Shown here in pieces: positions 1-64,000 of a DNA stretch of 64,000 nucleotides. The notes under the pieces are model-generated. The model had not been told where the DNA came from and did not search any database. It was given only the letters and a program-made list of their open reading frames with translations. Numbering within the stretch: the first letter of the stretch is position 1; every line of letters begins with the position of its first letter. The stretch is taken from assembly GCA_036567965.1 (NCBI GenBank), contig DATCTN010000031.1, positions 248,001 to 312,000 on the forward strand. Reading direction: 5' to 3'. Position numbers and translations under genes: made by a program. The DNA is from Candidatus Kryptoniota bacterium (GTDB lineage Bacteria; Bacteroidota; Ignavibacteria; Kryptoniales; JAKASW01).

Positions 1-468
1 GTCGAAGCTTACGATAAAGGGGACCCCACGTCGGGCACACCGAGCCAGACATCGGTGCGCGCCACGGATAAAGTGTTTCCGGGGCCGCCTGCTGCGACGG
101 GCGACTCTCTTGCGGTCGGCGTGTTTCCGAATCCTTATTACACCAGGGCAATCTGGGATGGAACCGGCGAACGGGAAAGGAAGATTTACTTTTACAATCT
201 TCCCGCGAGATGCGAGATAAGGATTTACACGGTGGCCGGCGATATAGTGGCGACGCTCGAACATAATGCGGCGACATACAACGGATCGGGAATCCAGTGG
301 TTTCAGCATTATGATTCCGATAACCTCCAGAGGATGCCGGGAGGATTGCACGCCTGGGATCTGATCACAGACAAAGACCAGTCAATTGCAACGGGCCTCT
401 ATCTGTTCACGGTCAAGAATTTGAACGACGGCGATGTAAAGCGCGGGAAATTTCTGATAATTAAATAG
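1..468 (+). CDS. C-terminal part of a secreted PNPY-type surface protein (5' truncated by window edge)
   Basis: The frame is open from base 1, so only about 155 C-terminal residues are present. They read VFPNPYY, then a beta-sandwich pattern (IYFYNLPARCEIRIYTVAGDIVATL) and end GLYLFTVKN...GKFLIIK. This is the FlgD-Ig/T9SS-like C-terminal layout, with PNPY in place of the PNPFNP seen in other cargo of this window. The same C-terminal style (VPNPYN, YNLPPVCTIKIFTENGDL, KFIIVR) ends the protein at 37803-39995, so the two are probably homologous surface proteins from two parallel TonB-receptor loci. Exported and surface-attached or secreted by inference; no catalytic function can be assigned from this fragment. 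Confidence 0.75.
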   Translation, partial: VEAYDKGDPTSGTPSQTSVRATDKVFPGPPAATGDSLAVGVFPNPYYTRAIWDGTGERERKIYFYNLPARCEIRIYTVAGDIVATLEHNAATYNGSGIQWFQHYDSDNLQRMPGGLHAWDLITDKDQSIATGLYLFTVKNLNDGDVKRGKFLIIK

Positions 469-693
469 AAGTCAAGAGTAAGTAGTTTGGAAGCAAAAAG
501 GACGATGGATTTTGAATTCGCGAGTTGAAAAGTCGGGGCGGCGGAATAAAAGTGTTATTGACTTGCACCATACGGTCACTGAGATTCCGTTGATCGATGA
601 AACCCATCCCGGCTCTTTACATGAAAAACATTTTGAAGAAAACCAAACATTGCGGACTGTCATGATCGGTTCGCGAAAAAGGAGGATGTATAA

Positions 694-2928
694 ATGAAAA
701 AAGGATTACTTAATTTTCCGGTAATAGGATTGCTTTTCTTATTGACGGCAGGCAGCGCATTCAGCCAGAACTATCGCGTGGTCCCGCTGGACAGCGTGAA
801 CTTAATTCCTATGGACTCGCTAAGGGTAGCGGATTCGCTTCTGACAAACGGCGGATCTTTGAGAGCCAGTCTCACTGACGGTTTCTTTCTCCACGACACG
901 ATAACAGTCACGGGAGTCCTGACTACCGATACGAGAGTTCTCCGGAATGTGCTTGCTCATTTTTCTTTTTATATCCAAAATCCCGATAGTGCTGCCTGGG
1001 GTGGAATGAATATATATACCACGGATACTTCTGCGGCAATTCTAAACGCAGGGTTCGGTTCTATAGACAGCGGTTATCTCATCCAGGTGACTGGAGTCCT
1101 CACGAAGTACGGCACAGATATCTGGGGAAACTTCGAGTTGGTTCCAATCGGAAGTGCCTCAGTTACACCCATCCCGATCAATGTCCTCGATGCCGGCGGC
1201 AACAGACCGGCTCCAGTCGAAGTTAAAGTCAGCGATCTGGTGACTGGTGATCGCTCCTCGGGAGGGATTTCGCATTTCTATCCGGGTACCAAGTATAAGA
1301 ATTCGTACGTGATTCTGAGAAATCTCATCGTGAAGAGCCGTGCACAAACCAGCGGGACCGGACAGTGGACGGTGACGCTTGAAGACTCTTTGGGAAACAC
1401 GATAAGTCTTTATGATCCGTCGCAGTATTTCACCGGTAGGTCATACGGAGTTACTCCAAAGTGGATTGCTCCTGCTCCCGGTTCGAAGATCGATTACATA
1501 AAGGGAATTCTGGCATCTTACTCATCGTATGGTTATGAGATTGTTCCTTTGTATCCCGGGGATGTGAAGATTGGAACTTACACGCCGAGCATTTCTGCCA
1601 CGGGATTTTCCACAAGGCGCTCGCCTTCGATTCCGACATCGGGCGATGCGGTCACCATAAGAGCTGTCGCGTTCAATCCGGATCCAAATGCAGCATCAAT
1701 GGCGGTCGACTCAACCGATATGTATTATTCCGTGAACAACGGCGCGTATACCCGCGTCAAGATGACGGCCGATACGTCGAACACTTTTGTCGGGACAATC
1801 CCCGCTCAAGCAGATGGTGCACTTGTAACATATTTCTTCTCTGCATGGCAGGACAGCACGCTTGCGTTGAAGTCGAGTTACCCGGACACTTCAAGAACCG
1901 CGATGTTCTATTATGTAAGGTCGAATGGCTACACAATCAGAGATCTTCAATACACTCCGTTCAAAGACGGAAACAGCGGTGAAGTTGATTTGACCGTAAC
2001 CGTGAACGGAATCATCCAGGCCGATACGAGTGATTACCCTGCGGAAGCCGATCCAAGAAGCCAGGCGACAAAGACACCTTATGCCTACATCCAGGATGCG
2101 GCTGCGCCTTGGAGCGGTATCATGCTATTCGATACCACTGCCGACAAGCTCGTGCGCGGCGACAGCGTCTCAATAACCGGTACCATCTCCGAGTATAATG
2201 GGATGACCGAAATGGCAGTGAATAGTTTTAACGTCATCCAGAGCGGAAAGCAGACTTCCCCTGCAGTAAGGATTCATACAGGAGATATAGGCACGAGATT
2301 TAATGGTGATACGCTTGCCGAAAGATGGGAAGGGGTCCTCGTAAAGTTTGACAGTATACATATCGTGGACAACGATCCTGACGGCCCGACCTATAGCATC
2401 ACAGGTTCAACCGGGAGCTTCAGGGAATATATGGTCGACGACGGTTCAGGTAAGTGCCGGGTCGATGATGACGGGAGCAATACCTATAGTGTCGATCCGC
2501 ACGACACGACACTCGGATTCCATATCATGCCGCTGGGAGCTTACATGTCAAGCCTCACCGGTATCATTAAATATGTGAACAGTGAATACAAGCTTGAGCC
2601 GCGTACAAACAGCGACTTCGTCGGCGAAATCGACGCCGTGAAGCGGGAGGGCTCATCGGTGCCAGCTTCTTACTCGCTTTTACAGAACTACCCGAACCCG
2701 TTCAATCCTACCACGACGATCCGGTACTCGCTGCCACAGTCGGGGATGGTATCATTGAAGATCTATAATATTCTCGGGCAGGAAGTCACGACCCTGGTCA
2801 ACCAGCATCAGTCTGCCGGCAATTACACCGCCACCTTCGACGCATCGAGATTCGCGAGCGGCGTTTATTTCTACCGCCTGAATGCCGGAAGCTTCAATCA
2901 GGTGAGGAAGATGCTGTTGTTGAAATAA
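694..2928 (+). CDS. T9SS-exported multidomain protein with OB-fold-like repeats
   Basis: 744 aa. The ATG has a strong Shine-Dalgarno (AAAGGAGG, 679-685) and encodes a Sec signal peptide ending near SAFSQ. The body looks like two OB-fold-like segments (about 30-290 and 410-640) separated by a fibronectin-like segment (about 295-405). In such folds, phrases like VTGVLT and SITGTISEYNG mark the strands. The last 80 residues are a textbook T9SS C-terminal domain: SLLQNYPNPFNPTTTIRY, IYNILGQEV, ASGVYFYRL, KMLLLK. It should cross the outer membrane through the type IX system and be anchored or released at the surface. No catalytic motif is seen. It lies 225 bp after the PNPY fragment, and the RAYT element follows 10 bp after its stop. 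Confidence 0.85.
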   Translation: MKKGLLNFPVIGLLFLLTAGSAFSQNYRVVPLDSVNLIPMDSLRVADSLLTNGGSLRASLTDGFFLHDTITVTGVLTTDTRVLRNVLAHFSFYIQNPDSAAWGGMNIYTTDTSAAILNAGFGSIDSGYLIQVTGVLTKYGTDIWGNFELVPIGSASVTPIPINVLDAGGNRPAPVEVKVSDLVTGDRSSGGISHFYPGTKYKNSYVILRNLIVKSRAQTSGTGQWTVTLEDSLGNTISLYDPSQYFTGRSYGVTPKWIAPAPGSKIDYIKGILASYSSYGYEIVPLYPGDVKIGTYTPSISATGFSTRRSPSIPTSGDAVTIRAVAFNPDPNAASMAVDSTDMYYSVNNGAYTRVKMTADTSNTFVGTIPAQADGALVTYFFSAWQDSTLALKSSYPDTSRTAMFYYVRSNGYTIRDLQYTPFKDGNSGEVDLTVTVNGIIQADTSDYPAEADPRSQATKTPYAYIQDAAAPWSGIMLFDTTADKLVRGDSVSITGTISEYNGMTEMAVNSFNVIQSGKQTSPAVRIHTGDIGTRFNGDTLAERWEGVLVKFDSIHIVDNDPDGPTYSITGSTGSFREYMVDDGSGKCRVDDDGSNTYSVDPHDTTLGFHIMPLGAYMSSLTGIIKYVNSEYKLEPRTNSDFVGEIDAVKREGSSVPASYSLLQNYPNPFNPTTTIRYSLPQSGMVSLKIYNILGQEVTTLVNQHQSAGNYTATFDASRFASGVYFYRLNAGSFNQVRKMLLLK

Positions 2929-2938
2929 AGGAATTGCC

Positions 2939-3006
2939 ATTGCGACTCACCTCACGACTGAGTGCCGTGATTGTTACGCAGCGAATCTGGTAAGGTGAGT
3001 CGCAAT
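2939..3006. repeat. Left REP-like hairpin of the RAYT element
   Basis: A perfect 14-bp inverted repeat, ATTGCGACTCACCT (2939-2952) against AGGTGAGTCGCAAT (2993-3006), encloses 40 nt. An identical pair with the same 40-nt spacing but unrelated spacer sequence lies at 3610-3677. The two hairpins bracket the Y1 transposase gene, which is the layout of REP/BIME elements mobilised by RAYT proteins. Confidence 0.9.
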
Positions 3007-3036
3007 TGATTAACCAGGCAGGTGCTGTGCAATAAT

Positions 3037-3606
3037 ATGACGCGGAGACTTGTCAGTTTCACTGAAGGATCATACTATCATATCTACAATCGCGGAGCCA
3101 GTAAAAACGAAATCTTTTTCTCGGACACCAATTATGATTTTGCAATGCGGAAGATTTCCTTTTATTCAAGCAAGACTTCCGTCAGAGTGGCAGCCTGTTG
3201 TCTGATGCCCAACCATTATCACCTCTTGCTTCACCAGAGTGGTGCAAAAGCAGCAGGTTACATGGCACAGATGGTTTTTAATAGTTACACGAAAGCTGTC
3301 AACCGCATGTACAATCGGACCGGTACCTTGTTCGAATCCCCGTTCAAGGCGACACTTGTGGATAAGATCGAGTACCTGTTACAACTTTCGAGATATATCC
3401 ACCTAAACCCGGTCTGTGCAGGACTCTGCGGAGATGTGGAAGACTGGCGGTATTCAAATTACTTGGAGTGTATCGGAAAAAGGAAGAAGTTCCCGTTCGA
3501 CCCGGATTTTATTGCAGACTACCTCGGTTCGCCGGTCGAATATGAAAAGTTTGTTCGTGAGTACGATTGGATTCAAATCAAGGACACCGAATCAATTGAA
3601 ATCTAA
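3037..3606 (+). CDS. REP-associated tyrosine transposase (RAYT, Y1_Tnp family)
   Basis: 189 aa from ATG 3037; an in-frame GTG at 3022 would add five residues. It begins GSYYHIYNRGASKN, carries the HUH-type metal motif in MPNHYHLLLHQ and has the downstream helix with LSRYIHLNPV expected to hold the catalytic Tyr. This is the full Y1 transposase core. RAYTs are single-strand nucleases that cut and join at palindromic REP sequences. Here the gene sits exactly between two identical 14-bp-stem hairpins (2939-3006 and 3610-3677), the second starting 4 nt after the stop. The unit separates a T9SS cargo gene from a lipoprotein gene that otherwise read in the same direction. It appears intact and may be, or recently have been, active. 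Confidence 0.92.
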   Translation: MTRRLVSFTEGSYYHIYNRGASKNEIFFSDTNYDFAMRKISFYSSKTSVRVAACCLMPNHYHLLLHQSGAKAAGYMAQMVFNSYTKAVNRMYNRTGTLFESPFKATLVDKIEYLLQLSRYIHLNPVCAGLCGDVEDWRYSNYLECIGKRKKFPFDPDFIADYLGSPVEYEKFVREYDWIQIKDTESIEI

Positions 3607-3609
3607 ACC

Positions 3610-3677
3610 ATTGCGACTCACCTCGAAGACCAGTCCCAACATTCTTACTTACCGACTTTTGAAAGGTGAGTCGCAAT
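3610..3677. repeat. Right REP-like hairpin of the RAYT element
   Basis: Same 14-bp arms as the left copy (3610-3623 and 3664-3677) with a 40-nt spacer of different sequence. The right arm contains AGGTGAG, which resembles a ribosome-binding site and lies 15 nt upstream of the best start codon of the following lipoprotein gene. The element's edge may therefore supply translation signals to its neighbour. Confidence 0.9.
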
Positions 3678-3685
3678 CGCTAAGC

Positions 3686-5377
3686 CTGAAATTGCTTATT
3701 GTTTTCACATTTCTAGCACTCTCCGGCTGCACGAAGCACTTTTCTTCCACCGGTGTCGGGGATTTGCCCCCTAAAACTTTCGTGTCGGCATTTCCTTACC
3801 GCGATTCCACCCGCTCCACGGATTTCAATTCGCAATCAAGCCTTCTCGAAATCCACTGGTGGGCTGATGACGGAGATGGAGTGGTAATCGGTTATATCAT
3901 AACATTCAACAGGAAGATGTGGACCTTCACCACCAAAGACGACAGCACTTTCTTCCTTCCTCTTTTCAGGAAAGATACGAGTTACATTTTTACAGTTGCC
4001 GGGATCGACAATTCGTTCAAGGGAAAATTGCATGAAGGAGACACCGTTGCTTTTACGGATCAAAATGGCAACGGCATATGGGATAAGGGAGAAGTTTTTC
4101 CCTTGCTGAAGAATTCGGTTGATCCCGATCCGCCTTCGGTAAAATTTCCGATCGCCAATACACCGCCCCAAGTGCAATTCATCATGAATGAACCACCGTG
4201 GGTTACACGTCTCGACATTCCCGACACAACTTTTACGATAGTTTCTTTTGGCTGGCAGGGGACGGATGTCGATGGGAACAATACGATCGTGAGTTATTTC
4301 ATAGCACTGAACGACACATCGACGAGCAACTGGGTTCAGCTTCCGGCACAAACCAATTTTGTCACGCTCGAGGCGAGACTTTCGCAGGCATCAAGCGACA
4401 CGTCGACCGTTAGCTGCGATGTCTATCCCTTCAACGGACTTGGAGTGCCGCAGGCACCTATCTCGACTCCGCTTCCTAACATGAAATTGAACGGAGACAA
4501 TATTTTCTATATCAGGGCAGAAGACGTAGCCGGTGCATACAGTCCCGCAGCCCGGATGCCGGATTCGACTCACACTTGGTTCGTAAAAAAACCAAAGGGC
4601 GACCTCCTGATAATCAACGACTATGGAGTCCAGGACCAGTCGACGAAATTTTACCAGGCGATGTTCGATACGATCGCCGGTGGCGCGTTTCATGGAAAAT
4701 TCGACACCTGGGACATAAAAACCGGATCTTACTATCCCAGAAAAGGAAACCTGGTCCAGCCGTACGTCGTTCCGACGTTTCAAGAGACATTGAAACTCTA
4801 CAAATATATCTTCTGGTACTCGTCAGATGAACAGGACTTCGACATCGCCCAGAGTGCAATCAGGAGCTTCAGAAAGAACGGCGGGAAATTCTTTATGACA
4901 TTTTCGGTCCCGTCATCCTATTCCTCCGGTCTCGACATAAATCAGGAGCTGAGCGATTTCACGGGAGCTATCGACAGCCTGACCACCAACATTCTGAAGG
5001 ATACGCTGTCCACAAGCCCTATCACCTCGACCGGATTCGTTAAGTCGGGAGCCGTTGTACAACCCGTGGCTCCTTTCGATTCGACTGTTTATCCGAAACT
5101 CATTCGCGACAGCTTTCAATCGAATCTCACAGACGGTGGAAAGGTGGTTGCCAATCTCCGCGGAATCTACCCGACGATCGGATCCACAATCGTATATGAG
5201 ATGCAGCCTTACGGTGCAGATGGCCGCCATCCGATCATCGGCGTCATAAGCGGCGACGGATCGGCGTTTGTTGTTGGCGTGCCCCTATATCGATTCAACG
5301 GAAATTCAACTACTTCACCCAACACGAGAGCTTATCAACTGATCTATAAAGCTTTCAAAGACTTCGGAGCGTATTGA
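3686..5377 (+). CDS. Surface lipoprotein with a GATase-like C-terminal region; start codon altered by adjacent RAYT element
   Basis: The open frame reaches back into the RAYT gene, but the biological N-terminus is MKLLIVFTFLALSGC, a short lipoprotein signal with a lipobox Cys. It begins at CTG 3686, 9 nt after the right hairpin. No in-frame ATG lies near; TTG 3659 or TTG 3692 are alternatives. From CTG the product is 563 aa. After the Cys come two fibronectin-like segments, with phrases like WWADDGDGVVIGYI and WQGTDVDGNNTIVSYF. The C-terminal part contains DLLIINDYG, YIFWYSSDEQDFDIAQ, FRKNGGKFFMTFS and GSAFVVGVPLYRF, as in non-catalytic glutamine-amidotransferase-like (DUF4350-type) folds. 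Probably an outer-membrane-anchored partner of the TonB receptor that follows. Function unknown. Confidence 0.72.
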   Translation: MKLLIVFTFLALSGCTKHFSSTGVGDLPPKTFVSAFPYRDSTRSTDFNSQSSLLEIHWWADDGDGVVIGYIITFNRKMWTFTTKDDSTFFLPLFRKDTSYIFTVAGIDNSFKGKLHEGDTVAFTDQNGNGIWDKGEVFPLLKNSVDPDPPSVKFPIANTPPQVQFIMNEPPWVTRLDIPDTTFTIVSFGWQGTDVDGNNTIVSYFIALNDTSTSNWVQLPAQTNFVTLEARLSQASSDTSTVSCDVYPFNGLGVPQAPISTPLPNMKLNGDNIFYIRAEDVAGAYSPAARMPDSTHTWFVKKPKGDLLIINDYGVQDQSTKFYQAMFDTIAGGAFHGKFDTWDIKTGSYYPRKGNLVQPYVVPTFQETLKLYKYIFWYSSDEQDFDIAQSAIRSFRKNGGKFFMTFSVPSSYSSGLDINQELSDFTGAIDSLTTNILKDTLSTSPITSTGFVKSGAVVQPVAPFDSTVYPKLIRDSFQSNLTDGGKVVANLRGIYPTIGSTIVYEMQPYGADGRHPIIGVISGDGSAFVVGVPLYRFNGNSTTSPNTRAYQLIYKAFKDFGAY

Positions 5378-5429
5378 AATCCCATGTCGCAGTTTGTTTC
5401 CGATCTCCGGTGAGGAAAAAGTGCAGACC

Positions 5430-8288
5430 ATGAATTCAAAAATATTTTGCTTAGCTTTTGTCTCCATCGTGTCGTTTGCCGGCGTCGCACCGTCGTTTGC
5501 TCAGCAGCGCGGAAGTATAAAAGGCACAGTCACGGACGCTGCTACAGGAGAAGGGCTGGTCGGCGTAAACGTTATCGTTAAGGGAACGTATTACGGCGGC
5601 ACGACGGATATCGATGGAAAATTTGAGATAAAGAATATTAGTAACGGGGAATACGTCCTTTCATTCCGCCTTCTGGGATACAAGGAGGTCGAGCACACCG
5701 GCGTCGCAGTAAAAGAAGGCGAAGCTACAACCGTAAATACCAAACTCGAGGAATCGGCCCTATCGCTGGGACAGGAAGTCGTGGTCATCGGTAATAAACC
5801 TCTGCTCGATCCTGCCGAGACCCAAAGCACGACGGTGATTTCGTCGCAGGACATCAGCGTCTCGCAAGTGCAGGACGTGAAGGATGTCGTCGCGCAACAG
5901 GTCGGTATCGTTGCGTCAGACAACGAGATCCACATACGCGGCGGAAGGTCGTATGAAAACGCTTACCTGCTCGACGGCATCAATATTCAGGACCCGCTTG
6001 CCGGGACGGGGTTCGGACTTCAATTGAGCTCCAATTCCATGAGCGAGATGGAGGTAATTACCGGCGGGTACAACGCGGAATACGGGCAGGCGACAAGCGG
6101 CATTATAAATGTGAAGACGAAAGAGGGAAGTGATCGGTACGACCTTTTCGCCGAGTATAAAACCGATAATTACGGTCTCGACAGGAACTCGGCATCCGAT
6201 TTTAACTCCGACGACTACCAGGCAAATTTCGGCGGACCGGAACCGATTACGAAATATCTCCTGCCGGCAATTGGAGTGGATATCCCGGGCGAGATCACTC
6301 TGTTCGGAAGCTTTGCCGCATCGTTCTCGGACGGCCAGGTGCTTTGGGCCCAACGATACCAGGACGGACGCGTTGTCACGTACAAGATCGTTCCTCCTGC
6401 GAGACTGAACTCCTCGATATTCTACGGGACGAGATTGGCGCCGAGACTCTCCAACGACTGGTACGGGCTCGGAAAAATTACCTACAAACCCAGCCAGACT
6501 TTCAAGATCACCTATTCTTACAATCAGAACGTAACGATAAACGAAAACACACAGGAGCTTCAAACTACTCTGGAATACGTCGAGCCCACACCGGGCTATC
6601 AGTACCAATTCCAGAATATTCTCGGTAACGCGGATGTTTACACTCACAACAGCGTCGCTCAATCAATAGACATAACGCAAACGCTGAGTGCTAAGGCCTT
6701 CTACGATCTGAAGCTCGCCAGTTTCTTCACACATCTTCGCGCCGATGCGAATGGACTCTACTGGACTCAATACCAACAGCCGGTTGACGTTACAACCCTC
6801 CCTCCGCAATACTACAACACGAGCCACGATACCATCGGCATAATTCCGGGTGACGGTTTCTACGATATCGGCAACGCGAACACCTGGCACGACCACTTCT
6901 TCGTCAACAACGAAATAAAATTCGATCTTACCGACTTCTTCACGGAACAAAACAAGTTCAAAGCCGGCTTCGATATGAACTTCGAGGAGATGCAGCTGAT
7001 AGACATCTACGATCCATGGATCGGTGTCATGGGACTTAATAACGACGTTTATCATGTTTACCCGGCGACCGGCTCCGCGTATTCCCAGGAAACAATCACG
7101 ACGAACGGAATGATTCTGAATTTCGGTTTGCGCTTCGACTATTGGTTCCCCGGAAAGTACGTCGATGATGCGGTCAACAATCCCCAGGTGATCACCATCC
7201 CGCAAGCGATCCGCGACCAGTATATGCAGGACACGTACGACTTCTTCGGCAGGAGGTGGAAAGGGCGAATCAGTCCTCGTCTGGGTGTATCTCACCCGGT
7301 GTCAGACAACCAAACTCTTTTCCTGAACTACGGACATTTTTCCAAGTGGCCGAGGCCGCAATTTGTATATGCAAAACTGGAACCGAGCACAGCGATGTCG
7401 ACATATCAGGCATTCGGTAATCCAAACCTGAATCCGGAAACCACGGTAAGCTACGAACTCGGACTGAAAAACCAGTTCACGAACGACGACGTGCTGACGA
7501 TTACCGCTTACAACAGAGATATCTTCGATTACGTCCAGACCAAGCAAGCACAAATCTCTTCGGCGGCGTTGATCGGACAGAATTTTATTACTTATGTAAA
7601 TTCGGATTATACACACTCGAGGGGAATCGAAGTCGAGTACTTGAAGAGAATCGGGAAATGGTTCAGCGGGACGATCAGCGGATCATACTCGGTTGTGACG
7701 GGCAAATCGAGCTCGGAAGACGAAGGCATCCTGGCAGTACAGGGTCTCCTCACCGAAATGATGAATGAATCGTATATGGCGTGGGATCGTCCTCTGCAAT
7801 TTTCCGCCAACATGACTTTTTACGATGAAAAACAGAAAGGCTTTTTCGGATTCGGGAAAGGAGTGCTTGACGATTTTCAAGCCTACTTCAGAATATTTTT
7901 CCAGAGCGGGAAAAGATATACACCCTATTATTTCAGCGGAACATATGCCGCGGACGGCGAACCTCTTTACGCCCAGGACACGCAGCATCCTTACAGTAAG
8001 ATCGGAGCCAATTGGTTTTACGTCGATTTCAATTTCGAGAAGTATTTTAATCTTGCCGGGGTGGACATGACGTTTATGGTCGAGGTGAAGAACCTATTCA
8101 ACAATCTTAATTCCGACATCATAAATCCGGCTACTGGACGCGCGTACCAGCTTGGCGATCCCGTCCCGCCGTCATGGAACGACCCTCTTTACCCGGAGTT
8201 GACGGCGCCGATCGATCCATTCCCATTGGACCAATCAAGATTTCTGCCTCCACGAAATATCAGGGTCGGAATCTCGGTGAAGATGTGA
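5430..8288 (+). CDS. TonB-dependent receptor with carboxypeptidase-regulatory-like N-terminal domain
   Basis: 952 aa from ATG 5430, chosen because it opens directly into the signal peptide MNSKIFCLAFVSIVSFAG...SFAQQ. An upstream in-frame ATG at 5394 has no signal-like start. Residues about 28-110 (GSIKGTVTDAATGEGLVGVNV) form the CarboxypepD_reg-like domain. The plug follows (IHIRGGRSYENAYLLDGINI; VITGGYNAEYGQATSGIIN), then a long outer-membrane beta barrel. It imports a large ligand across the outer membrane using TonB energy. The ligand cannot be told from sequence. Its locus resembles the second receptor locus at 34.4-41.0 kb (TonB receptor, PNPY protein, PorV-like protein), but here no sugar enzymes are adjacent and no SusD partner is present. 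Confidence 0.92.
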   Translation: MNSKIFCLAFVSIVSFAGVAPSFAQQRGSIKGTVTDAATGEGLVGVNVIVKGTYYGGTTDIDGKFEIKNISNGEYVLSFRLLGYKEVEHTGVAVKEGEATTVNTKLEESALSLGQEVVVIGNKPLLDPAETQSTTVISSQDISVSQVQDVKDVVAQQVGIVASDNEIHIRGGRSYENAYLLDGINIQDPLAGTGFGLQLSSNSMSEMEVITGGYNAEYGQATSGIINVKTKEGSDRYDLFAEYKTDNYGLDRNSASDFNSDDYQANFGGPEPITKYLLPAIGVDIPGEITLFGSFAASFSDGQVLWAQRYQDGRVVTYKIVPPARLNSSIFYGTRLAPRLSNDWYGLGKITYKPSQTFKITYSYNQNVTINENTQELQTTLEYVEPTPGYQYQFQNILGNADVYTHNSVAQSIDITQTLSAKAFYDLKLASFFTHLRADANGLYWTQYQQPVDVTTLPPQYYNTSHDTIGIIPGDGFYDIGNANTWHDHFFVNNEIKFDLTDFFTEQNKFKAGFDMNFEEMQLIDIYDPWIGVMGLNNDVYHVYPATGSAYSQETITTNGMILNFGLRFDYWFPGKYVDDAVNNPQVITIPQAIRDQYMQDTYDFFGRRWKGRISPRLGVSHPVSDNQTLFLNYGHFSKWPRPQFVYAKLEPSTAMSTYQAFGNPNLNPETTVSYELGLKNQFTNDDVLTITAYNRDIFDYVQTKQAQISSAALIGQNFITYVNSDYTHSRGIEVEYLKRIGKWFSGTISGSYSVVTGKSSSEDEGILAVQGLLTEMMNESYMAWDRPLQFSANMTFYDEKQKGFFGFGKGVLDDFQAYFRIFFQSGKRYTPYYFSGTYAADGEPLYAQDTQHPYSKIGANWFYVDFNFEKYFNLAGVDMTFMVEVKNLFNNLNSDIINPATGRAYQLGDPVPPSWNDPLYPELTAPIDPFPLDQSRFLPPRNIRVGISVKM

Positions 8289-8767
8289 TGGTGGCTCAAA
8301 TGTCAAAGGTCAAAGGTCAAAGCCACAGATCAAACCTCAAAACCGGGTTAGTTGCGGTGTTTGAAGGTGATGGATTTCGGTACGGGGAGGAAAACAATAA
8401 AGGGACGATCCGGCCGGAAGAGAATTTGAAATATCGCTCTTACAGGTTTGCAGTTGATATAGTGAAATTCGTTGACTCGCCGGAGAGTCGAAGCGCACGG
8501 TTTTCCATTCGTGACCAATTGATCCGAGCGGCAACTTCCGTGGGGGCAAATATTTCAGAAGCTCGTGCCGCAAGTTCCAAACGTGATTTCATTAGATATT
8601 ATGAAATAGCGCTCAAGTCCTCTAATGAAACCAAGTTTTGGCTTTGTCTGCTAAGGGATGCCTTCGGAATCGACAAGTCAAGGATTAAGCCGTTGCTCGA
8701 CGAAGCAAAGGAATTATCAAATATGATTGCAGCAAGTGTGTTGACCATGAAGAAGAAAAGGCAGTAG
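8288..8767 (+). CDS. Four-helix-bundle protein (23S IVS-encoded / S23 family)
   Basis: The core from about 8408 reads RPEENLKYRSYRFAVDIVKF, then SIRDQLIRAATSVGANISEA and YYEIALKSSNETKFWL, ending in a Lys-rich tail. This is the roughly 115-residue four-helix-bundle family first seen in 23S rRNA intervening sequences; members form pentamers and most functions are unknown. The start is uncertain. ATG 8288 overlaps the receptor stop (TGATG) and ATG 8300 is also in frame, but both put a low-complexity TCAAAGG-repeat tract into protein. A GGGGAGG at 8384-8390 suggests the ancestral start lay just upstream of the core, where no ATG remains. The gene is bracketed by inverted TCAAAGGTCAAA repeats and looks like a small insertion between two receptor-locus genes. 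Confidence 0.8.
   Translation: MVAQMSKVKGQSHRSNLKTGLVAVFEGDGFRYGEENNKGTIRPEENLKYRSYRFAVDIVKFVDSPESRSARFSIRDQLIRAATSVGANISEARAASSKRDFIRYYEIALKSSNETKFWLCLLRDAFGIDKSRIKPLLDEAKELSNMIAASVLTMKKKRQ
8303..8321. repeat. Left TCAAAGG repeat tract flanking the four-helix-bundle gene
   Basis: TCAAAGGTCAAA occurs twice with a 5-base overlap (8303-8314 and 8310-8321), giving a 7-bp direct periodicity. The exact reverse complement is found at 8789-8800 on the other side of the gene. Confidence 0.75.
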
Positions 8768-8788
8768 CCGTATGACGGCAAGAACCAT

Positions 8789-8835
8789 TTTGACCTTTGA
8801 GTTGTTGTTTTGCGTTTTGAGATTTGACTCTTGAG
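8789..8835. repeat. Right TTTGACCTTTGA repeat tract flanking the four-helix-bundle gene
   Basis: TTTGACCTTTGA (8789-8800) is the exact inverse of the left repeat. It is followed by degenerate TTTTGNG/TTTGACTCTTGAG units up to the next start codon. The PorV-like gene's upstream region is therefore made of this repeat. Confidence 0.65.
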
Positions 8836-9816
8836 ATGAAAAAGATAGTTTTAACTCTTGTCCTCGAATTGTTTATCACGCAAGCCGGTGTGACACAACT
8901 CCTTCCTGTCCTCGGCGCCCAGCGCGTCGGCATTACCGCTGCCGATTTCCTGAAGATCGGAGTCGGAGCACGGGCCAATGCGATGGGCGAGAGCTTCGCT
9001 GCGGTGGACAATGACGCTTACGCGCTCTTCTACAACCCTGCCGGGATAACACAGTTCGACAACACCGAGGTAGCAATTTCCCACTCCACCTGGTTCGTCG
9101 GCCTTCAGCATGACTTCATCGGCGGGGTGTACCATCTCGACAGGCAGAACACGATCGGTATCTCCATAGTGTCGCTCCAATCTGACGACATGCCGGTGAC
9201 GACGGAATACCAGCCGTACGGCACAGGAGAATATTTCAAATACGGCGATCTCGCCATTGCGGCCACATACGCGCGAAAGATGACCGACAACTTCAGCTTC
9301 GGACTGAGCGTCAGGTACATCGACGAAACTCTCGCGCAGGTGAGCATGCGCGGCGTCCTAATCGATCTCGGAACGTATTACTGGACCGGGCTGGGGAGCA
9401 CAAGGTTTGCCGTCTCGGTCAGCAATTTCGGCGGCCAGCTCACACCATCGGGCAGTGTAACACTTCTTGACGGAACGACCGTTTCGAGTTTTCAGAGTTT
9501 CTCGCCGCCGACAATATTCAGAATCGGATTCGCGCTGGACCCGTACCAGGATGCTTCAAGTAAGCTCACCACATCGGTGCAGCTGAACCATCCCTCGGAC
9601 AACTCCGAAAATATTTCACTGGGTGCAGAATATTCGTACGTTTCGTCCTTCTTCCTCCGGGCGGGCTACAAGATCAACGTCGATGAAGAGAACTATTCGG
9701 TGGGCGCGGGCGTGAAGGTCGACGTGAAGTTCGCGCAGGTGTTCTTCGATTACGCGTTCACTCCTTACCAGCGACTCGGCGACGTTCACAGGTTTTCATT
9801 AAACTTGAGATTTTAA
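8836..9816 (+). CDS. PorV/PorQ-family outer membrane beta-barrel protein
   Basis: 326 aa from ATG 8836 (a TTG at 8824 is in frame but falls in the repeat tract). After the signal peptide it has the family signature FLKIGVGARANAMGESFAAV and DAYALFYNPAGI, followed by alternating strands to the terminal FSLNLRF. PorV-type proteins in T9SS organisms are outer-membrane barrels that shuttle or receive cargo bearing the C-terminal sorting domain. The gene ends 1 nt before the next start, so the two are co-translated. A second family member lies at 40017-41015 in the pectin island. Whether this one serves secretion or is a FadL-like transporter cannot be settled by sequence reading. Confidence 0.85.
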   Translation: MKKIVLTLVLELFITQAGVTQLLPVLGAQRVGITAADFLKIGVGARANAMGESFAAVDNDAYALFYNPAGITQFDNTEVAISHSTWFVGLQHDFIGGVYHLDRQNTIGISIVSLQSDDMPVTTEYQPYGTGEYFKYGDLAIAATYARKMTDNFSFGLSVRYIDETLAQVSMRGVLIDLGTYYWTGLGSTRFAVSVSNFGGQLTPSGSVTLLDGTTVSSFQSFSPPTIFRIGFALDPYQDASSKLTTSVQLNHPSDNSENISLGAEYSYVSSFFLRAGYKINVDEENYSVGAGVKVDVKFAQVFFDYAFTPYQRLGDVHRFSLNLRF

Positions 9817-9817
9817 G

Positions 9818-10966
9818 ATGAAGATTGGATTGTCCGTCCTGGCTGCTGCGGTACTCTTTGTCGGCTGCAACCAGAAATCTAACATTGTCGACCCTTCCAC
9901 GCTTCCCAAGGCGACAGGACAGGTTGTCAGTGACACGAATTATATCCAGATTCAACCTGCGTGGACTGCTTTCAGCAGTCCGAAGGATATCAAGATCGGG
10001 TACGATGACTTCCTCTATGTGACGGAACCTGGTAAGAACCGTGTGGCGATGGCGAACCTTGCCGGAACCATTCTCGGGTACTCGCAGTACATCGAACGCC
10101 CGGTTGCGGTCACAGAAGACAGGAGATTCAATCTGATAGTGGCCTGCGAATACGATACTATGGTCAATGGAAATGTAGTTACGGTCGCCGCTATAGCAAA
10201 GCTCAGATTGTTCAACCACAGCGACTCGATCTGGGCGGCGCCGGTGGAGATCGTCTATCATGAGAACCCGCGGCAGCAAATTACCCGCGACGGGTCCGGT
10301 AATTTAATCTCAGGACGAGAATTCACGGGTATCGCCGTTCTTCCCGATAACAGCTATTACGTCACACGTTCCGGAAAGAATAATTCGAGCTCTGTCGATC
10401 CCGACAACATGATTCTCCATTTCGACAAGAACGACGACGAGTACTCGAGCGACTACATCGACTTAGTACCGACTCTGGTATCGACAGGGACCGGCTTCGT
10501 GGCGATCAACCAGATAAGCAATATCACTACTTTCAACACGAGACAATACGGAACGGATTTCATCCTGACACAGACCGATCCGGCAAATGCGTTCAAGGTA
10601 AAATGGATAACTTTCAACCCGGGAAGCGAGCTCTTTGCTCCAAGCTGGGATTCGAGGTTCAGTCTCAACCCGACGACCTACTCGTCAGGGAAATTGCCCG
10701 ACATACTCTCCGGCATATTCGTCGCGCCCCAGGCGGTAATGGTCGACGATCGAAGCAATATATACATCATCGACAGCCAGCTTGACAGCCTCATGAAGTT
10801 CGACTTAAACGGCAGACTTCTCCGTGAATCATTCGGACCTGTCAAGTCGGGAAGCATGCCCCTTCTTCATCCATCCGGGATCACGTACTTCAATAAGATC
10901 ATTTATATAAGCGATACGGGCCACAACCGCGTACTTAGATACGAACTCTCGACGGATTTGAAATAG
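9818..10966 (+). CDS. NHL/beta-propeller lipoprotein
   Basis: 382 aa. MKIGLSVLAAAVLFVGC is a lipoprotein signal with the lipobox Cys at 17. The rest carries repeated propeller-blade phrases: SSPKDIKIGYDDFLYVTEPGK, PQAVMVDDRSNIYIIDS, LHPSGITYFNKIIYISDTGH. These are NHL-type repeats that build a six-bladed propeller for binding rather than catalysis. It follows the PorV-like gene by one base and closes the receptor locus. Probably an outer-membrane, surface- or periplasm-facing binding protein. Target unknown. Confidence 0.8.
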   Translation: MKIGLSVLAAAVLFVGCNQKSNIVDPSTLPKATGQVVSDTNYIQIQPAWTAFSSPKDIKIGYDDFLYVTEPGKNRVAMANLAGTILGYSQYIERPVAVTEDRRFNLIVACEYDTMVNGNVVTVAAIAKLRLFNHSDSIWAAPVEIVYHENPRQQITRDGSGNLISGREFTGIAVLPDNSYYVTRSGKNNSSSVDPDNMILHFDKNDDEYSSDYIDLVPTLVSTGTGFVAINQISNITTFNTRQYGTDFILTQTDPANAFKVKWITFNPGSELFAPSWDSRFSLNPTTYSSGKLPDILSGIFVAPQAVMVDDRSNIYIIDSQLDSLMKFDLNGRLLRESFGPVKSGSMPLLHPSGITYFNKIIYISDTGHNRVLRYELSTDLK

Positions 10967-11027
10967 ATATCTGAATTGCCGGCGGGGACGCTGGGAATCT
11001 ATCGTACAATTCTACAATTGACTTGCC

Positions 11028-12260
11028 CTAAAGCTTCACGACTTTCCCCATGAACAGAATCGCGCCGGAGTTCCGTTCATGGATGAGGAAGAGAAAAGGC
11101 CTGTCAACATTCATCGTAACACTCGACGGTTCGGCAATGGTAGCACCAATTCCAACCACCGTCACTGCCGCGGCTTCGGTGCCGGCTTCGTTGACTTTCA
11201 CGTAAGTGATATGGTCCACGTCGGTGACGTAAAGAGACAATGCCTTGCATATCCGTGAAAGATCCGCTTTCGACGGATCAAACGCGTCAATCATTCCCAT
11301 GGACTTGAGATCTGCGTTGAGTAACCGATTGTAATTTAATTCGAATCTCGGAAGTGAAATTTCTACCGGGTAAACGGAAAGTCGTGAGCCGATATTTTCG
11401 AAATCGGATTGATTGAAAGCGGTAGAGAGCTGCTCGATTGATATACCTGCTTTCGGCAGAATCACGACCATGCTGTACAGAGAATCTCCGTAAGGAAGTT
11501 CTACTGCCTGATATTCTTCGTTTTCGCAATACGGAAAGTCGGTTTGAGTGTGCATCAACTCGATCGTGTTCGTATTTCCGTCATCTGAATAGAATGGCGA
11601 ATTAGTTGTATTCGCTTCGTCGAATTTGTATTTCCAGCTTCCGTTGAAGTAGATAGCATTTATCAGATACATAACTTCATCACGGGGTATAGTGTCCAGC
11701 ACCTTCGAAATTTTATGGTTTGTCTTTGCATCGACCCAGCTGTTTATAGTGGTCACAGCATCGGGCGAGGCGAAATCAAGTGCGCTCACCTCGGCACTGA
11801 AGTATTTATTATTTACGTTCAGAAAATTTGCTTCGACCGGCACGCCTTTCTTGTACCAAATTGAATTCGCAATGTTCATCGTTACTTTAGGATCGAGATT
11901 GATCAGGTAATCGGACAAAGTTTCGTAGGAGCTATTTATATCGTCGTCCGAGACACCGTTCCATCCGAGCATCGAATCGATTTGCGATTTCGTGGTTCTG
12001 TCCGCGCCGTTGAGAACCATCCCGAGAGCATACGACACGCTGAGCGGGGAAATGAAGACGTTGTTTCCTGTTTCCGCCTTGTTCACGGTATTGAACAGCG
12101 AGAAACTGAAATGGTTCGACTGGTTAACATTTTGTTTCTCGAGTGGAGTCAATTCGCGGACGTTGATCTTGCCGCTTCCTGTGGGCGAATTGGAGCAGCC
12201 GACAAGCGCACACAACCCAAACAGTGCGACCGACAAAAGAGCAAACGTAGGTTTTCTCAT
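11028..12260 (-). CDS. Lipoprotein serpin (serine/cysteine protease inhibitor)
   Basis: 410 aa from the ATG at 12260, which has an excellent Shine-Dalgarno (AAGGAGG) 6 nt upstream. The N-terminus MRKPTFALLSVALFGLCALVGCSN is a lipoprotein signal. The serpin fold is full length: NVFISPLSVSYALGMVLNGA, MYLINAIYFNGSWKYKFD, LPYGDSLYSMVVILPK. The reactive-loop hinge EAGTEAAAVTV has the small residues at P12-P8 needed for loop insertion, followed by RPFLFLIHERNSGAILFMGKV. The loop then reads VGIGATIAEPSS, so P1 is probably a small residue near A-T-I, favouring elastase- or subtilisin-like targets (inference). It is convergent with the receptor locus and divergent from the NlpC/P60 gene. It could protect the surface from foreign or self-made proteases. 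Confidence 0.95.
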   Translation of the reverse strand: MRKPTFALLSVALFGLCALVGCSNSPTGSGKINVRELTPLEKQNVNQSNHFSFSLFNTVNKAETGNNVFISPLSVSYALGMVLNGADRTTKSQIDSMLGWNGVSDDDINSSYETLSDYLINLDPKVTMNIANSIWYKKGVPVEANFLNVNNKYFSAEVSALDFASPDAVTTINSWVDAKTNHKISKVLDTIPRDEVMYLINAIYFNGSWKYKFDEANTTNSPFYSDDGNTNTIELMHTQTDFPYCENEEYQAVELPYGDSLYSMVVILPKAGISIEQLSTAFNQSDFENIGSRLSVYPVEISLPRFELNYNRLLNADLKSMGMIDAFDPSKADLSRICKALSLYVTDVDHITYVKVNEAGTEAAAVTVVGIGATIAEPSSVTMNVDRPFLFLIHERNSGAILFMGKVVKL

Positions 12261-12353
12261 GCCCAACCTCCTTATCCTTCCCCCTAACATTAGATGCAGA
12301 ATCCTCAAAAGTCAATACAGTTCCGAATTGAGCTGATCGGATACATCCTCAAT

Positions 12354-12368
12354 CGTTCCATAGGAACG
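12354..12368. promoter_or_regulatory. Short palindrome in the serpin/NlpC divergent promoter region
   Basis: CGTTCC-ATA-GGAACG lies midway between two divergent genes. A second perfect palindrome, TTGTTCGAACAA, lies at 12416-12427, 8 bp before the NlpC/P60 start codon. Either may be an operator; no matching regulator is identified. Confidence 0.3.
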
Positions 12369-12435
12369 TTAAGCGCGGATCGGGATTCTTGTACTCCAAG
12401 CGCACCGTTTTTATATTGTTCGAACAACTTCGCCG

Positions 12436-13083
12436 ATGAACAAAGCTTACAAATTCCTTATTTCAATTTGCGCAATTTCAAGTCTGACGATCATCGGGTG
12501 CAGTGGATCTTCTCCGAGATTCAGCTCAGGCAACAACGGTACCGTGAGTTCTAAGCCCAGGTTCAGCTATGATGAAACACCTGATGAGTTGAAAGCCGAG
12601 AAGGTGGAAGTCAAAACGGAAGATGATCACCCGGTAAGCCTGGATAAAGCAAAGTCGGAAATAAACAAAATCGCCGGGCGACCGGGCAGTGCGAGCAATC
12701 TCCAGAGCCTCTTCATGGAAGTGATTCTCTCGTATATGGGAACGCCGTACCATATTGGCGGTACGGATCATTCAGGAATGGACTGCTCGGGATTCTCGAT
12801 GGTTGTTTTTGACTCGGTGTTTAAGAAGCAGCTTCCTCATTCGGCGCGACAACAGTCCACGTTTGGAGAGTCGGTTTCCCGAGACGATCTCGGAATTGGC
12901 GACCTGATTTTCTTCAAAACCACCGGCCCGGTAATAAGCCATGTGGGGATTTATCTTGGAGACGATCTCTTCGCGCACGCGAGTGTCGAGCAGGGTGTGA
13001 CGATCTCTTCTCTCGAGAGCACTTACTACAAGCGGCGGTATGCCGGTGCGAAAAAAATAATCGGGATGTCCAATGGCCTTTGA
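12436..13083 (+). CDS. NlpC/P60 peptidoglycan endopeptidase lipoprotein
   Basis: 215 aa. The N-terminus ends TIIGCSG, a lipobox. A roughly 70-residue charged linker leads to the NlpC/P60 domain from about residue 95. Catalytic Cys is in MDCSGFSM, catalytic His in SHVGIYLG, and the third polar position falls in FAHAS. Enzymes of this type cut the D-gamma-glutamyl-meso-diaminopimelate bond in peptide stems. The lipid anchor places it in the periplasm at a membrane. Its last 11 nt overlap the UbiD-like gene, suggesting coupled translation, although the functions look unrelated. Confidence 0.93.
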   Translation: MNKAYKFLISICAISSLTIIGCSGSSPRFSSGNNGTVSSKPRFSYDETPDELKAEKVEVKTEDDHPVSLDKAKSEINKIAGRPGSASNLQSLFMEVILSYMGTPYHIGGTDHSGMDCSGFSMVVFDSVFKKQLPHSARQQSTFGESVSRDDLGIGDLIFFKTTGPVISHVGIYLGDDLFAHASVEQGVTISSLESTYYKRRYAGAKKIIGMSNGL

Positions 13084-14524
13084 TAAGCTAGACGAATTCA
13101 TCCAGTTCCTGAAGAAGAAACAGGAGCTGAAGGTTATCGACGCTAAGGTCGATCCGAAACTTGAAATCACCGAGATTGTGGACAGGGTGGTCAAAGCCGG
13201 AGGACCGGCGCTCCTTTTCACGAACGTGAAGGGAAGCCAGATCCCGCTGGCGATTAATCTGTTCGGTACCCGCCGGCGAATGAGCTGGGCGCTCGGCGTG
13301 GAAGATCTTGACGAGATTGGGACCCGGTTCGCGAAAATGTTCAACCTCAAGGTTCCCGAATCGCTCCTTGGAAAAGTGGCGATGATGCCGAAGCTTCTTG
13401 AACTGGCGAAATTTCCTCCGAAGGTTGTAAGAAAGGCGCCCTGTCAGGATGTGGTCATCGGGGGGAAGGATGTCGATCTTTATAAATTCCCGGTCACTAC
13501 TTCATGGCCGCAGGACGGAGGCCCATATATCCTTTTCGGACAGGTGGTCACCAAAGACCCTGAAACAGGGACCAGAAACATGGGTCTCTACAGGCTGCAG
13601 GTCCTCGACAAGAATACCACAGCGATGCACTGGCAAAGACACAAGGGTGGTGCCGCGCACTTTCGAAAAGCCAAAGAAAAAGGAATGAAGAGGCTTGAGG
13701 TCGCGGTTGTCGTCGGGTCCGACCCTGCTACGATGTACGCGACGAGCGCGCCGCTGCCCGAGAGCATAGAGGAATATTTGTTCTCCGGTTTTATCAGGAA
13801 AGATCCTGTAGAGCTGGTGAAATGCAAAACCCTCGATCTGGAAGTACCGGCCGAATCCGAGATCGTTCTGGAAGGATATGTCGACACCGAGGAAGATCTC
13901 CGGCTCGAAGGCCCGTTCGGCGACCATACGGGATTTTATTCGCTCGCCGATTACTACCCGGCGTTTCATGTCACGACCGTCACCACTCGTGCGAAACCTG
14001 TGTACGTCTCCACGATCGTGGGCCAGCCTATTATGGAAGACGACTGGATGGGATTTGCCACTGAAAGAATTTTCCTTCCACTCGCGAAGCTTGTAATCCC
14101 GGAGCTCGTCGATTACCACATGCCGTTCGAGGGAATATTCCATAATCTGGTGTTTGCGTCGATAGACAAGCAGTACCCGGGTCAAGCATTCAAAGTAATG
14201 AACGGTCTCTGGGGACTCGGACAGATGATGTTCGCAAAAGTGATTGTCGTGGTTGACAAGGATGTGGATGTTCAAAATACCTCCGAAGCATGGTGGTACG
14301 CTTTGAACAATATCGATCCGCAGCGCGATGTGATTTTTACGAAAGGACCTGCGGACGTACTCGATCACTCGTCGCAACATTTCAGCTTCGGCACGAAGAT
14401 GGGAATCGACGGCACGCGGAAGTGGAAAGACGAGGGCATCACCAGACCGTGGCCAGACAAAATCGTAATGTCCGACGAAATAAAGAAACTCGTGGACTCA
14501 AGATGGAAAACGTTCGGACTTTGA
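13073..14524 (+). CDS. UbiD-family prenylated-FMN-dependent decarboxylase
   Basis: 483 aa, the usual length of the family. Characteristic blocks are AGGPALLFTNVKGS near the N-terminus, TSWPQDGGPYILFGQVVTKDPETG, and LEGPFGDHTGFYSLADYYP, the conserved segment holding an active-site Glu. Family members decarboxylate aromatic or unsaturated acids with prenylated FMN made by a UbiX partner. No ubiX is in the window. In FCB bacteria the likely role is menaquinone-type quinone synthesis, but substrate assignment is open. The start overlaps the stop of the upstream endopeptidase gene. Confidence 0.88.
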   Translation: MAFDKLDEFIQFLKKKQELKVIDAKVDPKLEITEIVDRVVKAGGPALLFTNVKGSQIPLAINLFGTRRRMSWALGVEDLDEIGTRFAKMFNLKVPESLLGKVAMMPKLLELAKFPPKVVRKAPCQDVVIGGKDVDLYKFPVTTSWPQDGGPYILFGQVVTKDPETGTRNMGLYRLQVLDKNTTAMHWQRHKGGAAHFRKAKEKGMKRLEVAVVVGSDPATMYATSAPLPESIEEYLFSGFIRKDPVELVKCKTLDLEVPAESEIVLEGYVDTEEDLRLEGPFGDHTGFYSLADYYPAFHVTTVTTRAKPVYVSTIVGQPIMEDDWMGFATERIFLPLAKLVIPELVDYHMPFEGIFHNLVFASIDKQYPGQAFKVMNGLWGLGQMMFAKVIVVVDKDVDVQNTSEAWWYALNNIDPQRDVIFTKGPADVLDHSSQHFSFGTKMGIDGTRKWKDEGITRPWPDKIVMSDEIKKLVDSRWKTFGL

Positions 14525-14534
14525 AAGGGATAAA

Positions 14535-14996
14535 TTGAAGTATTTTAGATTTCGGATCTTATTGTCGTGTGTCTTGTTGACCGTGAGTATCACATCATGT
14601 TCAAGGAAGCCCCAGGAGCTTTACGATGACGGGATGAAGTCTTTCGCATCGGGAAAATACGCAGATGCACTGGACGATTTTTCCGATGGCATCAAGAAGG
14701 AGGGTAACACGAGTCTTTACGCCGCGTTCATCGCCGCGAATCTCGTGACGGGAAAATATCCGCAGGTTAATACCGCCTATAACGAGTTTTCTGCCGGCAT
14801 CCGCGGTTATCTTGTGAAACTGTACGGCGAGTCGGGATTGAAGAGGCGGAACATGATCGACATCGTTCCTTATAAGGATGCCGGAGGCAACCAGGTGCCA
14901 TCCGACTTCCCGAAGACAATAGAACTTCAGGCAGTTGTCGATTATCAGGACTTTCTGGCGGTAAAACAGCAGATCGACAACGTGCTCAAGAAATGA
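14535..14996 (+). CDS. Small lipoprotein with a TPR-like repeat
   Basis: 153 aa from TTG 14535, preceded by AAAGGGA. MKYFRFRILLSCVLLTVSITSC is a lipoprotein signal. ELYDDGMKSFASGKYADALDDF is one TPR-like helical pair; the C-terminal half (PKTIELQAVVDYQDFLAVKQQ) is unassigned. It follows the UbiD-family gene by 10 nt and so is probably in its transcript. TPR lipoproteins commonly scaffold envelope complexes; partner unknown. Confidence 0.75.
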   Translation: MKYFRFRILLSCVLLTVSITSCSRKPQELYDDGMKSFASGKYADALDDFSDGIKKEGNTSLYAAFIAANLVTGKYPQVNTAYNEFSAGIRGYLVKLYGESGLKRRNMIDIVPYKDAGGNQVPSDFPKTIELQAVVDYQDFLAVKQQIDNVLKK

Positions 14997-15031
14997 AGTC
15001 GTCCATCCGATGCGAACGGAAGGGAAGAGGG

Positions 15032-15496
15032 ATGTACCACGGGGCATTTCTGTTTGGTGCGCTCGTTCAATTCATTTTGCTCTTGTACACTCCTCAATAA
15101 CTAACTGCTCAGACTACAAACGTCGTCGAATGCCGGATCAATGCAAGGCTTGACTCCAACTCTCACACGATTATTGGAAGTGAAATTCTGAAATGGAAGA
15201 AAATTTCGGCGCAGGCGGTTCCTGAATTGTTCTTTCATCTTTTTCCGAACGCGTTCAAGAGCAATCATTCAACCCTTGCTGCCAACTACGATCTCCATTC
15301 GTGGAATCGGGGAAGTATAGATCTGTTGCGCTTGACAGACTTAAGATCGGGAGCAAACATCACAGGAAATATTTTGTTCGATTATCCCGGCGACAACTTG
15401 GGGGATCTATTTGAAGTTTGCTATCGGTCAGGCTTTTGTGTTGCTAAGGATTTTTTCAAAACTTATCTTTTACGCGGCAGAGGCGGCGTTATATAA
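15032..15496 (+). pseudogene. Decayed N-terminal fragment of an M1-type (gluzincin) aminopeptidase
   Basis: ATG 15032, preceded by AGGGAAGAGG, opens a signal-like stretch GAFLFGALVQFILLLYTPQ. It is then cut by an in-frame TAA at 15098-15100. The same frame continues at once with LTAQTTNVVECRINARLDSN, IIGSEILKWKKISAQAVPEL, FFHLFPNAFKSNHST and YDLHSWNRGSIDLL. This is the N-terminal beta domain of M1 peptidases (compare the family pattern LxxHLYxNAFxxxxST). After about DYPGDNLGD the similarity stops and the frame closes at 15496, far before the HEXXH zinc domain, which is absent. The gene thus has both a premature stop and a large 3' loss. It fills most of the gap before the deformylase gene. 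Confidence 0.65.
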
Positions 15497-15551
15497 AGAG
15501 CATCAAATCGAAATAATAACTGCAAAACCAGAAATGCTGGAGTAGTGCGAA

Positions 15552-16112
15552 GTGATATTGCCGATTCATTTATATGGAACCCACATATGGGGAATTCCGG
15601 TCAAGAGAGTGACTAAATTCGACGACAAGCTGGTCGGTTTGATAAGAGATATGTTTGAAACGATGCATAATGCGGATGGGATTGGCCTGGCGGCGACGCA
15701 AGTCGGACTTTCAATTTCGATGGCAGTCATCGATATCTCGGTGATGGAGAATTATTCCACCGAGAAGCCTCTCGTCATGATAAACCCGGAGATTCTCGAG
15801 GTGAGAGGAGAGCGAAAGATGGAGGAGGGCTGTCTCAGCGTCCCCGGGATTCACGACGAAGTCACGCGCGGGGAAGAAATAAGCGTCCGGTTCACTAATG
15901 GCAGTTTTGAACGAGTCGAGACGGATCTATCGGGAATGTGGGCCCGTGTGTTCCAGCACGAATTTGATCACCTGCAGCTGAAGTTCTTCGTTAACAGGCT
16001 GTCGAGCGTCAGGAGACAACTCCTTAAACCGAAGTTGTCGAAGATCAAGAGAGGCGATGTTCCGACGAATTATCCCGTCCTGTCCCACCTTGCTGAGAAA
16101 TCTGCGGTCTAA
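15552..16112 (+). CDS. def: Peptide deformylase
   Basis: 186 aa from GTG 15552. All three family motifs are present: GIGLAATQVG, EGCLSVPG (metal-binding Cys) and QHEFDHL (HEXXH metal-binding His pair and catalytic Glu). It removes the formyl group from nascent proteins. The N-terminal segment HLYGTHIWGIPVKRV is slightly longer than the usual YGDPVLR opening, and the C-terminus has a basic tail. It stands alone behind the decayed M1 fragment and convergent to the GWxTD gene. Confidence 0.95.
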   Translation: MILPIHLYGTHIWGIPVKRVTKFDDKLVGLIRDMFETMHNADGIGLAATQVGLSISMAVIDISVMENYSTEKPLVMINPEILEVRGERKMEEGCLSVPGIHDEVTRGEEISVRFTNGSFERVETDLSGMWARVFQHEFDHLQLKFFVNRLSSVRRQLLKPKLSKIKRGDVPTNYPVLSHLAEKSAV

Positions 16113-16129
16113 TTCCTCCCCCTCCAGGC

Positions 16130-17395
16130 TTACATGTTCGTGCTTCGTATCAGCCTGTAGTCTCCGGTGCCGAATTGGTCGAGAAAAATGAATTCGATCT
16201 GCGAGTTGTAATAATACCAGTAAAGATATGCCGGTGAGTTGAATCCATTTTCCTGCGTCTGTACATCGTCGGGCGGCCCGTATATGATGTATATCCTTCC
16301 CCTATCGCTCTGCCACCCTCTCCCTATGCTGGCGGTGAAATGAGTATTTGCGTAATCCACTCTTCTGTAGAATTCCCTCATCAGCGCGTCAGCAGTGACC
16401 TGGTCGCCGTGAGCACGCGCCAGCCAGAACTGTTTGAACTTCCTTTGTCTTTCCGAAAAGGGTCCCTTTCTCAGCGATGCGATAATGTCGCCGTTAGCGA
16501 TATACTCCAGCGGACCGATGGCTTCATCCATCTCCGAAGGAACCAGCGGCACGTTGCTTCTAGGCACGCGCAGCAAAGTCCGAGATGAACTCTCTTCCCC
16601 GTTGGCGACGGCTGTTATCTCGAAATCGTAAGTCGCCGGGGCAAGATCCGTTATTATAAGAGGGAGACTGTATCTCCGAAGACTTGTATCCTGATTGAAC
16701 CTGTAAGTCGTGTCGATTGAAGTTGGAATCTGAGTAGACCTTGCCACGATGTGAAGTCCCACATCGGCGGGAACGCGCTTGCAAACCACGAAGAACTTCG
16801 CGTAGAGTGTATCGAATCTGTTGGTCGCTACTTCGATCGGATTACCGGAAGTATCCGCCTGATCATACAACAAAAGGTCGCTTATGCTGATCTGACTTCT
16901 CGAATAGTCTTTGAATGTGTGGATGAACTCCCTGCTGGAAGTCTCGTTTGTATTCAGATCATATAGTCTTAGTTCCATGTAATAAGTGCCGGGACTGAGT
17001 TGAACTTCGGAACCGAGAGTGTCGAACAGCGAAGCCGATATCGTTTCCGGATACGACTTGACCGTTATTCTTCTGTCGAAGAATTTCGAGAAGCGATCCA
17101 CAGTCATTTCTTTGTCGGCATACGCGTTTATTGAAAGCTGGTAATGTGCCGCGAATTCCGAGTCAGATCTTACAAATATTATGTCATCATAGCGGACTCT
17201 TGCGTACAAGTCGACCACGGATGAATCGGGTAGAGCGGATGGATGATCTGAGATGAAGAATCCGAAACGTGGGGGGAGCAGCGCTGTCATCATTGCAGGC
17301 TGAACCGTTTCTTTCTGGGACGAACAGCCGGCGGCGAGAATTCCACAAAGTGCGAGCTGGAGGAGTTTTCCGGGTGTGCTATTTCTTTTTGTCAT
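16130..17395 (-). CDS. GWxTD-domain lipoprotein
   Basis: 421 aa from ATG 17395; an in-frame TTG at 17416 is an alternative. The signal LLQLALCGILAAGCSS has a lipobox. The middle is beta-rich with three or four Ig-like strand sets (VQLSPGTYYMELRLYDLN; LAPATYDFEITAVANGEE). The C-terminal GWxTD domain reads ASIGRGWQSDRGRIYIIYGP, then PAYLYWYYYNSQIEFIF. GWxTD proteins are widespread in Acidobacteriota, Ignavibacteria and relatives and have no settled function. The start lies inside the 3' end of the upstream M50 protease gene, so the two are translationally coupled. Confidence 0.88.
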   Translation of the reverse strand: MTKRNSTPGKLLQLALCGILAAGCSSQKETVQPAMMTALLPPRFGFFISDHPSALPDSSVVDLYARVRYDDIIFVRSDSEFAAHYQLSINAYADKEMTVDRFSKFFDRRITVKSYPETISASLFDTLGSEVQLSPGTYYMELRLYDLNTNETSSREFIHTFKDYSRSQISISDLLLYDQADTSGNPIEVATNRFDTLYAKFFVVCKRVPADVGLHIVARSTQIPTSIDTTYRFNQDTSLRRYSLPLIITDLAPATYDFEITAVANGEESSSRTLLRVPRSNVPLVPSEMDEAIGPLEYIANGDIIASLRKGPFSERQRKFKQFWLARAHGDQVTADALMREFYRRVDYANTHFTASIGRGWQSDRGRIYIIYGPPDDVQTQENGFNSPAYLYWYYYNSQIEFIFLDQFGTGDYRLIRSTNM

Positions 17396-18458
17396 TGAAT
17401 ATGTCCGATGCTTCAAGGAGTTTTTCTACGGTTATTATACCTAGCAGCTTGCCGTCACGCTCCACAGGGGCGACACTTATCCGTGCGCTTCGCATTTTGG
17501 TGAGAGCCATTGACGCGGTATCCTCCGGTTTAATTCTTGGAAAGTCGATGCGCGCGACCTCACCCACCTTCGCGTCATGCATGTGACGATGCAGGGCTTC
17601 GATTACGGCTGTGCGGGTCAGGACACCGACGAACCGTCCGTTGTCCACGACCGGGAAATCGTTCTGGAATGTGTGCATCGATTTATCCACCACTGCTGTA
17701 AGAGGTTCATCCGGTAATACAATTTTGAAATCAGTTATCATTAAATCGCCGACGGTGACTTTCTCAAGTGTCGATGAAACAACAGCTGCTTCCGCCTCGG
17801 AACTCGCTCCGCTGAATATGAAAATTCCGATCAGTATCAGCCACAGGTTGAAATGGAGCAGGAAGCCGGCCACAATAAAACCTATCGCGAACAACTTGCC
17901 GACTTCCGCCGCCAGCCGGGTAGCTTCAAGATAATCTTTCTTTATCGCTACGATGCCGCGAAGAATCCTTCCGCCATCCATCGGGTAAGCGGGAATTATA
18001 TTGAACAGTCCGAGCATTATGTTCGCCCAAAAGAGGTCGACAATAATATTCCCGCTCTGCAGCGAACTCTCGCTGAACCTGATCGATGGATCGAGGAGTT
18101 CGCCAAAAAGGAGTAAAATGCCGGCGATCAAAAAATTCACAATCGGACCTGCAGCGGTTATTCCAATTTCTTTCGCGGGATCGCGCGGTATGTCGGATAT
18201 CTGTGAGACGCCCCCTATCGGTAGAAGGATTATCGATGTCACGGTGAGATTGTATTTTTTTGCGATGAAGCTGTGCCCAAGTTCATGAAACAGCACACAA
18301 ATAAAAATGAGTATTCCAAATACCACGCTGTGCAAAGCTGCGTCGCGACCTAGAATGGTCCCCTCGACATACCAAATGAACGCGAACAGAATAAGAAAAG
18401 TGTAGTGTACTCTAATCGGGATGCCGAGCAATCTTCCTACAGGAAATGACCACCGCAT
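17379..18458 (-). CDS. Site-2-protease-family (M50) membrane metalloprotease with CBS pair
   Basis: 359 aa. Hydrophobic segments surround the zinc motif HELGHSF (HEXXH) and the second motif IIPAYPMDGGRILRG, which supplies the Asp ligand. This fits the SpoIVFB/Rip3-like subgroup with about six transmembrane helices. From about residue 235 two CBS modules follow (VGDLMITDFKIVLPDE; EGKLLGIITVEKLLEA-like end), which usually sense adenine nucleotides and gate the protease. Substrates are probably membrane-bound regulators such as anti-sigma factors, none of which is adjacent. First gene of a two-gene minus-strand unit with the GWxTD lipoprotein. Confidence 0.93.
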   Translation of the reverse strand: MRWSFPVGRLLGIPIRVHYTFLILFAFIWYVEGTILGRDAALHSVVFGILIFICVLFHELGHSFIAKKYNLTVTSIILLPIGGVSQISDIPRDPAKEIGITAAGPIVNFLIAGILLLFGELLDPSIRFSESSLQSGNIIVDLFWANIMLGLFNIIPAYPMDGGRILRGIVAIKKDYLEATRLAAEVGKLFAIGFIVAGFLLHFNLWLILIGIFIFSGASSEAEAAVVSSTLEKVTVGDLMITDFKIVLPDEPLTAVVDKSMHTFQNDFPVVDNGRFVGVLTRTAVIEALHRHMHDAKVGEVARIDFPRIKPEDTASMALTKMRSARISVAPVERDGKLLGIITVEKLLEASDIFNDKKK

Positions 18459-18660
18459 TTCGCTGATTTTCCTATTATTTACGGTTCATCTTGATTTAAG
18501 ACAATCTAACCGAAATTCTCGAAGTTTTCCTTCACCGGATGATGCCAAGCAATGAGTTCAGAAGAATATTTCTTCGAAGGTTTATTTAATTCCGATAATT
18601 TTCCCTCGACCGAATGTAACAAATCGGATCTCTATTCGTCTAAAATAGTAGCCAGCACTC

Positions 18661-18722
18661 AAAGAAGGACCTACCTAGAATGCCTCCTTCTACCCGCCCT
18701 TGCCCAGGGCGGGTTTCTTTTT
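18661..18722 (+). ncRNA. Candidate small RNA 3' end: two hairpins and a + strand rho-independent terminator
   Basis: AGAAGGA...TCCTTCT (7-bp arms) is followed by ACCCGCCCT-TGCCC-AGGGCGGGT (18692-18714) and then TTCTTTTTT. The T-run is on the + strand only, yet both flanking genes lie on the minus strand and no + strand gene ends here. A TAAAAT at 18641-18646 could be a -10 element, but the -35 is poor. A short + transcript of about 70 nt is one explanation. Another is a terminator blocking readthrough into the antisense of the hydrolase gene. Confidence 0.4.
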
Positions 18723-19612
18723 TAGGGGGATTTCAAAAAAGCTATCAGATCCCTGACGTATTCTTGTCCCCCTCTCTCCAGAACATCTTTGTGCCCTGCA
18801 TTAGGAATCGTCAACAAACGCGATCTGCCGTTCAACCCGGAAAGTCTCTGTGAATATTCTTTCTTGATCGTCCTGTCATCTTCGCCGTGAACAATCAAGA
18901 CAGGAGCCTCCACACTTCCCATATCGCGCGCAGGTGAAACCTCTGAGGCTTTGAAATTCGCGAGCCGTTCCGCTTTTTGAAGCACAAGACGCAGAAGAGT
19001 CCGGTTCCTTATTCCAAGATGACGAAATTGTTGGTCGAGAGCGATCGTGAACAAATCGTAGAATGGTGCGACGGCGATAACCTTACCGATCCTTTTATCA
19101 ATTGCCGCTGTCTGGATTGCGATCGCTGCCCCCATCGAGTTACCGAGAAGAGATATGGTGATACCGGGATCTTCCTGTTTGATGACGTCGATGAGTTTCG
19201 CGACATCGTGCTTCTCATAGTAGCCGTACGTGCAAAATCTTCCCTCGCTGTCACCGTGCCGGCGCATATCGATCAGATATACTCTCATGCAGAATTTCGA
19301 AAGTTCTTTTGCGTAGTTGAGTCCGCTGACCTTTGAGTCCGTAATTCCGTGAAGATAAATTATCGCTCCTTCAGCGCGACTGCAGTTAGGGTTTTCGACT
19401 TTCCAATACGAGAGCTTAAACCCATCGCTCGTCAGAAGAGTCTGGTCGGCATACCTCAATCCTATTTGAGACGGATGACTGAACCCGAATTTCTCGTGGT
19501 AGTACTCAGGCTGCCTCTTGTCGGGCATAAGGAGCATTCTAGCCCCGATGCTCCGTATCATTAAAAGAGCACCAATCGCCGCTGCGATTAGTAATATCAG
19601 GACGACGATCAT
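18722..19612 (-). CDS. Membrane-anchored alpha/beta hydrolase
   Basis: 296 aa. One N-terminal transmembrane helix (MIVVLILLIAAAIGALLMI) anchors a cytosolic or periplasmic hydrolase of the BAAT/S9-like type. The oxyanion region is IIYLHGITDSK, the nucleophile elbow GNSMGAA, the acid region LIVHGEDDRT and the catalytic His NAGHKD. Such proteins are esterases or peptidases; no substrate can be inferred. Its stop lies just inside the T-run of the + strand terminator. Confidence 0.88.
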   Translation of the reverse strand: MIVVLILLIAAAIGALLMIRSIGARMLLMPDKRQPEYYHEKFGFSHPSQIGLRYADQTLLTSDGFKLSYWKVENPNCSRAEGAIIYLHGITDSKVSGLNYAKELSKFCMRVYLIDMRRHGDSEGRFCTYGYYEKHDVAKLIDVIKQEDPGITISLLGNSMGAAIAIQTAAIDKRIGKVIAVAPFYDLFTIALDQQFRHLGIRNRTLLRLVLQKAERLANFKASEVSPARDMGSVEAPVLIVHGEDDRTIKKEYSQRLSGLNGRSRLLTIPNAGHKDVLERGGQEYVRDLIAFLKSP

Positions 19613-19663
19613 TCGGGCGCGATCATGTTTGAATTAGTCATTGGATGATTTTAGATCGATTCG

Positions 19664-19701
19664 ATCAAACAAAAAAGGCCGTCCTTTCGAGCAGGACGGC
19701 C
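19664..19701 (-). terminator. Rho-independent terminator of the beta-barrel gene
   Basis: GGCCGTCCT (19677-19685) pairs perfectly with AGGACGGCC (19693-19701) around a 7-nt loop. On the minus strand it is followed by TTTTTTGTTTG. It ends the transcript of the gene at 19727-20260. Confidence 0.9.
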
Positions 19702-19726
19702 GGAGCAACTTAATACGAAAGCGTGA

Positions 19727-20260
19727 TTAGAATTTGTAATCTACGCCGACTGCGAAAATGTAAAATCCAAATCCGACTCTTGCTTGCAGTGCCCAGTTGT
19801 CACTGAGGAAATATCTGATTCCGGCGCTGCCACCGAGGGTGAATCCTCCCGCGGTAGGGCTGTACAGTCCTGAAATGCCGCTCCATGACCACGAAGCGAT
19901 TTCGTAGCCAAGGACCAATCCGAGAAACGGATCCCACTTCTTGTTATCGAGAACGAAGTGGTACATTCCGGACACGCCGAAGTCGATGTATGTCCAGCCT
20001 CCCCCAAACCCGCCGAAATCTTCGCTGTAGTGATAGTAATCAAACAATCCGCCTATACCGATAATACCAGGGCCTACTTCTCCTGGATTCGTAATTCCGC
20101 GCTCGTAATCGAGGCCAAGTGTGAGCGCACTTCCGACGCCGCTGAGGCCGACATGAACGCCGGCGTAGTTCTTACCATATTCGAACTGCGCACTAGCAGT
20201 CGAAGTGAAAAACGCTACCATCATTCCAACCAGTAGCAAAGCGGAAAGTTTACGAAGCAT
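19727..20260 (-). CDS. Small outer-membrane beta-barrel protein of unknown function
   Basis: 177 aa, with a good Shine-Dalgarno (AAAGGAGA). The signal peptide ends STASAQF. The mature part alternates Gly/aromatic strands (YAGVHVGLSGVGSALTLGLD; GGSAGIRYFLSDNWALQARV) and ends GVDYKF with a terminal Phe, typical of OmpA/OmpW-like eight-stranded barrels. Monocistronic: own terminator downstream and a 293-bp upstream region shared divergently with birA. That region shows no clear promoter to my reading. Confidence 0.8.
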   Translation of the reverse strand: MLRKLSALLLVGMMVAFFTSTASAQFEYGKNYAGVHVGLSGVGSALTLGLDYERGITNPGEVGPGIIGIGGLFDYYHYSEDFGGFGGGWTYIDFGVSGMYHFVLDNKKWDPFLGLVLGYEIASWSWSGISGLYSPTAGGFTLGGSAGIRYFLSDNWALQARVGFGFYIFAVGVDYKF

Positions 20261-20553
20261 GATTCTCTCCTTTGTTTGGTTTATCTATGTTTAGGCTCGC
20301 ATGAATAAATGCCGAACAAAGACTGGATGCAGCATCGGCACCCAATTCGGAGGGTGTCATGAGGTGAAAACACCAGTGAACGCTTCATTATTCTGCCGCA
20401 CTCGATCTAAAGTTAGCTAAATTTTTCCTATTTCCCAGTGAAATGCAAGAACTATTTTCAAGAAAATGTGATGCCGCGCTTATCGTGATACACGGAAGCT
20501 ATCTCAGAGACTCTTTCCTTTAAAACGTCTCAACTATAAATTTACCTATCAGC

Positions 20554-21297
20554 TTGAACTATGAAATATATCGGTTCGACCGGATCGATTCGACAAACTC
20601 TTACCTAATGGGACTCGGCGAAGAGGGCTTTCCTGAGGGGACGGTCGTTCTCGCGGATGAGCAATCCGGAGGGAAAGGGAGATTCGGCAGGAGATGGGAG
20701 TCTGAACCGTTGTCAAACCTTCTCTTCTCGCTTTTGCTCAGGCCTGATTTCCTTGCAAGCGATGAGATCTTTATTCTTACGTTCGCCTCCGCGCTTGCTG
20801 TGGGAGGAGCAATCGAATCAATTGCTCAGATCAAACCTGCATACAAATGGCCCAATGACATACTTATAGATTCCAAGAAGACATCGGGAATACTCCTGGA
20901 GTCGAGTTTCAACGCGGGAAAGATTTCGTTCGTCGTCGCGGGTATCGGAATAAATGTGAATCAGAAACAATTTCCATCGGAAATCGCCGGCCGCGCGACT
21001 TCTATCCTGCTTAGCTCCGGAAAACTGTGTGACAGGGATGAGCTACTGTTCGCGGTGCTTAATAACTTTTCTTCCATTTATGATACTCTCAGGGAAAGGG
21101 ATTTCTATTCAATCATGAAGAAATGGCGCGAAGGCGCGAACATGATCGGTCGCAAAGTAACTCTGAAGCTCGTGGATAGATCTATCGAAGGAGTTTGCGA
21201 GGAAATAAGCGATGACGGCGCGATAATGATCAGTACTCCGGATGGAATCAGAAAATTTACGGCGGGTGAAATCACAATCGGAGGAGGAATACAATAA
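20554..21297 (+). CDS. birA: Biotin--[acetyl-CoA-carboxylase] ligase, catalytic type without DNA-binding domain
   Basis: 247 aa from TTG 20554. It has the biotinyl-AMP loop GKGRFGRRW, KWPNDILI and the small C-terminal SH3-like domain (GRKVTLKL...GVCEEISDDGAIMI). There is no N-terminal winged helix, so it acts as an enzyme only and not as a repressor. It attaches biotin to the biotin carboxyl carrier protein. The stop shares its last A with the coaX start (TAATG), as the first step in a seven-gene overlapping run. Confidence 0.95.
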   Translation: MNYEIYRFDRIDSTNSYLMGLGEEGFPEGTVVLADEQSGGKGRFGRRWESEPLSNLLFSLLLRPDFLASDEIFILTFASALAVGGAIESIAQIKPAYKWPNDILIDSKKTSGILLESSFNAGKISFVVAGIGINVNQKQFPSEIAGRATSILLSSGKLCDRDELLFAVLNNFSSIYDTLRERDFYSIMKKWREGANMIGRKVTLKLVDRSIEGVCEEISDDGAIMISTPDGIRKFTAGEITIGGGIQ

Positions 21298-22085
21298 TGC
21301 TGTTATGCATCGATGTCGGCAACACTCATACGCAATTTGGCGTGTATGATAGGAAGAAGCTCAAGCATGACTACAGAGTGGCAAGCGAGCTTGTGCGCAC
21401 TGAAGACGAGTTCGGGATGGTTGTTCTTTCTCTTTTGAATCACCATGGAGTGGGAAGCAAAAAGATCGAGGGCGTCGGCATCTCGTCTGTGGTCCCGAAT
21501 CTCACCGACATTCTCGTCAGAATGTCGCGCAAATACTTCAAGTGCGAGCCGTTGGTGATTGGGCCGGACCTTGAGCTGGGGATCAGGATTGAATACGACG
21601 AACCTAAAGCTGTCGGGAGCGACAGGATATGCGATGCTGTGGCGGGCTACCTGAAATATGGCGGCCCTCTGATAATTCTTGATTTCGGGACTGCGACTAC
21701 TTACGATGTCGTGTCGGCGGATGGAACGTACCTCGGAGGAGCTATCGCACCAGGCGTCGAAACGGCAGCGGGGGACCTGCAGAGGCGGGCTGCTAAACTT
21801 CCCCGGATCGAATTGAGATTTCCCGAAACGGCAATCGGGAAAACCACGGTGGCGAGTATGCAAAGCGGAATCATGTTCGGTGTCGTTGATTCGATGGAAG
21901 GCATGGTAAAACGGATAAGAGCTTCGATCGGGAGCCATGCGAAGGTCATCGCTACAGGAGGGTTTGCCAAGATGGTTGCTTCACAATCGTCGATAATCGA
22001 TAAGATCGAGCCGGCTCTCGTCCTTGAAGGAGTAAGAATAATCTATGAATCGAACTATAAAAAGATCGGAAAGTCAGCGCGCTGA
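21297..22085 (+). CDS. coaX: Type III pantothenate kinase
   Basis: 262 aa. Sugar-kinase/ASKHA motifs are clear: LLCIDVGNTHTQFGV (phosphate 1), VGSDRICDAVAGY, LDFGTATTYDVV (phosphate 2) and LGGAIAPGVE. It phosphorylates pantothenate in the first step of coenzyme A synthesis. The type III enzyme needs a monovalent cation and is insensitive to CoA feedback. birA-coaX pairing is common across bacteria. Its 3' end overlaps the acetyltransferase gene by 41 nt. Confidence 0.96.
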   Translation: MLLCIDVGNTHTQFGVYDRKKLKHDYRVASELVRTEDEFGMVVLSLLNHHGVGSKKIEGVGISSVVPNLTDILVRMSRKYFKCEPLVIGPDLELGIRIEYDEPKAVGSDRICDAVAGYLKYGGPLIILDFGTATTYDVVSADGTYLGGAIAPGVETAAGDLQRRAAKLPRIELRFPETAIGKTTVASMQSGIMFGVVDSMEGMVKRIRASIGSHAKVIATGGFAKMVASQSSIIDKIEPALVLEGVRIIYESNYKKIGKSAR

Positions 22086-22557
22086 CGGTTTGAAAAATTC
22101 CGGGTCGAAGTTGAAAGGCCTTGTCATTCGTCGGGCGAAGATGGCCGATCTGGACGCGGTCGTAAAGATGAGCAGAGGTGTCAGCGAGATCGAGAACTAC
22201 CCGCGACAGAAAATGAAAGTTGAAGACTTCGTCCACTTTGTAAAGCCTTATGGCGCACTTATGCTGGTCGCCGAATCTGAGGGCGAGGTGGTCGGATATA
22301 TCACGGTCTACAAATCCGAAAATTATTTTTATCTTCCTTACTCCGTGGTCCGAAAGGACTGGCGCCGGAAGGGGGTCGGCGGCGCTCTGCTCAACAAAGT
22401 CGAGGAGTTGGCTAAAGAGGAGAAGGTCGAGTATATTTTAATGAGTGCGTACATTTATAACTCGAGCGTGCATACTTTTCTGAAGGCGCATGGCTATACT
22501 CCGAGTAAGAAGCTTGTGCAGTATTCAAAGCTAATTACAGGCAAAAGGAAGAGATGA
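22045..22557 (+). CDS. GNAT-family N-acetyltransferase
   Basis: 170 aa. The first roughly 25 residues, encoded in the coaX overlap, are basic and unstructured. The GNAT fold starts at KGLVIRRAKMADLDAVVKMS. The acetyl-CoA loop is VVRKDWRRKGVGGALL, followed by VHTFLKAHGYTPSKKL. The acceptor, whether a protein N-terminus or a small molecule, is unknown. Overlaps on both sides put it in the same translational unit as coaX and glmM. An internal start closer to the domain cannot be excluded. Confidence 0.85.
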   Translation: MNRTIKRSESQRADGLKNSGSKLKGLVIRRAKMADLDAVVKMSRGVSEIENYPRQKMKVEDFVHFVKPYGALMLVAESEGEVVGYITVYKSENYFYLPYSVVRKDWRRKGVGGALLNKVEELAKEEKVEYILMSAYIYNSSVHTFLKAHGYTPSKKLVQYSKLITGKRKR

Positions 22558-23909
22558 GCGAACTCATAGTGAGCATTTCGGGGCTGCGGGGGGTAGTTGG
22601 CGAATCTCTTATACCGGAGACGGTGATAAAGTATGCGAACGCTTTCGCCCGGTTCTCCGGCGGCGGGAAAATTGTTGTCGGGAGAGACGGAAGGTACCAC
22701 GGCGAAATGCTTGCAGAGATCCTTGCCGGCACTCTTGCGGCTGACGGCTGCAACGTGGTCGACATCGGAATTTGCCCGACGCCGACAGTCCAACTTGCGG
22801 CCGAGCATTCGGACGCTGTCGGAGGTGTTGCTGTCACTGCGAGCCACAATCCTGCAGAGTGGAATGGTCTTAAATTCATAAACGGGGACGGTGTTTTCCT
22901 CGACGCGGAAGAAAACAAGAGACTCTGGAAATTTGCCGGGGAGAAACCTAAATACGCGGGTTTCAAATCTACGGGGACTATAGAGCACAACGACTTCTTC
23001 CTTCGCGACCACGTGCGCAGAGTGCTCGCGATAAAGGCGGTCGATGTGGAAGCGATACGCAAGAGGCATTTCCGCGTGGTAGTGGATTGCGTTAACGCTG
23101 CCGGTTCGTTTGTAGTTCCGGAGCTACTCCGTGAGCTCGGATGTATCGTAACCAAACTGAACTGTGATGGCAGCGGCTGGTTTCCCAGGAAGCCGGAACC
23201 TATTCCGGAAAACCTGACTGAAGTGATGGCCAGGGTCAGAGGAGAGAAAGCCCACCTCGGAATAGTAGTCGACCCGGATGTCGACCGGCTGGTTCTCATC
23301 ACTGAAAAAGGTGAGCCCTTCAGTGAGGAGTATACCATAGCCCAGGCGACGAAGTTTGTCTTCGAGAAAGTGCGGGCGGAAGAAAGGATCGCGGTTGTCA
23401 ATCTTTCGACCACGAGAGCGGTCGATGTGATCGCGGAAAGTCTAGGAGGAAAAGTCCTTCGTTCCCCGGTCGGCGAGATAAACGTCGTGAAGAAAATGAA
23501 AAGGGCGGGCGCCGTCGTCGGCGGTGAAGGGAGCGGAGGCGTGATACTCCCGGAGGTCCACTACGGGCGCGACGCGCTTGTGGGAATTGCGTTGACACTC
23601 CAGCATCTCCTCGAATTCGGCGGGACTTTATCGGCGCTCAAAGAGTCGCTGCCTCACTTCGAGATCGTGAAAAAGAGAATCGATCTCGGAAAGAAGAAAC
23701 CGGAAAAGATTATTAAGGCGATCAAGGAGCGATATTCCAGGTTCAAACTCAACACCGAAGACGGATTGAAAATTGACGCGCCGGATTTTTGGATTCATTT
23801 GAGGAAGTCAAACACCGAGCCGATTATCAGGGTGATTGCCGAGGCTGCGACAAGAAAGGAAGCGGAGCAGCACGCGGCTGAGGTCGTGAAATTTGTCGAG
23901 AAGATTTGA
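22554..23909 (+). CDS. glmM: Phosphoglucosamine mutase
   Basis: 451 aa, standard length. The active-site phosphoserine is S97 in TASHNPAEWNG. The metal loop is DPDVDRL, the sugar-binding loop GGEGSGGV, and the phosphate-binding loop RKSNTEPIIRV. It interconverts glucosamine-6-P and glucosamine-1-P on the way to UDP-GlcNAc, feeding peptidoglycan and LPS. The family also includes phosphomannomutases, but TASHNP with the SNTEP loop fits GlmM. It overlaps its neighbours by 4 nt upstream and 1 nt downstream, where a response regulator begins. Confidence 0.9.
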   Translation: MSELIVSISGLRGVVGESLIPETVIKYANAFARFSGGGKIVVGRDGRYHGEMLAEILAGTLAADGCNVVDIGICPTPTVQLAAEHSDAVGGVAVTASHNPAEWNGLKFINGDGVFLDAEENKRLWKFAGEKPKYAGFKSTGTIEHNDFFLRDHVRRVLAIKAVDVEAIRKRHFRVVVDCVNAAGSFVVPELLRELGCIVTKLNCDGSGWFPRKPEPIPENLTEVMARVRGEKAHLGIVVDPDVDRLVLITEKGEPFSEEYTIAQATKFVFEKVRAEERIAVVNLSTTRAVDVIAESLGGKVLRSPVGEINVVKKMKRAGAVVGGEGSGGVILPEVHYGRDALVGIALTLQHLLEFGGTLSALKESLPHFEIVKKRIDLGKKKPEKIIKAIKERYSRFKLNTEDGLKIDAPDFWIHLRKSNTEPIIRVIAEAATRKEAEQHAAEVVKFVEKI

Positions 23910-24289
23910 TGCCGCGTCTGATCCTTTTAGCTGACGATAATGCCGACAACATCTTGTTGATTAGACGAATACTGCGGCGGTCGGGAATGGAGCTGGAGAT
24001 CATTGAAACACAGAGCGGCGAGGAAGTTTTGAGGCTGGCCAACGAGAGATCGCCCGAGATGATTCTGCTTGATATGAAAATGCCGGGGATGGACGGCTAC
24101 GAAACTGCTGCTGCTTTGAAAGCCGGTGCGTCAACGAAGGATATACCTGTAATTGCTGTGACCGCGCAGGCTATGATGGGAGACAGGGAAAAGGCGATGC
24201 AGGCTGGATGCAATGAGTATATCACGAAGCCCGTAGACGCTGCCCTACTAGTTGAAACCATGAGAAGATTCCTGGATGAAAGAAAATAA
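23909..24289 (+). CDS. Single-domain response regulator (CheY/DivK-like)
   Basis: 126 aa from ATG 23909; a TTG one codon earlier is also open. This is a lone receiver domain: acidic pair in LLADDNADN, phospho-acceptor Asp55 in ILLDMKMPGMDG, switch Thr in AVTAQAM, Lys in YITKPVD. No output domain. The sequence resembles the receiver class that shuttles phosphate between hybrid kinases. It overlaps glmM by one base and the giant kinase gene by 14 nt, so phosphotransfer with the latter is the natural guess. Confidence 0.93.
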   Translation: MPRLILLADDNADNILLIRRILRRSGMELEIIETQSGEEVLRLANERSPEMILLDMKMPGMDGYETAAALKAGASTKDIPVIAVTAQAMMGDREKAMQAGCNEYITKPVDAALLVETMRRFLDERK

Positions 24290-27200
24290 GAGTAAAGGCC
24301 TTCTTTCCCTCGGCATTGGCGTGGGTGGTGCATGGGCGTTCTCGATACTGCTGGTGTATGTCGCGCGCGTGAGCCACGCCAGACTTTCCTCCGATCTCCT
24401 GATCGATTCTATCGTCATTTCGAACATGATATCTGTGGCGATCTCGTTGTTCGCTTTTACCAGATACATTGTTCTCAAAGAAAGACTGCTGGAGTTTATC
24501 GCGTTCGCGTTTCTGGTCGGCGGCTTCGTGAGAATCGCCGGCGTGATTGTGGCGGACCTGGGAGTTTTCGGCGGTGGACAACAAGCTTTCTATTTTCAGC
24601 TTGCGACTTGGCAGGGTGGACGATTTCTTCTGGCGCTCATTCTCGCGGTAGGCACACTGCTGGTATGGATATTCCCGAAACAAAAATCGACCCTCTTCGA
24701 TGTCCTTTCCGGTGTCGGGATCGCGGCCGCCCTTGTCTTCGTCGTGCTCCTGTTCTCACACTACAGCAAACTTGGCGGCGGGGAATTTTCACCGGGAAAC
24801 TTGAGACCGCTCACGCTTCTTGCCTCAGCTCTGTTCCTTATATCCTTCGTCGGTGAGTGCAGAAACTATCTTCAGTACCGAACGCTGTTCAATTACACGA
24901 TCAGTATTACACTCTTCCTGTTGACTCTTGCAGGGATCGTCGGATCCTTTTCTACGGATATCACCGACACCGCTTCCGCCGCGCACGTTGGACTGTCTAT
25001 CCTCGCCTATGCGGTAGGAGCTGTCGGAAGCCTCGTCGACGTAGGGCAGATCTTCACTGAGTACGTGCGCAATTCCGTCCGGCTCAAGGCGGCAAATCAG
25101 GAGCTTTTGAAATACCAGATCTACCTTGAAAAAGTCCCCGATCCGGTCAGGATAATTGACGAGGCCGGTGTCACGGTCTATGTGAATCCCGCATTCGAGA
25201 AAGACTTTGGCTATCCCCTCGAAGATATAAAGGGCAAGCTGATATTCGACTTATACGATCCAGCCGAGCGCCAGAAAGTTGAAGAATACGGGCGGCTTGT
25301 CGACGCCGGCATCCGCAGTGAATTTGAACTCGTTGTAATTACCAGGGCTGGCCAAAAGCTCGAAACACTTTTGAATTCCACTTCGATAATTATCGAAGGG
25401 AAGAGAATCGGAAGGATCACCGTCTTCCGCGACATCACTCGACGAAAACAGCTGGAGCATCATAACCAGGTACTCAGCGCTGCGGTCGAGAATACCGACG
25501 AGGCAATCGCACTGACCAATTCTGACGGCCAGGTCACGTACCTGAACACAGCGGCAGAAAGACTCTTCGGCTATTCGCTCGAAGAGCTTCCGTCCCGCAG
25601 CTTGTGGGCGATCGTTTCACCGACTTACGGCTTTGACCGGGCTAAAGATATATACGTCCAAACGATCCGGAACGGGAGCTGGAAAGGCGAAGTACTCAAC
25701 CGAAGGAAAGACGGGTCTGAATATTATATCTCGCTTAACACAAGTTCCATCAAGGACTCCGAAGGAAATATCATAGCTCTCGTCGGCATATGCGAGGACA
25801 TTACGGATAAGAAGTGGACGGAGAGGAAGAAAGAGGCGGCATATAGAATTACACAGCTTGCTCTGTCAAGCGGGAAAGTTGATGTGCTGGCACGGTCCTC
25901 AGGCGAGCTCTTTGCGGAGATACTCGGCTCGCCATTTGTGATTCTCTATTCCTACGATGAAGATAATGTGTTGCTTGAACTCGCCGCGCAGTTTGATATT
26001 CAAGGCAGGAAGCCGAGTATCCCGGTCATTCAGGAATTGGAGCTGGAACCGGAAAGCGATGCTGCCCGGGCGGCAAAAACATGCAAGACCGTCATTTCCA
26101 GGTCGCCTGAAGAAGGGGGAGTCGCTGAGGGTGAGGCCGAGTCCTACTTCCGCGACGCGAAGGGCTTTATCAGCGTGCCTCTCGTAAGCTCCGGCGAACT
26201 TATCGGCGTGATGCAATACGTTACGATGACGTCTGCCGGCGGAATAAGATATGAGATCGAGCTGGCGGAAGTGGCGGCCGCTGAACTTGCGGCGGGGATT
26301 CAGAGACTCAAACTCGGTGGTAAAGTCGCCGAGCAGGCCGACCAGCTGGAGAAAATTTTCGCCGGTGCCGCCGAGGGAATCGCGCTTGTCGATCGGGAAG
26401 GGAGGATCCTTCTCATCAACGGCGGTGGCAAAGAAATCCTGGCTATAAATGAAGTCCCGGATGTCGTGTTTGGAAAATATGAAGACACCTTCGGGATCAG
26501 GAAACTGGATGCGTCACCACTGAAAGACGAGGAGAACCCGATTAAGCTCGCCGCTGTTGACGGCCAAAATGTCAGGAGCTTCGAGTTCATCGTGGTCCGG
26601 CATGGAGCGGAAAGCGTACTTTCACTCAGCGCGTCGCCGCTCCTGGATGCCACAGGTAATATCACGGGTGCGGTGGCGATCTTCAGTAATATCACGGAAC
26701 GCAAGCGCGCGGAAGAGCGGATCGCCTACCAGGCTATGCTTCTCAAAGAAGTGAACGACGCGATTATAGCGTCGGACCAAAAAGGCAAAATCACATCGTG
26801 GAATCCGGCCGCAGAGAGATTGTACGGCTGGAAGTCCGAAGAGGTGATCGGGTTAAACTCCGACAAGGTAACACAGTCGGACATCACGGGCCAAACGCGC
26901 GAGATGGTGGATGCCGAGTTGCTTAAGAGCGGACTGTGGCGCGGTGAGGGAGTGAACTATTCGAAGGACGGCAAGAGGCTCTACGTGGGTTCGTCGATAG
27001 CGCAGGTCAGAGACTCAGCGGGCAATCCGACAGGAAGCGTATCGATCAACAGAGACATAACGGAACAGAAACAAAATGAGCTTGCGATAAAGAAACAGAA
27101 CCGGCGGCTCTCGGTTATCAACCGGACAGCGCTTGCGGTGAAGGACGCCCTGGACGTTCTCGAAATCTTCAACAAAAGTCTCGCGCGTCTCCTTGAATTC

Positions 27201-29225
27201 GAGGATGTCTCTGCCGCTGCCGTATACCTCATGCGCGAAGATGCCAGCGCGCTCGAACTTGTTGCGTCTCTCGGCTTCAGCCGTTCGCTTGAAAAGGATC
27301 CGGGAATCAAGAGCCTTTCTTCCGGAGACGACCTATTCCAGCGACTCGTCAGTCAGAACGACGCCGAAGTCTATGCCGATATCGCTTCAGAATCCGCACC
27401 GCTCTTCAAGGTGATGTCGAATGAGATGGTGTCGTCTGCCGTTCTGGTGCCGATCATGGGCACCCGCAAGGCGCACGGGCTGCTGGTCGCGGCAACAAAG
27501 GAACGTTCGACTTTTTCGCAGAGTGATAAGGAATTTTTTATGATGATCGCGCGAGTAGTCGGCGGCGCGGTGGAAAACGCAATCCTGTATTCAGACATTT
27601 TGGAAAAATCCGGCGAACTCGAAGATTCGAACGAGCAGCTGCGCATTTCCAAAATCTGGGTCGAAGAGGCGAACGCGCAGCTCGTACAGGCAAACCAGCA
27701 GCTTGAAGAGGCGAGCAGGCTGAAGAGCCAGTTCCTCGCAAATATGAGCCACGAGCTTCGTACCCCCTTGAATTCGATAATCGGATTCACGAATCTCATC
27801 CTGACAGACGATCTGCAGCCGCCTACAGGCGAACAGAAAGAAGGACTGGAAATAGTCCTCAGAAACGCAAAGAACCTGCTGGCACTCATTAATGACATCC
27901 TCGACCTTTCGAAAATTGAAGCGGGACGAATTACAATTACGCCGGAGGAATTCAATATCGACGCGATCGTCAACGATGCACTTACTACAGTGGAACCTCT
28001 TGTCGGCGAGAAGCCGGTCAAACTTCTGAGCGAGATAGATGAAAGTGTGACACCGATTTTCTCCGACTCTGCAAGGATAAAGCAGATCGTTCTCAATCTT
28101 CTCAGCAATGCGGCGAAATTTACGGATCAGGGACACATAAAAGTGGTGGTCAAACTTCTCGGCGGTAATATCATTTCGCTAGCAGTGGAGGATACCGGCA
28201 CCGGAATACCGCCGGCGTTTCTTGAGGTAGTGTTCGAGGAATTCAGACAAGTCGACGGCTCGAACACGAGGAAACACGGGGGCACAGGCCTTGGTCTGGC
28301 AATTTCCAGGAAACTCTCCCGGCTTCTGGGCGGTGACCTGACGGTTCAAAGCGAGGTCGGAAAGGGATCGACTTTCACTCTCACTGTCCCGGTGACATAC
28401 AAAGCTCAGGAGAAGACGGCGCCGGAGAAGAAAGTTGAGGTAACGCCGACTCCGAGCGCCCGCACACAGGGAAACAACCTGGTAGTTTGCGTGGACGACG
28501 ACACGGAAGTTCTCCTGCTCCTGAAGAACCACCTCGTTGCCGAAGGATTCGAATTTTTCGGAGTTAATGATTCAAGGAAAGCGATCGACGTCATCAGACA
28601 ATACAGGCCGGTACTGGTAACACTCGACATTATGATGCCGAACAAAGATGGATGGCAAATTCTGCAGGAGCTGAAATCTGATCAGGACCTGAAAGAGATA
28701 CCGGTGGTTATTCACACCGTAGTGGATAACAAGGCGCTTGCTGTGTCGCTCGGCGCCGAATCGTATCTTGTTAAACCAGTGGAACCCGCGAAGATCATAT
28801 CTCTCGTCAGGAGCTATACCGGTACATCCGGCGGAGAGATACTTGTTGTCGACGACAACGAGGACTTCACTCAGTTCCTCGGAAGCCTTCTTGAAAAGAG
28901 CAGCTTCACTATCAATACAGCCCGAAACGGCATCGAGGCTATTAATTTTCTTCACAAGAAAATCCCCTCCCTCGTTTTCCTTGACCTCCTGATGCCGGAG
29001 ATGGACGGATTCGAGGTAGTCCGCCAGATGTCTGAAGACGAGAAGTTGAGGGAGGTTCCGATTGTAGTCCTCACCGCCAAGGAGGTCACGCAGGAGGAGC
29101 GGGCACTTCTTACTTCGAAGATCAAGGATATTGTCCAGAAAGAAGGACTGACCCGCGAGATAATATTGCGGGAGGTAAACAAATTCATTCAAAGGAAGAA
29201 ATGGAAGAACGGCAAAAAGTCCTAG
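24276..29225 (+). CDS. Giant membrane hybrid histidine kinase (7-8 TM, four PAS, two GAF, HisKA, HATPase, two receivers)
   Basis: 1649 aa. Residues 1 to about 265 hold seven or eight hydrophobic helices (a MASE-like sensor). Then PAS domains at about 285-395 and 400-515, GAF at about 520-690, PAS at about 690-800 and 815-935, GAF at about 945-1100, and a coiled coil rich in Gln/Glu. HisKA has the phospho-His at 1159 (NMSHELRTPLNSIIGF). HATPase has QIVLNLLSNAAKF, EDTGTGIPPAF and GTGLGLAISRKL. Receiver 1 has Asp1451 (VTLDIMMPNKDG) and receiver 2 has Asp1570 (VFLDLLMPEMDG). It is predicted to integrate membrane and cytosolic signals and pass phosphate to the neighbouring receivers. Translation is coupled to the regulator upstream and to the REC/kinase downstream (25-nt overlap). 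Ligands are unknown. Confidence 0.92.
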   Translation: MKENKSKGLLSLGIGVGGAWAFSILLVYVARVSHARLSSDLLIDSIVISNMISVAISLFAFTRYIVLKERLLEFIAFAFLVGGFVRIAGVIVADLGVFGGGQQAFYFQLATWQGGRFLLALILAVGTLLVWIFPKQKSTLFDVLSGVGIAAALVFVVLLFSHYSKLGGGEFSPGNLRPLTLLASALFLISFVGECRNYLQYRTLFNYTISITLFLLTLAGIVGSFSTDITDTASAAHVGLSILAYAVGAVGSLVDVGQIFTEYVRNSVRLKAANQELLKYQIYLEKVPDPVRIIDEAGVTVYVNPAFEKDFGYPLEDIKGKLIFDLYDPAERQKVEEYGRLVDAGIRSEFELVVITRAGQKLETLLNSTSIIIEGKRIGRITVFRDITRRKQLEHHNQVLSAAVENTDEAIALTNSDGQVTYLNTAAERLFGYSLEELPSRSLWAIVSPTYGFDRAKDIYVQTIRNGSWKGEVLNRRKDGSEYYISLNTSSIKDSEGNIIALVGICEDITDKKWTERKKEAAYRITQLALSSGKVDVLARSSGELFAEILGSPFVILYSYDEDNVLLELAAQFDIQGRKPSIPVIQELELEPESDAARAAKTCKTVISRSPEEGGVAEGEAESYFRDAKGFISVPLVSSGELIGVMQYVTMTSAGGIRYEIELAEVAAAELAAGIQRLKLGGKVAEQADQLEKIFAGAAEGIALVDREGRILLINGGGKEILAINEVPDVVFGKYEDTFGIRKLDASPLKDEENPIKLAAVDGQNVRSFEFIVVRHGAESVLSLSASPLLDATGNITGAVAIFSNITERKRAEERIAYQAMLLKEVNDAIIASDQKGKITSWNPAAERLYGWKSEEVIGLNSDKVTQSDITGQTREMVDAELLKSGLWRGEGVNYSKDGKRLYVGSSIAQVRDSAGNPTGSVSINRDITEQKQNELAIKKQNRRLSVINRTALAVKDALDVLEIFNKSLARLLEFEDVSAAAVYLMREDASALELVASLGFSRSLEKDPGIKSLSSGDDLFQRLVSQNDAEVYADIASESAPLFKVMSNEMVSSAVLVPIMGTRKAHGLLVAATKERSTFSQSDKEFFMMIARVVGGAVENAILYSDILEKSGELEDSNEQLRISKIWVEEANAQLVQANQQLEEASRLKSQFLANMSHELRTPLNSIIGFTNLILTDDLQPPTGEQKEGLEIVLRNAKNLLALINDILDLSKIEAGRITITPEEFNIDAIVNDALTTVEPLVGEKPVKLLSEIDESVTPIFSDSARIKQIVLNLLSNAAKFTDQGHIKVVVKLLGGNIISLAVEDTGTGIPPAFLEVVFEEFRQVDGSNTRKHGGTGLGLAISRKLSRLLGGDLTVQSEVGKGSTFTLTVPVTYKAQEKTAPEKKVEVTPTPSARTQGNNLVVCVDDDTEVLLLLKNHLVAEGFEFFGVNDSRKAIDVIRQYRPVLVTLDIMMPNKDGWQILQELKSDQDLKEIPVVIHTVVDNKALAVSLGAESYLVKPVEPAKIISLVRSYTGTSGGEILVVDDNEDFTQFLGSLLEKSSFTINTARNGIEAINFLHKKIPSLVFLDLLMPEMDGFEVVRQMSEDEKLREVPIVVLTAKEVTQEERALLTSKIKDIVQKEGLTREIILREVNKFIQRKKWKNGKKS

Positions 29226-30319
29226 CGGTAGATGACGCGCCGGACAATCTGGTCCTTCTCGATAAACTCTTGAAGAGACAGGGCTTTGAGGTTTCATGTG
29301 CCTCGAGCGGAAAGGAATGTCTGGCGAAAAGCTCGAAGGATCATCCCGATCTTATCATACTTGATGTCGCAATGCCGGAAATGAACGGGTTCGAAACGCT
29401 CAAACATCTCAGGGAAAACGAATTAACCAAGGACATTGCCGTAATCATCCTCACTGCTAATTCGAAGGACGCGAAAAGCATCGAGGAGGGTTTTTCCCTC
29501 GGCGCCGATGAATACCTGACGAAACCGATCGACCAGGATGAATTAATTGCCAGGGTCCGCTCGATCCTCCGCGTCGTGAAGGCCGAGCACGAGATCGAAC
29601 AACTGAAAGCGGATTTTCAATCGATGCTGGTACACGACTTGCGCAGCCCGCTTTCTGTTATCATAGGTGTGCTGGAGCTCGGTGTGAACGGAGAGTTCGA
29701 TCAGAACCCGCCCGAGATGAAGGAGTTCCTGAAATCGGCTCTGGAAACGTCCCAGAAAATGCTGGGGTTGATAAATGACATTCTCGACGTGGCAAAACTT
29801 GAGGCGGGCAAACTTCAGCTTAACAAGCAGCCGAATGACTTCAATGCATCGGTATCCTCGGCAGTCGCGCGGCTGAAAATACTTGCGCGTGACAAAACCG
29901 TCAACCTTAAAGTTGAGCAGGATCATTCGATCCCGATGTGCGAATTCGACAGCGGGAAGATCGACCAGGTGGTTACGAACCTGGTGAGCAACGCGATAAA
30001 GTTCACTCCGAAAGACGGGAGCGTCATCGTCAGGACCTACGTAAAACATTTTGAAGATGAGATACCGGAGTTAAAAGGCGATTACGCCGCCCTTGATGTC
30101 GAGGACAGCGGCGTCGGAATTTCGGCCGAAGAAATTCCTATGATATTCGACAGGTATCGGCAGGCCAAGAGTGCGGCCAGCAGCGGCAAGAAAGGGACAG
30201 GGCTTGGGTTGACGATCGTTAAGCGAGTTACTGAAGCCCATGGCGGGAAGGTTTTTGTCGAATCCACATTGGGAAAAGGGACAAAGTTTACGGTCGTCAT
30301 CCCGGTAGGACAGATTTAA
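29201..30319 (+). CDS. REC-HisKA-HATPase response-regulator/kinase hybrid
   Basis: 372 aa, no transmembrane segment. The receiver (1-120) has acidic pair DD and phospho-Asp55 (LIILDVAMPEMNG), with Lys in YLTKPID. A helical linker leads to HisKA with phospho-His145 (SMLVHDLRSPLSVIIG), then HATPase boxes QVVTNLVSNAIKF, DVEDSGVGIS and GTGLGLTIVKR. In this order the receiver regulates the kinase. Likely a soluble relay fed by the giant hybrid kinase encoded just before it, whose 3' end it overlaps by 25 nt. No DNA-binding output is encoded in the trio. Confidence 0.93.
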   Translation: MEERQKVLAVDDAPDNLVLLDKLLKRQGFEVSCASSGKECLAKSSKDHPDLIILDVAMPEMNGFETLKHLRENELTKDIAVIILTANSKDAKSIEEGFSLGADEYLTKPIDQDELIARVRSILRVVKAEHEIEQLKADFQSMLVHDLRSPLSVIIGVLELGVNGEFDQNPPEMKEFLKSALETSQKMLGLINDILDVAKLEAGKLQLNKQPNDFNASVSSAVARLKILARDKTVNLKVEQDHSIPMCEFDSGKIDQVVTNLVSNAIKFTPKDGSVIVRTYVKHFEDEIPELKGDYAALDVEDSGVGISAEEIPMIFDRYRQAKSAASSGKKGTGLGLTIVKRVTEAHGGKVFVESTLGKGTKFTVVIPVGQI

Positions 30320-30378
30320 CCGCCAAAAATTATCGGAAGTCGGAATAATCAGGAGGGTCAGAAGAAGGTGACTGTGTG

Positions 30379-31476
30379 ATGGATGTGTGGTCGCTCCTTG
30401 GCTTGTCCATGGTACCGGGTGTGGGTGCAGCACGACTCCGCATACTTGTAAGCCATTTTGGCGACCCCAAGTCTGTGCTCGCCGCGAGCGAAAGAGAACT
30501 TACGGCTGTTGAAGGAATCGACAGGAGCGTCGCGAGGAAGATACTCTCGAACAGGAACTTCGACAATGAGGTCCAACTGCAGCTTTCCAGGCTCAACAAG
30601 GCTGAGGCGAGGTTAGTCACTTTCTGGGACAAGGAGTATCCTGAGAATCTTAAGAGAATCTACGATCCTCCCGTGATGCTTTTCGTACGCGGCACCCTCT
30701 CCGCGGCGGACAGGTATTCGATCGCAATCGTGGGAACGAGGAATCCCACGACATACGGAAAGCATGCCGCGGAAAAATTCTCCGCGGACCTTGCGGAACA
30801 GGGGATCACCATCGTCTCGGGTCTCGCGCGCGGCATCGATACAATCGCTCATAGTACCGCCGTCCGATCGGGAGGAAGAACGATCGCGGTCCTTGGCAGT
30901 GGAGTCGATGTGATCTATCCCGGCGAGAACAAGAAACTCGCCGAGCAGATGATGATGCACGGTGCCGTGATATCCGAGTACTATATGGGTTCGAAACCTG
31001 ATGCGGTCAACTTTCCGAAGAGGAACAGGATCATAAGCGGGATTTCACTCGGGTCGATCCTGATCGAAACAGATGTCGACGGCGGTGCAATGATCACTGC
31101 CGGCACAGCGCTGGATCAGAACCGTGAGGTCTTCGCAGTTCCAGGCAACATATTTGAAAAAAAGAGCAGAGGAACGAATAAACTCATCAGGGAAAGCAAG
31201 GCGAAGCTGGTAGAAAGCGTTGCGGATGTCGTGGAGGAGCTGCGGTATAAATTGAAGCCTATTCTCCGGGAACAACCGAAGGTCGCTTCGAAAATTCAGC
31301 TGTCTCTTTTTGAGCAAAAGATATTCGACCTTCTCACAGATGAAGGCCAGCAGATCGATGCATTATCGGAGAAGAGCGGGATTTCGACTTCAGATTTACT
31401 CGTTCAGCTGCTCGGACTGGAGCTGAAGGGAGTTGTGAAACAACTTCCGGGGAAATATTTTGTAAAAATATTATGA
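30379..31476 (+). CDS. dprA: DNA-processing protein DprA (Smf)
   Basis: 365 aa from ATG 30379 (a GTG precedes it). An N-terminal helix-hairpin-helix-like part (SMVPGVGAARLRILVSHFG; VEGIDRSVARKIL) leads to the Rossmann core: AIVGTRNPTTYGK, SGLARGIDTIAH, VLGSGVDVIYPGEN, FPKRNRIISG and FAVPGNI. A C-terminal winged-helix-like tail follows (IFDLLTDEGQQIDALSEKSG). DprA binds incoming single-stranded DNA during transformation and loads RecA. Other competence genes are not in the window. It begins 59 nt after the kinase gene. Confidence 0.96.
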   Translation: MDVWSLLGLSMVPGVGAARLRILVSHFGDPKSVLAASERELTAVEGIDRSVARKILSNRNFDNEVQLQLSRLNKAEARLVTFWDKEYPENLKRIYDPPVMLFVRGTLSAADRYSIAIVGTRNPTTYGKHAAEKFSADLAEQGITIVSGLARGIDTIAHSTAVRSGGRTIAVLGSGVDVIYPGENKKLAEQMMMHGAVISEYYMGSKPDAVNFPKRNRIISGISLGSILIETDVDGGAMITAGTALDQNREVFAVPGNIFEKKSRGTNKLIRESKAKLVESVADVVEELRYKLKPILREQPKVASKIQLSLFEQKIFDLLTDEGQQIDALSEKSGISTSDLLVQLLGLELKGVVKQLPGKYFVKIL

Positions 31477-31507
31477 CTTGCGATATAACGACTGGAGCAA
31501 ATTAAAA

Positions 31508-32488
31508 ATGATTATCGTTACAGGAGGTGCGGGTTTCATCGGGAGCGGCATTGTCTGGAAGCTGAACCAGCTCGGTGAGGAGAAAATAATTGTAGTTGAT
31601 CATCTCGGGACGACGGAAAAATGGAAGAACCTTAGCCCGCTCAGTTTTTCGGATTACCTGGAGAAGGATGCTTTTGAAGCGAAGATTCGCACCGGGTCCG
31701 CGAACGAGTTCGGAAAAATTGACGGTATCGTCCATATGGGTGCGTGTTCGGCTACCACGGAGGTGGACGCTTCCTATCTTGCCAGGAATAATTTCGAGTA
31801 CAGTAAGCTTGTTGCACAATTTGCGCTGAAGAAAAAGGCAAGGCTGGTATATGCATCGAGCGCCGCGACGTACGGTGACGGAAGCAATGGCTTCAAGGAC
31901 GACGAGAAGAACCTTGCCGCGTTGCGGCCTCTCAATATGTACGGATACTCAAAACAGATGTTCGATGTCTGGTGTCGGAAGAAAGGTCTCTTGAATCGTT
32001 TTGCCGGAGTCAAATTCTTCAATGTCTACGGTCCAAACGAGTTTCACAAAGGAGACATGAGGTCGGTGGTTCTAAAGGCGTTCGAACAGATTCGTGTAGC
32101 AGGGCATATGAGTCTGTTTAAGTCTTACCGCAGCGATTATGCCGACGGGGAGCAGCTCCGCGATTTCATTTATGTGAAGGATGCGGTAGACATGACGCTG
32201 CATTTGCTTGAGAAGCGGACCGCCTCGGGCATCTTCAACGTCGGGAGCGGCAAACCGAACTCGTGGAACAACCTCGCGCGTGCGATATTCTCCGCGCTGC
32301 GTATCGATCCCGAAATCCGCTACATCGAGATGCCGGAGAAGATGAGAAACAAATATCAGTACTACACTTGTGCTGATATCTCTAAGCTGCGAAAGTCCGG
32401 ATACAAGAAACCGATTACGCCATTTGCGGATTCGGTAGTTGAATATATTAGGGAGTACCTCCTTCAGGGGAAAAGATTGGGCGAGTAG
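31508..32488 (+). CDS. hldD: ADP-L-glycero-D-manno-heptose 6-epimerase
   Basis: 326 aa from ATG 31508, which gives the family N-terminus MIIVTGGAGFIGSGI. Extended SDR epimerase with NADP-binding GGAGFIGS, catalytic YGYSK (Tyr and Lys), HMGACSATTE and the heptose-specific segments FFNVYGPNEFHKGDMRSVV and DGEQLRDFIYVKD. It makes the heptose donor for the LPS inner core. An earlier in-frame TTG/ATG extension back to 31478 is unlikely, since it adds non-family residues. Confidence 0.93.
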   Translation: MIIVTGGAGFIGSGIVWKLNQLGEEKIIVVDHLGTTEKWKNLSPLSFSDYLEKDAFEAKIRTGSANEFGKIDGIVHMGACSATTEVDASYLARNNFEYSKLVAQFALKKKARLVYASSAATYGDGSNGFKDDEKNLAALRPLNMYGYSKQMFDVWCRKKGLLNRFAGVKFFNVYGPNEFHKGDMRSVVLKAFEQIRVAGHMSLFKSYRSDYADGEQLRDFIYVKDAVDMTLHLLEKRTASGIFNVGSGKPNSWNNLARAIFSALRIDPEIRYIEMPEKMRNKYQYYTCADISKLRKSGYKKPITPFADSVVEYIREYLLQGKRLGE

Positions 32489-32575
32489 GGGCAGTACGAC
32501 AAGACCGGCCAACTAACCCTCTCCGCAGTATCGCTGGCCCCTCCGAAAATTCATGCGTTTTACATGCTCAGGGAC

Positions 32576-32643
32576 TTGACAATTCCAGATTCGAGGCATA
32601 TTTTAAGTTCGTTGAAGTTATCGTTTAAGTTATCGGTCAAGTG
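32576..32643 (+). promoter_or_regulatory. Sigma70-like promoter with overlapping putative LacI operator (site A, pectin island left half)
   Basis: TTGACA (32576-32581), 17 nt, TATTTT (32599-32604). The expected start site is near 32611. From 32614 a 30-nt block matches 25 of 30 positions with the block at 46797-46826, and its last 19 nt (TTAAGTTATCGGTCAAGTG, 32625-32643) are identical. Inside it, TTATCGTTTAA and the site B equivalent TAAACGATTAA share a CG-centred AT-rich core on opposite strands, as in operators of LacI-family repressors. It lies upstream of the DUF4861 gene. Confidence 0.7.
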
Positions 32644-32987
32644 AGGCGAGGCTGAGAAATTTGGTACTGCTGGATGATTCCGTAATTCGTTGTCAGGGAA
32701 AGGGTTGGCTGTTATCACACGATTTAGGGTCGGTGCCAATGCGCCGGACGGAATATGTTCCCCTGAAACTGACCTCGGCTCTGCTGCTTATGTCAATTGG
32801 CGGCAGGTGTGCCGCAACTCTGATCTGCTGTTCGATTCGCCGCGATCTCCGACGGCAAATGAATAAACCTATAAGCTGACGACTTCAACTGTCCGGTTCT
32901 GTTTGCCGGGTATCCGGCGAAGGCGAGGCGGACGATTTCGCGAACGGTTGTTTCATTTCGTATGAGGAAAGGAACTCTTTCTTCCTG
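32644..32987 (+). other. Long untranslated leader of the left pectin operon
   Basis: About 375 nt separate the predicted start site from the DUF4861 start codon. Short open frames exist but have no family-like sequence or good ribosome sites. I see no known riboswitch or terminator hairpin in it. Confidence 0.4.
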
Positions 32988-34268
32988 ATGAAACTTGTTT
33001 CTTCATTCCTGATTCTCTTAGTTGTCGCGCTGACATGGGGGCTGCGGCAAGATCGATCCGGGGACGCCGACAAAAATTACTTGACTGCGGTGGTAACCGT
33101 TATAAACACATCGTCTCTCCAAAGGGTAGATCAATTATTGAAAATCAATCTCTCAGATTTCAAGACGCGTCATCCTGATTTCAACGAATACAATTTCTTC
33201 ATCACGTATCGTGGAAAAGAAATCGCGAGTCAGGTTGCGGATTCGAATCTCGACGGGAAAGCGGGCAGGATACTTATCGCAAGTTCTTTTGGCCCGAACG
33301 AAACGAAAAAATTCATTATTCGTTACTATCCCACCGGAAGAAAATTTAGAAATTATCCGCTCCAGACTCAGGCCCAGTTGGGAATGAAGGTAGATTATGA
33401 CAAAGTGGGGGGCTACTATACTCGCGGAGAATTCAGAACTGTGGATTCGACAACCGTACCGGCTGACCACTTCGCACACGATGCGCTTTACAGGATAGAA
33501 GGTCCGGGATGGGAATTGAAGTGGATCGTATACAGGTTTTATCTCGATTCAAGGAACAGGACCGACATATTCGGAAAAACGACAGGCGATATGGTACTGC
33601 AAAGGATCGGAGTAAACGATCTGGTGTCCGATAGCAAGGAGTCCTATTCAAGAATGCTCGATTGGGGAATGGACATATTCAAGGTCGGCGAATCGTTGGG
33701 AATAGGATCCGTCGCGATGTGGAACGATTCGGGTGCGGTAACTGTGAGCAATGTCTCCCGGGTGAGATGTTTCATCCGGGAGGACGGACCGATCCGTTCA
33801 GCAGTACGTACCGAGTATTCCGACTGGCATGTTGGGAGCAAGAGCTATGAACTCACGACGGTGTATTCTATATCTGCAGGAAGCAGGCTGACGAATGTTG
33901 CCCTGTCGCTGCACGGTAAAGATGCCGAGATGTGCACAGGTCTTGCCAGGCACGCCGACTGCATCTTCACGACATCCTCCGGCGACACCGGCAAGCAATG
34001 GTCATATATCGCGCTCTATGGAAAGCAGAGCCTTGCAGGAGATAATCTCGGCACTGCAATCTTCTACAAGCAAGCTGACGTTATCAGACTGACAGGCGAT
34101 TCACTTAGTCATATCGTTGTGTTGCGTGCCTCCGGCGGGAATCTGGAATATTACTTCGGAGCTGCATGGGAGAAAGAACCCGGAGGCATCAAGGACATCC
34201 GGACCTTTCGAGCTTTTTTAGAGAATGAGAGAGCAATTTTGGGGAAACCCGTGGAGATTCGTTATTGA
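32988..34268 (+). CDS. DUF4861-family protein
   Basis: 426 aa. A weak N-terminal hydrophobic segment (SSFLILLVVALTWGL) suggests export. The body has the DUF4861 pattern: VVTVINTSSLQRVDQLLKIN near the N-terminus, ASSFGPNETKKFIIRYYP, GPGWELKWIVYRFYLDSRNR, then a galactose-mutarotase-like beta supersandwich. The family recurs in pectin and other uronate-polysaccharide loci of Bacteroidota, but its biochemical role is not established; the fold suggests carbohydrate handling. It is the first gene after promoter site A, which fits a role in pectin breakdown. Confidence 0.8.
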   Translation: MKLVSSFLILLVVALTWGLRQDRSGDADKNYLTAVVTVINTSSLQRVDQLLKINLSDFKTRHPDFNEYNFFITYRGKEIASQVADSNLDGKAGRILIASSFGPNETKKFIIRYYPTGRKFRNYPLQTQAQLGMKVDYDKVGGYYTRGEFRTVDSTTVPADHFAHDALYRIEGPGWELKWIVYRFYLDSRNRTDIFGKTTGDMVLQRIGVNDLVSDSKESYSRMLDWGMDIFKVGESLGIGSVAMWNDSGAVTVSNVSRVRCFIREDGPIRSAVRTEYSDWHVGSKSYELTTVYSISAGSRLTNVALSLHGKDAEMCTGLARHADCIFTTSSGDTGKQWSYIALYGKQSLAGDNLGTAIFYKQADVIRLTGDSLSHIVVLRASGGNLEYYFGAAWEKEPGGIKDIRTFRAFLENERAILGKPVEIRY

Positions 34269-34318
34269 GATGATAACACGATCTCGCTTGGCGTCGCCTG
34301 CTGAATTTCAAGGTCGTC

Positions 34319-34356
34319 ACTTTAACCGCGGGCGGGATCTGTTTCTCGGTTAAAGT
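34319..34356. promoter_or_regulatory. 10-bp inverted repeat upstream of the TonB receptor gene
   Basis: ACTTTAACCG (34319-34328) and CGGTTAAAGT (34347-34356) are perfect inverses around 18 nt, 58 bp before the receptor start. No T-run follows, so it is not a simple terminator. It may be an operator, an mRNA stabiliser or a processing site that sets receptor expression apart from the gene before it. Confidence 0.5.
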
Positions 34357-34413
34357 CGGATTCGCTCGGAAGAAATTTGAACACTCACATATAAGTATTT
34401 GCAGGAGACGGAA

Positions 34414-37400
34414 ATGAACCTGGCATCGTATCGGAAGATCATCGGATCGGTTTGTGCAATCTCGATGATCATGACATTGATCGCGGCATCTGCGAATGCT
34501 CAGTCAAGAAGCAAGATACAGGGCACCGTGAAAGACGCGAAGACGGGCGAGCCATTGATAGGCGTGAACGTGCTGGTTGTCGGGACAACTCTTGGCGCAG
34601 TGACCGATATCGACGGAAACTACTTTATCGTCAATGTCCCTGTCGGTACTTATGATGTCAGGGCTTCGATGGTTGGTTACAGTCCTACTCTTGTCAAGGA
34701 TGTGATCGTGGCGATCGAAAGGGTCGCGACGGTGAATTTCTCTATCGAGTCTGCCGAGATCAGAACGGGAGAAGTGGTGGTGATGGCCCAGCGCAACGAG
34801 ATGCACAAGGAAGTCTCTTCAACTCAGATGATTGCGACAAGCCAGGACATACAGACCGTTGCCGGCATCAGGGAAATCAATGCCTTTCTCGCGAAACTTC
34901 CAGGAGTGTCTACGGATGCGAACGGGTTCCTCACGATCCGGAGCGGAACAGCGGATCAGGTCGGAACACTTCTGAACGGGCTATCATATAACAATGCGGC
35001 CGTCGGCAATTCAGAGACGACCGTGCCGTTAAGTGCGATCGAACAAGTCTCCGTACTCTCGGGCGGATATAACGCGGAATACGGGAACTTCCGATCTGGA
35101 TTGATCAACATTACTACCAAGAGCGGCACGACTTCTGGCTACCACGGAACAATCACGCTGTCCAGCGACCAATCGCATATGCGCAGGTTCGGACAGTCTC
35201 TGTACGATCCGCATAATCCTGTGCTCGAACCTTACCTGGATCCGAGCGTCGCGTTCATCGGTACGGATTCCGCGTGGGCTAACGATCCATATGACAGGCA
35301 GCGGCACACCAGCTTCACCGGTTGGATAGCGCAGGCAAATACTTTTAATCAGGGCAAATCTCTTGCTAGCCAGGCAACTCCGCTCGAACTCTACCTCCTC
35401 ACGTCATGGATGACGATGTCTGTCCCAGACTACGCCGGCCTCGAAAAGGAAATGACATCCAATCCTGCCATAATGGGAGTCATGACCAGGACTCAGGCAG
35501 ACTCTCTCATAAATGCCACGCGTAAGGCAATTGCACAGCATGCTAATAAAGAAACCGGCAACGACTATGATCTTGACGCGGGTTTTGGTGGTCCGCTTCC
35601 CTTTTTCAGTCACGCGCTCGGCGACGCTACGTTCTACGTCTCCAACAGCACCACTCACCTCAACTACATCGAGCCTGTTACTCTCAACAGTGATTTTTCC
35701 TCAACTTCCCTCATTACTATCAAGTCGAACATGTCAAACGATATGACACTGACATTGAACGGACTGTGGAAAAGGGAAATCGGTGTGAGCCCAATCCGTC
35801 CAGCGAACGGTGATGCGCCGGACATCAGCGACAGGGGCGGACTTATGCAGCAGAATAACCTTAAGTATGTCCAGGACAATACAGGCATCATAGGCGACAA
35901 CTTCAATTATTTATACGACCAGGCTTACTTCCCGATACTCGATCAGACCACACTCGTCCTCGGAGCGACATTCAACCATCTGATAAGTAAGACCACTTAT
36001 TATGAGTTGACATTCAACCGTCTGCAGATCTCTGACTACACTCCGACGGGCGATAACCGGAACACCAGTTTGGTTCTAGAGCTCGGACCGTTCAATCTGG
36101 ATGAATCGCCATATGGTAAACTTCAGTGGGCCGGGAGTCATCAGGTCTACTCCCCGACCGACACCTTCAGATTTCCTTCTTACGATGATCCGCCCGGAAT
36201 CACGAACCTCAGATTCAGAAGCAAAGAGGGCGACCTCCACGACAACTCAAGAACGTACCAGTACCAGGCTAAGGGGGACATCTCGTCACAAATCGGTGAG
36301 CACAATTTTGTCAAAGGCGGGTTCGAGTATAACGAGATAACATTGGATCATGCCCTCTACGAATTATGGAACAACAATTCGTACAACACTTATGAATTCG
36401 ATTACGACGAGAAGCCAAGCCAGTCTGCTCTCTATCTCCAGGACCAGGTTAGCTACGGCGGTGTAGTGGCAAATCTGGGTCTCCGGTTCGACTATTATTA
36501 TGGTGGCGGTGGATTATGGCCGGGAAATGATTCCGCGGCTGCATTCTCGGCGCTCCTCCTTCCGCAGGACACAACCGGCCTGTACAGCTACCTCCTGACG
36601 GGGAACTCACAAATCTGGCAGATATGGGAAGACTCAAACAGAGTTCATCCGGGTTTTCTGCAGCCGATCAAGAACTTCTGGGCCCTGAGCCCTCGTCTCG
36701 GAGTCTCATTCCCGATTACCGATAGATCGAAGTTCTATTTCAACTACGGCTACTTCCGATCCAATCCGCCATACTATTCCATGTACGAAATAAAATACAG
36801 ATATACGAAATACGGTACTTACCAGATGTCAAATCCGAATCTGGAACCGCCTAAGACAATCTCTTACGAGTTGGGGGTTGAGTACAACTTCCTGGATAAT
36901 TATCTCATCCGCCTCTCCGGATATTATAAGGATGTGACGGGCGAAGAGGGCGATGTGAATTTCAAGAATAGTGCAGCGACAATCCAGTATTCGGGATTTG
37001 TGAACAACCAGTACGAGGACACGAAGGGCCTCGAAGTCGAGTTGTCAAAGAACGACAACTCATGGATCAACGGCTGGGTGAATTTTAATTACGCGCTCAA
37101 CAAAAAGGGGAACGCCGGACTGCAGAATATTACTGATCAGCCGCCGGTCGATGCCGATTACTATCAGGCTAATAGTTCGCCTGCCGTTCCTGTCCCCGCT
37201 CTTAACGCGGACATCACCCTCAGGTCTCCCGCAAATTGGGGACCTCAACCTGCCGGAATAGACATTCTCGGGAATTGGTCCATGACCGTCTTCGGCACAT
37301 GGAAAGCCGGAGACTACTTCACCTGGAATCCTCTGGGACAATACCCGCAGATACCGTATTACAATCTCGAGTGGCCGGACTATTACAGAGTCGATCTCAA

Positions 37401-37779
37401 ACTTACAAGAATGATCTCAATAGCCGGAATAACCGCGTCCGTTTACCTGGATGTTACGAATGTGCTCAACCTGAAGATAAATGAAATGGGCACGCTGAAT
37501 GCCTTCTCGAGCGTGTTGGCTTCGTCTACTTATTGGAATGACAACCAATCTGATGAAGCGCATTATCTTGCCTCGCTGCATCTGCCGATGTACAATTCTC
37601 CCCAATTCGATGCACTGAGACAACAGTATGCCGCACAAGGTTGGTATGTCCCGGGAAATGACAGAGTCGGCGACCTAAATTCTCCGAGCAAGCCATACAT
37701 CTACAGTCCGTCGTACGCAGATCTCTTCTTGTATGATCAGCCGAGGGATATATGGTTCGGAATCAAAGTGGATTTCTAA
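34414..37779 (+). CDS. TonB-dependent receptor of the pectin island
   Basis: 1121 aa from ATG 34414, with GGAG 6 nt upstream. The signal peptide ends ASANAQS. A CarboxypepD_reg-like domain (SKIQGTVKDAKTGEPLIGVN), the plug (FLTIRSGTADQVGTLLNGLS; VSVLSGGYNAEYGNFRSGLI) and a long barrel ending GIKVDF with a terminal Phe follow. It probably imports pectin or rhamnogalacturonan oligosaccharides, judged from its neighbours. It has the SusC-like N-terminal extension but no SusD gene nearby; the next genes are a PNPY secreted protein and a PorV-like protein. The start of the next gene overlaps or abuts its stop. Confidence 0.92.
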   Translation: MNLASYRKIIGSVCAISMIMTLIAASANAQSRSKIQGTVKDAKTGEPLIGVNVLVVGTTLGAVTDIDGNYFIVNVPVGTYDVRASMVGYSPTLVKDVIVAIERVATVNFSIESAEIRTGEVVVMAQRNEMHKEVSSTQMIATSQDIQTVAGIREINAFLAKLPGVSTDANGFLTIRSGTADQVGTLLNGLSYNNAAVGNSETTVPLSAIEQVSVLSGGYNAEYGNFRSGLINITTKSGTTSGYHGTITLSSDQSHMRRFGQSLYDPHNPVLEPYLDPSVAFIGTDSAWANDPYDRQRHTSFTGWIAQANTFNQGKSLASQATPLELYLLTSWMTMSVPDYAGLEKEMTSNPAIMGVMTRTQADSLINATRKAIAQHANKETGNDYDLDAGFGGPLPFFSHALGDATFYVSNSTTHLNYIEPVTLNSDFSSTSLITIKSNMSNDMTLTLNGLWKREIGVSPIRPANGDAPDISDRGGLMQQNNLKYVQDNTGIIGDNFNYLYDQAYFPILDQTTLVLGATFNHLISKTTYYELTFNRLQISDYTPTGDNRNTSLVLELGPFNLDESPYGKLQWAGSHQVYSPTDTFRFPSYDDPPGITNLRFRSKEGDLHDNSRTYQYQAKGDISSQIGEHNFVKGGFEYNEITLDHALYELWNNNSYNTYEFDYDEKPSQSALYLQDQVSYGGVVANLGLRFDYYYGGGGLWPGNDSAAAFSALLLPQDTTGLYSYLLTGNSQIWQIWEDSNRVHPGFLQPIKNFWALSPRLGVSFPITDRSKFYFNYGYFRSNPPYYSMYEIKYRYTKYGTYQMSNPNLEPPKTISYELGVEYNFLDNYLIRLSGYYKDVTGEEGDVNFKNSAATIQYSGFVNNQYEDTKGLEVELSKNDNSWINGWVNFNYALNKKGNAGLQNITDQPPVDADYYQANSSPAVPVPALNADITLRSPANWGPQPAGIDILGNWSMTVFGTWKAGDYFTWNPLGQYPQIPYYNLEWPDYYRVDLKLTRMISIAGITASVYLDVTNVLNLKINEMGTLNAFSSVLASSTYWNDNQSDEAHYLASLHLPMYNSPQFDALRQQYAAQGWYVPGNDRVGDLNSPSKPYIYSPSYADLFLYDQPRDIWFGIKVDF

Positions 37780-37802
37780 TCGTTCAACCAGCGGAGTCAG
37801 AA

Positions 37803-39995
37803 ATGGATTTTCATGCTAAGAGAAAGACGCGAGGAGCGAGAACTTCCTACGTTCTCGGTCTGGTACTGTCAATGCAGCTCGCGGGATTCGGAACCCTCTT
37901 CGCTCAGAGTCGCGAGTTGCAGACAACCAGCATCAGGCTGGCCCGAATATGGGCGGGCATGATCGCCAATGGCGGCTCCACAACTTTTAACCCGTCGGGA
38001 ACCAGCACCTTCTTCCCAAATGATTACGGCATCATAGCGGACATGTCGCAATACGCAGATGCGATTACAGGAGCCGGCGTATATCTGACCGCCGTTCATT
38101 GGCCTAATCACGCTAATCACGATTCCGTCGAAAGCGCTGCCGTGTACCAGTTTACAAACCAGTATCTTCAAAACGGGAGGGTGATTCGCGCACTTACAAA
38201 CTATCTGCGGTATCAGTATCCGCAGGAGACTATCAACAAGGTTCACACACCCACGGCGCTGTTCGGCACTTACAACCCCAGCTATCCCGGGTTTCGGGAC
38301 AGTACGTTTGATGAAATCGCGGAGGTTGTGGACTCTACAATATTTGGCGTGACCGTCGACAGGAAGATACTAGTTTGGTCGCAGACATTTAACAACGATT
38401 ACATAATAGCAGATCTTGTCTTCACGAACATTGGAAGCGATACTCTTGACAGTCTCTACATCAACCTGCAGGAGTCAGGCGGGAATTCGATCTTCTCGAA
38501 CGGATCGAATCCGGTTGGATCTGTGGACCCGACACTTTCGTGGCAACATTACTATGGCGGCAGGCCAGGAGACAGCCTGAGAGTGTTCTACGAATACAGC
38601 GCCGACGATCCAAGAGTTAGCGGAGACAACATGGGCGCACCGCAGGTCTCATCAAACGGTCGACTTATTAATCCCAACATGTCCTACTACGCTATCCTTC
38701 ACGCATCTGCTGCACCGTACGACAGCGGATCCCCGGATGCCGACGACCCTCTCCAGCCTAAAGTGACCTATATAGGAGTAACAAACAGAATTCCCTATAA
38801 CTCCGCAGACGATATTTATGGAAGCAAAAACTTCAGTGCTATCAGAGGGACTTATTCAGATCAATGGCCGATGCCGAGCGCAATCTCCGGCACACACCAT
38901 GGCTTGAATAATGACGAGCTCGGAACCAACGACTACACGAATTACATCGCGGGAGCTTTCCAATCAATATCCTATCGGACTTGTAGCTTCGGTCCCTACA
39001 CCTTTCTGCCCGGCAAGAAAATTCATATCGTAATTGCGAGCGGGTTCACGGGCATCGGATACCAGACCGGACAGCAAATTGGCAACCAGTGGCTGGACGG
39101 AACGCTTCAGGATCCGCCAAACACAGCGTCGATTCCCGAATGGAACGCAAGAACCGGACTCTTACCCGGTACTTTTCAATTCCCCTCCGGTGCAACCCAG
39201 GTAGATATGGCAAAGGATCGCTGGATTAGTCTCGGCATAGATTCAGTGATGCTGAGCGCGTGGAGGGCAAAATGGAACTACGAACACGATTACGCCATCC
39301 CACAAGCACCACCACCTCCTGCCACTGTGACTCTCACGACCACGAGCCTGGCAATCGAGATAGACTGGAGCGATCCACAGGCGGAAGCATTGTCGAATTT
39401 CGCGGGCTACAGAATCATGCGCAGGATCTCTAATTACGACACAGTCGAATACTCTCCCATCTATGATTCCGACTCGACAGATCTTTCTGCCGCTCATACG
39501 ACTTACGATTCGATCAAGTATTATGGAGCTCAGATTTATTATTACGTCCAATCGAAGGCGCGGATCGGGTACAATGATCCAAACGCCGATCCGACAACTC
39601 GCGGGAAAATCATGTACAGTGGCAGAAACCTGGATTACAACACTCGTTTTATTTCCCCCACGAATTTTCCGCAGAGCGACTTGTCTAAAATCCGAATCGT
39701 CCCGAATCCATACAACATCAGCGATCCGCTGATATATGATTCGAAACGCGGACTTGGTGTCAGCAGCGGTAGGGTACTTGTGTTTTACAATCTACCTCCG
39801 GTTTGCACGATCAAAATCTTCACTGAGAATGGTGACCTTGTGACTACCATTGACAAGAGCAACCCCCAGCAGGGGTCCTATCCATGGAACATGCTGACCT
39901 CAAGCCAGCAACTGCCGGCAAGCGGCGTTTACATTGCAGTCTTCCAGACCCCGGACGGCGCGACTTCTTACCAGAAATTCATCATCGTACGCTGA
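37803..39995 (+). CDS. Secreted PNPY-type protein, possible glycan-binding partner of the TonB receptor
   Basis: 730 aa from ATG 37803 (GGAG upstream), which gives a signal peptide ending GTLFAQS; the open frame begins earlier inside the receptor gene. The body begins TTSIRLARIWAGMIANGGST and contains a fibronectin-like segment near 510-600 (VTLTTTSLAIEIDWSDPQAE, FAGYRIMRR). The end is RIVPNPYNISD, VLVFYNLPPVCTIKIF, SGVYIAVFQ, KFIIVR, the same C-terminal style as the fragment at 1-468. It occupies the place a SusD-like lipoprotein would have in a classical locus. Extracellular by inference; no enzyme motif recognised. Confidence 0.78.
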   Translation: MDFHAKRKTRGARTSYVLGLVLSMQLAGFGTLFAQSRELQTTSIRLARIWAGMIANGGSTTFNPSGTSTFFPNDYGIIADMSQYADAITGAGVYLTAVHWPNHANHDSVESAAVYQFTNQYLQNGRVIRALTNYLRYQYPQETINKVHTPTALFGTYNPSYPGFRDSTFDEIAEVVDSTIFGVTVDRKILVWSQTFNNDYIIADLVFTNIGSDTLDSLYINLQESGGNSIFSNGSNPVGSVDPTLSWQHYYGGRPGDSLRVFYEYSADDPRVSGDNMGAPQVSSNGRLINPNMSYYAILHASAAPYDSGSPDADDPLQPKVTYIGVTNRIPYNSADDIYGSKNFSAIRGTYSDQWPMPSAISGTHHGLNNDELGTNDYTNYIAGAFQSISYRTCSFGPYTFLPGKKIHIVIASGFTGIGYQTGQQIGNQWLDGTLQDPPNTASIPEWNARTGLLPGTFQFPSGATQVDMAKDRWISLGIDSVMLSAWRAKWNYEHDYAIPQAPPPPATVTLTTTSLAIEIDWSDPQAEALSNFAGYRIMRRISNYDTVEYSPIYDSDSTDLSAAHTTYDSIKYYGAQIYYYVQSKARIGYNDPNADPTTRGKIMYSGRNLDYNTRFISPTNFPQSDLSKIRIVPNPYNISDPLIYDSKRGLGVSSGRVLVFYNLPPVCTIKIFTENGDLVTTIDKSNPQQGSYPWNMLTSSQQLPASGVYIAVFQTPDGATSYQKFIIVR

Positions 39996-40016
39996 TCGAA
40001 GATGAGGATGCCCAAA

Positions 40017-41015
40017 ATGAAACCGAGAACTTTTTTGATGATCACAATTCTCGCCTTTGCGCTCGGAAAAAATGCCGCAGCTCAAGTCGACCTTAACAAG
40101 GTGGCACAGAGCACGATGAACTTCCTGCTCGTCAGTGTCTCGCCTGTAGCAAGCAGCATGGGAGAGGCCTACTACGCAGTGGGGACGGGTGCGGATGCCA
40201 TCTTCTACAATCCGGCGGGAATGGCCGAGATGAACGGGGCCGACTTAAATGTCAGCCTCAACTATACACAGTGGATAGCCGACATCAATTACTACGCCGG
40301 CGCAGCGTCGTGGAACCTCAAGAACTATGGTGCCGTGGGCATCAGCTACCTTACAGTCGATTACGGTACCATAAATGGCACAAGCCTGAATCCACTCGGC
40401 GGATACATAGACAACGGACCGGTGCAGAATGTCGGCGCCTATTCGCTGGGACTCACTTATGCTAAATACATCAACACTCAGTTCCTGGCCGGCGGCAGCA
40501 TCCGATACGTGGGCCAAAGCCTGGGTCAAAACACTTTTTACGACGGTACCACATCGAATAACAGAATCGGAAAACTGGCTTTCGATCTGGGTGTCAAATA
40601 TCTTACGGGCTTCAAGGACTTCAGGTTCTCAATGGCGTACCGGAATTTCTCCTCGGACGCCAGATACATTTACCAATCCCAGGAACTTCCGGCTACTTTC
40701 ACACTCGGAACAGCCATCGACCTTTTGGATTTCTTCGACGAGAACCACGACAAGGGTAATTCCGCCACGCTGGCGGTCGACTATCTTCACTCGAATAATT
40801 ATTCCGAACGCATCAACATGGGACTGGAATTGAGATATCTGGGCATCGTCGCACTTCGCGGCGGCTATCAGACAAACCGCGATGTCCAATCGTGGTCCGC
40901 AGGAATCGGCCTGAATTCCGATGTGGCCGGCAACAACGTCGAGGTGAATTACTCCTTTTCGAAAATGGACCTGTTCAACAACGTCAACCGGTTCTCCGTT
41001 GACTTCTCTTTCTAG
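40017..41015 (+). CDS. PorV/PorQ-family outer membrane protein of the pectin island
   Basis: 332 aa from ATG 40017, with GAGG 9 nt upstream; ATGs at 40002 and 40008 are possible. The signal peptide ends KNAAAQVD. The family block is VSPVASSMGEAYYAV, DAIFYNPAGMAEM, then barrel strands to the terminal Phe in RFSVDFSF. Paralogue of the gene at 8836-9816, again placed in a TonB-receptor locus. It may receive T9SS cargo such as the PL9 enzyme, or form a hydrophobic-ligand channel. The repeated linkage with a receptor and a PNPY protein suggests a functional set. Confidence 0.85.
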   Translation: MKPRTFLMITILAFALGKNAAAQVDLNKVAQSTMNFLLVSVSPVASSMGEAYYAVGTGADAIFYNPAGMAEMNGADLNVSLNYTQWIADINYYAGAASWNLKNYGAVGISYLTVDYGTINGTSLNPLGGYIDNGPVQNVGAYSLGLTYAKYINTQFLAGGSIRYVGQSLGQNTFYDGTTSNNRIGKLAFDLGVKYLTGFKDFRFSMAYRNFSSDARYIYQSQELPATFTLGTAIDLLDFFDENHDKGNSATLAVDYLHSNNYSERINMGLELRYLGIVALRGGYQTNRDVQSWSAGIGLNSDVAGNNVEVNYSFSKMDLFNNVNRFSVDFSF

Positions 41016-41023
41016 AAGGACAA

Positions 41024-42280
41024 ATGCAGATTCGATTCTCTAAATATTTGATTCATCGTCTCCTCCTTATCTCCTTCTGTATCCCTCTGGCGGTCGCAGC
41101 GGCTGCCTCGCCTGACTCGACCGCCGGAGATTCTTTAAAAATAAATCTGGAGAAGGCGAAAGGAGATACGCCCTGGTGTGCCTGGATCGCTGACGCCCTG
41201 ATGAGCAGGTATCCTAAGTATGCGGTTTATGATACGTCGAACATAAAGTGGGACTACGATCAGGCGCTAGTTGAACATGCTCTCTGGAATGTTTGGAATA
41301 AAACAGGAGACCGCAGGTACCTGAACTATTTGAAGAGGAACATCGACTATTTCTTGACCCCCGATGGGAATTTGAAGACTTACAATTTCAACCAATTCAG
41401 ACTCGACGACTTGCTGCACGGGAGGACCTTGCTCGATCTGTACAAGTTGACAGGGGACCGAAAATACAAGAACGCTGTCGATACTCTGAGGAAGCAAATC
41501 GCAGAGCAGCCGCGCACACCGGAAGGTGGATTTTGGCACAAAGAAATTTACCCTGATCAAATGTGGCTCGACGGACTGTACATGGCCGAGCCATTCTATT
41601 CTGAATATGCCGAAGTATTCGATGAACATCGTGATTTCGACGACGTCGCCAGACAATTCATTCTTATGTCCAAGAATTCCCTCGATGCTGTTACCGGTCT
41701 GATATATCATGGCTGGGACTACAGCCGGAAACAAAAATGGTCTGATTCGACAACGGGCTGCTCGCGGGTTTTCTGGGGACGCGCGATGGGTTGGTATATC
41801 ATGGGACTTGTCGACGTTCTCGATTATTTTCCCAAAGATCATCCTGACCGGAGGAAACTTCTCACAATTCTACGCAATCTTTCGGAATCGATATGTAAGT
41901 TTCAGGATAATCGGACTCACCTCTGGTATCAGGTTGTGGATCAACCCTCAAGATCTGGAAATTATCCGGAAGCTTCGGCGTCCGCGATGTTTATGTACGC
42001 GTTCGCGAAGGGAGCGACAAAGGGCTACCTGCCTCGAAAATACTTTACAATATCGCTGGGTGTGTTCGACGGTCTTGTGTCGAACCTGATGAGACTTGAT
42101 TCGAGCGGACTACCGTCGCTTTCCAATGTCTGCACCGGCGCAGGACTCGGCGGCGACCCCTACAGAGATGGGAGTTATGAATATTATGTCAGCGTTCCGA
42201 AGAGTGATGACGATTTCAAAGGAGACGGCGCCTTTATACTGGGTGCTGTTGAGCTCGAGAAGGCGGGCTTGATAAAATAA
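41024..42280 (+). CDS. GH105/GH88-family unsaturated rhamnogalacturonyl (glucuronyl) hydrolase
   Basis: 418 aa, preceded by AGAAGGA. The signal peptide is LLLISFCIPLAVAAAA. The (alpha/alpha)6 barrel shows WDYDQALVEHALWNVW, FRLDDLLHGRTLLDLY, QMWLDGLYMAEPF with the conserved Asp, FWGRAMGWYIMG and GNYPEASASAMFMYAF. Enzymes of this family remove the unsaturated uronic acid from the ends of oligosaccharides made by pectate or rhamnogalacturonan lyases, by hydration of the double bond. Predicted periplasmic. It is the direct partner of the PL9 lyase at 57.8 kb. Confidence 0.92.
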   Translation: MQIRFSKYLIHRLLLISFCIPLAVAAAASPDSTAGDSLKINLEKAKGDTPWCAWIADALMSRYPKYAVYDTSNIKWDYDQALVEHALWNVWNKTGDRRYLNYLKRNIDYFLTPDGNLKTYNFNQFRLDDLLHGRTLLDLYKLTGDRKYKNAVDTLRKQIAEQPRTPEGGFWHKEIYPDQMWLDGLYMAEPFYSEYAEVFDEHRDFDDVARQFILMSKNSLDAVTGLIYHGWDYSRKQKWSDSTTGCSRVFWGRAMGWYIMGLVDVLDYFPKDHPDRRKLLTILRNLSESICKFQDNRTHLWYQVVDQPSRSGNYPEASASAMFMYAFAKGATKGYLPRKYFTISLGVFDGLVSNLMRLDSSGLPSLSNVCTGAGLGGDPYRDGSYEYYVSVPKSDDDFKGDGAFILGAVELEKAGLIK

Positions 42281-42319
42281 ATGCTGATTGCTGATACTGC
42301 CGAACGGCTGAGTTCAAAA

Positions 42320-43840
42320 ATGAATCACGCGAATAGATATCTTCTTCCAGCTCTAGTCCTCTCGATTCTCTCCGTCAGCTTCGTGCCTGGCGGACCCGTT
42401 GACGTGTTTCTTATCGGTGACTCCACGATGGCGGACAAGCCGCTTGCCGATTATCCCGAACGCGGATGGGGACAGATGCTTCCGATGTTCTTCAACGACA
42501 GCGTTACAGTGAGGAACTACGCGCACAACGGGAGAAGCACTCGAAGTTTCATAGACCGCGGCGAATGGGACGAAGTGTATAAGCAACTTCATCCCGGAAG
42601 CTACCTCTTCATACAATTCGGCCACAATGACGAAAAGAGATCAGATTCAACGAGATACACCGACCCTGAGACCAGCTTCCGCGGGAACCTCATCAGGTTT
42701 GTCGAGGGCGCACGCGAGAAGGGAGCGGTCCCCGTCCTCATAACACCGGTCAACAGGCGGGAGTATGATAAGAGCAACCATATAATTGAAACTCATCTCG
42801 AATATTCCCGCGCGGTACGCAGTCTTGCCACAGAGGAAAATGTTTTCCTTATTGACCTGGACAGTTCAAGTAAAGCCCTTTTCGATGCGGTTGGCCCCGA
42901 CTCTTCCAAGAAAATATTCCTGTCGGTTAGCAAAAACGAGTATAAGAGATTGCCTGACGGAAAGGAAGACAACACACATTTTCAACAGGGAGGCGCGATA
43001 CGAATCGCGAATCTCGTAGTTGACGCGATCAGGAAATCGGCCCTGCCGCTTTCACACGACATCCTTTCGCGGGATACGGTCAATTCGATAATTGGCGGAG
43101 GCGTTGATAAAGTGGTCGGATTGGATTGCTACCACAACAATGAATGGAAGACAGATAAAGATGGAAAGGAAATCAGATACCACTACATCTGGGAAGACGA
43201 AGAGAACTCGGGCTATTCTGAGCTTGGAGGAATAATAACAAACCTGAACGCGCGCCTGTCCGAACTCGCGACAGCTCCGTCCGCAGAACTGTTGCGGCAT
43301 TACAGCGTCTTCATTATCGTGGATCCCGATACCCCGTCGGAGACGAAGGATCCCAAATACATTGAACCCGACCAGGTCAAAACAATAACGAGCTGGGTCG
43401 AATCGGGAGGAGTCCTGTTACTGTTCGCGAACGACAAAGGAAACTGCGAGTTTTTCCATCTCAACCAACTTGCCGAACAATTCGGAATTCATTTCAATGA
43501 AGACAGCCGAAACGATGTGGTCGGCCAGGACTACGATACGGGAAAATTCGACAATCTTCCCGATCATCCGGTGTTCAGAGGAGTTCACAAAATATTTCTG
43601 AAGGAAATCAGTACGCTCACAGTTCAATCGCCTGCCACTCCTCTCCTGCGCGACAACGGAGATGTGATCATGGCGACCTCTCATGTGGGCAAAGGCCTGG
43701 TATTTGCCGTGGGCGATCCATGGCTTTATAACGAGTATCTGGACAATAAGAAACTCCCGGTCGGATTCGAGAACTACAAAGCCGCGAGGAGTCTTTTCCG
43801 GTTCCTTATTGAAAGATCGATGTCTATAAAAGAAAATTAG
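42320..43840 (+). CDS. CE12-like rhamnogalacturonan acetylesterase (SGNH) fused to a GATase-like domain
   Basis: 506 aa from ATG 42320, which gives a signal peptide; ATG 42281, abutting the GH105 stop, is the alternative. Residues about 27-245 are an SGNH hydrolase: Ser35 in FLIGDSTMAD, the Gly/Asn block YAHNGRSTRSF, Asn103 in FGHNDEKR, and the DNTHF motif supplying Asp and His. That matches CE12 enzymes that de-acetylate rhamnogalacturonan. Residues about 260-506 are an unrelated Rossmann-like domain: YSVFIIVDPDTPSETKD, TSWVESGGVLLLFAND and GKGLVFAVGDPWLYN, like DUF4350/GATase1-like proteins. That pairing is unusual. A role as binding or oligomerisation module is a guess. Confidence 0.85.
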   Translation: MNHANRYLLPALVLSILSVSFVPGGPVDVFLIGDSTMADKPLADYPERGWGQMLPMFFNDSVTVRNYAHNGRSTRSFIDRGEWDEVYKQLHPGSYLFIQFGHNDEKRSDSTRYTDPETSFRGNLIRFVEGAREKGAVPVLITPVNRREYDKSNHIIETHLEYSRAVRSLATEENVFLIDLDSSSKALFDAVGPDSSKKIFLSVSKNEYKRLPDGKEDNTHFQQGGAIRIANLVVDAIRKSALPLSHDILSRDTVNSIIGGGVDKVVGLDCYHNNEWKTDKDGKEIRYHYIWEDEENSGYSELGGIITNLNARLSELATAPSAELLRHYSVFIIVDPDTPSETKDPKYIEPDQVKTITSWVESGGVLLLFANDKGNCEFFHLNQLAEQFGIHFNEDSRNDVVGQDYDTGKFDNLPDHPVFRGVHKIFLKEISTLTVQSPATPLLRDNGDVIMATSHVGKGLVFAVGDPWLYNEYLDNKKLPVGFENYKAARSLFRFLIERSMSIKEN

Positions 43841-43873
43841 AATTTGAATTCATAAATGAAAGTCAATTGAGAA

Positions 43874-45286
43874 ATGAAAAAGTCTATTCTGAACGAATAT
43901 CGTTTTTTTGATTCCGATCCTGTTGTCAGGAAAATAGCGTTTGATTTGTATTCGAGTGTAAGAAATCTTCCGATTATAAGTCCGCATGGTCATGTAGATC
44001 CGGCGACTCTTGCGGACAATCTTCCTTTTCCTGATCCCACCGAGCTCATCATAATTCCTGACCACTACATTTACAGGATGCTTTACTCGCGGGGGATCCC
44101 GCTCGAGTCGCTGGGAATACCTTCCTCGGATGGCGCACGGGTCGAAACCGATCACAGGAAAATTTGGCAGACATTCGCGGATAATTACTATCTCTTTGCA
44201 GGAACGCCGACGGGGATATGGCTTACACATGAGTTCGTCGAAGTCTTCGGAATAAACGAGATTCTGAATTCTAAGAACGCGATGAAGTTTTACGACAAAA
44301 TAAACAACAAACTTCAGACGCCGAAGTATTTGCCGAGAGCGTTGTTTGAGAAATTCAAAATAGAAGTGCTTACAACGACGGATTCGCCTTCGGATAGCTT
44401 GAAGTTCCACTGGAAGATCAGGGAATCCGGGTTGAAAGGAAAAGTGGTGCCTTGTTTCCGCCCCGATGCGTTGATCAACATAACAAAGAACTCATGGAAG
44501 GCGGAGATCGATGCTCTCGGTGCCGCTTCCGGTATAGATGTGAGTTCGTATAAGAACTTCATCAGAGCACTTGAGAACCGGAGGGAATACTTCAAGTCGA
44601 TGGGCGCAGTCTCTACGGACCACGGAGTGGAGAGTCCGTATACTCACAGGCTTCCTTCCCTGGAGGCCGAAGACTTATTTAAAAGAGCGCTGAAGTGTAA
44701 GGCGACCGACGACGACCTTGCGGCTTTCACGCCACACATGCTCATGGAGATGGCGAGAATGAGCTCCGAGGACGGTCTTGTCATGCAGATACACGCGGGA
44801 GCATTCAGGAACCACAACGCAAAGGTCTTCGAGCGTTTCGGTTCCGACAGGGGAGGCGATATCCCGGTACGCACCGAGTTCACGCGAAACCTGCATGACC
44901 TCCTGAACGAATTCGGTAATAATCCAGACTTCACTATGGTGGTTTTCACACTTGATGAGTCTGCGTACTCAAGGGAGCTTGCACCTCTTGCGGGTCACTA
45001 TCCCGGGATGAAGCTCGGCGCTTCGTGGTGGTTCCATGACAGCATCGGCGGGATGAGAAGGTACCGGGACGAAGTGACGGAGACGGCAGGCTTTTACAAC
45101 ACGGTCGGTTTCACCGACGACACTCGCGCTTTCCTTTCAATCCCCGCGAGGCACGATTTGGCCCGGAGGATGGATTCCAATTTCCTCGCAGGCCTGGTGG
45201 CCAGGCATATCCTGAGTAAAGACGACGCACGCAAGATCGGCATGTCTTTAGCGTACGATCTCGCCAAGAAAACTTATAAGCTTTGA
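43874..45286 (+). CDS. uxaC: Glucuronate/galacturonate isomerase
   Basis: 470 aa, the normal length. Amidohydrolase-superfamily opening ISPHGHVDP (metal-binding HxH), GTPTGIWLTHEFVEVFGI, TTTDSPSDSLKFHWKI, VMQIHAGAFRNHN, KLGASWWFHDS and GFTDDTRAFLSIPARHD are all family-specific. It converts D-galacturonate to tagaturonate (or D-glucuronate to fructuronate), the first cytosolic step after pectin hydrolysis. No other hexuronate genes (uxaB, uxaA, kdgK) are in the window. Likely the last gene of the transcript starting at site A. Confidence 0.97.
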   Translation: MKKSILNEYRFFDSDPVVRKIAFDLYSSVRNLPIISPHGHVDPATLADNLPFPDPTELIIIPDHYIYRMLYSRGIPLESLGIPSSDGARVETDHRKIWQTFADNYYLFAGTPTGIWLTHEFVEVFGINEILNSKNAMKFYDKINNKLQTPKYLPRALFEKFKIEVLTTTDSPSDSLKFHWKIRESGLKGKVVPCFRPDALINITKNSWKAEIDALGAASGIDVSSYKNFIRALENRREYFKSMGAVSTDHGVESPYTHRLPSLEAEDLFKRALKCKATDDDLAAFTPHMLMEMARMSSEDGLVMQIHAGAFRNHNAKVFERFGSDRGGDIPVRTEFTRNLHDLLNEFGNNPDFTMVVFTLDESAYSRELAPLAGHYPGMKLGASWWFHDSIGGMRRYRDEVTETAGFYNTVGFTDDTRAFLSIPARHDLARRMDSNFLAGLVARHILSKDDARKIGMSLAYDLAKKTYKL

Positions 45287-45496
45287 GAGCCATTATGAAG
45301 TTTAGAGAACACCGGGCATGCGGTTCCTTTATTAAAACTTCTATAACTTTGACAGATGGAGTTGTGCTTGGCCGAATTCGGTTGCGAGGCCATTCGATCG
45401 CACGCGCCACCCGGAAGTCAAGCCTATCTGTCCCGCCATGCGTTGAAGCGTTGATAAACGGCGAAGGCCGGTCCAACTTGAGAGAGGAGAAATACA

Positions 45497-46558
45497 TTGA
45501 ATAAGCGGCAACAGGTTACTCTGGACGACATTGCAAAGAGGCTGAACGTTTCCAAGGTGACAGTGTCCAAGGCACTCAGAGGACATCCCGATATTTCAAG
45601 GGAAACCACGAGACGCGTCAAGAAAATCGCCGAGGAGCTTGGTTATTCACCGAACTATATGGCGAGAAACCTCTCCTCAAAACGGACTAACATGATCGGC
45701 GTGGTCGTTCCGAAGATCGCGCACTTCTTCTTCAGCGCGCTGATCGAATCGATTTACGACACGGCTTTCCACAACAACTACGAGATAGCTCTGATGGTCT
45801 CACAGGAAAATGTTGAACGCGAGAGGAAGCACATAGAAACACTTCTCGCCATGAGAGTGGACGGTCTGATAATCTCAGTCACTGAACATACGCGCACGAG
45901 TGCTGCGATCGAAAAGGCAAGGGACCTCAGCGTACCCGTGGTATTCATGGACAGGGTTCTCGAAATCCCCGGCACGAGTAAAGTGACCGTGGACGACCGC
46001 GGAGGGGCGTCGAACGCCATCGAGCTCGCCATACAGGCAGGGTACAAAAAGATCGGTCACCTCGCAGGCTACCAGGACATAAACATCGGGAGGAAAAGGT
46101 ATGAAGGATTTGTCGACGCAATGAAAAAGCATGACCTTCCCATAAATCCCGATTGGATAGTTCACGGCGGATTCGGTGAAGACGACGGCTACAGGGGATT
46201 CAAGCAGATCCTTCAGAACAAGAACCTGCCCGAATTCATTTTTGCAGTGACCTATCCCGTCGCGCTCGGCATGTACGCGGCTGCAGAGGAAGCGGGACTC
46301 AGAATACCGGAGGATGTCGACGTCATTTGTTTCGGCACAAGCGGATTCCACCGGTTCATAAAACCCTCCTTGACTTATGTCGATCAGCCTACCGATGTTC
46401 TCGGAAGGACATCGGTTGAGCTTATGCTGGAACATCTCAAGGCCGTCGATGAACATGAGCCGAAGAATATTGAAGTCCCGACCAGAATTGTCCAGCGAGA
46501 GACCTGCGTCAGGCGCGAACCGAACCGGAAACCCGAACTTATCAAAAACCACAACTAG
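45497..46558 (+). CDS. LacI-family transcriptional regulator of the pectin island
   Basis: 353 aa from TTG 45497, with a strong GAGAGGAGA upstream. The N-terminal helix-turn-helix is VTLDDIAKRLNVSKVTVSKA with hinge YSPNYMARNL. A periplasmic-binding-like effector domain follows (MIGVVVPKIAHFFFSALIES; VDGLIISVTEH; YKKIGHLAGYQDI; DVDVICFG). The effector is probably a uronate or unsaturated sugar from pectin, inferred from location. It sits between the two halves of the island, each led by a promoter with the same candidate operator. I see no copy of that operator at its own 210-bp upstream region. Confidence 0.93.
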   Translation: MNKRQQVTLDDIAKRLNVSKVTVSKALRGHPDISRETTRRVKKIAEELGYSPNYMARNLSSKRTNMIGVVVPKIAHFFFSALIESIYDTAFHNNYEIALMVSQENVERERKHIETLLAMRVDGLIISVTEHTRTSAAIEKARDLSVPVVFMDRVLEIPGTSKVTVDDRGGASNAIELAIQAGYKKIGHLAGYQDINIGRKRYEGFVDAMKKHDLPINPDWIVHGGFGEDDGYRGFKQILQNKNLPEFIFAVTYPVALGMYAAAEEAGLRIPEDVDVICFGTSGFHRFIKPSLTYVDQPTDVLGRTSVELMLEHLKAVDEHEPKNIEVPTRIVQRETCVRREPNRKPELIKNHN

Positions 46559-46759
46559 CGGCATGCGCGAGCTTCTGACACATTCTCTCTTGAGCGTCGC
46601 CGTCCAATCTTATCCCGGAGAGCCTCGCGGGGTTGGAGAATTGGCAGGATGAGTACGAATGGCTTCTGTATGAGGGTGCATGAGTGCGGGATTCATCGAA
46701 TTCAATGAAAACTCAACGCTTTCGGGCAGAATCGGACGAAATGAAACGAGCCGGGTGTC
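46559..46759. other. Spacer between lacI-type gene and promoter site B
   Basis: No coding-like frame, RNA or clear terminator seen. Confidence 0.4.
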
Positions 46760-46826
46760 TTGACATTTGCATTCTGCGGAGATAAATTGCCATTCGAGAG
46801 TAAACGATTAAGTTATCGGTCAAGTG
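46760..46826 (+). promoter_or_regulatory. Sigma70-like promoter with overlapping putative LacI operator (site B, pectin island right half)
   Basis: TTGACA (46760-46765), 17 nt, TAAATT (46783-46788), expected start near 46795. The operator block 46797-46826 includes TAAACGATTAA and the 19-nt TTAAGTTATCGGTCAAGTG (46808-46826) that is identical at site A. The distance from -35 box to the 19-mer is within 2 nt of site A. It drives the pectinesterase gene and probably the genes after it. Confidence 0.7.
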
Positions 46827-47078
46827 GCCAAAACACTGAATCTTCACCGGGTACTTTCGGTCTGCGACACTCGTTCGCTCGGGTCGTCGTCGATATCCGC
46901 CGGGTTGCAATTGCTGGCTCCGGTGTGTCGTTCCTGGACTTAGCTTTGATCCTGGCTTGCCGATAAAGTATAAGCGGTGGGATCAACGGCCACTGCGAGA
47001 ATGTCGAGGTAGATGCAATTCGCGCTCCGCCTTGAAGCAATTAGTTGATTCGGAAGCGCACTGAAAGACTGAGGAAGG
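46827..47078 (+). other. Leader of the right pectin operon
   Basis: About 280 nt from predicted start site to the pectinesterase start. No convincing small gene or riboswitch is seen. Apart from the operator it shares no obvious sequence with the left leader. Confidence 0.4.
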
Positions 47079-48356
47079 ATGTGTAGAAGAATTTCTTTGT
47101 CACTACTCCTGCTTTCCGCGATCACGACAAAAGCGATTTCCGCCGACAATCATTTTCTTGCGGTTGGGAAAGACGGAACATTTAAGACGATCTCGCAGGC
47201 CATTTCCTCCCTCCCCATGTTCAACTACGAGCGCGTTGTCATTTATATCGAGAACGGCATTTACAGCGAGAAGATCAAAATCGACCGCGACAACGTGACA
47301 CTACTCGGCCAAAGCAGAGACAGTACAATCATCAGCTATTACCAATTACATACGGACTGGATAAAGAATCCCGATTCGATTGGTCCGGCCGTCGTGAATA
47401 TTCACGCGGATGACGTGGTGCTTGACAACCTTACGATCGATAACATTCAACCTGAAATTGGTCCGCATGCATTCGCTGTGTACGGAGACGGCACGCGCAC
47501 GGTCATGACCGACTGCAACGTCCTCAGCAATGGAGGCGATACCGTCTCGCTGTGGAATTACAAGACGGGAATGTATTACTGTTCCAACTGCACTTTCCAG
47601 GGAGCGGTGGATTGCGTCTGCCCGAGAGGCTGGTGCTTCATAAGAGATTCGAAATTCTTTGAGATGAAAGAAGGTTCGGCAACTATCTGGCATGCAGGCG
47701 GCTACGACAGGAGTCAGAAATTTGTAGTGGTGAATTCATCGTTTGACGGTGTGAAAGGATTCGAACTCGGGAGGCACCACTACGAAGCGCAGTTTTTTAT
47801 TTTGAATTGCACTTTCTCCGACAGCATGGCAGACAAGCCGATCAATAGAGTAACGTACGAGGACTCTTCAGAGAACAGGTCGTTCAACTGGGGCGAGCGG
47901 GATTATTACTACAACTGCCATCGAGGCAATCTTTCGAGCGGCGACAGCGGCGATTATAAGTGGTTCTCCGAGAACCTGGCCTCCGCCGACGGATCTCCGA
48001 TGCCCGGAGACATCACGCCGTTCTGGACCTTCGGGGGAAAGTGGGATCCCGAATCCACGGTCGGCCCGGGATTGGTTGACCATGAACTCCACACAAGATA
48101 CGTGCTGTTCCATTTCCCGGAACCGATGACGGTCATCGGGAAGCCCGTCCTGATTTCAGCGAACGCGACCGAGTTGACTTACAGTTCAGGAAGCGGCTCT
48201 AACACGCTCCGCTTCGACTCAGTCAACGATTTGATGGAAAGGGACCTGGAAGGACTTCAGGTGATGACAGCCGAAGGTGCATCCGCATCCAGGGTTGAGG
48301 GAAATACTGCAGGCATTCACGAGCGTGATGCGAACTTCGACATCAGGAGAGAATAG
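47079..48356 (+). CDS. Divergent CE8-like pectinesterase
   Basis: 425 aa with a signal peptide (LSLLLLSAITTKAISA). The fold is a right-handed beta-helix of the pectin methylesterase type: FKTISQAISSLP, VVIYIENGIYSEKI, VNIHADDVVLDNLTIDN. Candidate catalytic acids are Asp154 (NGGDTVSLW) and Asp178 (GAVDCVCPRG). Their context is atypical. The usual QAVAL reads HAFAV, the usual QDT reads GDT, and DFIFG reads DCVCP, so the two oxyanion-hole Gln residues are missing, and the Asp-Asp spacing is 24 rather than 21. After about residue 340 an Ig-like tail follows (HFPEPMTVIGKPVLISANA). It may de-esterify pectin with altered chemistry or act on another ester. First gene after site B. Confidence 0.75.
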   Translation: MCRRISLSLLLLSAITTKAISADNHFLAVGKDGTFKTISQAISSLPMFNYERVVIYIENGIYSEKIKIDRDNVTLLGQSRDSTIISYYQLHTDWIKNPDSIGPAVVNIHADDVVLDNLTIDNIQPEIGPHAFAVYGDGTRTVMTDCNVLSNGGDTVSLWNYKTGMYYCSNCTFQGAVDCVCPRGWCFIRDSKFFEMKEGSATIWHAGGYDRSQKFVVVNSSFDGVKGFELGRHHYEAQFFILNCTFSDSMADKPINRVTYEDSSENRSFNWGERDYYYNCHRGNLSSGDSGDYKWFSENLASADGSPMPGDITPFWTFGGKWDPESTVGPGLVDHELHTRYVLFHFPEPMTVIGKPVLISANATELTYSSGSGSNTLRFDSVNDLMERDLEGLQVMTAEGASASRVEGNTAGIHERDANFDIRRE

Positions 48357-48386
48357 CATACGTGAATTTATTTCGAAGGAGATATT

Positions 48387-48599
48387 ATGATTAGCGCTTC
48401 TATGCTCGAGTCTTTGATCGAGGGCTGGTCTAACGCGGTGGTCGGTTCGAAAATTGGAGAAAGTAATTCTGAAATCGAGTTACCGACAGCTGAAAACAAA
48501 GAACAAAATGATATCACGAGCCTGCTTCAGATATTCGATGGCGATAAGATTCCCGGTGATTCTGAATCGATACGCAAATTGCACGAAACGAATTTCTAA
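48387..48599 (+). CDS. Small acidic protein of unknown function
   Basis: 70 aa. A strong Shine-Dalgarno (GAAGGAGATATT) supports translation. The sequence starts MISASMLESLIEGWSNAVVG and then runs acidic and polar (ENKEQNDITSLLQIFDGDKI), with no signal peptide or known motif. It lies 30 bp after the pectinesterase gene and 21 bp before a T9SS cargo gene, so it is co-transcribed with both. It could be a cytosolic accessory or a leader-like peptide; I do not recognise a family. Confidence 0.6.
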   Translation: MISASMLESLIEGWSNAVVGSKIGESNSEIELPTAENKEQNDITSLLQIFDGDKIPGDSESIRKLHETNF

Positions 48600-48620
48600 A
48601 AAATAAAACTTGGAGGTAAA

Positions 48621-50879
48621 ATGAAAAGAAGGTTAATGATTCTTTGCGCGGTGGCAGCAAGCCTGATGGTGTTGGGTGCGCAGTCTTCGGCACAGTATTA
48701 CAGATCAATAACAAGTGGAAACTGGTCGGCGAGTGGGACCTGGCAGACATCCACTGATTCTTCAACTTGGGGAGCGGCGTCGAATGGTCCGACCGGGACT
48801 GAAAGCATCGCAATCCAGGCGGGACACACCGTGACTATCGACGTTGCCGCTGATTCGGTCTACTCAGGCGGCAGGTTGTATGTATTCGGGACCGTTGCCA
48901 CGCTCGGAACTACGAAGCTCTTGATTTCGACTACCCATACGCCATACGGGACTATGAATGTGGAAAATGGCGGGACTTACAACCATGTGATGCCCGCCGC
49001 TTCAACCGGCGCCAAGAGCGGATTAATTCCAAGTGCTACATGGCTGACTGGATCAACGATCCTCATAACGGGCACAGCTACCGGAAGCTCCTTCGATGGC
49101 GGAGCGGCTCAGAATTTCTACAACTATACGTTCAATGCCACCAGCCAGAGCGTTAGCTTGGGAATGGGATTTGGCAGTCTCGTGAACGGACAGCCAATGG
49201 TAATTGGCGGCAACCTATCTTTTCTGAATACGGGAACCGGCCGCTGCCAGTACTTCACAAGTACCGGCGGTTCATTTAAGGTCATGGGCAAGTTCATTAT
49301 CTCAGGATCTTCTAACGTTACCATGACTGGCTCCTCAAGTAGCCAGAATGATACAGCTATGATCTACGGCAACGTTAACGTAAATACGACCGGGAACTTC
49401 TCTATTTCAAGGGGAAGCGTTGGCAACGTTGGAAATCTATATTACTGGTTCTTTGGTGACACCGTATCAATAACGGCTGCGGCGATGCAGAACTCTGACA
49501 CAGGTTACGTTGCATATACTTCATGGGTGTTCAAGAAGGCAGGCACGCAATACCTCAAGTTCAATCCCACGGCTGTGAGCAGCAACAGAGCATTCAACGT
49601 TCAGGTTGATACGGGGTCGACAGTTGAACTTCTCGCGCCAACCCACATCGTAAGCAAGCTTTTTCTGAATGGTGGCAAAATTGTCTCATCAAGTGCAAAT
49701 CCGCTCATAATGGGTTGGTACACTGGCTCGGTTTTATACTCTGGAGCATTAGGCGCATCGCCCGACACAGCAATCGTGCAGGCGGGGAGTCCCACGAGCT
49801 TTGTTGAGGGACCGATGAGCTACTTGTATAATAGCGCTGCCGGAAAGAGTTTTACTTACCCCATTGGCAAAGGTAGTGCCTATCGTCCTGTGACCCTCAG
49901 CTTGAGTCAGACCGCCGCAACTCTGTCTACCTACACCGCCGAGATGTTCCTTGGCAATGCGAACACACTGAATTCTGTTGGATCAAGCGGCTTGGATCAT
50001 GTCTCATACGTAGACTACTACAATATTGCTGAGTCAGGCGGTGGCTCGGCATTTACTGCTGGCGCCGTCACTTTGAGCTACGGTACGCAGGGCGTCAATG
50101 ATGGCGTATGGGATCCAACGGCAACAAGTGTAGCTCAGGGGCCGGTCAGTGGAGGTTCGTGGGTTGATCTTGGACCTGGTGTAGTATCGGTAGGTTCAGG
50201 ATCACCACAGACAAACACCGTAACATCCACCACAGCATTTACCGATCTCACGACGGATGTCATTTTCACTTTAGGTAGCCTCACAAACACAAGCGACAAT
50301 CCTCTCCCCGTCGAGATGACTTCATTCACCGCATCTACGGATCAGGATGGAGTAACTCTTCACTGGTCGATGGCCTCCGAGCTCAATAACACCGGCTGGG
50401 ATGTCGAAAGAGCGGCAATCGACGCGAGCGGCAATGCCGGCGCTTATGCGAAGATCGGTTACATCAAGGGCGAGACAAACAGTGTCTCCACTACGAACTA
50501 TTCATTCCTCGATAAGAAAGCGCTCTACGGTTCGTATGAATACAGGCTGAGACAAATCGATGTGAACGGAGATTCGAAACTGTCGAACACAATAAAGGTT
50601 TCCCAGCTCGTGCTTCCGAAGACCATCGAGCTCGGAAGTTTCCCGAACCCGTTCAATCCGACAGCTACTCTCCGGTTCGCTCTCCCCAAGGGAGGTAGAG
50701 TCACACTAGAGATCTACAACGCGATCGGTCAGCTCGTCACAACTCTCGTTGACAGGAATATGGAAGCGGGGATTTTCGAAACAACATTCGACGCATCATC
50801 GCTTCCGAGCGGCCTCTATATGGCAAGGTTGAAGGTTGACAACTCAGCCATGTTCACTAAAATGCTGCTGGTTAAATAA
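48621..50879 (+). CDS. T9SS-exported beta-rich surface protein
   Basis: 752 aa, preceded by TTGGAGGTAAA. The signal ends GAQSSAQYY. The N-terminal half has GNWSASGTWQTSTDSSTWG and AIQAGHTVTIDVA, a beta-helix/stalk type repeated in the cargo at 52128 and in the PL9 protein. A later segment is Ig-like (PVEMTSFTASTDQDGVTLHW; GWDVERAAID). The end is a canonical T9SS domain: GSFPNPFNPTATLRFALPKG, IYNAIGQLVTTLVD, SGLYMARL, KMLLVK. No catalytic residues recognised. Given its place in the island it may bind pectin or hold enzymes at the surface. Confidence 0.85.
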   Translation: MKRRLMILCAVAASLMVLGAQSSAQYYRSITSGNWSASGTWQTSTDSSTWGAASNGPTGTESIAIQAGHTVTIDVAADSVYSGGRLYVFGTVATLGTTKLLISTTHTPYGTMNVENGGTYNHVMPAASTGAKSGLIPSATWLTGSTILITGTATGSSFDGGAAQNFYNYTFNATSQSVSLGMGFGSLVNGQPMVIGGNLSFLNTGTGRCQYFTSTGGSFKVMGKFIISGSSNVTMTGSSSSQNDTAMIYGNVNVNTTGNFSISRGSVGNVGNLYYWFFGDTVSITAAAMQNSDTGYVAYTSWVFKKAGTQYLKFNPTAVSSNRAFNVQVDTGSTVELLAPTHIVSKLFLNGGKIVSSSANPLIMGWYTGSVLYSGALGASPDTAIVQAGSPTSFVEGPMSYLYNSAAGKSFTYPIGKGSAYRPVTLSLSQTAATLSTYTAEMFLGNANTLNSVGSSGLDHVSYVDYYNIAESGGGSAFTAGAVTLSYGTQGVNDGVWDPTATSVAQGPVSGGSWVDLGPGVVSVGSGSPQTNTVTSTTAFTDLTTDVIFTLGSLTNTSDNPLPVEMTSFTASTDQDGVTLHWSMASELNNTGWDVERAAIDASGNAGAYAKIGYIKGETNSVSTTNYSFLDKKALYGSYEYRLRQIDVNGDSKLSNTIKVSQLVLPKTIELGSFPNPFNPTATLRFALPKGGRVTLEIYNAIGQLVTTLVDRNMEAGIFETTFDASSLPSGLYMARLKVDNSAMFTKMLLVK

Positions 50880-50901
50880 GGTCATCGTTATTTTTTAACG
50901 G

Positions 50902-50953
50902 ATCCCGTCCGGTCGTGCCCTTATGGTCAGGCGGACCGGGCGGGATTCTTCTT
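50902..50953 (+). terminator. Rho-independent terminator after the T9SS cargo gene
   Basis: ATCCCGTCCGGTC (50902-50914) pairs with GACCGGGCGGGAT (50934-50946) through 13 bp including one G-T wobble, followed by TCTTCTTTG. It ends the pectinesterase transcript. Confidence 0.85.
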
Positions 50954-51085
50954 TGTAGTCTGAGACACAGGCGGAAATTCAGAGATTGCATAAAGCCAAA
51001 CCCCGGCGTATCATAATAAGGCGAAAAGGTCTGGTAGTGTTGATATGTTTGCATTGTTACTGTTGACGGGGGGAGTGTCATCTGG

Positions 51086-52060
51086 ATGAAAAGAATATTC
51101 TTTTTCCTTCTTGCTTATTGCTCGTGTGTCGCGGCGCAGACCGGCGACAGTTCAACTCTACGCGTGGATACATCGTTCACGGTCTACAGCGCTGCCGCAA
51201 AAGTGCAGAAGAAATTCCCGTCAGCGAAACTGGTACTCCCGGATCTTCCCCGGGGTGTCGTCGCTGACGAAAATGTTGTCTTCGATTCTTCCGGTTCGCG
51301 TGCGCTTACGCTTGACGTTTATTATCCTGAGTCCCGGTCAGATTCGTTGTACCCGGGTGTGATCCTGATTCACGGCGGTGGATGGAGCTCGGGAGACAAA
51401 TCGATGGAAGTCCCAATGGCACAACAGCTGGCCGCGCATGGATATGTCGCGGCGACGGTTGAGTACCGCCTTGCTCCGGAGGCTGGATTTCCTGCCGCTG
51501 TCTACGACTTGAAGTCCGCGGTCAGGTGGATGCGCGCGAATTCAGTGAAGTACCATCTCGATACGACCAAAATTGCAGCATACGGGTGCTCCTCAGGAGG
51601 AGAGCTGGCAGCCTTCCTGGGTGCCACGGGGAATGTCGGAAAGTTTGAGGGGAGCGGATCATTCCTCGACCGATCCAGCAGAGTCCAGGCGGTGGTCGAT
51701 GTGGATGGCCTCCTTGATTTTATGAACCCAAATTCAACAAAGTACGATACCAACTCTGCCAGCCCTTCCGCTGCCGACAACTGGTTTGGTGGATCGTTCA
51801 GGACCATTCCTGAAAAATGGAAGGAAGCGTCACCGATAGAATATGTCGATGGCGGCACGCCTCCGATGATTTTCATAAACAGCTCTCTTCCACACTATCA
51901 TGCGGGTCAAGACGAAACGATATTACGGCTGAGAAATTGGGGTGTCTATTTTGAAGTGCACACGATCCCGGATACGCCGCACCCATTCTGGCTGTTTCAT
52001 CCCTGGTTCGATCAAACACTTCAATACACGGTCACGTTTCTCGACAAACTCTTTAAGTGA
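51086..52060 (+). CDS. Secreted alpha/beta-hydrolase esterase (acetylesterase-like)
   Basis: 324 aa with signal peptide FFFLLAYCSCVAAQ. Hormone-sensitive-lipase/BD-FAE type: oxyanion motif HGGGW (96-100), nucleophile Ser169 in AAYGCSSGGELA, VDVDGLLDFMNP, and catalytic His in DTPHPFW. This class removes acetyl or feruloyl groups from plant polysaccharides. In this setting, pectin acetyl groups are the most likely substrate (inference). It begins a new unit after the terminator at 50.9 kb. Confidence 0.85.
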   Translation: MKRIFFFLLAYCSCVAAQTGDSSTLRVDTSFTVYSAAAKVQKKFPSAKLVLPDLPRGVVADENVVFDSSGSRALTLDVYYPESRSDSLYPGVILIHGGGWSSGDKSMEVPMAQQLAAHGYVAATVEYRLAPEAGFPAAVYDLKSAVRWMRANSVKYHLDTTKIAAYGCSSGGELAAFLGATGNVGKFEGSGSFLDRSSRVQAVVDVDGLLDFMNPNSTKYDTNSASPSAADNWFGGSFRTIPEKWKEASPIEYVDGGTPPMIFINSSLPHYHAGQDETILRLRNWGVYFEVHTIPDTPHPFWLFHPWFDQTLQYTVTFLDKLFK

Positions 52061-52127
52061 GGCAATGAAAAATAGAAGGTTGATTTCAATATTGTATAAC
52101 CGGATAAAAAATCGAAAGGAGCCGACC

Positions 52128-54479
52128 ATGTTCGGAATGAAAAATCGATACTCCACATTGATAGCGGGAACCGCGAGGAGTTTCTATGAATACCTTCTGT
52201 TCTCATTCGCTATCGCCGCGCTGGCAGTTGTAATCTGCGCGCGCCCCGCATCGGCACAAATAACAAGCAACGGTACAGGCGGAGGATTGTGGACTTCCAC
52301 TTCAACATGGGCGGGCGGCGTCGTGCCTGATTCGACCTATGACGTGGTGATCGCGGTAGGTGATTCTGTTTATACAATTTCTTCAACGCGAGTAACCGCG
52401 AATAATATCGAGATCCAATCCGGAGCAAAACTGAACGTACTTGGTGGATCGTCTGGCGGAACATTTGGTGTGGCAGGCGCTTTCACGATCGATGCAGGAG
52501 CCTGGTTCTACAATAGCAACAGCTCGCTGACCGGCTGGCCGAACGGTGCGACGGCTTACAATATCGATGCGGCAAGCACTTATGTCCTTACAGCCGCCGG
52601 AAGCAGTACCGTCGGTTCGAGTCAGGCCGATTCCACTTTCGGCAATTACATCGACAACAAAACGAACGGCGGCACTAGCTGCGGTGCGAACCTGACAATC
52701 AAAGGTGACCTGACTATAATGACTGGTTCCACTTCAAACACTTTCAGGGGTATCAGCGCGACCACTGCCGCGAGTGCCGGTCCAACACTCACTCATCATG
52801 TAATGGGAAATGTAAAGTTGATCACCGGTGTTTGGTCGGCTGTTGACGGCGATCTGGGTACCGGCGTTCCAATGTCTTGTACATGGACCATCGATGGAAA
52901 CGTCACCATCGGAGATCCATCAACTGCATCGGGACAGGCAAGGTACGGCCCGTTCACGAGCTCGAACGCCAACACCAAATATGGTACATTCGATATCGGC
53001 GGATACCTGAAAGTGATTAACGGCGCGAGACTCCAGTGCGGCAGCAGCTCGAGCGATAACGCGGTAAACGAAGTTGGCGAGATCAACCTGAAGGGTGACC
53101 TGATTCTTGACACTACGGCTGCAGTCGCGGGTAATACGTTCGGCAAGTTTGCATTGAACTTCGTCGGCACCGGCACCCAGAACATCACCCTCAGAGTGCC
53201 GCTGGGTTTTTCGCAAGGATCGACCGGCGCGTATCCCACTTTCTGTGATACGGTTGCGTCAGGTGCCACCGCCGTCTTCACAGGCGGGCGGCCATGGGGA
53301 AGAGTCGGCGGATCGACACCACCCAGCTTGCCGGCGAATGGCTGGGGAGCGTTCGTGGTGAAAGGAACTTTGAAATTCAGCCCGACCGACACGCTGATGG
53401 GAAATCAGGACTTTGTGGTGGCCCCCGGCGGCACTCTGGGAATTTCTGCGGCGGTTGGAGTTGACACTTCGAATGCAGGTAACATCCAGGTGAAAGGTGC
53501 AGAGTCGTTCTCGACCGCTGCCGGCTACCTTTTCAACGGCACGACCGCTCAGGTAACAGGAAACGGTTGTCCGACCACGATGAGTAATCTTACAATCAGC
53601 GATACAGCAGGCGTGACATTGACAGCGAGCGATACTGTCTCAGGAACGTTGACGATGAATGGCGGCGGAAAACTAAATCTGGGTACTAACACAATTCTTG
53701 TGAGCGGAAAGAAAACAGGCGCAGTTGTCGGCGACAGCGTTTCTTATGTCATCGGCACACTCACCCGCGCCGACAGCGCGACGGGTGCTTACCTGTTCCC
53801 GATAGGCGATGGATCCGGCTACCACGGTGTAACACTGAACTACACAGCCGCTCCAACAGCTTCGTCAAATCTCTCTGCTTCATTTACCGCCGCAGATCCT
53901 ACTTCAGCTGGATTGCCGGCCGGAATCGGAAGTTACTGGAACGGCGGATATTGGACTCTTGCCGCAAGCGGTACGCCTACCGGGACTTATGATCTTACTG
54001 TTTACGCGAAAGGCGTTCCTAATATCGATACCGGCTCAGTTACACTCATCGGAAAACCATCTCTGGCCGTTCCATGGGTCGCACTGAACCCAACTGCGAC
54101 TCACGGGTCCACCGTGTCGGGAAATCTGATCACTGAATCAGGAGTCACAACATACGGGATCGTCGGTGTCGGCTATGGAAAGCTGACTGCCGTGAAGGAC
54201 AAAAATAATTTGGTGCCGACGACAGTTTCTCTCGGGAATTACCCGAATCCTTTCAACCCGACCACAGATATCGAGTTCTCGGTTCCTAAGACAGCCCGCG
54301 TTACGCTTGTGATTTACAATTACGTCGGACAGAAAGTTGCCACTCTCGTGGATCAGGTAATGAATCCCGGAGTCTACAACAGGATATTTGACGGCTCGAC
54401 GCTATCAAGCGGTGTCTACTTCACACGTCTTGGGGTCGGTGATAAGACGCTCGTCGGAAAAATGTTGATGATCAAGTAA
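52128..54479 (+). CDS. T9SS-exported stalk protein, homologous to the stalk of the PL9 enzyme
   Basis: 783 aa from ATG 52128, chosen for its GAAAGGAG site; the open frame starts earlier inside the esterase gene. The N-terminus is a long signal (about 44 residues, ending ARPASAQ). The body matches the PL9 protein's middle region block by block: NGTGGGLWTSTSTWAGG, STFGNYIDNKT, ANLTIKGDLTIMTG, GVWSAVDGDLG, EINLKGDLILDT. The last 80 residues are a T9SS domain (GNYPNPFNPTTDIEF, IYNYVGQKVATLVD, SGVYFTRL, KMLMIK). It looks like a free version of the stalk without an enzyme and may be structural or glycan-binding. Confidence 0.85.
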   Translation: MFGMKNRYSTLIAGTARSFYEYLLFSFAIAALAVVICARPASAQITSNGTGGGLWTSTSTWAGGVVPDSTYDVVIAVGDSVYTISSTRVTANNIEIQSGAKLNVLGGSSGGTFGVAGAFTIDAGAWFYNSNSSLTGWPNGATAYNIDAASTYVLTAAGSSTVGSSQADSTFGNYIDNKTNGGTSCGANLTIKGDLTIMTGSTSNTFRGISATTAASAGPTLTHHVMGNVKLITGVWSAVDGDLGTGVPMSCTWTIDGNVTIGDPSTASGQARYGPFTSSNANTKYGTFDIGGYLKVINGARLQCGSSSSDNAVNEVGEINLKGDLILDTTAAVAGNTFGKFALNFVGTGTQNITLRVPLGFSQGSTGAYPTFCDTVASGATAVFTGGRPWGRVGGSTPPSLPANGWGAFVVKGTLKFSPTDTLMGNQDFVVAPGGTLGISAAVGVDTSNAGNIQVKGAESFSTAAGYLFNGTTAQVTGNGCPTTMSNLTISDTAGVTLTASDTVSGTLTMNGGGKLNLGTNTILVSGKKTGAVVGDSVSYVIGTLTRADSATGAYLFPIGDGSGYHGVTLNYTAAPTASSNLSASFTAADPTSAGLPAGIGSYWNGGYWTLAASGTPTGTYDLTVYAKGVPNIDTGSVTLIGKPSLAVPWVALNPTATHGSTVSGNLITESGVTTYGIVGVGYGKLTAVKDKNNLVPTTVSLGNYPNPFNPTTDIEFSVPKTARVTLVIYNYVGQKVATLVDQVMNPGVYNRIFDGSTLSSGVYFTRLGVGDKTLVGKMLMIK

Positions 54480-54542
54480 TTCGTCCATGCCGATGTCATG
54501 GCCGGAATACAAGTGAAGACGTAATTGATTCATTCGCCCGGT

Positions 54543-54580
54543 GCTCCGCCGCTACAGATGCGGCGGAGCCCGTGATTTTT
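54543..54580 (+). terminator. Rho-independent terminator after the stalk protein gene
   Basis: GCTCCGCCGC (54543-54552) pairs perfectly with GCGGCGGAGC (54560-54569), followed by CCGTGATTTTT. Confidence 0.9.
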
Positions 54581-54620
54581 CCATCTTCACACCACGAAAT
54601 CATTTGGGGAACAAACAGAA

Positions 54621-56297
54621 ATGAATTTTAACAATCGCCGAAAGATCGTGCTCTTCCTCACCGCCGCTGCGATCGCAATGATGGGCGAAGCCGCAACTTT
54701 CCCTGATTCCCGGGACCTCTTGAGGCAGGAACTTCGAAAAGTGACTTCGGGTCTCGCGTTCCAAATGCCTGAGGTAATGCTTCCGGAATTCGCGGACAGG
54801 AATTTCAACGTACTCGATTATGGGGGCATCGGTGACGGACTTACAATGAACACCGGAGCTATTCAGAAAGCGATCGACGCTTGTTCCGCGGCAGGTGGGG
54901 GAAGAGTGGAAATCCCCCAGGGTCTGTGGCTCACCGGACCACTCCGCCTTAAGAGTAACGTCGACTTCCATCTCGATGCGGGAGCGTTGATCGAGTTCAG
55001 CCGGAACCATTCTGACTATCAGATTGTCAATATCCCGCGCCGCGGTTGGATTGTAGAATCCCCGATTATGGGAGTCGATCTTGAAAACATCGCACTCACC
55101 GGTCCCGGTCTCATCGACGGCAGCGGAATCACGTGGCGCCCTGTAAAGCACGAGAAAGCTTCACCGACGCTGTGGAAGGAGTTGACGAAGTCTGGCGGCG
55201 TCGTAAGTGAGGACGGCTCGATGTGGTGGCCGTCTGAGGCCGCTGAAAAAGGGGCAGAGTATGTGAAGAACCTGAAATCGGCGAAGAATAAAAAAGATCT
55301 GACGGCTGCGGACTTTCTCCCGGCGAGAGACTTCATGAGACCCATGCTTGTCCTCCTTGTCAACTGCAAGAAGGTGTTGATCGACGGTCCGACATTTGAA
55401 AATTCTCCGTCATATGCTCTTTATCCGAATTGGTGTGAAAATGTTGTAATTAGAAATGCGAGAATCAATAACGAGTATTGGGCACAGAACGGCGACGGCA
55501 TAGACATCAGCTCGTCGAAGAATGTTGTCATCTTTAAATCTACGGTCACTGCCGGAGACGATGGTATCTGCATGAAATCGAGTCCGGACAAAAATGCATC
55601 CGGTCCTACGCTGAAGAATGTGGTGATCTCGGAGTGCGTCGTATATCACGCTCACGGCGGCTTCGTAATCGGAAGTAACGTCGACGGCGGGATCGAGAAC
55701 ATTTCGGTAAGAAACTGTGACTTTGTGGGGACCGATATCGGGCTGAGGTTCAAGAGCGCGAGAGGCAAAGGTGGAGCTGTCCGGAATATATTTGTCGATA
55801 GCGTGTACATGAAGAACATCGTCAACGAAGCAGTGCTCTTTGATACGTACTACGAGGAAAAGGGAGATGAAGAAAGCGCTCCTCAGGCGGTAACCGACAA
55901 GACTCCGGAATTCAAAGATTTTCATCTGAACAATATTCACTGCGACGGTGCGAAGCAGGCTGTACGGGCGTTCGGTCTGCCCGAGATGCCGGTTGACAGT
56001 ATTACGATTACCAATTCGACTTTCTCCACGGAAAAAGGTTTTGAATCCAGCAACGTATCCGGCTTCAATTTGGAAAATGTCAGGATCATACCACAGAAAG
56101 GACCGGTTTATTCGCTGACCGAAAGCAAGGGCGTCGTAATCGAGAACGGCTATTGTCCGCCGGCCACAGACGTCTTCCTGATAGTTGCCGGAAAGAATTC
56201 CGCAGGCATAAGACTGATCGGGACTCCAACCGATGGTGCGAAGACGCCTGTAAAGTATGGATCCGATGCAGCCGCGGATGCTGTAACGATAAAATAA
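54621..56297 (+). CDS. GH28 polygalacturonase-type hydrolase (first copy)
   Basis: 558 aa with signal peptide VLFLTAAAIAMMGEAA. Parallel beta-helix of GH28. Catalytic set: Asp292 (QNGDGIDI, usual NTDG), Asp313-Asp314 (AGDDGICMKSS), His345 (HAHGGFVIGS, usual GHG) and Arg376/Lys378 (LRFKSARGKGG). It cleaves alpha-1,4-galacturonan or exo-linked unsaturated or rhamnogalacturonan residues. An insert of about 65 residues (170-235, rich in Lys/Glu) is compatible with the exo-acting subgroup. No T9SS domain, so periplasmic. The second GH28 follows 44 nt after it. Confidence 0.92.
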   Translation: MNFNNRRKIVLFLTAAAIAMMGEAATFPDSRDLLRQELRKVTSGLAFQMPEVMLPEFADRNFNVLDYGGIGDGLTMNTGAIQKAIDACSAAGGGRVEIPQGLWLTGPLRLKSNVDFHLDAGALIEFSRNHSDYQIVNIPRRGWIVESPIMGVDLENIALTGPGLIDGSGITWRPVKHEKASPTLWKELTKSGGVVSEDGSMWWPSEAAEKGAEYVKNLKSAKNKKDLTAADFLPARDFMRPMLVLLVNCKKVLIDGPTFENSPSYALYPNWCENVVIRNARINNEYWAQNGDGIDISSSKNVVIFKSTVTAGDDGICMKSSPDKNASGPTLKNVVISECVVYHAHGGFVIGSNVDGGIENISVRNCDFVGTDIGLRFKSARGKGGAVRNIFVDSVYMKNIVNEAVLFDTYYEEKGDEESAPQAVTDKTPEFKDFHLNNIHCDGAKQAVRAFGLPEMPVDSITITNSTFSTEKGFESSNVSGFNLENVRIIPQKGPVYSLTESKGVVIENGYCPPATDVFLIVAGKNSAGIRLIGTPTDGAKTPVKYGSDAAADAVTIK

Positions 56298-56341
56298 GAG
56301 ACACGAAATCCGCACTAACATTGATATCGGGATAACCACAC

Positions 56342-57805
56342 ATGTCTTTTCCTGAAAGAAATTTGAAAGAACGCGGTCGCGAAATTTTTCGATTAGCGTT
56401 ATCAAGTCTGATTCTCTCTGTTGCATTCGCCGGCGGATTCACTCCGCGAGCGCTTCAGGCAGGCCCGCAATTAAGGGACTCCGGCTGGTGGCGTGCCTCG
56501 GAAATTGTCCACAAAATTATTCGGCCGTCGTTTCCTGACCGCAATTTCGACGTCACCGAATTTGGCGCCGTTGGTGATGGGAAGTCTCTTTGCACCGAGG
56601 CATTCTCAAAAGCCATAAAGGCATGCGCTGACGCCGGCGGCGGACACGTGGTAGTTCCTAAAGGGGTTTTCCTAACCGGCGCAATTCATCTGGTCAGCAA
56701 TATCGATTTACATTTATCAAAAGATGCCGTGATCCGCTTCAGCACGAATCCGTCGGATTATCTCCCGTTGGTGTACACGAGATGGGAAGGCGTTGAGTTG
56801 ATGAACTATTCGCCGCTTATCTACGCGTTTGGCCGGAAGAATGTGGCGCTAACTGGCGGCGGAACGCTGGACGGGCAGGGAGACAATGAACACTGGTGGC
56901 CATGGAAAGGAAGCAAAGAGTTCGGATGGAAACCCGGCACGCCGAGCCAGCTGGACAGCACTTGCCGACCGCTTCTCATGAAAATGGGCGATGAAAATGT
57001 TCCCGTCAAAGAGAGAGTCTTCGGAGATGGCCATTACCTCCGGCCTACATTTGTGGAGTTCTACGATTGTGAGAATGTGCTCATCAGCGGAGTGTCTCTG
57101 AAGAACGCCCCGTTCTGGTTTCTCCATCCGACTTTGTGCAACAACGTGACTATAGAAGGTGTCAGCGTGAGCAGTGATGGTCCGAATACTGACGGTTGTG
57201 ACCCTGAATCGTGTTCCGATGTCCTCATTAAAAATTGTGTCTTCAATGACGGAGACGATTGCATTGCAATAAAGTCCGGCAGGAATAACGATGGACGGCG
57301 GGTCGATGTGCCCAGCACGGACCTGGTAATCACCGGTTGCAGAATGGAGAACGGCCACGGCGGAGTTTCAATCGGGAGCGAGGTAAGCGGCGGGTGCTGG
57401 AACGTCTATGTAGATAGCTGCACAATGGACAGCCCGAACCTCAACCAGGTGCTGAGAATGAAGTCGAATGCGAAACGAGGCGGAATGGTTAAGGACATTT
57501 ACGTCAAAGACATACACGTCGGTCGGGTAAGCGAATCAATTGTCAGACTCGATATGCAATACGATCCGGGAGAGGCCGAAGGGTATAGCTACTTTCCAGT
57601 GATGAAAAATATTTTTCTTGATAATGTTGAAAGTGAAAAGAGCAAGTACGGCCTCTACGTTGCAGGGCTCGACAGCTCAAAAGTGGAAAACATAGACCTG
57701 GTCAATTGTAAATTCAACGGAGTCTCCAAGGGGAATTATATAGTGAATGCAGCGGGTGTGACATTTGACAACTCGTACCTGAATGGTCGACTCTTAAATA
57801 AATGA
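56342..57805 (+). CDS. GH28 polygalacturonase-type hydrolase (second copy)
   Basis: 487 aa with an N-terminal hydrophobic signal (LALSSLILSVAFAGGF). Conserved N-terminal block NFDVTEFGAVGDGKSLCTEA. The catalytic set is canonical: Asp284 (PNTDGCDP), Asp305-Asp306 (NDGDDCIAIKSG), His339 (NGHGGVSIGSE) and Arg372/Lys374 (LRMKSNAKRGG). Only about a third similar to the copy before it by eye, so the pair likely splits endo and exo or homogalacturonan and rhamnogalacturonan work. Periplasmic by inference. It is followed 33 nt later by the PL9 gene. Confidence 0.94.
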   Translation: MSFPERNLKERGREIFRLALSSLILSVAFAGGFTPRALQAGPQLRDSGWWRASEIVHKIIRPSFPDRNFDVTEFGAVGDGKSLCTEAFSKAIKACADAGGGHVVVPKGVFLTGAIHLVSNIDLHLSKDAVIRFSTNPSDYLPLVYTRWEGVELMNYSPLIYAFGRKNVALTGGGTLDGQGDNEHWWPWKGSKEFGWKPGTPSQLDSTCRPLLMKMGDENVPVKERVFGDGHYLRPTFVEFYDCENVLISGVSLKNAPFWFLHPTLCNNVTIEGVSVSSDGPNTDGCDPESCSDVLIKNCVFNDGDDCIAIKSGRNNDGRRVDVPSTDLVITGCRMENGHGGVSIGSEVSGGCWNVYVDSCTMDSPNLNQVLRMKSNAKRGGMVKDIYVKDIHVGRVSESIVRLDMQYDPGEAEGYSYFPVMKNIFLDNVESEKSKYGLYVAGLDSSKVENIDLVNCKFNGVSKGNYIVNAAGVTFDNSYLNGRLLNK

Positions 57806-57838
57806 ATCCAATTAAATTGTTCCCGAAGGGATAATTGA

Positions 57839-60800
57839 GTGAAAATCAATATTGCATTTGCGGCTCTTCTTTCTCTTTCCGCTGCCGCGTACGGACAGAT
57901 ATATGTTTCACCAAGCGGAAGCGATTCAAACGCGGGCACGATCGGAGCACCACTACAGACGATTTCAAAGGCGATGTCGATGGCAACAGCCGGGACGACA
58001 ATATATCTGAGAGAAGGCGTATATAATATCTCCAGCACATTAGGCACCGGTGTCAGCGGTACGGCGGGAAATTATATAAATCTCTGGGCATATCCGGGAG
58101 AGACCCCCATCCTCGATTTTGCCGGCGAGTCGTATTCATCCTCGTCTAGGGGAATCGAACTGAAAAGAAATTACTGGTACTTGAAGGGACTCGTCATCAG
58201 GAATGCCGGCGACAACGGCATTTACATCAGCGGTTTTTACAACATCGTAGAGAATTGTCAGATCTCAAATTGTAAAGACTCAGGCATCCAGATAAGCAAT
58301 GGAGGAAGTTACAATTACATTCATAATTGCGACTCGTTCGGTAATAACGATCCCGCAACTCAAGGACAGAATGCCGACGGCATCGACGCGAAACTTGTGG
58401 CTGGACCGGGAAATGTCATCCGCGGCTGCAGAGTGTACGACAACGCCGATGACGGCTACGATTGTTACGGGACCGGCTTTCCCGTGATATTCGACAGCTG
58501 CTGGGCGTTCCACAACGGTTACAATCTCTGGGGCATATCGGGCTTCACCGGCAACGGAAACGGGTTTAAGCTCGGCGGCGCCGACTCCATCGGTCTCCAC
58601 GTAGTCACGAACTGCGTGTCTTTCGACAATGTCGTGAAGGGTTTCGACCAGAACAACAACATGGGCGGTGTCACCCTCTATAACTGCACATCGTATCGTA
58701 ACGGCACTTACAATTTTTCTTTTCCCTCCGTCCCTCTGGTTGCCGAAGACACGTTGAAGAACGATCTCTCTTATGCCGGAGGGTGGAATTCTTCTGCGGG
58801 AAGCGGGGGTGACGCGAGGCTCAATGCGGATGCAGTGATCGATTCGAACAGCTGGACGAATCATTCCGTCATGGCTTCCGATTTTCTCAGCCTCGATACT
58901 TCTCTGGCGAGAGTCACAAGATTGCCGGACGGATCCCTTCCTTCCACGCCTTTGTTTCGACTTGCCCCATCCAGTTCGCTGATCGACGCCGGCATTGATG
59001 TCGGTCTTCGATTCGCGGGCAGCGCGCCCGACCTCGGCGCGTTCGAGAGCGGTATCGGCTCGACTTACTCTGAGACAAACGGCACCGGCGGCGGCGATTG
59101 GAACTCCGGCTCGACCTGGAAGTCCGGCGCAATACCTGTCGATACTTCGGATGTCGTAATCTCCGGAGGCGATTCCGTGATTGTCACGTCCTCTCCACCC
59201 GCCACTTGCAGAAGTCTGATTCTTCAGTCGAACTCGAAGCTGAACGTGGAGGCGCCTCTTTCGGTGTCGGGATCCATCTCTGTCCAATCCGGCGCCTGGT
59301 ATTACAACAGTCTGCCAACTCAACCGTCTTTTGTCCAGGCCGGGGAGTATTACATCAGCCCGTCGAGCTTCTATGTTCACACTTCCGGCGCGGGAAATCT
59401 TCTCGGAAGCCCCGGTTACGACTCCACTTTCGGCAATGTGATCGTGTCAAGAGGCGGTACTGTCGCCGGGACAAATCTTACCATTAACGGAAACCTGATA
59501 ATACAAACAGGGGGACCTGCCGCCATCTTCAGCGGATGTGCGACTGTCAGTCTCGCACACACTATTCATGGCAGCGTGTTTGTAAACAGCGGTGAATGGT
59601 CTGCCGTCGACACGAACGGTACCGCGAATGTAGTCGGAGTATGGAATGTTGACGGAAATGTTTTCGTCGGGAGCGCTCTGAGTCCCAATTCGGCCAGGCT
59701 CGGACCGTTCTCGGGAACGACAGCTGCTGGTAGTCGAACAGGAATTATCAACATCGGAGGAAATCTCTCGATGGCAAACGGCGCCACCCTCCAGGCGGGC
59801 GGCAGCACCGGTTCTACGTCCACCAGTGAAACTGGCATACTGAACCTGAAAGGGAACTTCACAACAGACAACACCGTCTCATACGCCACGAACTCCATCG
59901 GAGCATTCGCTTTCAATTTTACCGGCGCGGGTGGACAATCTGTTATACTTGGCAAGCCGTTCGCGATGTCATCTCTCACGATGCAACCGGTCGTCTTTGA
60001 CACAGTTGCCGCGTCCTCCTCCCTTACCTTCGTTACGGACAGCACATCGTGGTCAGGCGGCGCAGGCGGCGGAAAATTTGTCGTCAATGGCGGGTTGACT
60101 CTGGCCCCGAGCGACACCCTGAAGGGAAGCCAGTCATTTTCTTTAGACGATGGTGCAACGTTTTCAATTACTTATCACGACGGAGTTGCTTCGAACGGAG
60201 TTGTCCAGGTAACAGGGGCCCGGAGTTACAGCAAGAACGCCAACTACGTCTACAGCGGATCGTTGCCGCAGATTACGGGCGATAATCTTCCCGACAGTGT
60301 TAACAACCTTACAATCATAAACTCATCCGGCGTTTCTCTGACAAATTCCGTAGTTGTCAAGGGTAGAATTGCATTCGTAAACGGTCAGCTCCTTCTCGGC
60401 CGGAAGAATGTCGTCGCTGCCTCTGTAGTCGGAGGATCCGCAACAACTTATGCAATGACCGATACCTCGGGTGGTCAAATGACGATTGCCAGTGTGGGAT
60501 CTGCCCAGACGTTATTCCCCGTCGGCACGCATGAAGCTTATTCGCCTGTCTGGATCACAAACGGAAACGGTCCGGATGCCTTCTCCGTGTCTGTAATTCC
60601 TGACTCAAGTCTGCCCGAATACGCTGGCGGCGACGGGGGGAGAGTGAATGTAAAATGGGATATCACCGAACAGTCAGCGGGGACTTCCGACTGTGCCATA
60701 AAACTCGGATGGATGTCAGCGGAAGAGAATACACCCTTCGCAGCTAATCGCGATAATGATTCGAGGATATTTCTCCTTTCCCAGCCTGATTCGGATGCGG

Positions 60801-61201
60801 GTTCCGGCAATTACACATTCCAGCTTTCCAGTCAGCCTTATACAATCTCGCGGGGAAATATTACGGCCCTCGGATGGTTTGGTGTCGGGAAATTCGGTCG
60901 CACCACCGGTGTCAACGAATCTCCAAATGTCCCGCTCGCGTTTCAACTTTATCAGAATTTTCCCAACCCGTTTAATCCGTCCACTGAAATAGATTTTACC
61001 GTCGCGAAGAGAGGATTAACCGCGTTGAAAGTTTACAACATCCTGGGCCAACGCGTTGCTACACTTTTTATGGGAACTGCCGACCCAGGGCGGAAGTATG
61101 TCGTCCGGTTCAATTCCTCCGGTCTGTCGTCCGGCTTGTATCTCTCGGTTCTGGAAAATGGTTCTCAAAGGCAAATCAGGAAGATGATTTTAATGAAATG
61201 A
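57839..61201 (+). CDS. PL9 pectate lyase fused to a beta-rich stalk and T9SS domain
   Basis: 1120 aa from GTG 57839, with GAAGGG upstream; TTG 57835 is out of frame. Signal ends AAYGQ. Residues about 20-410 are a PL9 beta-helix: IYVSPSGSDSNAG at the start, Asp180 (NADGIDAK), Asp204/Asp205/Asp208 (DNADDGYDCY) and Lys244 (NGNGFKLGG). These five sit at a constant offset of 29 from the calcium-site Asp residues and catalytic Lys as I recall them for Dickeya Pel9A (209, 233, 234, 237, 273). Residues about 415-1030 are a stalk homologous to the protein at 52128 (NGTGGGDWNSGSTW, NLTINGNLIIQTG, GEWSAVD). The end is a T9SS domain (QNFPNPFNPSTEIDFTV, IYN-like VYNILGQRVATLF, SGLYLSVL, KMILMK). Surface-displayed endo-lyase producing unsaturated oligogalacturonides. 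Confidence 0.93.
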   Translation: MKINIAFAALLSLSAAAYGQIYVSPSGSDSNAGTIGAPLQTISKAMSMATAGTTIYLREGVYNISSTLGTGVSGTAGNYINLWAYPGETPILDFAGESYSSSSRGIELKRNYWYLKGLVIRNAGDNGIYISGFYNIVENCQISNCKDSGIQISNGGSYNYIHNCDSFGNNDPATQGQNADGIDAKLVAGPGNVIRGCRVYDNADDGYDCYGTGFPVIFDSCWAFHNGYNLWGISGFTGNGNGFKLGGADSIGLHVVTNCVSFDNVVKGFDQNNNMGGVTLYNCTSYRNGTYNFSFPSVPLVAEDTLKNDLSYAGGWNSSAGSGGDARLNADAVIDSNSWTNHSVMASDFLSLDTSLARVTRLPDGSLPSTPLFRLAPSSSLIDAGIDVGLRFAGSAPDLGAFESGIGSTYSETNGTGGGDWNSGSTWKSGAIPVDTSDVVISGGDSVIVTSSPPATCRSLILQSNSKLNVEAPLSVSGSISVQSGAWYYNSLPTQPSFVQAGEYYISPSSFYVHTSGAGNLLGSPGYDSTFGNVIVSRGGTVAGTNLTINGNLIIQTGGPAAIFSGCATVSLAHTIHGSVFVNSGEWSAVDTNGTANVVGVWNVDGNVFVGSALSPNSARLGPFSGTTAAGSRTGIINIGGNLSMANGATLQAGGSTGSTSTSETGILNLKGNFTTDNTVSYATNSIGAFAFNFTGAGGQSVILGKPFAMSSLTMQPVVFDTVAASSSLTFVTDSTSWSGGAGGGKFVVNGGLTLAPSDTLKGSQSFSLDDGATFSITYHDGVASNGVVQVTGARSYSKNANYVYSGSLPQITGDNLPDSVNNLTIINSSGVSLTNSVVVKGRIAFVNGQLLLGRKNVVAASVVGGSATTYAMTDTSGGQMTIASVGSAQTLFPVGTHEAYSPVWITNGNGPDAFSVSVIPDSSLPEYAGGDGGRVNVKWDITEQSAGTSDCAIKLGWMSAEENTPFAANRDNDSRIFLLSQPDSDAGSGNYTFQLSSQPYTISRGNITALGWFGVGKFGRTTGVNESPNVPLAFQLYQNFPNPFNPSTEIDFTVAKRGLTALKVYNILGQRVATLFMGTADPGRKYVVRFNSSGLSSGLYLSVLENGSQRQIRKMILMK

Positions 61202-61220
61202 ACGGAGCTTGCTCTTCCGT

Positions 61221-61346
61221 TCATGGAAGGAAGCGGGAGCCTACGAGGCCCTCCTCAACGTGTGGGGCTTTGCCAGCATTACGTACTTTGCGCGATTGGA
61301 CCTTGATGGTCATGTCATGGTAAACAAGATGTTGTTGGTCAAGTAG
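61221..61346 (+). pseudogene. Fossil T9SS C-terminal domain
   Basis: Frame 61221-61346 reads SWKEAGAYEALLNVWGFAS, ITYFARLDLDGHV, MVNKMLLVK and stops. This is the last 40 residues of a T9SS domain (compare EAGIFETTFDASSLPSGLYM and KMLLVK at 50.8 kb) with some wear, such as SIT where SGV/SGL is expected. There is no upstream portion, start codon or signal. It starts only about 20 bp after the PL9 gene's stop, so it is the tail of a deleted neighbouring cargo gene or of a duplicated PL9 tail. Confidence 0.8.
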
Positions 61347-61740
61347 TCCCGATCCGAAAATATTCGACGTGGTCGCTGTTACTCCAGGCGGCGATCACTT
61401 CACCGTTTAAACCATGGACGAATTAGGCCGCGATTTCAATTTCGCGACCTTTCTAATTTGCTCCGCGAATCCTTTCTGACGTCGGTGTTCCGCGTGCGGT
61501 TACCCGAATAATTACCGTATCAAAGGCCATGTCATCCAGTGCACAACAGTAGTTCCCCAAGGCTTGATCTCCCTCAGCCCTTGAGCCTCCCGCAGCGTCC
61601 GCAGGATAACCATACGGACATTCGGATATCATGTCGTCCATTTGCACAGCGTCGATGACCGTGTTAAATTGTTATTGAAAATTGTTGAAAAAGGCATGTT
61701 CTATGGGCTTTTTGGCCCGTGGAAGACGAAGCTCGCTTAC
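61347..61740. other. Gene-free spacer before the tRNA
   Basis: A minus-strand frame of 64 codons lies at 61453-61647 but shows no family or ribosome site. A loose palindrome near 61428-61452 is seen. No confident feature. Confidence 0.4.
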
Positions 61741-61813
61741 GGGGCAGTAGCTCAGTTGGGAGAGCGCCAGAATCGCACTCTGGAGGTCGGGGGTTCGACT
61801 CCCCTCTGCTCCA
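61741..61813 (+). tRNA. tRNA-Ala (anticodon CGC)
   Basis: Complete cloverleaf of 73 nt. Acceptor GGGGCAG/CTGCTCC includes the G3-U70 wobble that defines alanine tRNA. D-arm GCTC...GAGC, anticodon stem CCAGA/TCTGG with loop ATCGCAC (anticodon CGC), T-arm with loop TTCGACT, discriminator A. The 3' CCA is not encoded. It reads GCG codons. The SRP RNA gene follows 44 nt later. Confidence 0.95.
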
Positions 61814-61857
61814 CAGAAAGTTTGTACAATTTGCCGAAAGCGACGGAATGAGTTTTT

Positions 61858-61957
61858 GAGGTCAAGTCCTGTGCAACGGAAAGTTGCCGAACCCCGCCAG
61901 GTCCGGAAGGAAGCAACGGTAAGCGTACTGACCGTGTGACACAGCAAGCTTGACCTC
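61858..61957 (+). ncRNA. ffs: Small bacterial SRP RNA (4.5S type)
   Basis: 100-nt hairpin closed by GAGGTCAAG (61858-61866) and CTTGACCTC (61949-61957). The conserved tip contains CAGGTCCGGAAGGAAGCA, the GGAA tetraloop with its asymmetric loop bound by the M domain of Ffh. It forms the signal recognition particle that targets membrane proteins. Terminated by the T-run described next. Confidence 0.97.
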
Positions 61958-61966
61958 GTTTTTTTT
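61949..61966 (+). terminator. Terminal stem and T-run of the SRP RNA gene
   Basis: The closing strand CTTGACCTC runs straight into GTTTTTTTT, so the RNA's own long stem serves as the terminator hairpin. Confidence 0.8.
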
Positions 61967-62504
61967 CGCTTTCATTATTCGCCTTCAGTTACGGTTGGAA
62001 TTTCAAGGCGATAGGTTCATGTTTGGTTCAGTTTTGATTTAATAATCGGCGTAAAGGTGTTAAACAGACATAATACTCAAAGCTCGGATTCTCATCCTGT
62101 CCGTCTCCGGCGGATGATTGTTCTCGAAGCTTGGCTTATGTCGCTGGTCGCATTTCGCATTCCAGTTTTCAGGGATGACGCCATCCCTGTTCATCCTAAA
62201 CTATTTTCCATTCCAAGTTGCGGAGTCGCTTCAGACTTCCTCCAGAGTGTTATCAGGAGTGTTAGTTATTTGCCGGCGAGTGTGGGAATCCCACTCCTCG
62301 CAGCTTCATTTCTTGTCTCGGCCGAATTATTTTCGGGAGACAATACGCGAGTCAGGATATCGCCTCCGAAAGGTGGTCCACCAAATGATTCAGCAATCAT
62401 ACACTCCAATCTCCTATTGAAACACAATACCGGTCAACACCGGGTCGAAATTCTGGTCGATCGCCTGAACTGTTCTCCGCGACAAAAAAACAGAGCAGGT
62501 GTAT
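61967..62504 (+). other. Long untranslated region upstream of the RNase E/G gene
   Basis: About 540 bp without a credible gene. Frames of 157 and 100 codons exist on the + strand but start at rare codons and run into the RNase gene. A GTGGGA/TCCCAC hairpin lies near 62281-62296. RNase E leaders elsewhere are long and mediate autoregulation, so a structured 5' UTR is possible. Confidence 0.4.
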
Positions 62505-64000
62505 ATGAAAAAGGAGATTGTAATCAATGAGACTGCTGACCAGGTTCGGATTGCTATTACCGAAGACGGCAGGCTCGCGGAGATTTTCGTCGATACTCCC
62601 GGCAAGGAGCGTATGGTCGGGGACATTTATCTCGGCCGTGTCGCGAGAGTCATGTCCGGGATCAGGGCGGCATTCATCGATATCGGGCACAAGCAGGATG
62701 CGTTTCTCCATTTCTCGGATGTAGACCCGAACATAGACGAGTACTCATCGCTGATCGGCGAAGATGATTCGGATGTCGATCACGAAGAGGATGACGAGCT
62801 AGAGACAGCGCCGCCGGCAGGTCAGCCGCAGGGTCAGCAACAATCACAGCAGCATAATGCGCCGCGAGCACAGATCGCGCAACGACCATATCGTCCCGCG
62901 CCGCGCGAAATCCATCTCGACCGCGGAAAGAGCATCATCGTCCAGGTCACGAAAGAGCCCGTTGGAAAGAAGGGCGTGCGTGTCACCAGTAAGGTGTCGC
63001 TGCCCGGAAGATATGTGGTCCTCCTCCCGTTCGACGGCCGCATCGGAGTCTCGAAGAAGCTTTACAATTTTCGGGAAAAGAAAAGACTCAGAAGGATAAT
63101 CAGAAGCATGCTCCCCGAGGGCTTCGGCGTCATTATAAGAACTGTGGCCGAAGGAAAAGAGGAAGAGCTCCTGAAGAACGATCTCGAACAGTTGATCAAG
63201 ACATGGCGTGAGATAGAAAAGAGCGTGAAGTCTGAACAGCCTCCGATCCTTCTCTATAAAGACCTGTCGACAGTTTCGAGTGTCATTCGGGACCTCTTCA
63301 ACAATGAGGTCCAGAGAGTCGTCGTCGATTCGAGGCGCTTGTACAAAGAGATCACTACTTACGTGAAATGGTTTGCGCCGACGCTTGTCGACAAGATTGA
63401 GTTTTATCGCGGGAAGCAGCCGATCTTCGATGTGTTCGGCGTCGGGAAGGACATGCAGGACTCGCTCGGACGCAGGGTGGCCCTTAAGACAGGCGGCTAT
63501 ATCGTAATCGACGTCACCGAAGCCATGACAGTCATCGATGTCAACAGCGGCCGCTACGCGGCGAACAAGGAGCAGGAACAGAATTCACTCCGGACAAACC
63601 TCGAAGCATCGCGTGAGATCGTCAGGCAGCTCAGACTCCGTGATATCGGAGGAATTATTGTGGTCGATTTCATCGACCTTGACGACGAGCGCAACAAGCG
63701 CAAGGTGTACGAAGAACTCCGCAGAGAATTCCGGAGGGACAGGGCGAAAGCAACAATACTTCCCATGACCGAATTCGGTCTCGTGCAGATCACGAGGCAG
63801 CGCATAAGGCAGAGTATCATGCAGTCTTTCAGCGAGGCATGCCCCATATGTGCCGGAACGGGAATCGTTCAAAGCCGGGCGACAGTCTTCTCTGAGATTG
63901 CAGGAAGACTCGGCAGGTACAAGGGCGAGGGCCATGGCAATACCGCGAAATTGACGGTCCATCCATATCTTGCTTCGTATCTTAAAGAAGGGAAACCGAA
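62505..64000 (+). CDS. rng: Ribonuclease E/G family protein (3' end beyond window)
   Basis: 498 codons are visible from ATG 62505. The S1 domain is at the N-terminus (VGDIYLGRVARVMSGIRAAF, IDIGHKQDAFLHF) and is split by an acidic and Gln/Pro-rich insert (DDSDVDHEEDDELETAPPAG and GQQQSQQ), as in Bacteroidota-type RNase G. The RNase E 5' sensor and DNase-I-like catalytic parts follow: GGYIVIDVTEAMTVIDVNSG with the metal Asp residues, GGIIVVDFIDLDDERN and RQRIRQS. The zinc-link CPICAGTG is present for dimerisation. It processes rRNA and turns over mRNA. The C-terminus is missing only because the window ends. Confidence 0.95.
   Translation, partial: MKKEIVINETADQVRIAITEDGRLAEIFVDTPGKERMVGDIYLGRVARVMSGIRAAFIDIGHKQDAFLHFSDVDPNIDEYSSLIGEDDSDVDHEEDDELETAPPAGQPQGQQQSQQHNAPRAQIAQRPYRPAPREIHLDRGKSIIVQVTKEPVGKKGVRVTSKVSLPGRYVVLLPFDGRIGVSKKLYNFREKKRLRRIIRSMLPEGFGVIIRTVAEGKEEELLKNDLEQLIKTWREIEKSVKSEQPPILLYKDLSTVSSVIRDLFNNEVQRVVVDSRRLYKEITTYVKWFAPTLVDKIEFYRGKQPIFDVFGVGKDMQDSLGRRVALKTGGYIVIDVTEAMTVIDVNSGRYAANKEQEQNSLRTNLEASREIVRQLRLRDIGGIIVVDFIDLDDERNKRKVYEELRREFRRDRAKATILPMTEFGLVQITRQRIRQSIMQSFSEACPICAGTGIVQSRATVFSEIAGRLGRYKGEGHGNTAKLTVHPYLASYLKEGKP

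Follow-up and report, generated by a model that had tools for sequence, protein, structure and literature searches.

Gene content of the locus

The window, a single stretch of 64,000 nucleotides of DNA, carries an island of pectin-degradation genes in which three neighbouring genes encode a TonB-dependent receptor (T) with a SusC-like N-terminal extension, a secreted PNPY protein (N) and a PorV/PorQ-family barrel (V), all three present where the sequence-only reading had placed them. The features considered are as follows:

1..468, + strand: C-terminal end of the 691-aa PNPY protein N1; the gene starts upstream of the window
5394..8288, + strand: TonB receptor of a six-gene cluster (profile matches, synteny)
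8824..9816, + strand: PorV-family barrel of the six-gene cluster (NF033709, 223 bits; synteny)
32988..34268, + strand: DUF4861 / BT3233-family polysaccharide utilization protein (PF16153, 6e-83; NF058564 below cut-off)
34414..37779, + strand: TonB-dependent receptor T, SusC-like N-terminal extension (PF13715, 9.7e-19; PF07715, 1.1e-8; PF00593, 1.3e-17)
37803..39995, + strand: PNPY protein N, P0002 (sequence, alignments, AlphaFold2 model, fold comparison, weak PorZ and TIGR04183 tail matches)
40002..41015, + strand: PorV/PorQ-family outer-membrane barrel V (NF033709, 155.1 bits against a cut-off of 90)
41024..42280, + strand: GH88/GH105-type unsaturated glucuronyl/galacturonyl hydrolase (PF07470, 7.8e-105)
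42281..43840, + strand: GDSL esterase-type protein with a DUF4350-like part (PF13472)
43874..45286, + strand: glucuronate/galacturonate isomerase UxaC (PF02614, 6.7e-88)
45497..46558, + strand: LacI-family regulator (PF00356, PF00532)
47079..48356, + strand: pectinesterase (PF01095)
54621-56297 and 56342-57805, + strand: two GH28 polygalacturonase-type genes (PF00295)
57839..61201, + strand: Pel9A-like pectate lyase with a canonical T9SS tail (PF22842, PF18962)

The receptor reading frame opens with a TTG at 34399, with the ATG at 34414 as the likely start, and its domains follow the order N-terminal CarbopepD_reg_2 extension, plug and barrel. The PNPY frame, 37752-39995, encodes 747 amino acids of a secreted protein whose tail bears VPNPY. 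Translation probably begins at Met18 (37803), a residue that hardly varies in the alignment of relatives. The GH88/GH105-type gene begins 8 bp downstream of V, and several further genes of the island bear canonical T9SS tails. No palindromic operator was found to be shared across the island or among the genus orthologues.

The families of the trio also occur at 1-9.8 kb, which had been taken as a second instance of the same unit. Their presence there is confirmed, the supposed PNPY fragment belonging, as its C-terminal part, to a full-length protein of 691 aa. However, the set is not another copy of the trio, because its arrangement differs, with PNPY first and two other genes between PNPY and the receptor, and because it belongs to a separate, single-copy six-gene cluster. 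Synteny does not tie this cluster to glycans and rules it out as a second glycan unit.

Recurrence and co-divergence

In four genomes (the one carrying this locus, two Neomarinimicrobiota and one Latescibacteria), 40 of 48 PNPY proteins are encoded in the same-strand order receptor > PNPY > PorV, compared with a chance expectation of ~0.02 for PNPY-PorV neighbours. The three families thus co-occur far above background, so that a background-level frequency, set beforehand as a refutation of the functional unit, does not apply. Across 75 named loci from KSB1, Calditrichota, Neomarinimicrobiota, Latescibacterota and Ignavibacteria, the receptor gene lies directly upstream of the PNPY gene in 82/82 testable cases, and a PorV-like gene follows within two genes downstream in 72/88. 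The other 16 N genes, mostly Neomarinimicrobiota tandems, have no PorV-like gene nearby. Neomarinimicrobiota also have an extra gene of ~337 aa between PNPY and PorV, which NCBIfam models ruled out as a missed PorV. A search for natural fusions among the receptor, PNPY and PorV-like proteins found none.

In a comparison of 69 trios, the distances of T, N and V are correlated (r 0.93-0.97), most strongly for T-N (0.966). The PNPY tails form a class of their own: 99 trio members score 89 bits or more, other tails have a median of ~24, and genes with tails of this class are nearly confined to the neighbourhood of a receptor or PorV-like gene. The order conserved across several phyla, the several copies per genome, the correlated divergence and the near-exclusive neighbourhood of the tail class together give strong support to receptor, PNPY protein and PorV-like barrel as a functional unit.

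The surroundings of the trio vary. Neighbours of the N proteins of the P0002 clade include GH88, GH28, pectinesterase, pectate lyase, UxaC and KduI, also at KSB1 and Neomarinimicrobiota loci; around more distant N proteins, pectin families are not among the commonest. Some trios adjoin non-glycan genes, such as the efflux-type genes of locus L062.

Predicted architecture of the PNPY protein

A profile search of the PNPY protein returned no Pfam family above cut-off. Its signal peptide ends in ...FAQ and has no lipobox, which is likewise absent from 123/126 N proteins, the remaining three being loose pattern matches. The single-chain AlphaFold2 model (pLDDT 87.9, pTM 0.85) predicts a beta-supersandwich at residues ~51-516, an fn3-like domain at ~520-640 and a T9SS-like C-terminal domain at ~645-747. 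Fold comparison aligned the supersandwich with TxGH116 and cellodextrin phosphorylase (Z ~16.5 over 260-285 residues), and the model gave a Foldseek match at E 2e-5. The N-terminal supersandwich is thus a predicted likeness to GH94/GH65/GH116 enzymes and phosphorylases, but the model lacks their catalytic (alpha/alpha)6 barrel and continues after residue 516 with fn3 and the beta-structured T9SS-like tail; owing to the missing barrel, a sugar enzyme was rejected. The supersandwich is also found in domains that bind no sugar, and a shared fold proves no function.

The C-terminal domain carries the PNPY motif at residues 651-654, followed by predicted strands at 676-679, 685-691, 696-702, 710-712, 725-732 and 738-745 within the last 100 residues, with a low-confidence loop at 653-671; the type A CTD is a seven-stranded beta-sandwich. 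The tail matches the PorZ CTD at E 0.0018 and scores 19.7 bits with TIGR04183 (T9SS type A), under the curated cut-off of 23, while no PF18962 type A tail was reported for P0002. Lys742 is invariant across an alignment of 70 sequences and corresponds to a lysine near the C-terminus that is almost invariant in type A CTDs and contacts PorV (PMC10994853). Members of the tail class mostly terminate in Arg, not Lys. The genome carrying the locus encodes SprA (937 bits), as do all 12/12 genomes tested (this one and 11 further), which is weak evidence since SprA is general in these lineages.

A PorV-family barrel as the proposed dedicated carrier of the PNPY protein

The model of V (pLDDT 90.1) finds its best structural match in PorV (8gl6_F/6h3i_F; Z 33), whether or not a CTD is bound, and the V-family profile matches PorV 6h3i_F at E 3e-21. 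V reaches only 45 bits with NF033710, the equivalog for T9SS PorV proper (cut-off 250), for which C18:9521, with 288.5 bits to the family model, is the better candidate in this genome. FadL/TodX proteins come next in structure (Z 29), and the V of one Latescibacteria weakly matches PF03349, as would be expected if V were a channel of the FadL/TodX type that passes hydrophobic or aromatic cell-wall products, and PNPY an unrelated secreted protein. We regard this as very improbable: PorV is ahead in structure and far ahead in sequence (3e-21 versus 9e-4), and V follows a PNPY-type tail gene across different substrate contexts.

Assignment of V to the PorV family invites comparison with T9SS type A, with which the trio shares the PorV fold and family, a CTD-like tail with an invariant C-terminal lysine, and SprA. 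However, type A substrates are described as sharing one general PorV, whereas in the trios every tail is paired with a neighbouring PorV-family gene of its own, and the tails make up a separate class under the type A cut-off. Pairing of a tail with a barrel has a precedent in the dedicated anchoring carriers that serve type B substrates (PMC12635249). As in SprB-SprF and other type B pairs, the substrate gene adjoins that of its own outer-membrane barrel, which is proposed to stay bound and anchor the substrate; in contrast to them, the trio tail looks type A/PorZ-like, the barrel is assigned to the PorV family, theirs being PorP/SprF, and the unit includes a TonB receptor.

This resemblance of N and V to a CTD substrate and its carrier, together with the canonical T9SS tails elsewhere in the island, would also fit a unit centred on secretion. 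N and V would then be a dedicated T9SS cargo-carrier pair, an adhesin or surface scaffold holding polysaccharide or secreted enzymes, and the receptor would import products without touching N, which would serve as a surface glycan-binding protein and not as a lid or partner in transport. We consider this unlikely, since no neighbour of N is as constant as the receptor (all 82 testable cases) and the three proteins diverge together, most tightly T with N.

The receptor and the absence of SusD

A profile search of the whole genome for PF07980 and PF14322, set beforehand as a possible refutation of a system without SusD, gave no match at E ≤ 0.001, and the claim stands. The receptor scores only 57.6 bits with TIGR04056 (SusC), far under the cut-off of 368.25. 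Like the SusCD/RagAB systems of Bacteroidota PULs, the trio has a TonB-type receptor with an N-terminal CarbopepD_reg extension, paired with a gene for a surface-directed partner within a polysaccharide island. It differs from them in that the partner is predicted to lack the SusD fold and to combine beta-supersandwich, fn3 and T9SS-like tail, has no lipoprotein signal whereas SusD is a lipoprotein, and is accompanied by a third gene for a PorV-family barrel. Downstream of non-pectin trios there is often a TIG-domain protein of ~420 aa, with a lipobox in the single one checked, reminiscent of surface glycan-binding proteins. Relatives hold a few SusD-like genes, and each of the two examined (G062, G063) has a receptor of its own beside it and neither PNPY nor PorV; one Latescibacteria chromosome has 21 trios versus one SusD-family match.

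The N-terminal CarboxypepD_reg domain of the trio receptors has a parallel in export, as Myxococcus Oar, which carries such a domain too, aids PopC export. Oar and PopC are listed in PMC11658791. By analogy, and given that T and N are paired strictly one to one, the receptor-like barrel could help to export the PNPY protein or to insert it into the surface, making the trio an export device. Such a reversal of direction appears improbable, in view of the T9SS-like tail of N and the presence of SprA, the pectin-degradation surroundings with GH88 8 bp downstream, and plug and barrel domains as in ordinary importers.

A model for oligosaccharide uptake

We lean, by a modest degree, towards the trio as a TonB-dependent oligosaccharide importer in which a T9SS-exported surface partner, held by its own PorV, replaces the SusD lipoprotein. 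The unit would import large fragments of glycans, at this locus pectin-derived oligogalacturonides, with a protein unrelated to SusD doing SusD's job. The PNPY protein would carry a standard signal peptide, be exported via its C-terminal domain by the T9SS, and remain at the cell surface stably bound to the PorV-family barrel encoded next door. Its N-terminal beta-supersandwich may capture the oligosaccharide and, in contact with the receptor, either hand it over or close the sugar into the receptor. Capture and import of oligosaccharides are plausible because pectin genes surround close relatives in several lineages and the PNPY protein has a predicted sugar-enzyme fold. Points against this model are the tail score under the type A cut-off, the trios that adjoin non-glycan genes and the N genes with no PorV-like gene nearby.

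More tentatively, and with somewhat less conviction than for the importer itself, the trio may represent a second, independent TonB-dependent architecture of glycan uptake, one that extends over several phyla of the Fibrobacteres-Chlorobi-Bacteroidetes superphylum and, where counts were made, is commoner than SusCD. Its sugar-enzyme-like partner would reach the surface by the T9SS and be retained by a PorV-family carrier of its own. We found no description of the trio in the open-access literature searched. A Latescibacteria genome paper (PMC4454575) has sugars entering through non-specific porins and links the TonB receptors with iron and B12.

Polysaccharides are degraded by several uncultured phyla of high abundance, and those examined yielded few SusD genes or none. 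The recurrent receptor-PNPY-PorV operon would supply a specific, testable route of sugar entry and would serve as a genomic marker of glycan loci where SusD-based searches find nothing. PorV-type carriers would also gain a new role within the T9SS: if the trio is indeed a second uptake architecture, they can be cargo-specific.

The pectin island and its receptor

In the 4.1-Mb host genome, of which the window is C31:248001-312000, a TonB receptor, a PNPY protein and a PorV-family barrel are encoded consecutively on the same strand of a pectin island, and a GH88 gene begins 8 bp past the end of the barrel gene.

Members of the pectin island (window 33-61 kb)
34414-37779: TonB receptor
37803-39995: PNPY protein (P0002; its 747-aa ORF opens at 37752)
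40002-41015: PorV-family barrel
33-61 kb, further members: DUF4861, GH88, GDSL esterase-type gene, UxaC, LacI regulator, pectinesterase, two GH28 genes, Pel9A-like lyase

The receptor carries a CarbopepD_reg domain at its N terminus, as in SusC, and scores no more than 57.6 bits against the SusC model, whose cut-off is 368. The whole genome, which encodes 28 plug domains, gave no match to the SusD families PF07980 or PF14322, in agreement with the sequence-only reading of a receptor with a SusC-like N-terminal extension and no SusD.

Conservation of the trio

In our first sample, the neighbourhoods around 40 PNPY matches in relatives, the receptor gene is directly upstream of nearly every full PNPY protein and the PorV-like gene is usually directly downstream. 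As a guard against bias, all PorV-family, plug-domain and PNPY matches were listed in the host genome and in three chromosomes from other phyla, each a single contig (two Neomarinimicrobiota, one Latescibacteria). The order receptor, PNPY, PorV-like was found for 7/8, 6/10, 6/9 and 21/21 PNPY proteins, counted from a list in which fragments were merged by hand and whose underlying profile was trained on trio members. Co-occurrence of the three families, as proposed earlier, is far above background: 40 of 48 PNPY proteins stand in this order, compared with an average of 0.015-0.025 PNPY-PorV adjacencies expected by chance when PorV genes were circularly shifted on the three single-contig chromosomes.

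Across 75 named loci from KSB1, Calditrichota, Neomarinimicrobiota, Latescibacterota, Ignavibacteria and others, all 82 testable cases have the receptor gene directly before the PNPY gene, and in 72/88 a PorV-like gene lies at most two genes downstream. Exceptions to the latter are mostly Neomarinimicrobiota tandems, in which two receptor-PNPY pairs flank one PorV-like gene or a gene of about 337 aa, matching no NCBIfam family, intervenes.

Positions of the ~337-aa gene that separates the PNPY and PorV-like genes in Neomarinimicrobiota trios
L139:4565-5575
L132:4558-5574
L136:11741-12757

The three proteins co-diverge, their pairwise distances correlating at 0.93-0.97 over 69 trios, a value to which shared species history contributes.

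Predicted structures of the PNPY protein and the barrel

The AlphaFold2 model of the PNPY protein, built from 70 relatives, has a mean pLDDT of 87.9 and a pTM of 0.85. Residues ~51-516 resemble the N-terminal beta-supersandwich of TxGH116, GH94 cellodextrin/cellobiose phosphorylases and GH65 (Z 14-16.6 over 220-285 residues; Foldseek E 2e-5), far above Z 7-8, the usual level for models that have no relatives; the catalytic barrel is absent. An fn3-like domain follows, with profile matches to titin fn3 domains, and then a beta-rich tail that starts with the PNPY motif. The tail shows weak likeness to T9SS tails (TIGR04183, 19.7 bits; PorZ, 20.3 bits; sequence match to the PorZ structure, E 0.0018), and its lysine six residues from the end is invariant in the alignment of 70 relatives. 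Type A CTDs have a nearly invariant lysine close to the C terminus that makes contact with PorV (PMC10994853). PNPY-type tails in 99 trio members score at least 89 bits each; for the remaining tails at those loci the median is ~24 bits, and they stay below ~55 apart from a few exceptions (N1, described below, and L069_2). Trio tails end mostly in Arg, the canonical tails inspected in Lys. The PNPY signal peptide lacks a lipobox.

Asp/Asn/Arg/His residues at P0002 positions 187, 226, 277, 292, 317 and 331-332, all within the supersandwich, are invariant or nearly so in PNPY proteins from different contexts, which suggests a shared site, either metal-binding or structural. A second PNPY subfamily, with proteins of >1000 aa, also lies between receptor and PorV-like genes; two of its proteins were scanned and gave no Pfam match.

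Second PNPY subfamily
L062:6942-10085
L063:6739-10050
L070:9463-13581
L071:9747-14075

The barrel belongs to the PorV/PorQ family NF033709 (155 bits, cut-off 90) and lies below the PorV equivalog threshold (45 vs 250 bits). Its model (pLDDT 90) best matches PorV in T9SS complexes (Z 33), followed by FadL/TodX (Z 29) and Bacteroidota BAM-complex barrels (Z 25), and its family profile recovers PorV at 3e-21.

A separate six-gene cluster

The PNPY end at window 1-468 is part of a complete 691-aa protein, N1, in neighbourhood L031.

Gene order of the cluster (window 1-10966 and L031)
N1
694: T9SS-tail protein
3416: lipoprotein-like protein (frame opens here; likely start further in)
5394: receptor
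8824: PorV-like
9818: NHL protein

Insertions in the cluster, neither present at the matching place in L147 or L148
3022-3606: IS200-like transposase (PF01797)
8174-8767: 23S rRNA intervening-sequence protein (PF05635)

Most of the relatives checked, from the genus, the order and the class, keep this gene order, and each genome has a single high-scoring N1, with identities of 75-83% inside the genus, about 60% at the level of the order and 48% in another family. No CAZyme neighbours were found among the genes scanned. The three families are present at 1-9.8 kb as first read, but their reading as a second glycan set is not supported: this different, single-copy cluster looks like a core envelope system with parts common to the glycan trio. 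A full-length serpin gene lies at window 11028-12308 (-; PF00079, 3.5e-110); serpins are uncommon in bacteria.

Proposed function and relation to SusCD

On leaving the SprA translocon, T9SS substrates are bound by a carrier barrel, which is the general carrier PorV for type A substrates and, for each type B substrate, a dedicated carrier whose binding persists at the surface (PMC12635249). SprA was found in the own genome and in 11/11 others tested. The PNPY protein and its barrel would combine a type-A-like tail with, unlike type A, their own PorV-type carrier. The PNPY protein would be exported as T9SS cargo through this tail, be anchored at the surface by the barrel and contact the receptor, forming a surface-held importer partner without a lipid anchor; it would bind sugar, and the receptor would take up the oligosaccharide. 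Genes around its close relatives in several lineages encode GH88, GH43, GH28, pectinesterase, pectate lyases, UxaC and KduI, and this pectin neighbourhood together with the predicted sugar-enzyme fold points to probable capture of oligogalacturonides.

We found no published description of the trio in the open-access literature searched; the Latescibacteria genome paper assigns sugars to porins and TonB receptors to B12 and iron (PMC4454575). One Latescibacteria chromosome holds 21 trios versus one SusD-family match (E 6e-8, with a stop inside the frame). Receptor-SusD pairs occur elsewhere in some trio-bearing genomes, and the two systems therefore coexist.

A TIG-domain protein of ~420 aa, with a lipobox in the one checked, often comes next after non-pectin trios (loci L112-L146, e.g. 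L052:7388-8644) and is possibly a surface glycan-binding fourth member. More distant trios adjoin genes for TIG-domain proteins and further T9SS proteins; now and then GHL10, GH106, GH18, sulfatase or sugar-ABC-transporter-like genes lie beside them. With neighbours this varied, the unit is unlikely to be restricted to a single substrate, and in some cases it may not concern glycans.
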